Source: SAR202 cluster bacterium Io17-Chloro-G6 (GTDB lineage: Bacteria > Chloroflexota > Dehalococcoidia > UBA3495). From it: a stretch of 28,503 bases of DNA. Of this stretch, positions 1-28,503 are shown piece by piece. The notes beneath the pieces are model-generated. The model was not told the origin of the DNA. It did no database searches and saw only the letters and a program-made list of their open reading frames with translations. Where the stretch lies: the NCBI GenBank assembly GCA_002816585.1, contig MUCT01000048.1, positions 1 to 28,503 of the forward strand. Reading direction: 5' to 3'. How positions within the stretch are numbered: position 1 is the stretch's first letter; each line of letters starts with the position of its first letter. A program made the translations under genes and the position numbers.

Positions 1-131
1 ACAGCGCCCTTGGTGACCCCAAGGGCCTCCGCGATGCTCTTCTGCCTCCACCCCATTTGGAACAATTCCCAGGCCCGCAAGCGGCGACCCTCGCGCCGGT
101 TGGTGGCGTGATTGGAAAGTGTCTTGTCCAT
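1..131 (-). CDS. IS630-type transposase, N-terminal fragment (cut by window edge)
   Basis: On the minus strand an ATG at 131 opens a frame that runs off the left edge of the window, giving 43 residues that begin MDKTLSNHATNRREGRRLRA. The segment AWELFQMGWRQKSIAEALGVTKGAV is a helix-turn-helix of the kind that starts IS630-family and related transposases, which bind their terminal repeats with it (family knowledge). The catalytic DDE domain would lie outside the window, so completeness cannot be judged. The approximately 70 bases upstream are AT-rich compared with the neighbouring genes. No clear terminal inverted repeat was identified there. A plain HTH regulator is possible but less likely, because the RREGRRLRAWEL..GW pattern is typical of the transposase family. 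Confidence 0.65.
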   Translation of the reverse strand, partial: MDKTLSNHATNRREGRRLRAWELFQMGWRQKSIAEALGVTKGA

Positions 132-199
132 GGCGGACAGTATCCCTTATTTTTATATTAGTTTAAAGATTTGTTCAAGCATCGGTAAGTCGGATGTCG

Positions 200-741
200 T
201 CATGAGGTTTGGGTAACAGTCAAAGTGACAACGTATTCGGGCGGTTCCTGGACTGACACTCTGGGATAAGGGTCCATCGGCGAAGCCTCAATCAGGTACA
301 CCCCGGAGGAGCCTGAGACTTGGCCGGTGTTCGCTTCAGAGCTACCTACTTCCAATGTGAGTCCTTGGATGGCAGCATCGAGACCATCAAACCGAACACC
401 AAGTTTGACCCTAGCCCTGCCAGCCTGGATGGAAACTGCGTCCAGCGGGCAACGAGAGTCTTCCTCAACCGGCAAGAACTCCACCCATGGCCCATCGGGC
501 CTATCGTTCTGGTCTTACCGACCGTTAGTTGGAACGGTAGGTCCAGGGAAGTACCCAATTTCGGGGCTTCAACAAATCCTGCATTAACCAGCGTAATGCT
601 ACCGTCTTCACCTTCCACAAACCGGAAGGGCCAATAAAAGTCACTGGGAATTATGGACAGATATCCGCCTTCGGGAGAGCCTAGGACCGGCTTCGAAGTA
701 GAGGGTAAGCCGGAGCCCCTGACCGTGGATGGTGAGCCCGA
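200..741 (-). pseudogene. Remnant of a small secreted/lipoprotein-like beta protein, frameshifted
   Basis: Two minus-strand frames join into one recognisable protein. From 741 down to about 490 one frame reads GGYLSIIPSDFYWPFRFVEG, then GSITLVNAGFVEAPKLG and LPFQLTVGKTRTIGP. From about 500 down to the stop at 200 the next frame reads VEFLPVEEDSRCPLDAVSIQ, AGRARVKLGV and PPEYVVTLTV. The 'EDSRCP..V...AG.A.V' and 'PPEYV.TL.V' motifs belong together in small envelope proteins I have seen in many bacteria. The total of 542 bases is one short of a multiple of three, which fits a single-base loss near 485-505. Upstream, a TAA at 742-744 closes the frame without a start codon or signal peptide, so the N-terminus is also lost. 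Function is unknown. The lesion could be a sequence error, but the missing start makes real decay more likely. Confidence 0.6.
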
Positions 742-1113
742 TTAAGAAGTGCGTTATGATTGCGGTTCGGCGGAGGGGGTTATCTGTGTGAGCGCTGATG
801 GCGAGGTAGGATGCATCATTGTCCGAGATCTTAAAGACTGTGGAGCAAGTGAACCAGGGAGCAGCCCTGGTGATTGCTCCCCAGGGGCCTGCCCTATTCG
901 CCCCTTACTGCCAGCGCTTCAGGTGGAGCCCGACTCCAGTCTAAGCCTCTACCAACAAATGGATCAGACGGCATTCGATGGCCGATGAATCCAATCGCCG
1001 CCTGCCAAGAGGGCAATTCCAGACGCTAGAGTGTGTGAAGGTGACGAATGCTCCACCCAAGACGAACGGAGTACGTCCAATCCGGGATGCCCGGTGATAA
1101 TAAGGAGTTCTGT
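742..1113. other. Gene-poor stretch between the broken lipoprotein gene and the oxidoreductase
   Basis: About 370 bases without a credible gene. A plus-strand open frame at 749-988 has no ribosome binding site and a cysteine/proline-rich composition unlike its neighbours. On the minus strand, around 765-825, a short frame rich in Pro, Ser and Thr (PTSPSALTQITPSAEPQS) could be the degraded linker or signal region of the broken lipoprotein gene, but it ends in a stop. The only structure that stands out is the hairpin at 842-880. Confidence 0.45.
842..880. repeat. Long imperfect hairpin without a T-tract
   Basis: An outer arm ggagcaa (842-848) pairs with ttgctcc (874-880) and an inner arm accaggg (853-859) pairs with ccctggt (865-871) around the loop agcag. 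A small asymmetric internal loop (gtga against ga) separates them. That is 14 base pairs in 39 bases. No run of T follows on either side, so it does not look like an intrinsic terminator. It may be a structured leader of the gene at 1114 or a relic of a mobile element. Confidence 0.5.
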
Positions 1114-2106
1114 ATGTCATTCCTTGGACTTCGATTGGGGAACGAGACGGAGCTGAACACGGCAGATATCCAATCGTTGGCCTTACTGGCCGAGGAGTTG
1201 GGCTACGGCGAAGTCTGGATGACCGAGGGGGTAGGGCGGGATTCTCTGACCCAACTCACCGCCATTGCCTCGGCCACCAGCCGAATCGGCCTGGGAACTG
1301 GCATACTGCCCATGTTCTCCCGGACACCGTTGATCACAGCCATGTCTGCGGCGGGGTTGTCGGCTGTCTCGGATGGCCGGTTCATTCTGGGCCTGGGCGT
1401 CGGGAACCGGCCGGCCGTGGAAGATGGACACGGAGTCGCTTACAGCCAGCCCATGGAACACCTGCGAGACATGATCCAGATAGTGCGCCGCCTGTTGCAG
1501 GGTGAGGATGTTAGCCGCCAGGGGAAGGCTATTGCCGTGAGCAACGCTTCGCTAGGTGACGCCGCGCCCCGGAGCAAGGTGCCGATCTACATAGCGGCCC
1601 TTGGTCCGCGAATGTTACAGCTGGCTGGGGAGATGGCCGACGGCGTCCTGCTGAGTTGGACCGCCGCCAGCTACCTGGAGCAGGCCATCGGGTTGGTCCG
1701 CGACGGGGCGGTCAAAGCCGGTCGGGAGCGATCTGGGGTGGAAATCTCGGGCTACGTTCGGGTCGCTGTGACCGACGACCTAGCGGCTGGGCGGGACGCC
1801 TTGCGGGGTCAGATAGCACGTTATGCGGGCGGCGCCCATTACCGGTCCTATTTCGCTAATACTGGGTTTGACAAAGAAATGGCGGCAGTGGCGCCGGCCG
1901 GGGACCATGCTGATAACCCGGCCACCGCTGCCGCCATTGGAGAGCGTATGCAGCAAGAGTTGGGCATCGTCGGTCCAGCCGAAGAGTGCCGGGCCCGTCT
2001 GGAAGCTTTGCGCAAGATGGGGTTGGCGAAACCTGTGATCGCCCCACTGCCCGTCGGAGACCTTAAGGCCTCTTACGTGCGGACGATCAGAGCACTGGCG
2101 CCCTAG
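1114..2106 (+). CDS. Luciferase-like (LLM class) flavin/F420-dependent oxidoreductase
   Basis: A 330-residue protein of the bacterial luciferase-like TIM-barrel family, which uses reduced FMN or F420 in monooxygenation or hydride transfer; the substrate cannot be told. Visible family features are the N-terminal barrel strand with AEELGYGEVWMTE, the SRIGLGTGILPMFSRTP strand, the SDGRFILGLGVGNRP turn and the PIYIAALGPRMLQLAGEMAD segment, in the order found in methylene-tetrahydromethanopterin reductase-like members. The start at 1114 was chosen because taaggag sits 7 bases upstream; an ATG 66 bases earlier in frame has no such site and adds residues that do not look like the family. The phosphodiesterase gene follows after 77 bases on the same strand and may be co-transcribed. 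Many paralogues of this family are usual in SAR202-type Chloroflexota (established knowledge). Confidence 0.85.
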   Translation: MSFLGLRLGNETELNTADIQSLALLAEELGYGEVWMTEGVGRDSLTQLTAIASATSRIGLGTGILPMFSRTPLITAMSAAGLSAVSDGRFILGLGVGNRPAVEDGHGVAYSQPMEHLRDMIQIVRRLLQGEDVSRQGKAIAVSNASLGDAAPRSKVPIYIAALGPRMLQLAGEMADGVLLSWTAASYLEQAIGLVRDGAVKAGRERSGVEISGYVRVAVTDDLAAGRDALRGQIARYAGGAHYRSYFANTGFDKEMAAVAPAGDHADNPATAAAIGERMQQELGIVGPAEECRARLEALRKMGLAKPVIAPLPVGDLKASYVRTIRALAP

Positions 2107-2183
2107 AGCGCCATTTACTAAAGCTGGTTCTAGACCACCAGTTCTTGCCTTTATCAAAACGATTCCTATCAAAAGAGGGAAGA

Positions 2184-3635
2184 ATGTCCGCAGCAGTGAT
2201 CTTTGTTTTCGATGGACTCCAGCCGGCCCAGGTCAATCCTCGGCTGATGCCCAATCTTTCGACGCTAGCCGCCAACGGAGTAACGTTCGATAATCATCAC
2301 TCGGTTTTTCCCACGGTGACCCGGGTCAACGTGGCCAGCATGGTTACAGGCCTGAATCCAGGAGGCCATGGCCTGGCTGGAAACCGGATGGTGATCCGGG
2401 ATTTCGATCCGGACATTTCTTTCTCGGCGATGGAACCAGAGTTGGCTCGGATTGCCAAGACCGTTGGGCCAGTGCTCCTAGCTCCCACGTTGGCTGAGAT
2501 ACTCGCTCGGCACGGTAGGGAGTACGTGGCGACCGGTGTTGGAACCAGCGGAAATGCCTATCTCCATAATCCTAACGCGGACGATACAGGAGATGGCTCG
2601 GGCGGCGCGACGATACATCCAACTTTCGCTCTTCCTCGCGAATTGCACGAATCCTTGATCGATCGGTTCGGCCAGTGGCCGGAGGAATCGCGGCCGAACA
2701 CGCCGAGGATTGCCCATGCCATGCGGATCTTGACCGAGTATGTGATCCCCGAGCGCGATCCCGCCGTGGCCTTGATCTGGTCGTCTGAACCGGACAAGTC
2801 TCAGCACGCGGTAGGTGTCGGGTCGGGCCTTTCCGATACGGCGATCAAAGAGGCGGACGGACAATTCGGGGACCTGATTCGCTGGCTGCGGGAATCCGGA
2901 CGAGCCGACGATACCGACGTTATCGTGGCGTCGGACCACGGATACTCGACTATATCCGGATCGATAAGTATTGAAGCATCCCTCGAGGAAGCGGGTTTTT
3001 CACCCAGCGAAGTAGTGGTTGCCCAAAACGGTGGCGCAGTGCTCTTTTATACTCAACCTGGAAAGCTGGCGACGGCACGGCGGCTGGCGGCTTGGCTGAT
3101 GGCCCAGCCCTGGTGCGGAACTGTCACGGCCTCCGATGCTGTGGCTGGCATTCCAGGGACATTACCAGCGTCTCTGGTGGGGAATGAGGGTCCAAGGGCG
3201 CCCGAGCTAACAGTGTCATTTAACTGGGATTCATCTCCCAACGAGCTAGGATACCAAGGCAAGGTTTACTCCACTTATGGCGAGTCCGGAACTGGCCAAC
3301 ATGGGTCGATGAGCCGGCACGAGATTCATGGAGTGATGTTTGCCAGCGGTCCAAGTTTCAAATCGAAGTTAAAGCTGGATACCCCGTCCGGCAACCTGGA
3401 CCTGGCGCCGACGTTATTGAGGCTATTGGGTATCTCCAGAAACTGGGGAATGCACGGGCGGGTGCTGGAGGAGGCGCTTGCCGGCGGGCCCAATCCAGAA
3501 GATGTGGACTGGTCTACAGAGAAGCACCAAGCCGAGCATGATTTAGGTGGAGAGACCTACAGGCAACAGATCAAGATATCCCGAGTGGGCGCTACAACCT
3601 ACGTTGATGAAGGCAACCGGCTGGGTGCGGAGTGA
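2184..3635 (+). CDS. Alkaline phosphatase superfamily phosphodiesterase (nucleotide pyrophosphatase type)
   Basis: A 483-residue member of the type I phosphodiesterase/nucleotide pyrophosphatase family, zinc enzymes that cleave phosphodiester or pyrophosphate bonds. The metal-site Asp is in VFDGLQP (about residue 10). The nucleophile is the second Thr of FPTVTRVN (about residue 46), followed by the typical VTGLNPGGHGLAGNRM. Further metal ligands are in the ASDHGYST motif and the QHGSMSRHEIHGVMFASGP motif near the C-terminus. No signal peptide is visible, so it is probably cytoplasmic, unlike many secreted relatives. The start at 2184 has agaggga just upstream; an in-frame upstream start codon at 2145 lacks one. 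The substrate could be a nucleotide, a phospholipid head group or a phosphonate ester; the sequence does not decide. Confidence 0.85.
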   Translation: MSAAVIFVFDGLQPAQVNPRLMPNLSTLAANGVTFDNHHSVFPTVTRVNVASMVTGLNPGGHGLAGNRMVIRDFDPDISFSAMEPELARIAKTVGPVLLAPTLAEILARHGREYVATGVGTSGNAYLHNPNADDTGDGSGGATIHPTFALPRELHESLIDRFGQWPEESRPNTPRIAHAMRILTEYVIPERDPAVALIWSSEPDKSQHAVGVGSGLSDTAIKEADGQFGDLIRWLRESGRADDTDVIVASDHGYSTISGSISIEASLEEAGFSPSEVVVAQNGGAVLFYTQPGKLATARRLAAWLMAQPWCGTVTASDAVAGIPGTLPASLVGNEGPRAPELTVSFNWDSSPNELGYQGKVYSTYGESGTGQHGSMSRHEIHGVMFASGPSFKSKLKLDTPSGNLDLAPTLLRLLGISRNWGMHGRVLEEALAGGPNPEDVDWSTEKHQAEHDLGGETYRQQIKISRVGATTYVDEGNRLGAE

Positions 3636-3650
3636 GGGATTCCACACATT

Positions 3651-3800
3651 TGTCATTCTGAGGCGGCAGCCGAAGAATCTCGTTGTCCGAAAAGTGATTG
3701 TAGCTGAGTAACGAGACCAATCGCTACACTCGCTGTGACAATTTGTTGGCGTTCGAGTGGGGCCTTCGACACGCTCAAGATGAGCGGTGTAGTGAGGTGA
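3651..3800. repeat. Dispersed intergenic repeat remnants (REP-like)
   Basis: Between the phosphodiesterase gene and ffh lie two segments of a recognisable repetitive style: tgtcattctgaggcggcagc followed by cgaagaatctcgt (3651-3683), and ccttcgacacgctcaagatg followed by agcgg (3763-3787). An inverted pair tctcgtt/aacgaga lies between them (about 3678-3715). Very similar strings recur between genes in many Chloroflexota genomes, from memory and not checked here. Only one copy is present in this window. It may be a decayed miniature element; no terminal repeats were delimited. Confidence 0.5.
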
Positions 3801-3834
3801 TATTCCAAAATATCCGGCGTAAGCCCTGCGCTAT

Positions 3835-3853
3835 AAAAACGCGGCTGCGCCGC
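3835..3853 (-). terminator. Intrinsic terminator of ffh
   Basis: Read on the minus strand just after the ffh stop, GCGGC-GCA-GCCGC forms a five-pair GC stem with a three-base loop, then a G and five T (the run of A at 3835-3839). Position, GC stem and T-run all fit rho-independent termination of ffh. Confidence 0.75.
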
Positions 3854-3862
3854 CCGCCCGCC

Positions 3863-5197
3863 CTATTTGAACATCTTCATTAAGTCCATGGGGTTGCGGG
3901 ACTTGGCAATCCGCTTCATCAGTTTCTGGGTCTGACGGAACTGGTTTAGCAGTTGATTTACGTCCTGGGGAGTGGTGCCGCTGCCTCGGGAGATACGCCG
4001 CCGCCGGCTCCCGTTGATCAACTCTGGACGCTGCCTTTCGATGGGAGTCATAGACCTGATGATGGCCTCAATGCGCTCGACCCGGCCGTCATCCAGGTCG
4101 CCCATGGGCATCTTCTTACTCAGTTGGCCCATTCCCGGAATCATATCCATCACCGATGACAGGGAGCCCATCTTCTTCACGCTCTGAATCTGGTTCAAGA
4201 AATCTTCCAGGTCGAAATTGGCCTGGCGGAACTTCTTCTCCATCTCCTCGGCCTGTTTGTCGCCCACCGCCTCCTGCGCCTTCTCGATGAGGGTCAATAC
4301 GTCGCCCATGGCCAGTATCCGGGACGCCAGGCGGTCCGGGTGGAAGGCCTCCAAGCCGTCGGGACGTTCGCTTACGCCCATAAACTTGATGGGCACTCCG
4401 GTGACCCGGGTGATTGACAGTGCTGCCCCGCCTCGGGCATCGCCGTCCATCTTTGACATGATTAAGCCGGTTAGAGATACCCGCTCGTGAAATCCCTCGG
4501 CGGCGTTGACCGCTTCCTGACCGGTCATGGCGTCCACGACCAGCAGCACCTCGTTGGGGTTGACCGTCTTCTTGACCGCTGCCAACTCCTCCATCAGTTC
4601 TTCGTCTATCTGGAGGCGTCCGCCGGTGTCGACGATCGCCCAGTTGACCCCGAGTTGGCGGGCTTTTTCCAGGCCGTTCTTGGCCACCTGGATCACCGAG
4701 GACGACTTCGGGTCCTCCGAGTAGACCGGGATGTCCAGTTGCTTGCCTAGGGTCTCCAATTGTTGGATGGCGGCGGGGCGGCGCAGGTCGGCGGCAATGA
4801 GCAGGGATTTGTGGTCCTGACGGCGCAGGTGTAGGGCCAGTTTGGCGGCGGTAGTGGTTTTACCGGAACCCTGCAGGCCCACCAGCATGATGGCCGTCAC
4901 TGGCTGGCTGGAGAGGGTCAGCGAGTGGTCGCCACCGCTGAGTAGAGATGTCAGCTCCTCGTTGACTATTTTTATGACCTGCTGGCCAGGAGAAAGGCTT
5001 TCGAGGACATCCGAGCCCTGCGCCCGCTCCTTCACGGCGGCCACAAAGTCTCTGGCCACCCGGAAATTGACGTCCGCTTCAAGCAGGGAGCGTCGTACCA
5101 GGCCCAGGGCCTCGTCGATGTCGGCTTCGGTCAGGCGGCCCTTGCCTGACAACTTGTTCAGGATACCGGTCAACCGATCGGTCAGGTTCTCAAACAT
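3863..5197 (-). CDS. ffh: Signal recognition particle protein Ffh (SRP54)
   Basis: A 444-residue SRP GTPase that binds signal sequences of nascent membrane and secreted proteins and hands ribosomes to FtsY at the membrane. Domain order is complete: the N domain (residues 1-95), the G domain with P-loop GLQGSGKTT at 107-115, the VDTGGRLQIDEEL and TGLIMSKMDGDARGGAALS GTPase motifs, then the methionine-containing M domain with the RNA-binding SRRRRISRGSGT helix-turn near residue 390. Length is normal for the family. It stands alone on the minus strand with its own promoter (5249-5278) and terminator (3835-3853). The small SRP RNA gene was not found in the window. Confidence 0.97.
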   Translation of the reverse strand: MFENLTDRLTGILNKLSGKGRLTEADIDEALGLVRRSLLEADVNFRVARDFVAAVKERAQGSDVLESLSPGQQVIKIVNEELTSLLSGGDHSLTLSSQPVTAIMLVGLQGSGKTTTAAKLALHLRRQDHKSLLIAADLRRPAAIQQLETLGKQLDIPVYSEDPKSSSVIQVAKNGLEKARQLGVNWAIVDTGGRLQIDEELMEELAAVKKTVNPNEVLLVVDAMTGQEAVNAAEGFHERVSLTGLIMSKMDGDARGGAALSITRVTGVPIKFMGVSERPDGLEAFHPDRLASRILAMGDVLTLIEKAQEAVGDKQAEEMEKKFRQANFDLEDFLNQIQSVKKMGSLSSVMDMIPGMGQLSKKMPMGDLDDGRVERIEAIIRSMTPIERQRPELINGSRRRRISRGSGTTPQDVNQLLNQFRQTQKLMKRIAKSRNPMDLMKMFK

Positions 5198-5248
5198 GTC
5201 TGTTGTGGTTGCCTTTTGCGCGACTTATTTTCGTGTAGCTTATCCCCG

Positions 5249-5278
5249 ATTGTAGGCTCGGCGGAGTTGCAGGGTCAA
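5249..5278 (-). promoter_or_regulatory. Sigma70-type promoter of ffh
   Basis: On the minus strand TTGACC (complement of 5273-5278) and TACAAT (complement of 5249-5254) are separated by 18 bases. The predicted start of transcription is about 45 bases upstream of the ffh ATG at 5197. Both hexamers are identical to those of the promoter at 13911-13939. Confidence 0.65.
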
Positions 5279-5358
5279 GGCTGACAGGCGTGGCTATTCC
5301 CAGCGAAACTGCCGCACCGCCACCAAGAAGGTCACGGTCATATAGCTGGACCAGGGCA

Positions 5359-5367
5359 TGATAAAAT
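5359..5367 (+). promoter_or_regulatory. Possible extended -10 promoter of hicBA
   Basis: TGATAAAAT matches the TGN-TAnAAT extended -10 form, about 68 bases upstream of the hicB start. No good -35 box was seen, which is tolerated with an extended -10. If correct, transcription starts near 5374, after the alternative hicB start codon at 5372, and so supports the start at 5435. Confidence 0.4.
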
Positions 5368-5434
5368 TCTCATGTTAGATATCATCGCGCGTAAATGGAC
5401 TAGGCTGGCAGGGGTCCAGCCTCCCGGAGCATTA

Positions 5435-5674
5435 ATGAAGACATACGTTTTTCGCGTTGAGGTTGAGCCTGATGAAGAGGGCTGGAGGGCATTCTATCCT
5501 CCCCTGGAGGAGCTTGGCGCGTCAACTTGGGGCGAGAGCCAAGAGGCGGCTTTGGAGCATATCCAAGAAGTCCTCACTATGATAGTAGAAGAACGGATCG
5601 AAGCCAAACAACCTATTCAGGAACAAGAGAATGCGACGCTGGCCGAGGGAACGCTGGTGTCCGTCACGGTATGA
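5435..5674 (+). CDS. hicB: HicB-family antitoxin
   Basis: A 79-residue HicB-type protein: an RNase H-like fold beginning MKTYVFRVEVEPDEEGWRAF with YPPLEELGASTWGESQEAA, the usual 'strand-strand-helix' pattern in which the G-x-T-x-x-E-A block leads the long helix. HicB proteins neutralise the HicA mRNA interferase and often repress their own operon (family knowledge). There is no room for the C-terminal DNA-binding domain that longer HicB proteins carry, so this is the short form. The start at 5435 is preceded by ggag 5 bases upstream; an in-frame ATG at 5372 would add a non-family N-terminus. Its TGA overlaps the hicA ATG (ATGA at 5671), the tight coupling usual for this pair. Confidence 0.8.
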   Translation: MKTYVFRVEVEPDEEGWRAFYPPLEELGASTWGESQEAALEHIQEVLTMIVEERIEAKQPIQEQENATLAEGTLVSVTV

Positions 5675-5922
5675 GTAACATAGATTATTCCCGGTTACGT
5701 TCCCTCACGGCCCGGCGCTTGATAAGAGCCCTTCTAGATGAAGGGTTTTTTCTTGTCCGGCAACGCGGCAGTCATCGCCGTTAGTCGCATTCGGATGGCC
5801 GCCGGGTAACCGTGCCCTTCACCAGGTCCGGTGAGACCTTCGCTGCCGGGACTTTAAAAAGCATTGTCGAATTACAAGCGAAATGGACCGCAGAAGACCT
5901 TCGAAGATTAGGGCTCCTATAG
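5671..5922 (+). pseudogene. hicA: HicA-family toxin interrupted by an in-frame amber codon
   Basis: The frame starting at 5671 gives MSNIDYSRLRSLTARRLIRA and then LLDEGFFLVRQRGSHRR before TAG at 5782-5784. The same frame continues without a shift to SHSDGRRVTVPFTRSGETFA and the C-terminal LKSIVELQAKWTAEDLRRLGLL, ending at 5920-5922. Together that is 83 codons, the normal length of HicA, a small double-stranded-RNA-binding-fold ribonuclease. The stop falls where relatives commonly have an aromatic residue after GSHRR, so one base change (TAT or TAC to TAG) explains it. The catalytic His35 of the G-S-H motif is still before the stop, but half the fold is lost, so the product should be inactive. 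A consensus error is the main alternative. Confidence 0.8.
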
Positions 5923-6219
5923 TGGCCCAAGGTCCAATCTGACGCAAAGCTCGGCAGACGAGGCTACCTCCGCAAAACAACGGGACCGCTAATCTGCGCG
6001 GGTTTAGAGCAAATGAGTTCTTGTCCGGATTGGGGCCTCCGCCCCGCTTCAGGCGCCGTGCTAGAATTATCCATGTTCCGGGTTTAGGGCTCCGGCGGTC
6101 GTTGAGCTTGGCCCGGGGCACAAACCCTCGGTGTGGCGGAGGTTGCAGGTGGCCGGTTTTCTGTTGGATTCCCATCACCAAGTGGATCCCCATGACCGGG
6201 CCTTCTCAGGGCCTTCCCC
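5923..6219 (+). other. Intergenic region before sbcC with a possible extended -10
   Basis: About 300 bases with no supported gene and in particular no trace of sbcD, the usual partner upstream of sbcC. TGCTAGAAT at 6059-6067 fits an extended -10 box, giving a leader of roughly 150 bases. A short GC hairpin (ggggc...gcccc, near 6035-6048) lies just upstream of it. A near-direct repeat 'gggccttc' occurs twice right before the sbcC start, and no convincing ribosome binding site is present. Confidence 0.35.
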
Positions 6220-8814
6220 ATGATACCCCTCAAGCTCACCGTCCGTAACTTTCTGTGCTACCGGGAGAACGTTGCTCCCCTTGATTTCACCGGGCTGCAC
6301 ATCGCCTGCCTCTGCGGAGCCAACGGCCATGGGAAGTCGGCCCTGCTGGACAGCATCACGTGGGCTTTGTGGGGCAAGGGCAGGGGAAAGACCCAGGACG
6401 AGATGATCTCCTACGGCGCTGACGAGTGCCGGGTCGAACTGGACTTCTCCTCCCGCGGCCAGGACTACCGCATCATCCGCAGCCACGCCCGGGGCGGCAA
6501 GCGGCGGCGGGGTGGCGCATCAGACCTGCAACTTATGGTCCTGGAAGGCGGGGATGAGGGTGCGCCTAAGCCCGTCACCGGCAATATGATCCGCGAGACC
6601 CAGGCCCGTATCGACCAGACCATCGGTATGGACTACGACACCTTCATCAACTCGGCCTTCTTGGTTCAGGGCCGGGCCGACGAGTTCACCAACAAGACCC
6701 CCGCCGAGCGCAAAGCTGTCCTTAGCAAAGTTCTGGGCCTGGAAACCTACGACCGGCTCCAGGTGCGCGCCCGGGAACGAAATGGCTGGGCCGAGAACTC
6801 CGCCAAGATCGCTGCAGGGAACGTGGACCGTATGGGCCGGGAATTGGAGCAATTGCTCGCCCCGTCGGCGGAACTGGCAGAAGTGGAACAGAGCCTTGTT
6901 GCCTTGAACAAGCAACTGGCAGAGCAGCAAGCCAGGACCACCGTGCTCAGAGACCAAGTGGGCGAACTGCGGCGGCAACAGGCCGGTGAAGAGGAAACCG
7001 CGCAGAGGCTGTCGGACCTGGCCAGGGAGCTGGAGCAGTTCGAGTCTGTTCAAAAGTCAGCCCAGCAGCAGGTGACGGCCTTCGAGAAACTGATGGAACA
7101 GGCCCCGGCCATCCGCCAAGGAGCAGCCCAACTGGCAACCGCCCGCAGCGCCTTTGCCCGGCTCGAAGAGGCCGGCCGTAGGTTCGACGAATTGGAGCGC
7201 AGCCGCCTCGCCGTCTCGTCGGCCATCGATAGAGAGCGCGTCCTAGTGGAGGCCCAGGTCACCCAACTGAACAACGAGATCGATTCTCGCCTCGGCCCGA
7301 AAGCCCAGGGCTTGGAGCAGCTTGAGGCCGGGCAACTGCAGTTGCAGAACGAGGGGCCGGGGCTTGAAGAGCAAGAAAGGGCCCTGGCGGCGGAACGTGA
7401 GCGCCTCAACGGGATGGCAGTCCGGGCGGGGCAACTGCGAAGCTCGTTGGAACGACTCAAAATCGAAGGTCAAGAACTGAACGCTAAGAAGGCATTGCTC
7501 AACGGCGTCAACGGTCAGGAAGGGATGTGCCCCCTGTGTCAGACCCCGTTGAACGAGGACGGTTGTCAGCGCCTGGCGGAGACATTCGAAGCTGACATAG
7601 AAGCCAAGCGGGAGGAGTACCGGAAGACCTCGTCTCAAGAGAAGGTTCTCCTAGCCGAATCCACCGAGTTGGAGGGCCGCCTGCCCCAGCAGGAACAATC
7701 GTTGTCCAAGGCCCAGACCAAGCGCCAGGTGAAGCTCCAACAACTGGACCAGCAGATAGCGGAAGCCCGGCAGGCCAGGGCGGACCTGGCTGAAGCCGCC
7801 CCCAAGCTTGAAGCCATGCGGGCGTCCTTGGTGGAAAGTTCCTTCGCCACAGAGGAGTCGGTCCAATTGAGGAAACTGGAAACCCAGATACAGGAGTTGG
7901 GCTACGACCCGGCGGAGCGTCAGCGGATCTACCAAGAGACCGTTGATCTGGAAGATTTCGCTCAAACGGAAAGCCGGCTGAAGCAGGCGGAAGCTGACCT
8001 GCCGGGAGTTCGGGAGACGGTGGAGCAGAACGCATCCATGGCCCAGCGCCGCCTGGAGGAACTGAAGCAGCTGCAGTCCAAGATGGCCGAGGCCAAGCAG
8101 GCTCTGAAGGGCCTAGCCGCCCTAGAGACCGAGTTCACCCAGGCTGAGCAGCAGGAACGGGAATTGGGCGTTAAGATTCAGCAAGGCATCGAGCGCCAGG
8201 GATACCTTCGGAACCAGGTGGAGCGCAAGGAATCGCTGGGACAGGAGATCAAGGCGGAATCGGCGCGGCTTGTGGCCCTGCAAGACGAGCAGTCCATCTA
8301 CCAGGAGTTGTCCACCGCCTTCGGCCGGCAGGGAGTCCAAGCGATGCTAATCGAGACGGTGGTGCCACGGCTGGAGGATGAGACCAACGCGCTCTTGGGC
8401 CGCATGACCGATAACCGCATGAACGTGAAACTGGAGACCCAGCGGGAGAGGACCTCAGGGCAAGGCGACCCCCGTGAAACCCTGGAGATATTGGTCAGCG
8501 ACGAGTTGGGCCCACGCAGTTATGAGATGTACAGCGGCGGCGAGGCCTTTCGGGTGAACCTGGCTTTGCGCATCGCCCTGTCCAAGGTGCTGGCCCAGAG
8601 GATGGGCGCGCCCTTGCCGACCCTGTTCATCGACGAAGGATTTGGCACCCAAGATGCCGTGGGCCGGGAGCGGATACTGGACGTTATCAGTGCGATCGGC
8701 AACGATTTCGAGAAGGTTTTGGTCATAACCCATCTGGACGACCTGAAGGAAGCCTTCCCGGTTCGCATCGAGGTCCAGAAAGAGGAGTTTGGCTCCACCT
8801 TCTGGCTTAGCTGA
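6220..8814 (+). CDS. sbcC: SbcC-type SMC-like exonuclease ATPase subunit
   Basis: An 864-residue SbcC/Rad50-family ATPase, the DNA-end-bridging subunit of the nuclease that opens hairpins and processes breaks. The Walker A region GANGHGKSALLDS is at residues 33-45. Two long Gln/Glu/Arg/Leu-rich coiled-coil arms flank the zinc hook CPLC at 437-440. The C-terminal lobe has the ABC signature YSGGEAFRVNLALR at 771 and Walker B LFIDEGFGTQD around 805. It is somewhat shorter than E. coli SbcC because of shorter coiled coils. Normally it works with the SbcD nuclease encoded next to it; here sbcD is not adjacent, so the partner must be elsewhere or absent. GNAT and PPOX-type genes follow within 33 bases and with a 14-base overlap, probably in one transcript. 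The start codon lacks a clear ribosome binding site. Confidence 0.93.
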   Translation: MIPLKLTVRNFLCYRENVAPLDFTGLHIACLCGANGHGKSALLDSITWALWGKGRGKTQDEMISYGADECRVELDFSSRGQDYRIIRSHARGGKRRRGGASDLQLMVLEGGDEGAPKPVTGNMIRETQARIDQTIGMDYDTFINSAFLVQGRADEFTNKTPAERKAVLSKVLGLETYDRLQVRARERNGWAENSAKIAAGNVDRMGRELEQLLAPSAELAEVEQSLVALNKQLAEQQARTTVLRDQVGELRRQQAGEEETAQRLSDLARELEQFESVQKSAQQQVTAFEKLMEQAPAIRQGAAQLATARSAFARLEEAGRRFDELERSRLAVSSAIDRERVLVEAQVTQLNNEIDSRLGPKAQGLEQLEAGQLQLQNEGPGLEEQERALAAERERLNGMAVRAGQLRSSLERLKIEGQELNAKKALLNGVNGQEGMCPLCQTPLNEDGCQRLAETFEADIEAKREEYRKTSSQEKVLLAESTELEGRLPQQEQSLSKAQTKRQVKLQQLDQQIAEARQARADLAEAAPKLEAMRASLVESSFATEESVQLRKLETQIQELGYDPAERQRIYQETVDLEDFAQTESRLKQAEADLPGVRETVEQNASMAQRRLEELKQLQSKMAEAKQALKGLAALETEFTQAEQQERELGVKIQQGIERQGYLRNQVERKESLGQEIKAESARLVALQDEQSIYQELSTAFGRQGVQAMLIETVVPRLEDETNALLGRMTDNRMNVKLETQRERTSGQGDPRETLEILVSDELGPRSYEMYSGGEAFRVNLALRIALSKVLAQRMGAPLPTLFIDEGFGTQDAVGRERILDVISAIGNDFEKVLVITHLDDLKEAFPVRIEVQKEEFGSTFWLS

Positions 8815-8847
8815 ACACCACCAGGCGCAGGGCCAGCCCTAGGAGAG

Positions 8848-9354
8848 ATGTTGAGTTCAATTTCCAGCAGTGATGTCCAGATTCGCCGAGCGTCGTTGAC
8901 ACATCTGGAAACCATAATTTGCTTCAACGCCGCCATGGCCCAAGAGACCGAGGGGAAGGCGCTGGACGTTGACCTGCTCCGGTCCGGCGTTGAGTCGGTA
9001 CTCAACGGCAACGATCTGGGCTTCTACTTGGTGGCCGAGCATGGCGGCCGCCCCGTGGGCCAACTTCTGATCACCTACGAGTGGAGCGACTGGCGAAATG
9101 CCTTCTTCTGGTGGATACAGAGCGTATACGTGAGCCCTGAATACCGGCGCATGGGAGTTTACAAAGCCCTACACGCTCACGCCGCCGTGGAAGCTCGCAG
9201 CCAAGGCAACGTTTGCGGATTGCGGCTCTATGTGGATAAAGACAACAATATTGCTCAGGGAGTCTACGCCAGCCTGAGCATGCGCCAAGCCCGCTACGAC
9301 ATGTACGAGATCGAATTTGAGACTGGCCAGGAGGAACAGGATGCTGTCCGATAA
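8848..9354 (+). CDS. GNAT-family N-acetyltransferase
   Basis: A 168-residue single-domain GNAT protein that would transfer an acetyl group from acetyl-CoA to an amine; the substrate is unknown. Strand beta4 and the following helix are seen in WIQSVYVSPEYRRMGVYKAL (about residues 89-108). The acetyl-CoA-binding loop reads RRMGVY, so the last position of the usual R-x-x-G-x-G/A motif is Tyr, a variant that occurs in this subfamily. GFYLVAEHGGRPVGQLLITYEWSDW is the typical preceding sheet. AGGAG lies 3 bases before the ATG. It follows sbcC by 33 bases, and its 3' end overlaps the next gene by 14 bases. Confidence 0.85.
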   Translation: MLSSISSSDVQIRRASLTHLETIICFNAAMAQETEGKALDVDLLRSGVESVLNGNDLGFYLVAEHGGRPVGQLLITYEWSDWRNAFFWWIQSVYVSPEYRRMGVYKALHAHAAVEARSQGNVCGLRLYVDKDNNIAQGVYASLSMRQARYDMYEIEFETGQEEQDAVR

Positions 9355-9760
9355 CGTTAAGAAGTTCACCACCGAAAACCACCAGGGAGTGCTGACCTGC
9401 TTCCGTAGGAACGGCATGCCTCAGGTCAGCATCGTCACCTGCGGGGCGTACCGGGACGGCGTGGCCTTCACCACCACTGCCGACCGGGCCAAGTTGATCA
9501 TCCTGAAGCGGGATCCACGGTGCGCGCTGATGGTGTCCCAGCGCGACTGGAGGGCGTACGCCGTGTTAGAAGGCCGGGCTACCGTCCTATCTTCGGACAA
9601 TACCGGCGCTGATGAGTTGCGCGAGGCCCTGCGCGGCGTGTACCGCGCCGCGACCAACCAGGAACACCCCAACTGGGATGAATACGACCAGGCCATGGTT
9701 GATGACCGAAGGGCGGCGGTTATCGTGGTCCCCGATCACGTCTATGGAACGGCGGTGTAA
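9341..9760 (+). CDS. PPOX-class flavin/F420-binding protein
   Basis: A 139-residue split-barrel protein of the pyridoxamine 5'-phosphate oxidase-like class, many of which in F420-containing bacteria are F420- or FMN-dependent reductases. The pattern of strands is typical: NHQGVLTCFRRNGMPQVS, then GVAFTTTADRAKLIILKRDP with the Arg/Lys cofactor-phosphate contacts, and AYAVLEGRATVLS. The start at 9341 was chosen because gaggaacagg lies immediately upstream and within the end of the GNAT gene, so translation is probably coupled. It converges with the glutamine synthetase-like gene, with only 15 bases between the two stops. The true cofactor (F420, FMN or heme) is not certain from sequence alone. 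Confidence 0.8.
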   Translation: MLSDNVKKFTTENHQGVLTCFRRNGMPQVSIVTCGAYRDGVAFTTTADRAKLIILKRDPRCALMVSQRDWRAYAVLEGRATVLSSDNTGADELREALRGVYRAATNQEHPNWDEYDQAMVDDRRAAVIVVPDHVYGTAV

Positions 9761-9775
9761 GGGGTGGGGGCAGTC

Positions 9776-11134
9776 CTAAAAGAGCGTCAAGTACCGCTCA
9801 ATCTCCCACCGGGTAACCTGCCGGTGGTACTCCCGCAATTCGGCTTCTTTCACGGCTAGGAATTCGTCGTAGATGGCCCCCAAAGATTCCTGCACCAGTT
9901 CGTCGCGCTTCAATGCCGCCAGCGACTCGTCCAAGGTTTGAGGCAATAATCCGATTCCCCGGCGGCGAATCTCGTTCAGACCCAAGCTGTACATATTCCC
10001 AAGGTTGGGCTCTCCGGGATCCAGTTTTCTTAGTATCCCATCCAGGCCGGCCATGACGTAGACGCTCAGAGCCAGATAAGGGTTGGCGGCGGAAGACATG
10101 CTGCGGTCTTCCAGGTGACTGGGTCCGGGTGTGCGGATCATCTGGGTCCTGTTGTTGTCACCATAGGAGATAAAGGCCGGGGTCCACACGTATTCGATGC
10201 TGGAATCGGTCACTCCGGGTTCCACCTGCAGCCGTTTGTAGCAATTTATCGTTGGCGACATGACCGAGCATAGAGCCGGTGCGTGGGCGAAGATTCCAGC
10301 GATGAATTGATAGGCCAACTCCGACAAGCCCAGCCCGCGAGGGTCTTCTTCGTCAATAAACAGGTTCTCTCCGTTGAGAGAGTCCGCCAGGTGGTAGTGT
10401 ATGTGGCCGCCGTTGCCAACCCGGTTGTTGAAGGGCTGGGCCATATGAGTGGCGACCGCCCCGAACTCCCGGGCGTATTGGCTGGTCATCATCTTGAAAA
10501 AAGTGTACCGGTCGGCCGTGGTCAAAGCGTCCGCATAGGCGAAGTTGATCTCATATTGACCGTTGCCGTCTTCGTGGTCGGATTGGTAGGGTTCCCAGCC
10601 CAAACGACCCATGGCGTCCATCATCTTGCGCAGATAGTCGATGGCGTTTGATGTTCCCTTGAAGTCGTAACAAGGATTACGAAGGTTATCCACGTCGTTG
10701 GGGTCCCAAATTGCGATGGAGCCATCGGATTTTTTGGTGACAAGGTGATGTTCGGGCTCGATGCCGACGTTGAACACGTAACCTTGCTCGCGCACCTGCG
10801 ACAAGACACGCTTCAGGTTTTGCCGCGGGCAGAACAGGTGTGGATGGCCGTCCACGAATAGGTCGCTGGCGAAGCGGGCGATGCCGTCAGTCCACGGGAC
10901 AAGGGTGTAAGAGTCAAGGTCGATCCGGGCCATCATGTCGTGGGAATGCGGACCCTGACCCAGCCCAGGCAGGGCCGCTCCGGCGAAGGCGGCTCCATCA
11001 TCTATCAGATCGTCTAAATGGTCGGCAGGCACCAACTTCACCTTGGCAGAGCCGTGGACGTCCACGAACTGGACAAGAAGGTATTCGACTGCGTCTTTCG
11101 CTACTCGCTCTCGAATCTCTTCTCGGGTTGCCAT
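9776..11134 (-). CDS. Type III (GlnT-like) glutamate-ammonia/amine ligase
   Basis: A 452-residue glutamine synthetase-fold ligase, which joins an amine to the gamma-carboxyl of glutamate using ATP. The N-terminal beta-grasp domain has VQFVDVHGSAKVKLVP; the catalytic domain has GIEPEHH at 124-130, HEDGNGQYEIN at 187-197, NGGHIHYHL at 241-249 and NRTQMIRTPG with HLEDRS, the ATP, metal and glutamate sites in family order. The HEDGNGQ and GIEPE variants, together with the length, match the GlnT/type III group rather than housekeeping GlnA, and no adenylylation Tyr region is seen. Members of this group include gamma-glutamylmethylamide synthetase (GmaS), so the amine substrate need not be ammonia. 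It is the last gene of an operon with a polyamine decarboxylase-like gene, which favours an alkyl- or polyamine substrate (inference). Confidence 0.85.
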   Translation of the reverse strand: MATREEIRERVAKDAVEYLLVQFVDVHGSAKVKLVPADHLDDLIDDGAAFAGAALPGLGQGPHSHDMMARIDLDSYTLVPWTDGIARFASDLFVDGHPHLFCPRQNLKRVLSQVREQGYVFNVGIEPEHHLVTKKSDGSIAIWDPNDVDNLRNPCYDFKGTSNAIDYLRKMMDAMGRLGWEPYQSDHEDGNGQYEINFAYADALTTADRYTFFKMMTSQYAREFGAVATHMAQPFNNRVGNGGHIHYHLADSLNGENLFIDEEDPRGLGLSELAYQFIAGIFAHAPALCSVMSPTINCYKRLQVEPGVTDSSIEYVWTPAFISYGDNNRTQMIRTPGPSHLEDRSMSSAANPYLALSVYVMAGLDGILRKLDPGEPNLGNMYSLGLNEIRRRGIGLLPQTLDESLAALKRDELVQESLGAIYDEFLAVKEAELREYHRQVTRWEIERYLTLF

Positions 11135-11178
11135 AGCTGATGGTCCTAAGAAACAGGGGGTTCGGAGTTGTTTAGGGC

Positions 11179-12528
11179 CTACGCCCCTGTAAGCGCTGAA
11201 GGCGTTCTGCTCTTTTCAACCGGGACAGACCGAAGCGGCCGGCGCACGGACGATGGGTCGATTCCAGCCCGCAAAGCGCTTAGCACCCCAGCCGCCTCCC
11301 AATAATTCTCCACGGTATGTAGCTGTCCCTTGGCCCAGGGTAGCGCGGACAGGTCGTTCTGCATCAGGTTTTTGTTTTCTTTGACGGCGATGACGGGAAT
11401 TCCCTGTTCCAACGCAGCAAATGTGGGCAATCCCAGGCAATGGTCGGGTATGACCAGGCAAGAAACATCCCGGGCGGTGAGCACACCGGGCTCCCGCATA
11501 GTTTCCCGGTCGGTGACGATCCTGGGACTTCTTTGAAGGCCTTTCAGGACGCACTGCAAGAAACTGACTGAGATAACTTCGGCGGCCATCCGAGGGTCGA
11601 CTACGCCGGTTTCGATGTCCAATACATCCTGGGATTCCAGCATGGGGGCGTGGGCCGATGGCAGGTCATAAAGGCTTGAAATTGTGTGGGTAAGCATGGA
11701 TTCAACCCCGCCCCATGGGTTGACCATATCGCCGCCGCTCCAGAAATAATCGCTGTAGTAATGCAAGGGTGTCGAGATCACGGACGCGATGGCCACCGCG
11801 TCGTAGTCCGCACGGTGTTTGTCCAACAGATGAAACAGGTGGTCGAGACCTTCCACGCTGCCTGCCGCCCGTTCCGAGCCTGTGAAAGCGGGGCTCATCA
11901 CCAACTGACTTTCCAACTCGATGATCCCCGGGCAATTCAGCCCATATGAAGCCCGGGCCGCATTGACCGCGTTGATCGTCAAGTCCGTGAATATCCGGTC
12001 ACGATGAGGATGCATCAGCACCAGCACCCGATTCGACCGCACCGGTTGTAACCCGATGGTCCCCATGATCAACCGGCAGAGGACGCTCCCTTCCACATAA
12101 AGGGCATTCGCCGGCATCTCGTTGATATCGGACGCATTAACCACGTTGGGATGGACGATCAGTGTGTCGCAAACGGAGGCCAGCAACTGGGCCACCGGCG
12201 TCGCGTCACCGGCGTGGCCACCGATGGCGGCGCCGATACCGGTGGGGATCAACATGGCGGCATTGAACTGCCCCGTGTTCTCAGACTGCCGCCTGCAAAA
12301 ATCCATTGCCAATCCAGGGGATATCCGGTGAGAATCAGCACCGGCCTGGTAGATCGTGGCCTCGCACTCGTAAACCTCGGTGTTCGATTCGGTGATTACC
12401 AGGCGCACCAACTCCTCGCCGCTAGGAAGCCTGTCTGCGGTCTCGCGGGCCAGCCAGTCGAGAACGCTGCATTGCCTGGGAGGAACCGGCACCCCGAACG
12501 CAATCTCAGAAACGCGCACTGGCTTCAA
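11179..12528 (-). CDS. DUF3326-family protein
   Basis: A 449-residue protein with the DUF3326 hallmarks LIPTGIGAAIGGHAGDATPV, the CDTLIVHPNVVNASDINEMP block and ANALYVEGSVLCRLIMGTIG, known also from cyanobacteria and plants. The C-terminal part contains LVIPDHCLGLPTFAALEQGI and PVIAVKENKN, resembling a nucleotide- or sugar-binding Rossmann-like loop. No biochemical role is established that I can name. It has no signal peptide or membrane span. The start codon is TTG at 12528, overlapping the previous gene by 23 bases, with a GTG at 12519 as an alternative; ggagg lies about 20 bases upstream. The overlap and the 44-base gap to the ligase gene place it in the middle of a three-gene operon, so it may act in the same amine pathway. 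Confidence 0.75.
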   Translation of the reverse strand: MKPVRVSEIAFGVPVPPRQCSVLDWLARETADRLPSGEELVRLVITESNTEVYECEATIYQAGADSHRISPGLAMDFCRRQSENTGQFNAAMLIPTGIGAAIGGHAGDATPVAQLLASVCDTLIVHPNVVNASDINEMPANALYVEGSVLCRLIMGTIGLQPVRSNRVLVLMHPHRDRIFTDLTINAVNAARASYGLNCPGIIELESQLVMSPAFTGSERAAGSVEGLDHLFHLLDKHRADYDAVAIASVISTPLHYYSDYFWSGGDMVNPWGGVESMLTHTISSLYDLPSAHAPMLESQDVLDIETGVVDPRMAAEVISVSFLQCVLKGLQRSPRIVTDRETMREPGVLTARDVSCLVIPDHCLGLPTFAALEQGIPVIAVKENKNLMQNDLSALPWAKGQLHTVENYWEAAGVLSALRAGIDPSSVRRPLRSVPVEKSRTPSALTGA

Positions 12529-13846
12529 ACCCCCATCGTTGAGATTGCTCCTCCAAAGTGAACCTCTTCACCAACGTGACATCGCCGCTGGCGTTCAGGG
12601 AGTAGATCGATGGCAGGGGAAGCCCGTTGAAAGTGTGGGCTTTAACCAGGTTGTAAGCGCCAACGCCGTACATCACCACCGTGGACCCGATTTCCAGGGG
12701 CTGAGCGAATGCATATTCCCCAAACACATCGCCCGCAAGGCAGGTAGAGCCGGCGATGATGTAGGGATGCCGGCCGCCTTCGACGTCCATCAGTATTCCC
12801 GGCCGCCACTCATACTCGAAGGATTCGGGCAGGTGGTTCACGGTCGTGTCTAGAATCGCGATCGATTTGCCGCTGTTCTCGAAGATGTCCAGCACAGTGG
12901 AAACAAGAAACCCGGCATCACGCACGAAGGCCGAGCCCGGCTCCATGAACACCTCCAACCCGTGCCGTGACTTTAGAGATCTCACAGCTTCATCGAACGC
13001 ATCTTGATTGGTGCTGTCTTTGTCGAACAGATACCCGCCGCCCAGGTTGATCCACTGGGAGTCCCCAAGAACGCGTTCGAGCTCCGCCTCCAGTTGCCGG
13101 ACCGTCAACAGGAGTTCCTGAGCGTCAGGAGAGTTGCAATTGTTGTGGATGAGCAATCCGCTCAGGCCGTGGGACGCCGGGGAGTTTGGGCCCAGTGCCT
13201 CCTTGATGTCGTGGGAAGACGCGCCCAGCTTTGAATAGGCCCGGCAGGGGTCGTAGCGGGGATCATCCAGAAAGGATACCTCCGGATTCACACGCAGGCC
13301 AATCTCCAGATCGCCCGTCAGGTCACCTTTGTGGCGCTGCCACTGGGAAATGGAGTTGAAGGAAAGGTAGTCGCAAACCTCTGAGATTTTTCCGACTTCA
13401 TCGGGCCGTAATCCCGGAGTCGTGATGTGAACAGTGCCCTCTGCCGGAAGCATATTCTGAAGCACGTTTCGGGCCGTGACCGCTTCGTACAAAGAACTGA
13501 CGGAAAATCCCTGAACATGGGGAGCGATCAACTCCAGAACCCAAGGCAGGGTTAGCGCTTTTACTGAGTAGAGGAGTTTGCAGCCGGCCCTGTCGGCGAT
13601 CTGCTTGAGGTGTTCACACCGGGACGTGATAAACGCATCCTCATATACGAACGCCGGCGTGGCTATTGATGCCGTGGCTTCGGCGAACACTTGGGCCAAT
13701 GCCGAAAATTCGTCTAAGGTTGCCTGATCGGGCTTGCTGTTCAAATCTGCTGTAGCTCCGAGATTATCGAATGGCACCTGATGTGGCAGAACCCAAATCC
13801 CGCCAAGCCGGTCCTCGTGCTGGCGTGGCGTGGCTTTTCCGTGCAT
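12506..13846 (-). CDS. nspC: Carboxynorspermidine decarboxylase-like PLP enzyme
   Basis: A 446-residue fold-type III PLP decarboxylase closest to NspC, which makes norspermidine or spermidine from the carboxylated precursor. The PLP lysine is in LLYSVKAL (Lys96). Then come ISEVCDYLSFNSISQWQR, HNNCNS at 234-239, the phosphate-binding WINLGGGYLFD at 266, MEPGSAFVRDAG at 301 and the catalytic CLAGDVF with Cys369 and Asp373; Vibrio NspC has the same CLAGD and HMNCEN elements. The N-terminus is about 60 residues longer than typical NspC, so the true start may be internal. The usual partner, carboxynorspermidine dehydrogenase, is not in the window. The reaction could therefore be on a related amino-carboxylate. 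Confidence 0.85.
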   Translation of the reverse strand: MHGKATPRQHEDRLGGIWVLPHQVPFDNLGATADLNSKPDQATLDEFSALAQVFAEATASIATPAFVYEDAFITSRCEHLKQIADRAGCKLLYSVKALTLPWVLELIAPHVQGFSVSSLYEAVTARNVLQNMLPAEGTVHITTPGLRPDEVGKISEVCDYLSFNSISQWQRHKGDLTGDLEIGLRVNPEVSFLDDPRYDPCRAYSKLGASSHDIKEALGPNSPASHGLSGLLIHNNCNSPDAQELLLTVRQLEAELERVLGDSQWINLGGGYLFDKDSTNQDAFDEAVRSLKSRHGLEVFMEPGSAFVRDAGFLVSTVLDIFENSGKSIAILDTTVNHLPESFEYEWRPGILMDVEGGRHPYIIAGSTCLAGDVFGEYAFAQPLEIGSTVVMYGVGAYNLVKAHTFNGLPLPSIYSLNASGDVTLVKRFTLEEQSQRWGFEASARF

Positions 13847-13910
13847 TGTGGGCGGGTCATCTCTTGTAGTTGATCTGCTGTGAGGCTAGCCTAAAACAAG
13901 AGTGTTTTGA

Positions 13911-13939
13911 TTGACCTGTCCCGGCGCAAACCCTACAAT
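13911..13939 (+). promoter_or_regulatory. Strong sigma70-type promoter of the DUF350 gene
   Basis: TTGACC (13911-13916) and TACAAT (13934-13939) are separated by exactly 17 bases. Transcription would start near 13946, leaving a leader of about 118 bases before the ATG at 14064. The hexamers are identical to those of the ffh promoter. It lies in the divergent spacer with nspC; no equally good promoter was found for the nspC side. Confidence 0.7.
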
Positions 13940-14063
13940 AGCAAAATCCTTCCGGCAGGTCGATATTCTTAGTCAATGCGCTAAGTAATGATCGGACTTA
14001 GACCGGATTTGACGATGATTTGGACTCAAAGAGCAAGACGCACAGTTTTGGAATGGGGAAGCA

Positions 14064-14951
14064 ATGGATGATGCGATTGTCGATACGCTAAAGATTATTC
14101 CCCGTGGTCTGGTATTTGTTGGGTTAGGGCTGATCATATTGGTGATCGCCAAGCTCGCCAGGGACATCATCACCCCATACAAGATTGATGAAGAAGTCAC
14201 CGGCAAGAAGAACCTGGCCGTCGCGGTGCGGCTTAGCGGTTACTTCATGGGTGTCATCCTGGTATTTCTTGGCACGTTGTACCAGCCGTTGGCTTTGGCG
14301 GAGGTGGACGGGCTGGGCTTTGACCAGGAGTATGCCGAGGACGTCCTCCGGGTGTTCCTATACTCCTTGGCCGGCATCGCCGCTCTGAACCTGGTTAGAA
14401 TATTCATGAACCGGCTCATTCTCTACAAATTTGACATTGAGAATGAGGTGGTCCAAGGGCAGAATATCGGGAGCGGGGCCGCCGAATTTGGCATGTATGT
14501 TGCCACGGGGTTATTGATTGCGGGGGCCGTGGCCGGAGAGGGGGGCGGGCCCGACACAGCGGCCGCGTTCTTTGGGATGGGGTTGGCCTTGATGGTGCTC
14601 TTTGCCCTGTTTTACCAACTGACCACGTCATTTGATATCCATTCTGAAATCGAAGGCAATAATACCGCTGTGGGTATCGCGTTCGGCGGGAACCTGGTCG
14701 CTATCGGGCTTGTGACCTTTAAGGCAGTGTTCGGAGATTTCAGCGGGTGGAACGAGGGGATAGCGGCCTTCGTTATCTTTGGAGTGGTCGGCTTCGTGCT
14801 GCTTTATGCCATGCGGGTGCTTCTCGACAAGTTGCTGCTGCCTACCGTCTCGGCGTCAAACGCCATTGCGGCTGACCGGAACGTTGGGGTTGCTTTCATC
14901 GAAAGTGCGGTGGTTATCAGCTCAGCGATGATTCTGTTCTTGGCCATCTGA
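14064..14951 (+). CDS. Integral membrane protein with two DUF350 domains
   Basis: A 295-residue protein built of two tandem DUF350 units, about eight hydrophobic segments (around residues 13-32, 50-70, 93-113, 133-153, 165-187, 200-220, 228-250 and 270-295). Each half carries the DUF350-like pattern of a conserved short loop, seen as KIDEEVTGKKNLAVAVRLSG in the first half and DIHSEIEGNNTAVGIAFGG in the second. In E. coli the single-domain YjfL belongs to this family, and family members often sit near polyamine-synthesis or PspA-type genes (established knowledge). Function is unproven; an envelope-stress or transport role is assumed. ggggaa lies just before the start. It faces the acidic-protein operon tail to tail and is divergent from the nspC operon. 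Confidence 0.85.
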   Translation: MDDAIVDTLKIIPRGLVFVGLGLIILVIAKLARDIITPYKIDEEVTGKKNLAVAVRLSGYFMGVILVFLGTLYQPLALAEVDGLGFDQEYAEDVLRVFLYSLAGIAALNLVRIFMNRLILYKFDIENEVVQGQNIGSGAAEFGMYVATGLLIAGAVAGEGGGPDTAAAFFGMGLALMVLFALFYQLTTSFDIHSEIEGNNTAVGIAFGGNLVAIGLVTFKAVFGDFSGWNEGIAAFVIFGVVGFVLLYAMRVLLDKLLLPTVSASNAIAADRNVGVAFIESAVVISSAMILFLAI

Positions 14952-14952
14952 G

Positions 14953-14968
14953 GAAGCAGGACTGCTTC
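14953..14968. terminator. Hairpin at the tail-to-tail junction, possible bidirectional terminator
   Basis: GAAGCA-GGAC-TGCTTC is a perfect six-pair hairpin with a four-base loop right after the DUF350 stop and touching the stop of the convergent gene. On the plus strand a pyrimidine-rich tail (actcttctctt) follows. The T-run is weak, so termination is plausible rather than certain. Confidence 0.45.
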
Positions 14969-16082
14969 ACTCTTCTCTTATCCGCCTGAGCAAATCTTCC
15001 TGGGATTCCACCGCTCTGGTTGCATCGGACTGTTCCTCGGCAAAGGCGTACCCGGCATCGAGGATCGATTCGAGCATCGTTTCATCTTCCCTTTCAGCAT
15101 CGACTATGGGGCTCAAGACCTCGCCAAAGAATTGCTCGGAGTGGATGGACTCACGCCAGGTCGCCAAGCCCGCATCGAAAGTCGAGTCGTAAAGCCGAAG
15201 TAGAAACACCACCCGCACCGGGTCCTGTTCGTCGTATTCGTAGAGTTGGACTCTGAGATCCCTCCCAAGGCCGGTTTCAAATTCAAGGGCTCCGCTGTCG
15301 GCATCGTAGAACACATCTTTGAACACGTCATATTGATCAATATATGTGTCCGTCTCTGCGATAGTTTTTCCGATGGCCTGCCTGCCTTGCTCGGTGATAG
15401 CAAACGTCCCGTCCAAGTCCGATGGTGCGATCAGCTTAGCCGACTGAAGCTTCTTGGCGATGGGCAGCAGATTTTGGTCAGTCTCATCGATCGGTTTCAC
15501 TGAGAGTTTGTACTGATGCTTGTCCAGGAAATACATCAGCATATTGGCCTGCATGAATTCAATCGTCGTCTTTTTTGCTTTGAAGTAACCAGCGTTGGCC
15601 AGGTAGTCCAAGACGTCGAGTTCCTGGTCGATTACCAAATCCAACAGCGGTGATTCGTCTATCCCGTGCACCGGTGATTGAATCAGGCTGAGATGGTCGT
15701 CCAGCCGGTCGGTTAGTTTTATCTCCGGACCCTGGTTGGCGAAGAAATGGAGGGCACATTTGCCGCTGCGCCACTCCGAGAATATCTCCAACAACGCGTT
15801 GTACATGTCGGGAAGATCCGGGTTCTCTCTAACATCGATCAGGGAGCGGAACTTTGATTGCTGCTTCCTGTCGCCGGAGAAAATATCGTCGAGAAAATCG
15901 CCGAGCCGGGAATCCACGTACTCCGGCCCAAGCTCCACCCAAAAGGCATCTTCCAGATTCATTTCCCCCAGGGAAACCTGGAAGGTGAACGGCCGGTGCT
16001 TAACGTAGTACGCCTTGGACGGGCTGTATTCGATGGAGAAATCCGCCAACTCTTTGTAGTATTTGGATGGGCTGCTAGCCAT
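14967..16082 (-). CDS. Acidic protein of unknown family (371 aa), last gene of the SecA-like operon
   Basis: I do not recognise this protein. It is strongly acidic, has no signal peptide or membrane span, and should be cytoplasmic. It seems to have several parts: an N-terminal region with SPSKAYYVKHRPFTFQVSLG, a central helical region, a segment around residues 215-245 (KLQSAKLIAPSDLDGTFAIT) that resembles the recognition helix and wing of a winged-helix domain, and a C-terminal region with YEYDEQDPVRVVFLLRLYDS. AGGTGAT lies 7 bases upstream of the ATG at 16082. It follows the lipoprotein gene after 59 bases on the same strand, so it is probably the last gene of the operon. A regulator or a cytoplasmic adaptor of the SecA-like ATPase are guesses only. 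Confidence 0.65.
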   Translation of the reverse strand: MASSPSKYYKELADFSIEYSPSKAYYVKHRPFTFQVSLGEMNLEDAFWVELGPEYVDSRLGDFLDDIFSGDRKQQSKFRSLIDVRENPDLPDMYNALLEIFSEWRSGKCALHFFANQGPEIKLTDRLDDHLSLIQSPVHGIDESPLLDLVIDQELDVLDYLANAGYFKAKKTTIEFMQANMLMYFLDKHQYKLSVKPIDETDQNLLPIAKKLQSAKLIAPSDLDGTFAITEQGRQAIGKTIAETDTYIDQYDVFKDVFYDADSGALEFETGLGRDLRVQLYEYDEQDPVRVVFLLRLYDSTFDAGLATWRESIHSEQFFGEVLSPIVDAEREDETMLESILDAGYAFAEEQSDATRAVESQEDLLRRIREE

Positions 16083-16141
16083 AAATCATCACCTGCGGAC
16101 CATAGTCACCATGGGAGTTCAACATTCGCCGACAAGCCCGG

Positions 16142-16927
16142 CTACCACCGGCTGCCCCTGATGACGACTTGAGCGCCACCGCCACCGCTGAGGCCACCGC
16201 GGCCTCCAGACCCGCTAAACCTGCCGAATCCGGACCTAACGCCGGTATTGCTGGTTCTGAATCCTCCGCTGGCTTTCTGCGTTCCGATATAACTTGTCCG
16301 GGCCGGGCTTAACCCGGTGCTGGCTCTCTGCTTGCTGTAGTATCTGGAGTTCTTCTGGACCTGGCTGCCGCTGCCGCTGCCCGAATAGGCAGTTGAATTC
16401 CGGTAATTAGTTCGTTGAGTCTGCATCTCCGGCACCCGGGAACGGGGGGTGTAGTATCCGTAACCGCCTCGTCCAAGGGACGAAAAGATCAGATAGGTGA
16501 AGAGGAAATTCCCGCCGCCAAAGGAGCTACGGTAATGCTGGTTGGAGCCGTTTCCCCGCAGGTCGTTCGAGCCGCCTTCGTTTGTAATAGTGAACAATAA
16601 GTCGTCTTGATCTGGGTCTAGGTCGTTATTTTTATTCAGATCTTCGTAACCTTCGATCACGCGTTTCCCATCCTCATCCTTGGCCCGGACAAGTACAATC
16701 CCGTCCCCCTCGTAGATTTCGTTTAAACGCTTTTCGAATTGCTCGACGGTCTGGGATTTCTTGAACGACTCCTCGACTTCCTCCATATTGATCCGGCCGA
16801 TGGCCCCCTCGGTGGCGGCCCATTCGTCGGCGCTCACCCCGGAGGAACAACCGGCTATCACTGGACCAGCGACCATCATGCTGGAGCCCAGGAGTAGCGA
16901 CATACTCATTCTTTTCCGTTTGCCCAT
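16142..16927 (-). CDS. Lipoprotein with acidic loop and Gly/Ser/Arg-rich tail
   Basis: A 261-residue lipoprotein: a KRKR n-region, a hydrophobic stretch and the lipobox VIAG-C with Cys27. The mature part has an acidic segment, DLNKNNDLDPDQDD (around residue 97), that looks like a calcium-binding EF-hand or dockerin loop. It then has a short hydrophobic segment GGGNFLFTYLIFSSLGRGGY and a long tail rich in Gly, Ser, Tyr and Arg. The hydrophobic-patch-plus-Gly/Ser tail resembles the layout of E. coli YgiB/YjfM (DUF1190), which is encoded beside a DUF350 gene; direct homology is not shown. The ATG at 16927 was chosen because aagggg is 7 bases away; an ATG two codons earlier is too close to it. 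It lies 35 bases after the SecA-like gene. Confidence 0.75.
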   Translation of the reverse strand: MGKRKRMSMSLLLGSSMMVAGPVIAGCSSGVSADEWAATEGAIGRINMEEVEESFKKSQTVEQFEKRLNEIYEGDGIVLVRAKDEDGKRVIEGYEDLNKNNDLDPDQDDLLFTITNEGGSNDLRGNGSNQHYRSSFGGGNFLFTYLIFSSLGRGGYGYYTPRSRVPEMQTQRTNYRNSTAYSGSGSGSQVQKNSRYYSKQRASTGLSPARTSYIGTQKASGGFRTSNTGVRSGFGRFSGSGGRGGLSGGGGAQVVIRGSRW

Positions 16928-16962
16928 GGTCATACCCCTTAATTGGAAAAGTCCGGTTTGGT

Positions 16963-19900
16963 TTACGCCCCGAGGATTCTAACGACGTCCTCGAAAAGCT
17001 CAATTTGTGGAGGCTGGGATTCTTTGACTACGTCATTGGGGAAAGCAGCCAATTTTGGCAAAAACGAGTCGATGATGCGGTCTTGCAGGCTTTTATAGGA
17101 TTCAAAACTGCTCACGGTATAGGCAGCCAAATCGTCTCTCCCATTGTGACCCATGAGTTGCGTTCCAAGGATCAAGCTCTGTACCTGGGACATATGTTCC
17201 CGCCATAGCTCATCGCCGGTTTGCAAGTACAAGAGTTTCCCCAATTTTTCGAACTCTTCGCTGGTAAATCTGGCCCTGGACCGTTCCAGTCTTGCCCCGA
17301 TCAAGATTGCTATTTCTTCTTCCAATAGGTTGAGATCCAGACCTTGTAGACCGGAAGCAACAACTTTATAGTCGAGCTCCAATTCCTCGCGCAGCCCGGC
17401 GAACTGACGTGTGTAGTCATCTACCAGCAATGCTGGGAAATACTTCTGGGCTAGTTGGCCTGCTTTTTCTGCCACCAAGCTGCTGAGGAACAGCTTGAAG
17501 CTGTCCATACGGAGGATTTCTTTCCTGGTCCGGTAGTAAGCAAAGGATTGTGCTTCCAAGACACGCGTGTATTCTTCGGTCCGCGCCCGGCGGGATTCGG
17601 CTTCTCTTTCAGCGTCCCTCTGCAGTTTCTCTAGATGGCGTGTCAGAGGCTCCCCTTCACGGAAAGCCCGGCCTGCCAAGTCAGTCGTTGTGCCACCCAG
17701 TCCTTCCCCGGATGGACGGAACCTCGAGAGCCGGTCTTCCGAAGACGAAAAGAATCGGGAGGCGCCAAAATCTCCTTGCCTGCCGCTCCGGCCCATTAGC
17801 TGATGATCCACTCTGGCGTTATCGCTGGTTCCCGCCCCGATCACATACAGCCCAAGCCCAAATTCCAGAGAGACCACAGGTCCTGCTGGGGCCTGAGTCG
17901 ATTCCTTGTTAGCCGAAACAGTAATGTCGATACTGCCGGCACATTTAGCCGTGGCAATCGAACAATCCAGGTTCCCGGTGTTTATGGCGGCGAGCAACAT
18001 TTGAGCAGCATCGTTGGTCTGGCACTTGAGTGTCACGGCGCCAACGCCCTCAGCCAGCAATTTGCCGGCCATGGTAGCGTAGGCATCAGCGATGTGGCGG
18101 TCTAATCCGGGTTCAAGGATAATGTCCGTGCCTCTCCCGGCCATGTCAGTGGCCACTGTCACCGCCCCAAAACGGCCAGCCCCTTCGATTATCCGGTCCT
18201 CTTCCAGGTCGTTCGCCGCGCTCAGCAAGTTGTGCTGGATGCCATCGCGGCGCAACAGTTGGGAAATTGCTTCACTTTCGTCGATGGAGTGGGTGCCGAT
18301 CAATACCGGCCGGCCCACCCTACGGCAGAAGCGGACCTCTTCGACGATGGCCTGAAGCTTGTCTTGCTTGTTGAAGTACATCCTGGGTTTAAGATCGGTG
18401 CGTTTGACGGGGTGGCTGGGAGGAATAGCTATAACCTCCAGGCCGTAGGCCCGCTCAAACTCGTTATTGGCAGCCATGGCGGTCCCGGTCATGCCGGACA
18501 CAACGCCATATTGGGACAAGAAGCCCCGCACCGATATCCGGCCTAGCACCTCGTGATCGGGCTGCACCGGCACGGCTTCCTTTACTTCTAGGGCGGCTTG
18601 AAGGCCGTAGTGGTACCGGGTATCGGGACGCCCTCTGCCGGTGTGCTGGTCGATCAGCACAACCTGGTCATCCCTCACCAGGTAATCCAGGTCCTTTTTC
18701 AACAAGACATAGCCCCACAACATCCGCACCACCTGGTGCATCCGGTCTTGCTTCCGGGCAAGTTGCCGGTTGAGCTTATCCATTTCCTTTCGCCTGAATG
18801 CCAAAGGAAGGTCAGCATCCTCCTGGAAGGCGCTCAACTTTTCCTGTACCGCAAAGTCTTCGAACAATGGTCCGAGTAGGGATTCGACGAATTCCAGGCC
18901 CTTTTCGGTCAGGCACAGGGACTTGCCATCGCCGTCGATCCAATAGTAGAGATCACTGGTTAGGCTGTCGTATTCGTCGTCAACCCGGTATTCGGCAAGG
19001 ACCCGGAGCGCGCGCCTAAAGCATCTGGGACTGCCGGCGAATTCCTGCTGCAACGCTCTGCTATCGGGATCGGCGAGATATAGCTTGGTCAAAACCAAAA
19101 AGTAGGCCTCTGACCGAGATGGCGCGCGCTCCAACTCCTGCTCCAGGGCCGAGACAGCGGCCCGCTGCAGATCAACCATCCGCTCAATCGCTATACGAAG
19201 CTTGGCAGATATCTTTGGGGTGGTGCCGGAGCCGCCGGAGATGATGAGCGGAATATTGGCCTCATCGATCAGGGCATGATCAGCTTCGTCGACGATGGCC
19301 ACATCCAAATTTCCTTGGACGATCTCTGAGGTAGACAGCTTGAGGTTGTCTCGCATGAAGTCGAAACCGAATTCCCGGAGAGCGCCGTAGACCACATCTT
19401 TCCCATAAGCAAAGCGCCGCTCAGATTCATCCATGACATCGAGCACCACGCTCACGCTCACGCCCAGGGATTCATAGACCGGAGCCAACCATTCGGCGTC
19501 TCGGCCCGCCAGGTAATCGTTTGCGGTTATTACGTGGACGGACTTTCCGTAAACCGCGTACAGGACGGAGGGGAAAACCGCGGCGATCGTTTTGCCCTCA
19601 CCAGAGTTCATTTCGACGATTTTGCCCTGGTACAGCAGGATACCGCCCAGAATCTGCTGGTCGGTCACCTGAAATGCCAGTTGGCCTTCCTCGTCACATT
19701 CCCGGAGCGCCCGATAAAAGCAAGCGGGAAGGGGAATGTTCGCCGTGTATTCGGATTGACTTCTTTGGCTGACGAATAGAATCGTCTCTACCAAGATTCT
19801 TTCCCGGGGCGCCAATTCGTGGCGGCCCAAAACGGGAGCAACGGCTTGGTCGAAACTCTCCCAGCATTTGCTCCCGCTGTCCGCCCACTCACGGGCGGTC

Positions 19901-20256
19901 CGCTGAAAGTCGAGGGTCTGAAAAATACGGTCCGCCGACCCGTGATACTTGTGAAAACGTTGGTTTTCCATAGCAGGGGCCGCCGGGTAGAAGAACCGCC
20001 ATGCTCCCTGGCGTCTGCTGATGGATTCGTTGACGACGGCGAATACCGTCGGCAGAAGAACTTCACCCCGCCGATCTTGGACTTCAAGGGCCAACGAAGC
20101 GATGGTGTCCCGCAACTCGAGATCGGAGTGAGAATCGAACTTCAGCTTCCGAATCTCCTGGAGTAAGTCTCTCCCTAAATCCAGGTCTGCTCCCTTGCGC
20201 GCGCCCAAGGCGCCGGGAATGCCTTCAAACCGATTCAAGCCTGGAATTTTAATCAT
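16963..20256 (-). CDS. Divergent SecA-like preprotein translocase ATPase
   Basis: A 1097-residue SecA-family ATPase that is clearly not the housekeeping form. It has ILGGILLYQGKIVEMNSGEG with the Walker A GEGKT at 219-223, HVITANDYLAGRDAEW, EFGFDFMRDN, a Walker B DEADH at 323-327 (standard SecA has DEVDS) with LIDEANIPLIISG, GMTGTA at 588-593, DMAGRGTD at 704-711 and QLMGRSGRQGD at 819-829. The N-terminus is about 115 residues longer than in SecA. Roughly 90 residues with several Cys separate GRGTD from GLYVIG, compared with about 40 normally. The helical scaffold ending LWREHMSQV...SFESYKSLQDRI is present, but the zinc-binding tail is absent. It starts 3 bases after the channel gene. A dedicated SecA2-like export ATPase for an operon product is the best guess. 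Confidence 0.88.
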   Translation of the reverse strand: MIKIPGLNRFEGIPGALGARKGADLDLGRDLLQEIRKLKFDSHSDLELRDTIASLALEVQDRRGEVLLPTVFAVVNESISRRQGAWRFFYPAAPAMENQRFHKYHGSADRIFQTLDFQRTAREWADSGSKCWESFDQAVAPVLGRHELAPRERILVETILFVSQRSQSEYTANIPLPACFYRALRECDEEGQLAFQVTDQQILGGILLYQGKIVEMNSGEGKTIAAVFPSVLYAVYGKSVHVITANDYLAGRDAEWLAPVYESLGVSVSVVLDVMDESERRFAYGKDVVYGALREFGFDFMRDNLKLSTSEIVQGNLDVAIVDEADHALIDEANIPLIISGGSGTTPKISAKLRIAIERMVDLQRAAVSALEQELERAPSRSEAYFLVLTKLYLADPDSRALQQEFAGSPRCFRRALRVLAEYRVDDEYDSLTSDLYYWIDGDGKSLCLTEKGLEFVESLLGPLFEDFAVQEKLSAFQEDADLPLAFRRKEMDKLNRQLARKQDRMHQVVRMLWGYVLLKKDLDYLVRDDQVVLIDQHTGRGRPDTRYHYGLQAALEVKEAVPVQPDHEVLGRISVRGFLSQYGVVSGMTGTAMAANNEFERAYGLEVIAIPPSHPVKRTDLKPRMYFNKQDKLQAIVEEVRFCRRVGRPVLIGTHSIDESEAISQLLRRDGIQHNLLSAANDLEEDRIIEGAGRFGAVTVATDMAGRGTDIILEPGLDRHIADAYATMAGKLLAEGVGAVTLKCQTNDAAQMLLAAINTGNLDCSIATAKCAGSIDITVSANKESTQAPAGPVVSLEFGLGLYVIGAGTSDNARVDHQLMGRSGRQGDFGASRFFSSSEDRLSRFRPSGEGLGGTTTDLAGRAFREGEPLTRHLEKLQRDAEREAESRRARTEEYTRVLEAQSFAYYRTRKEILRMDSFKLFLSSLVAEKAGQLAQKYFPALLVDDYTRQFAGLREELELDYKVVASGLQGLDLNLLEEEIAILIGARLERSRARFTSEEFEKLGKLLYLQTGDELWREHMSQVQSLILGTQLMGHNGRDDLAAYTVSSFESYKSLQDRIIDSFLPKLAAFPNDVVKESQPPQIELFEDVVRILGA

Positions 20257-20259
20257 ATT

Positions 20260-21327
20260 TCATGAAACCAACAATTCCTGAACTATTGCCCACTCCAGCC
20301 GGGAGGAGCTGATGTAAACCAATACATCGTCTGCCACCGGAAATAGATCGACGAACCGGAGATGCACCGTCCCGCTGCGGACGACGCCCACCAAGTTAAT
20401 GTCGCGGTCCAGCATGTGCTTGGCGACGTGGGGGTAGGGAACCTGGTTATCGGGCACCGACTCCACTCGGATACTGAGGAGGGTGCCCTCCATCTGATTA
20501 CTGGTAATAACCTGGGTAAGCTGGCTTACGCCGGGGTCCTGAGATTCCTGCACCAGAAGGTTGTTGGCCAGTTGGAGGGGGAACACCAGGGACACATTTT
20601 CCATACCCTCAAACAGCACGGCATGCTTGGGATCGATACACTCCGCCGTGGCCACTATTCCCGGGTTCACGCGGTGCAGCACGGAAACGGCCGACGCGAC
20701 GATACTGTCGCTGCTAGGGTCGTCGTAACCCGTGCTCAGTACTATCGCTCTTTGGGCCTCCCCCATCGCCGCCCGCTCGTAAGTTTCCGTTTCCAGGGGT
20801 GAGCCACGGACGAAGTAGACATTGGGATAAGAGAAGGGCAGAGTCTCCACCCGGTCACTGACTACGGCGATGTCGTCGTCCCGGTGCTTGGGGTCCGACG
20901 TAAACTCGTCGATTATGTGGCGAACGCGGGACTCGTTGGGGTAGTTGATTATCAAGATATGTCCGTTCACATACAATCTCCCCATGCCGGTCCGCTCTCT
21001 GTACTGCAATTCGATCAGCCAGCTGATTAACATGCCTGCCGATGCGGTGAAAGCGGTGAGGCCCAGCAGCGTGATAAAAAATATCGTGCCAATCCTGGAC
21101 CCAACGGTGTCGGCTGTAAGGTCGCCGTAACCAATGGTCGTGATGGATATCATACTGTACCAAAAGCTATCGCCTACGGATAACTCGGGGGTGTCGCGCC
21201 TCTCGAAGAAGAAGAACGTCATGGCATTTCCCGTGATACTGATAAGGAGCGCAGCCAAGACGAAACTGACCCCTACTCCTCTCCTGCGGCGGACCCGGAT
21301 CAGGTGTCCTCTTAGCTGATTTAGCAT
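20260..21327 (-). CDS. K+ channel with cytoplasmic RCK/TrkA-like domain
   Basis: A 355-residue two-helix potassium channel. Two membrane helices (about residues 19-41 and 78-105) flank the pore helix and the selectivity filter TIGYGD at 64-69, an exact K+ filter. The cytoplasmic part is Rossmann-like (GHILIINYPNESRVRHIIDE, then VVSDRVETLPFSYPNVYFVR and RAIVLSTGYDDPSSDS). The usual nucleotide-binding G-x-G-x-x-G is replaced by IINYPNES, so NAD may not be bound; this resembles CASTOR/MthK-like relatives. A C-terminal TrkA-C-like subdomain follows. Length and order fit an MthK-style gated channel. Its SD (GGGAG) lies in the end of the upstream gene, with 12 bases between the genes, so translation is coupled. 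Ion flow or voltage sensing at the membrane is presumed. Confidence 0.88.
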   Translation of the reverse strand: MLNQLRGHLIRVRRRRGVGVSFVLAALLISITGNAMTFFFFERRDTPELSVGDSFWYSMISITTIGYGDLTADTVGSRIGTIFFITLLGLTAFTASAGMLISWLIELQYRERTGMGRLYVNGHILIINYPNESRVRHIIDEFTSDPKHRDDDIAVVSDRVETLPFSYPNVYFVRGSPLETETYERAAMGEAQRAIVLSTGYDDPSSDSIVASAVSVLHRVNPGIVATAECIDPKHAVLFEGMENVSLVFPLQLANNLLVQESQDPGVSQLTQVITSNQMEGTLLSIRVESVPDNQVPYPHVAKHMLDRDINLVGVVRSGTVHLRFVDLFPVADDVLVYISSSRLEWAIVQELLVS

Positions 21328-21339
21328 ACCGTCATACGC

Positions 21340-22737
21340 CTATCTCCCGAGCCCAACTATGACCATACCGGCTTCATGTTCCAGACCCTCGCTTGCATTG
21401 TAGCGGGACAGCAGATGTTGCCTGGACGCCATGACCCGCCCACTGGCTAAAGGGTGCTGCCCGGCAAATTCCCGACCGATCTCGGAATCCAGACTCCACT
21501 CTTCGTCGACCACGCACGGCAGCCCGACACTCTCGCAAGCTCCCTTATATTGCCGCTCCAGGTCCAAGAACTCCCGCCGGCTCTTGTAGAGAAGCGGCGT
21601 AACATAGAAACCCTCCGTAATAATGAGACCTAGTTCGTTCTCTATTACCTGGATTAAGTCCGCCTCTGGAATCCAACCCTCCAAGGCGAAGAGTAGATTC
21701 TCCGGAATGTCTTGAGACACCCGGTGATAATAGAATGACTCCTCATGCAACGACATGCGTACGGAAACCGGAACCTTTTCGCGGCAGTTCAGCATTCCCT
21801 CGGCTTCAGGGCCCTCCAAGAATAGGAAGGGAATGTTCCCGTTGGTCGCGTCTACGATGATGTCCACGCCATCAAGGTGATACAACAATGCCATGTGCTG
21901 CCAGTAGCGCATGAACCGCTTGGAAAAGCCGAACTCGAAGGTGGTGAGAAGCTCCCGCAGCCGCTCTTCGGGGACCGGTTTTCGGGCGTTTGGCCCGGCC
22001 AGGAGATACTCCGACTCATACCCAAGGTTGTCGGTGAGAAACTTCAGGGCTTGGACTTTCTCCGAGCAGATTCCACCTCCTCCTTCAATGATGTTCTGTA
22101 CTGTTTCGTCCCCGGTTTTAAAGATCAGTTTCTGGCCGGTAAATCGGGAGTAGCTTTCAAAGTCGGCTTCCCAGACCCGTTTGGCCAGGGTCCGTAAGAC
22201 AACCCGTCTGGCCTCCGCTGAATCTAGCTCAAGTATGGAATCGGCTTCTGATGGCCTGCGGTCCTGCTCCAGCGCCGATCTAATGAATCCGAGATAGGAT
22301 GCCTCGTTCTTCGCCCATTTTCTTGCATTGAAGCCGATCCAATTGCGGCCGTAACCTACGTTCCAACGGTCGACCTCCAGGTCGATAACCGCGACGTCAA
22401 TTTCACCGGCCTGCCCAATTACCACCTCGGTCTCCGCTCCCGCCTCTAAGACCCGGCCTGCTTGTTTCACGATCGTCCCAGGGAACATCTCGTGAAGCCG
22501 TCCATTATTGTCGCTGACGTAAACCAAGTCCTGAATGGCCGATAGGCTCTGGGCGGACTCCGGTGTGATCCGGTTTTCCTCAAGCAACCGGTCAATCCGA
22601 GGGTTCTTAAGGCACTGTTCGAGCAATTGCTCCCAGGGCATGGCTGCGTCACCTGGGTCCAGGCGCAAAGCGCACTTTCTGGTTGTAACCCCATCGGTTA
22701 ACTGAAGGACATAGCTGACGTTTTCTTTGGTTGGCAT
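21340..22737 (-). CDS. Transglutaminase-like cysteine enzyme (papain-like fold)
   Basis: A 465-residue protein with a papain/transglutaminase-type triad. The nucleophile is in IEGGGGICSEKVQALKFL (Cys223, counted from the ATG at 22737), the His is in MRYWQHMALLY (His280) and the Asp in VDIIVDATNG (Asp295). Such folds crosslink or cleave amide bonds or acylate amines. The N-terminal 150 residues form an extra region with LVYVSDNNGRLHEMFPGTIV and VAVIDLEVDRW, perhaps a greasy beta domain; no signal peptide is seen. The start could also be TTG at 22752; the ATG lacks a clear SD. It is the first gene of the operon with channel, SecA-like, lipoprotein and acidic-protein genes, and the promoter at 22799-22826 lies in front. 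The arylamine acetyltransferase fold is a related alternative. Confidence 0.7.
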   Translation of the reverse strand: MPTKENVSYVLQLTDGVTTRKCALRLDPGDAAMPWEQLLEQCLKNPRIDRLLEENRITPESAQSLSAIQDLVYVSDNNGRLHEMFPGTIVKQAGRVLEAGAETEVVIGQAGEIDVAVIDLEVDRWNVGYGRNWIGFNARKWAKNEASYLGFIRSALEQDRRPSEADSILELDSAEARRVVLRTLAKRVWEADFESYSRFTGQKLIFKTGDETVQNIIEGGGGICSEKVQALKFLTDNLGYESEYLLAGPNARKPVPEERLRELLTTFEFGFSKRFMRYWQHMALLYHLDGVDIIVDATNGNIPFLFLEGPEAEGMLNCREKVPVSVRMSLHEESFYYHRVSQDIPENLLFALEGWIPEADLIQVIENELGLIITEGFYVTPLLYKSRREFLDLERQYKGACESVGLPCVVDEEWSLDSEIGREFAGQHPLASGRVMASRQHLLSRYNASEGLEHEAGMVIVGLGR

Positions 22738-22798
22738 AAGAGATTGAAGCAACGGTTTCAGATCTGTCTGTCAATGGCCGGGCTGGCAATGCGGGCAT

Positions 22799-22826
22799 AA
22801 TATAGTCAGGGTGAGAGGGTTGTCCA
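22799..22826 (-). promoter_or_regulatory. Possible promoter of the channel/SecA-like operon
   Basis: On the minus strand TGGACA (complement of 22821-22826) and TATATT (complement of 22799-22804) are separated by 16 bases, in the 103-base gap between the flavodoxin stop and the transglutaminase-like gene. The -10 continues as TATATTAT, so a 2-base shift in register is possible. Transcription would begin about 55 bases before the ATG at 22737. Confidence 0.45.
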
Positions 22827-22840
22827 CTGCATCCGAACGC

Positions 22841-23350
22841 CTACTCCGACCCAGAGGCGTTCAGGCGCTGGACCAACGCCGCCCAGTGCTGCCCCCAGGC
22901 GTTGCAGACAGACTCAACCTCCGCTTGAGGGGACTCGCGGAGGGCAACGGGCCCGTAATGAGCGGATTGGGCGTTGCCTTGGATAACCATGCCGTGGTTG
23001 AGCAGTATGTGGAGCATGCTGAGCAGGGCCAATTCCGCACCACCGCCCGGCCTGCCGCCGCCGGTGAAGGCGCCACCGACCTTGCCCGACAGAGGGCCAG
23101 GGTAGTCCTGAAAGGCCATGACGTCGAACAGCCGTTTGATCTGCCAATCAACGTCCCCGAACCGCACTGGAGTCCCGATGATGATCCCCTTTGCCGCCAG
23201 CATATCGTCCCACTGCACCTCGTCCACGGTACGGACCAGCACGCTGGAGCCGCCTTCTTTGATTCCCTGTCGGATGGGGTCTACCATGGCTCCGGTGCGG
23301 CCGTTTTTAGACGTGTAAACGATGAGCAGGTCGTGCTGGTCATCTGTCAT
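22841..23350 (-). CDS. Flavodoxin-fold NAD(P)H:quinone oxidoreductase-like protein (WrbA type)
   Basis: A 169-residue FMN-binding flavodoxin fold. The phosphate loop is YTSKNGRTGAM near residue 12. The flavin-side loops are GIIIGTPVRFGDVDWQIKRL and GKVGGAFTGGGRPGGG, followed by LLNHGMVIQGN, the WrbA-like pattern; these proteins reduce quinones by two electrons or serve as electron carriers (family knowledge). The start at 23350 is preceded by GAGGA about 6 bases upstream; an earlier in-frame ATG at 23398 would overlap the end of mutM and lacks a site. It lies 35 bases after mutM on the same strand and is probably co-transcribed with it, giving a small DNA-oxidation/redox pair. Confidence 0.85.
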   Translation of the reverse strand: MTDDQHDLLIVYTSKNGRTGAMVDPIRQGIKEGGSSVLVRTVDEVQWDDMLAAKGIIIGTPVRFGDVDWQIKRLFDVMAFQDYPGPLSGKVGGAFTGGGRPGGGAELALLSMLHILLNHGMVIQGNAQSAHYGPVALRESPQAEVESVCNAWGQHWAALVQRLNASGSE

Positions 23351-23385
23351 GTAAATCCTCGCTGCCCGGTTTGATGCTGTTTCCC

Positions 23386-24198
23386 TCAAACCTGGCACTT
23401 CGGGCAGAAATAGGTACCCCGGGCCCGGACCCGGATGGCCGTCATGTTGGTCCCGCAGTTGGGGCAGCCTGCCGCCTTGCCGCGGGGGTGGCTCCAGGTG
23501 GTTAGGGCCGCGGGCGGGTCGGGCCAGTGCTGTTCGCGGGACCGGTCGTAAACGCCGTAGGCCGCGGTGAGGGCATCGATTATCGACTGCCGCAGCCGGG
23601 CCAGTTCGTCCGTGGATAGTCCCGATGCCGGGCGTTCCGGGTGGATGCCCGCCAGGAACAACGATTCGTCGGCATAGAGATTTCCCAGGCCACAGACTAT
23701 CGACTGCTCCAAAAGCAGCGCCTTCACCGGCGCCCTTCTCCCGGCGAATGAGTCTGCCAGAGTCTCGACGGTGAACTCGTCGTCAAAGGGTTCCGGGCTC
23801 ATGGCGGGCAGCACCTCGTCTGGAGAGTCCACCAGCCATAGCTTGCCAAACTTGCGGCCGTCCACGAACCGTAGCTCACGTCCGTCGTCCAGAGGGAAGG
23901 AATGCCGGGTCATGGGTTGGGGTTCCTGGGATTGGGGTTGGACCTGGAGCCTGCCGGTCATGCCCAGATGGACGATGAAAGTGGCTGGGTTTCCGCCCGA
24001 CAAAGGGAAAATCAAGAACTTGCCCCGGCGTTGGATGTCTTGGACGGTGCGGTCTTTCAGGCCCTCAACCAATTCGGACGCCGAGGGTTTCTTGACCGTG
24101 TTGGCCCAGGTAATATTTGCGCCGGTGATGGTGCAGCCGGCCAATCCAGCTCGGACCAGGTTCCGGCGCGTGTTTTCTACCTCCGGCAGTTCTGGCAT
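23386..24198 (-). CDS. mutM: Formamidopyrimidine-DNA glycosylase (Fpg/MutM)
   Basis: A 270-residue base-excision repair enzyme that removes 8-oxoguanine and formamidopyrimidines and nicks the abasic site. The catalytic N-terminus MPELPEVE (Pro2, Glu3 after Met removal) decides the start at 24198; an in-frame start 39 bases upstream would bury this essential proline. Lys60 lies in RRGKFLIFPL, with HLGMTGRLQV, FVDGRKFGKLWL and the helix-two-turn-helix QSIVCGLGNLYADESLFLAG. The zinc finger has Cys245, Cys248, Cys265 and Cys268, with the catalytic Arg260 in RARGTYFC. All active-site residues are present. The gene shares a divergent 150-base spacer with the luciferase-like gene at 24350 and is followed by the flavodoxin gene. 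Confidence 0.95.
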   Translation of the reverse strand: MPELPEVENTRRNLVRAGLAGCTITGANITWANTVKKPSASELVEGLKDRTVQDIQRRGKFLIFPLSGGNPATFIVHLGMTGRLQVQPQSQEPQPMTRHSFPLDDGRELRFVDGRKFGKLWLVDSPDEVLPAMSPEPFDDEFTVETLADSFAGRRAPVKALLLEQSIVCGLGNLYADESLFLAGIHPERPASGLSTDELARLRQSIIDALTAAYGVYDRSREQHWPDPPAALTTWSHPRGKAAGCPNCGTNMTAIRVRARGTYFCPKCQV

Positions 24199-24319
24199 GT
24201 TGGGGCATTCCTCCAAACGGACCGGCCTGATAGCCACGAATATTATCTTTGCTTTACGGTGTCGGCGTCGCTATCTAAACATTGCCATTCTAAACGGTGA
24301 TACCCTCTACGACGAGTAA

Positions 24320-24328
24320 TGCTAAATT
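24320..24328 (+). promoter_or_regulatory. Possible extended -10 box of the luciferase-like gene
   Basis: TGCTAAATT fits the TGN-TAnnnT extended -10 form, 21 bases before the ATG at 24350. The resulting leader would be short (about 15 bases) but still contain the aaggtgg ribosome site. No -35 box was seen, so confidence is low. Confidence 0.3.
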
Positions 24329-24349
24329 ATCCTTGAAGGTGGTGATTCC

Positions 24350-25360
24350 ATGAAATTCGGAATCTACAGTTCCATCGCCAACCCTCCTCGTGGCGAGGAC
24401 CTGCCCCGGTGCGTGGACGAGGTTATCGAAGAGGCGCGATTGGCGGAACAGGCCGGATTTGATTCCTGTTTCTTTGGAGAACACCATCAAGACAAAGACG
24501 GGTTTCTGCCGTCGCCTCTGATTGTGTGCACCGCCGTGGCAGCGTCCACCACCACACTTAGAGTGGGAACGTCGGTGATCCTGCTGCCGTTGCACCATCC
24601 CGTTCGCCTGGCTGAAGACGTCGTCACTCTGGACATCATCTCCAAAGGCCGGGTGACCGTCGGGGTTGGCCTGGGCTATCAAGATGCGGATTTTCGGGCG
24701 TTCGGCGTGAACATGTCGGACCGCGTGCCGCTCTTCGAAGAAAAAGTCGAGATACTGCGCCGGTGCTGGTCGGGCGAGGAATTTTCCTTTGACGGCAAAC
24801 ATCATCAGATTGAGAACCTCCAGGTAAGACCAGACCCGGTGCAAAAGCCGCATCCTCCGATTTGGATCGGGGCAAGCGCGCCGGTGAGCGCGCGGCGGGC
24901 CGCAAATATGGGGGATGCGCTGGTTACTACGCCCAGCACCACTCTGGATAACACCTGCCAGTTGATCGATGAATACAAACGTGCCGCCGAGACCGCCGGC
25001 AAAACGCCAGTGCCTGTAATTATGAGGGACGCTTGGGTGGCGGGCTCCAGGAAAGAGGCTGAAGAGGTCTACGGACCTGAGGTATTGGCCGCGTACCGTT
25101 ATTACTGGAAGAACGGCCTACCCGAGTTCAAGTCCATAAAGGACGAATCGGAACTGACCCTGGACCGCATCGCTAAAGACCGGTTGATCATGGGCGATCC
25201 CGAAGAGTGCCTGACGGAATTTCAGCGGTGGAGCGAAGCAACCGGCGCCGAGTCCTGCCTATTGCGGCTGCGGCACGCCCATTCGGGGGGGCCGCCCCAC
25301 TCCCAGATCATGAAGACCATTGATCTGATCGGCGACCGAATTATCCCGTACATGGAGTAG
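24350..25360 (+). CDS. Luciferase-like (LLM class) flavin-dependent oxidoreductase
   Basis: A 336-residue TIM-barrel monooxygenase-family protein, longer and closer to alkanal/alkanesulfonate monooxygenase-like members than the one at 1114. Barrel features in order are MKFGIYSSIANP, AEQAGFDSCFFGEHHQDKDG (with the EHH metal/flavin-site motif of this branch), LRVGTSVILLPLHHPVRLAE, ISKGRVTVGVGLGYQDADFRAFGV and PPIWIGASAPVSARRAANMGD. The DPEECLTEFQRW segment near the C-terminus is also typical. FMN-H2 or F420 could be the cofactor. aaggtgg lies 7 bases before the ATG. The gene ends tail to tail with the beta-propeller gene. Substrate unknown. Confidence 0.9.
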   Translation: MKFGIYSSIANPPRGEDLPRCVDEVIEEARLAEQAGFDSCFFGEHHQDKDGFLPSPLIVCTAVAASTTTLRVGTSVILLPLHHPVRLAEDVVTLDIISKGRVTVGVGLGYQDADFRAFGVNMSDRVPLFEEKVEILRRCWSGEEFSFDGKHHQIENLQVRPDPVQKPHPPIWIGASAPVSARRAANMGDALVTTPSTTLDNTCQLIDEYKRAAETAGKTPVPVIMRDAWVAGSRKEAEEVYGPEVLAAYRYYWKNGLPEFKSIKDESELTLDRIAKDRLIMGDPEECLTEFQRWSEATGAESCLLRLRHAHSGGPPHSQIMKTIDLIGDRIIPYME

Positions 25361-25364
25361 CCGG

Positions 25365-25384
25365 CCGATTCAAACGATAATCGG
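25365..25384. terminator. Weak hairpin between convergent genes
   Basis: CCGATT (25365-25370) pairs with AATCGG (25379-25384) across an eight-base loop, just after the stop of the luciferase-like gene, in the 86-base gap before the convergent propeller gene. There is no real T-run, so it is only a possible terminator. Confidence 0.3.
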
Positions 25385-25446
25385 AGCATTTGGTGGCGGA
25401 CCTAACGGCCTGGACGGGGAACGTTGATCAAAGCCCGTCGCCCGGA

Positions 25447-26574
25447 TCACAAGACCAGTCCAGTCTCCAAAGACAAGATAGGCGGCAAAGTGTCCAGCAT
25501 CAACTCCCAACTGCCTCCATCGTCGCGGCTGAAGAATATCTGACCTGTGGTGGTTCCCAGGTAGATCCCGCAAGGGTCCAAGATGTCGGTCGCCATCCCT
25601 TCACGCAAAACATTAATATAGGCGTTCTGCTGGGGCAATCCTTTGGTCATCGGCTCCCAGTCGCGGCCGCCATTGCGGCTTCGGAACACCCTCATTTTGG
25701 CATCTGTGACGTAGCGTAATCCCCCGCCAACCTGGTCACCCAGTGCTTCATCCTCCGGCAAGACGTAGATCGTGTCCGGGTCTTGGGAGTGTATGCCCAT
25801 GACAAACCCGAACCGTGAAGGTAAGTCGCCCGTGATGTCGATCCAGGTTTCCCCGGCCGAGTCGCTCCGGAAAACGCCGCAATGATTCTGTTGATAAAGC
25901 ACGTCCGGCCGCGACTCGGGAGAAAGAACCTTGTGAGGGCAATGGCCGAATTCCGGAAACGGGTCGGGAAAAAAATCGGCTCTGACGCCCTGGTTCATAG
26001 GTCGCCAGTTCTCGCCGCCGTCCGCGGTGCCGAAAACACCGACTGCCGACATTCCGACCCAGGCCCGGTCTCTGTCGCGCGGATCCAGCACGATGCTATG
26101 CAGGCAGAGACCTCCCAGCCCGGGTTGCCATTGATCCCGCGTTGGATGGGCCGAAAGTCCTGCAACTTCATTCCATGTGTCCCCGTCATCGGCAGACTTG
26201 AAGAGCGCGGCAGGCTGCACTCCCACATACAGCACACCGGGTTCGCTATCCCTGCCGGGCTCGATGTGCCAAAGCCGGTCTACTTTTCGCTTGGTATCGT
26301 CGGAAAAACGCGGCTGATCTTTGCCAGACGACCAACTGCCGCCGAGGTCGTCGCTGAATTGGATCTCCGGACCCCACACCATTTGGTTGTTCGCTGCTAA
26401 AACTCTGCCACTCCGCGAATCATAGACGGAGTGAAACACTTCGCTCCCCGCGCAATAAGGGCCCGCCAGCACCCATGTCCGCCGTGATTTATCGCTCGAA
26501 AGTACGAAACCCCCCTTCCTCGTGCCTACAAGCAATAGGACGTCTCCCTTTGCTGCTCCTGAACTAGTGGTCAT
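25447..26574 (-). CDS. Beta-propeller protein with six Asp-box (BNR) repeats
   Basis: A 375-residue propeller of the sialidase/sortilin (VPS10) type. Six Asp-boxes are spaced about 50-60 residues apart: SDDLGGSW at 74, SADDGDTW at 127, TADGGENW at 183, SDSAGETW at 237, SRNGGRDW at 299 and SRDDGGSW at 349. A degenerate seventh, SSDKSRRTW, is at 26. Such proteins are often annotated as exo-alpha-sialidases, but no catalytic Arg triad or Tyr/Glu pair is evident, and the family here is more likely a binding or structural propeller. No signal peptide is visible, although some relatives are secreted. A perfect TATAAT box lies about 75 bases upstream (26648-26653). It converges on the luciferase-like gene, and nothing else links the two. 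Confidence 0.85.
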   Translation of the reverse strand: MTTSSGAAKGDVLLLVGTRKGGFVLSSDKSRRTWVLAGPYCAGSEVFHSVYDSRSGRVLAANNQMVWGPEIQFSDDLGGSWSSGKDQPRFSDDTKRKVDRLWHIEPGRDSEPGVLYVGVQPAALFKSADDGDTWNEVAGLSAHPTRDQWQPGLGGLCLHSIVLDPRDRDRAWVGMSAVGVFGTADGGENWRPMNQGVRADFFPDPFPEFGHCPHKVLSPESRPDVLYQQNHCGVFRSDSAGETWIDITGDLPSRFGFVMGIHSQDPDTIYVLPEDEALGDQVGGGLRYVTDAKMRVFRSRNGGRDWEPMTKGLPQQNAYINVLREGMATDILDPCGIYLGTTTGQIFFSRDDGGSWELMLDTLPPILSLETGLVL

Positions 26575-26647
26575 GTGAAACCTCTTGTTGAGACAAATTA
26601 GTGGGCCTGCTGCTCCCCTTTTTGGGATTCGGTTTGAGGCACATCAA

Positions 26648-26653
26648 ATTATA
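26648..26653 (-). promoter_or_regulatory. TATAAT -10 box for the beta-propeller gene
   Basis: Perfect TATAAT on the minus strand, about 75 bases upstream of the ATG at 26574. The -35 region, 16-17 bases further up, is poor (CATATT-like). It lies back to back with the mmpL promoter at 26697-26726 in the same divergent spacer. Confidence 0.4.
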
Positions 26654-26696
26654 CCGGGGATGGCCTTGGAATATGAGACAGCTAGTCACCAGCCTT

Positions 26697-26726
26697 TTGA
26701 AAACCGGTTGTCCCACCGGCTACATT
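26697..26726 (+). promoter_or_regulatory. Promoter of the mmpL gene with a palindrome in the spacer
   Basis: TTGAAA (26697-26702) and TACATT (26721-26726) are separated by 18 bases. The spacer holds ccggt-tgtccc-accgg (26704-26719), a five-pair inverted repeat, placed where a repressor would block polymerase. Transcription would start near 26733, giving a leader of about 127 bases before the ATG at 26860. Confidence 0.5.
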
Positions 26727-26859
26727 CCCCCGAGTTCTTGGTAAAATGTTTCGGTATTCGCTGTTAGACACGGCATTACAGATTTCAAATCCAAGGTTAC
26801 CAGGGTTTTCGTATGAATCGTCGGACCGGATAAAACTAGGAAAAGGATAATGAAAATTC

Positions 26860-28413
26860 ATGGGGACTCCCCAGACCGGACAAACATTCACTTCCCGGAT
26901 AGCCTATTGGAGCGCTGTTCACCGCTGGCTGATCTTGGCCGCCTCGGCCCTCGTGATCGTGCTGGCGGTCCTATCCATCGGAATGGTTGGGGCCGACACC
27001 AGGGATGACGAAAGTGGTGTGGGCGAGTCCGGCCAGGGGACTGACCTGCTTAGGGAACGGTTCAACACCGCTGCCGCGACCCCCGAGACCACCAGTCGCA
27101 CCAGGCGCGAGGGGGTGATATTTAGTAGCGCGTCTCTCGAAGTGGATGATCCTCGGTTCAGGGATGCCGTGGATTCGACGATCCAAAGTATCCGGGAACT
27201 GCCGCAGGTGATCGAAGCCGTCAGCTTCTACGACACCAATGACGCCAGTATGCAGGCGGATGACGGGAAGGCCGTGTTGGCTGCGGTCATTCTGTAAAAC
27301 CCTGAGGACTCGGCAGGCCGGATTGAGATAGAGCCGTTTTTGGATGTGGTTCGACAGGCCTCGGACGAAGCAGTTGATATTGAAGCAGGCGTTTACAGCT
27401 TCCGGTTACTAGATGACGAGTTGGACGAAATCCTGACCGAAGACTTCAACCGAATCCTGATCATCTCCATGGTCGTTGGCTTAATCATCCTAATCTTGGC
27501 GTTCCGGGCGTTGGTCGCGGCGATCATTCCGCTGGTGATGGCCATCGGTTCCATCTTCACCGCCATCGGGATTGCCGCCCTGGTCAGCCAGGTTTATCCA
27601 CTGGTTGAATTGTATGCGGAGATGATCCTGCTGATGGGTCTGGCCGTGGGCATCGACTACTCCCTGTTCATAATCAGCCGTTACCGGATGGAGCGTTCGG
27701 CGGGGAGACCCAAGATGGAGGCCATCTTTGTGGCCGCCAACACCACTGGTAGGGCCGTATTTTATGCCGGGATCACGGTCATCTTGTCGCTTGCCGGGCT
27801 GACGCTCACCAGGGATTTCACTTTCATTTCTCTAGCCTTGGGGGCGATCATCGTGGTTTTCGTGGCCGTGATAGCCTCCCTGACTTTGCTGCCAGCCCTG
27901 CTCGCTTTGCTCGGAGACAACGTGGACCGCCTGCGGGTCCCCTTCCTGAGGCGGGAATCAGATCAAGGTGGGATCTGGTCCGCCGTGACCGCCATGGTCC
28001 TAGCTCGGCCCATACCTTTGGCCGGGTTGACCATCGCGGCCTTGGTTGCCCTCACGATACCGGTCTTTTCCATGAATCTGGGGTTCAATGCCGGCGCCAA
28101 AGCCCTTCCCGACGCCCTTGAAGGCAAGCGGGCCCTGCAGTCCTTGGAACAGCATTTCTCCAGCAGCTTGATCGTCCCGGCAAAGGTCGTGGTGGACGCA
28201 CCCGACGTTAATGCGCCCGAGATTGCATCGGCGGTAGACCAACTGATCCAAAGGGTTGAGGGTGACGATTCATTCATCGGACCCTTTGGGACGATAACGA
28301 ACGCTGAGGGCAACCTAACCCGGATCAACGTGCCTTTGGCGGGCAACATTGACGATGAAGAGTCCGAAGACGCAGTGAAATTGCTCCGGGAACAGATAGT
28401 GCCCGAGTTGTAA
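26860..28413 (+). pseudogene. MMPL/RND-family exporter, nonsense-interrupted and lacking its second half
   Basis: The frame from 26860 starts with a membrane helix (about residues 22-44) and a periplasmic loop, ending KAVLAAVIL before TAA at 27295-27297. Without any shift the same frame goes on NPEDSAGRIEIEPFLDVVRQ and into five further helices with GLAVGIDYSLFIISRYRMER, the family signature near the proton-relay helix. It ends at 28413, after LLREQIVPEL, about 517 codons in. Full MMPL proteins have 12 helices and usually more than 700 residues, and typical relatives continue past the 'REQIVP' point. So there are two lesions: an in-frame ochre codon and loss of the distal half. A functional product is unlikely unless the stop is a consensus error and a short half-exporter is genuine. 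Confidence 0.8.
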
Positions 28414-28462
28414 ACGGCGGAGTAATAATGTGCCACAGAGGCGGTAGAGCCGCAGCGGTAGC

Positions 28463-28484
28463 GGCGGTTTAAAATTGTACCGCC
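28463..28484. repeat. Inverted repeat downstream of the mmpL remnant
   Basis: GGCGGT (28463-28468) pairs with ACCGCC (28479-28484) across a ten-base AT-rich loop (ttaaaattgt). Just upstream the motif gcggtag occurs twice. It could be the edge of an element that truncated mmpL, or a weak terminator; the window ends before this can be decided. Confidence 0.4.
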
Positions 28485-28503
28485 CGAGGTCTTCTCTCTA
28501 AGC

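Follow-up and report, generated by a model that had tools for sequence, protein, structure and literature searches.

The analyzed stretch of DNA (hereafter called the window) spans 28,503 nucleotides and carries five minus-strand genes in close succession. These encode a cysteine enzyme of predicted transglutaminase/N-acyltransferase (TGase/NAT) fold (21340..22752; 470 aa), a K+ channel with an RCK-type cytosolic domain (20260..21327; 355 aa), a SecA paralogue (16963..20256; 1,097 aa), a lipoprotein that is the proposed substrate (16142..16933; 263 aa), and an acidic protein without a hydrophobic segment (14967..16082; 371 aa). A sixth gene on the plus strand (14064..14951; 295 aa) codes for a tandem DUF350 (YjfL-like) membrane protein and converges with this operon, ending 15 bases from the acidic protein gene. 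The gaps between the minus-strand genes are 12, 3, 29, and 59 bases, and the gap of 29 becomes 35 when measured from the second ATG, which agrees with the starts used in relatives. Thus, the six genes listed in a preliminary description of this DNA, including the double DUF350 gene that faces the operon, are all present in the ORF list with the tight packing claimed for them.

A Pfam scan of nine window ORFs agrees with this gene set. The K+ channel matches Ion_trans_2 (4.8e-13) and Slo-like_RCK (5.6e-8), and the DUF350 protein matches PF03994 in two stretches (2.5e-49). No family was assigned to the TGase-like or acidic proteins, the lipoprotein drew a single match below the cut-off (E = 0.015), and no GspS-like ATP-grasp ligase was matched among the nine ORFs. 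Scans of the sequence for promoters and terminators gave matches that were not above those in shuffled sequences (7 vs 5.2 and 10 vs 9.2, respectively). A role in anti-phage defense was also considered and rejected, with zero PADLOC matches for the six proteins.

The borders originally drawn around the six genes are too narrow, because two further minus-strand genes also belong to the cluster as accessory parts. These encode an NspC-like (carboxynorspermidine decarboxylase-like) PLP decarboxylase (12506..13846; 446 aa) and a DUF3326 protein (11179..12528; 449 aa; PF11805, 2e-92). Beyond them lies a type III glutamine-synthetase-like gene (9776..11134, minus strand) that scores above the cut-off of TIGR03105 (520 bits vs 469.6). 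This gene is peripheral, being linked in the window's own clade, where it adjoins the DUF3326 gene in the window and in two other loci (L043 and L045).

Conservation of the cluster in Chloroflexota

Genome searches covered Chloroflexota. The SecA paralogue is present in 36 of the 197 genomes of one order, and a profile search added six further genomes. It also occurs with the same gene order in a genome from another order of the same class (locus L119). In the 197 genomes, the TGase-like gene was found in 41 and the lipoprotein gene in 39. Of the 36 genomes that carry the SecA paralogue, 34 have the TGase-like gene and 33 have the lipoprotein gene, and in each of the five misses the contig ends no more than 265 bases from the SecA gene on that same side. 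The gene order repeats in relatives whose SecA-like protein is as little as 33% identical. Among the homologues listed (the best 120 of 834 for the TGase-like protein and the best 120 for SecA), the minority with an organism name all belong to Chloroflexota groups.

Neighborhood counts rest on 45 SecA-like loci, with copies known only from protein-search matches falling outside these counts. The lipoprotein or the TGase-like gene lies beside the SecA paralogue in all 45 loci, and the lipoprotein gene follows it immediately in 39 of the 40 loci with room. The TGase-like gene is adjacent in 38 of 45 loci, and it is not linked to SecA in three genomes (G307, G312, and G400). The DUF350 gene is convergent downstream of the operon in 32 of 36 loci with room, whereas six loci with room (L054, L073, L120, L122, L124, and L126) showed no acidic protein close to SecA. 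The most constant parts are therefore the TGase/NAT-fold enzyme, the SecA paralogue, and the lipoprotein, which are mostly accompanied by the acidic protein and the convergent DUF350 gene, usually with DUF4178. Hence, the gene order is kept well beyond close relatives when the SecA-like protein is used as the query, and in the 45 loci this protein is tied to its genomic context. These data support the view of the cluster as a single conserved gene system that is directed to the envelope and includes a divergent SecA.

The core of the gene content initially proposed holds, although the cluster is wider than claimed. Accessory parts are the K+ channel or PspA-PspAA, and the NspC-like decarboxylase with DUF3326 and/or adenylate-forming ligases plus GNAT. 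Pfam identified DUF4178 in relatives and confirmed PspA_IM30 and PspAA in one relative example each; PspA was not found at the window locus. The channel, whose TIGYG filter residues are present in all 17 family members, was expected to be part of the system. It is present in the window but is not obligatory: it lies upstream of the SecA paralogue in 18 of 36 loci with room (a count that includes L044), and in one clade PspA-PspAA is present and a linked channel is absent. Where a locus has room on both sides (24 loci), the channel occurs in 12 and PspA in 10; none have both, and 2 have neither (Fisher 6.7e-5). This mutual exclusion is weak evidence because the tree shows few independent switches.

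The NspC-like gene, sought near SecA only, is present in 17 of the 24 loci with room on both sides. Its product has TIGR01047 as its best NCBIfam model and carboxynorspermidine decarboxylases as its best solved relatives, and it carries Lys96, presumably the PLP lysine, in 23 of 23 members. It differs from NspC in scoring under the curated cut-off (278.1 of 409.05 bits; 7e-83) and in having DUF3326 as its partner, which adjoins the NspC-like gene in all 29 loci showing DUF3326. Of 11 system genomes, 6 contain DUF3326, compared with 0 of 20 genomes that lack the system. In the other five system genomes it was not found anywhere and the loci also lack the NspC-like gene, and thus polyamine supply by this pair cannot be essential.

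A chance adjacency of unrelated operons in this genome is hardly credible. Although the parts are not all linked in every genome, the same gene order recurs in deeply divergent relatives and in a second order of the class, which already contradicts such an accident, and DUF3326 accompanies the system even when it is not linked to the locus (G322 and G336).

The SecA paralogue and its lipoprotein neighbor

The SecA paralogue was previously described as divergent, and the analysis bears this out. It retains four SecA Pfam domains (SecA DEAD, P-loop, SW, and PP_bind), but its scores lie under all NCBIfam SecA and SecA2 cut-offs. These include the SecA equivalog models NF009538 (543.7 of 814) and TIGR00963 (533.1 of 800), and the SecA2 models TIGR04221 (435.7 of 725), TIGR04397 (427 of 1,085), TIGR03714 (412.9 of 930), and NF012136 (370.6 of 1,100). 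In a SecA tree that contains no SecA2 of other phyla and leaves out L064 (split frame), L072, L073, and the pieces L131 to L133, 38 of 38 paralogues form one group with support of 1.0. A phylum search with SecA matched seven other genomes at E <= 1e-60 (28 to 31% over part of the protein). These matches were taken for canonical SecA, and six of them served as such in the tree.

All 20 genomes examined carry canonical SecA plus one paralogue. One SecY was found in 19 of these genomes, two in none, and the 20-genome search found no SecY in G001. In G307, two canonical-type SecA matches lie side by side.

All 38 paralogues retain the residues at E. coli positions K108, D209, E210, R509, R574, and R577, which we take to be the Walker A/B and arginine-finger residues. 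In contrast, the QxDP motif of the two-helix finger (E. coli Q796, D798, and P799), which is kept in 28 of 28 canonical SecA proteins compared, is lost in the 38 paralogues, where the commonest residues at these positions are His (21), Ser (10), and Ala (28). The paralogue also has insertions of 107, 61, 22, and 48 residues and a shortened C-terminal region. Without QxDP, the paralogue may not push chains through SecY, which counts against an export model. Indeed, these same changes would suit a motor that has given up translocation for the remodeling or insertion of a membrane complex (DUF350, channel, PspA). We consider this quite improbable, however, given that the PP_bind and wing/scaffold domains are still recognized and that the paralogue gene so regularly adjoins the lipoprotein gene.

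The lipoprotein itself keeps its lipobox Cys29 in 30 of 30 members. Its cationic tail, measured in 28 of the 30 members, is rich in Ser (20.8%), Gly (15.0%), Arg (14.8%), and Gln (7.0%), with 2.2% Asp plus Glu. The suggestion that this protein is DUF1190-like was not borne out. Profile comparison with YgiB/YjfM by hhalign gave a probability of 0.6%, and weak matches appeared in 3 of 26 members (best E = 0.023). No DUF1190 match exceeded the Pfam cut-off in the 20 genomes, and the single match at E <= 10 (1.24) lies elsewhere than the locus. The lipoprotein signal looks ordinary, so the protein should not need its own SecA, which is a further point against export by the paralogue.

The cysteine enzyme and the acidic protein

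The TGase-like enzyme has an invariant triad, Cys229-His286-Asp301, in 29 of 29 members. Its predicted fold is closest to arylamine N-acyltransferases, with transglutaminases second. It departs from both in having an extra N-terminal domain and no Pfam match over the cut-off. Within the superfamily, only PF00797 was matched, in 4 of 25 members and below the cut-off (best E = 0.004), and a search for solved relatives by sequence returned one match at E = 0.5. Among the protein-family alignments used in this analysis, A1, A2, and A3 hold 25 of 29, 23 of 29, and 26 of 30 members, respectively, with the rest falling outside the set length limits. The triad and the predicted fold support assignment as a Cys-His-Asp acyl-transfer enzyme, which probably forms amide bonds. 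The original label of transglutaminase-like cysteine enzyme is thus supported in part, the nearest fold being that of the N-acyltransferase branch.

Residues 13 to 131 are perhaps a ubiquitin-like (beta-grasp) part. The acidic protein shows weak structural likeness to a ubiquitin-like part plus a winged helix. A common N-terminal domain in the two proteins was considered because their fold matches are alike, but it is unproved, since comparing profiles of the two N-terminal pieces yielded no more than 8.6 and 10.4%, and comparing the entire proteins 0.8%. Identification of the acidic protein as YjfK (DUF2491) or YjfI (DUF2170) was rejected, with single-sequence comparisons in hhalign giving probabilities of 0.3% and 0.1%, respectively.

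A NAT-like fold suits small-molecule acylation as well as protein modification. The enzyme might therefore acylate a polyamine from the NspC branch with an acyl group from the ligases or a CoA ester, yielding an acyl-polyamine that acts on the membrane. SecA and the lipoprotein would then constitute a distinct, jointly controlled surface branch. This scheme is somewhat unlikely, as the constant neighbors of the enzyme are SecA and the lipoprotein, and the metabolic genes come and go. An alternative in which the TGase-fold protein would act as a protease or amidase, with the lipoprotein or acidic protein as the target of trimming or deamidation and SecA still serving as exporter, is as doubtful as the remodeling motor. 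The best NAT and transglutaminase matches to the predicted fold rank above proteases, and linked genes could supply an amine or acyl group.

Relation to known systems and possible mechanism

Known operons, as described in PMC11237479, combine DUF350, K+ channel, lipoprotein, PspA, and polyamine genes. The likeness to E. coli yjfIJKLMC noted earlier is one of organization. The locus shares with yjfIJKLMC and with the second and third groups in PMC11237479 a DUF350 protein, a K+ channel with a cytosolic sensor domain, an envelope lipoprotein, and a polyamine-type enzyme, and in relatives PspA, PspAA, and DUF4178. Unlike these operons, the Chloroflexota locus adds a SecA paralogue, a TGase/NAT-fold enzyme, and an acidic protein, and its nine window ORFs include no Pfam match to DUF1190 or an ATP-grasp ligase. 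The words "SecA" and "transglutaminase" have zero occurrences in the main text of PMC11237479.

The locus may also be compared with accessory Sec systems, in which, according to PMC5526788, the gene for the serine-rich repeat protein PsrP lies inside the SecY2A2 locus. Here, too, a second SecA exists beside the housekeeping one and is encoded with an enzyme and a Ser-rich proposed cargo. However, a second SecY was not found in the 20 genomes, the paralogue scores under every SecA2 cut-off, the proposed cargo is a small lipoprotein, and the enzyme has a NAT/TGase fold.

The position of the SecA paralogue beside a lipoprotein, an enzyme, and membrane-stress genes is suggestive of a pathway devoted to the modification and export of a single envelope protein. 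Our tentative reading, to which we assign somewhat less than an even chance, is that the cluster is an envelope-maintenance system that resembles yjfIJKLMC in organization and has an added modification-and-export branch. This model is favored because the enzyme, the SecA paralogue, and the adjoining lipoprotein are co-conserved with invariant triad, ATPase, and lipobox residues, because canonical SecA accompanies the paralogue and SecY is single, and because known operons (PMC11237479) join similar genes. Accessory enzymes would provide either an amine (polyamine) or an acyl group in activated form, and the cysteine enzyme would make an amide bond in the cytosol on the lipoprotein precursor, most likely in its Ser/Gly/Arg/Gln-rich tail. 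The paralogue would then act as a SecA2-type motor that drives this precursor through the single SecY, perhaps with the acidic protein as adaptor or regulator. The anchored lipoprotein would work at the membrane face, and DUF350 with the channel or PspA may sense or stabilize the membrane state. The export, crosslinking, and sensing of membrane leak suggested at first are likewise inferences. A stricter version for an envelope-stress system, in which the paralogue with its altered finger exports only the polyamine or acyl conjugate via the ordinary SecY, is rather unlikely. If true, this version would connect Sec export with the polyamine tagging known from YgiC/YjfC, through different chemistry.

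As far as we know, not even in E. coli has a physiological role been settled for the yjf/DUF350/DUF4178 genes. The locus connects genes of this type to a testable output consisting of one lipoprotein, one triad enzyme, and one motor. If the model is true, it would contribute a SecA2-only system in which motor and chemically modified cargo are matched, and the functional requirements of the SecA two-helix finger could be tested on it. The distribution of DUF3326 among genomes with and without the system links this protein to NspC-type polyamine chemistry.

Conservation of the core gene cluster

Open reading frames and Pfam searches confirmed the positions of the five minus-strand genes of the preliminary description, which encode a transglutaminase (TGase)-like cysteine enzyme (21340-22752), a K+ channel (20260-21327), a divergent second SecA (SecA-like; 16963-20256), a lipoprotein (16142-16933), and an acidic protein (14967-16082), as well as that of the convergent plus-strand tandem-DUF350 gene (14064-14951). 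The gaps between the five genes had been given as 12, 3, 35, and 59 bases; the first, second, and last agree, and the third is 29 bases, or 35 with the second ATG taken as the start of the lipoprotein gene. No Pfam family was found for the TGase-like and acidic proteins of the window.

The conservation and extent of this system are established. The first relative found (locus L001, from a Chloroflexi MAG) has a gene order identical to that of the window, with per-protein identities of 63 to 82%. Among 197 genomes of its order, 36 have the SecA-like protein (E <= 1e-100), 41 the TGase-like protein, and 39 the lipoprotein. Two of the 36 genomes have no TGase match and three have no lipoprotein match, and in all five cases the contig stops no more than 265 bases from the SecA gene on the side concerned. 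Six genomes (G307, G342, G363, G400, G408, and G415) carry the TGase and lipoprotein genes yet have no SecA match at E <= 1e-100; in these, a more divergent SecA-like gene adjoins the lipoprotein gene (748-1040 bits).

Gene order was tallied over 45 loci with a SecA-like match, derived from 44 genomes or records, one of which, G358, is split; loci "with room" are those whose contig reaches far enough on the side or sides judged. The lipoprotein gene lies downstream of the SecA-like gene, on the same strand and within 600 bases, in 39 of 40 loci with room, the sole exception being L067 (G452), where a 3.25-kb gap (about 11650-14900) separates the two. TGase is upstream in 38 of 45 loci. Of the remaining seven, four reach the contig end less than 3.9 kb upstream, and the other three (L073, L124, and L126) have TGase elsewhere in the genome, away from the SecA-like gene. 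In 33 of 40 loci with room, the gene for the acidic protein lies no further than 3.5 kb downstream. It is more distant in L067 and was not seen in six loci with room, four of which belong to the most divergent group.

A class-wide search of 294 genomes found TGase in three (G001, G336, and G534), and a phylum-wide search of 301 genomes found it in G001 only. The G534 locus (L119), from a different order, keeps the order TGase, two ligases, GNAT, SecA-like, lipoprotein, and acidic protein. Gene order beyond close relatives, the check put forward in the preliminary description, is kept in loci of one order and in one genome of another. Judged by these search counts, the system has a long history in one class and is seldom met outside one order.

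The SecA paralogue and its neighboring lipoprotein

The window SecA-like protein has the Pfam domains DEAD, PP_bind, P-loop, and SW, and it falls below every SecA and SecA2 cut-off of NCBIfam. A canonical SecA is additionally present in all 20 genomes examined (G307 has two canonical-type matches side by side). Exactly one SecY was found in 19 of these genomes and two in none; SecY was not found in G001. In a tree of 66 sequences, the 38 paralogues form a single group apart from 28 canonical proteins (support 1.0, stem 0.86). Every one of the 38 paralogues has the same nucleotide-binding and arginine-finger residues. Positions Q796, D798, and P799 of the finger, which all 28 canonical SecAs share, are not kept in the paralogues. 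Aligned with E. coli SecA (901 residues), the window protein carries four insertions, 107, 61, 22, and 48 residues long, and its C-terminus falls near E. coli residue 860. Its domains, the SecA and SecY counts, the kept ATPase residues, and the changed finger suggest that the paralogue is most likely an active ATPase of the SecA2-only type whose contact to cargo or channel has changed.

All 30 lipoproteins compared have the lipobox Cys29. Over 28 members, the tail (from window residue 160 on) comprises 20.8% Ser, 15.0% Gly, 14.8% Arg, 7.0% Gln, and 2.2% Asp + Glu; the values for six further protein families encoded at the locus are 6.2, 7.9, 7.9, 3.4, and 14.0%, respectively. Gln191 is invariant and Gln202 occurs in 27 of 30 proteins. 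Judging from these sequences, the cationic tail with its conserved glutamines is a plausible candidate site for amine transfer. We tentatively propose, as a possible but somewhat doubtful scheme overall, that modification would take place in the cytosol, that the dedicated SecA would carry out export, and that the exported product would act at the membrane.

Accessory genes and possibly separable halves

The wider system was defined by ORF clustering over 35 regions and a profile search. Loci of relatives include DUF4178 (PF13785; best 5.3e-13), PspA_IM30 (1.3e-27), and PspAA (1.3e-33, both Pfam). Also joining the system are a ligase-like gene with AMP-binding (2.8e-10), a second putative ligase gene judged from sequence that has no Pfam match, and a GNAT-like gene (E 0.02, below the cut-off). 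Among loci with room, a convergent downstream DUF350 gene occurs in 32 of 36, DUF4178 (absent from the window) in 27 of 34, an upstream K+ channel in 18 of 36, and PspA in 10 of 24. An NspC-like decarboxylase gene (12506-13846, minus strand, in the window) adjoins the DUF3326 gene (11179-12528, minus) in system loci, and the pair occurs in 17 of 24 with room. Of 11 genomes with the system, 6 have DUF3326, unlinked to the system in two of them (G322 and G336); it was found in none of 20 same-order genomes that lack the system. Because DUF3326 was not found in five system genomes (G304, G312, G332, G339, and G346), the pair is accessory. Both ligase-like genes are present in all the corresponding loci (L060, L073, L050, L055, and L048), and the GNAT-like gene in four of these. 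In the clade of the window, L043, and L045, a type III glutamine-synthetase-like gene (window 9776-11134) lies beside this pair; enzymes of this type are able to form gamma-glutamyl amines.

In G312 (L073/L130), G307 (L123/L124), and G400 (L125/L126), the TGase-like gene stands apart from the SecA-lipoprotein block, which suggests that the system is made of separable halves. In G400, the ligases, NspC-like, and DUF3326 genes travel with the parted TGase-like gene. One TGase-like homologue (P0191, 753 aa) bears PF02645, which we take to be DegV, and a gene family labelled DegV from sequence lies directly upstream of TGase in L048, L056, L057, L059, and L064.

Described systems and other window genes

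Described PspA operons combine DUF350 with a K+ channel, a DUF1190 lipoprotein, DUF2491, and a GspS-like ATP-grasp ligase; others have a spermine/spermidine-like synthase, an 8TM DUF350 protein, a lipoprotein, and DUF4178 (PMC11237479). Neither SecA nor transglutaminase occurs in the main text of that paper. YgiC and YjfC have been reported to be peptide-spermidine ligases (Pederick et al. 2023; mentioned in PMC12568646), and RefSeq gives them this name. Our literature searches, which most subscription journals fall outside, yielded no text pairing DUF350 with SecA, no DUF350 in work on PspA/SecA/transglutaminase combinations, and, in the available portions of work on SecA paralogues in Chloroflexi, nothing about the present system.

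Elsewhere in the window, inspection by eye revealed an SbcC/Rad50-like ATPase gene with a CPLC hook (6220-8814); no SbcD-like ORF was seen by eye among ORFs of at least 60 aa in the kilobase before it. Short ORFs at 5372-5784 resemble, by eye, what is presumably a putative HicB-HicA pair.
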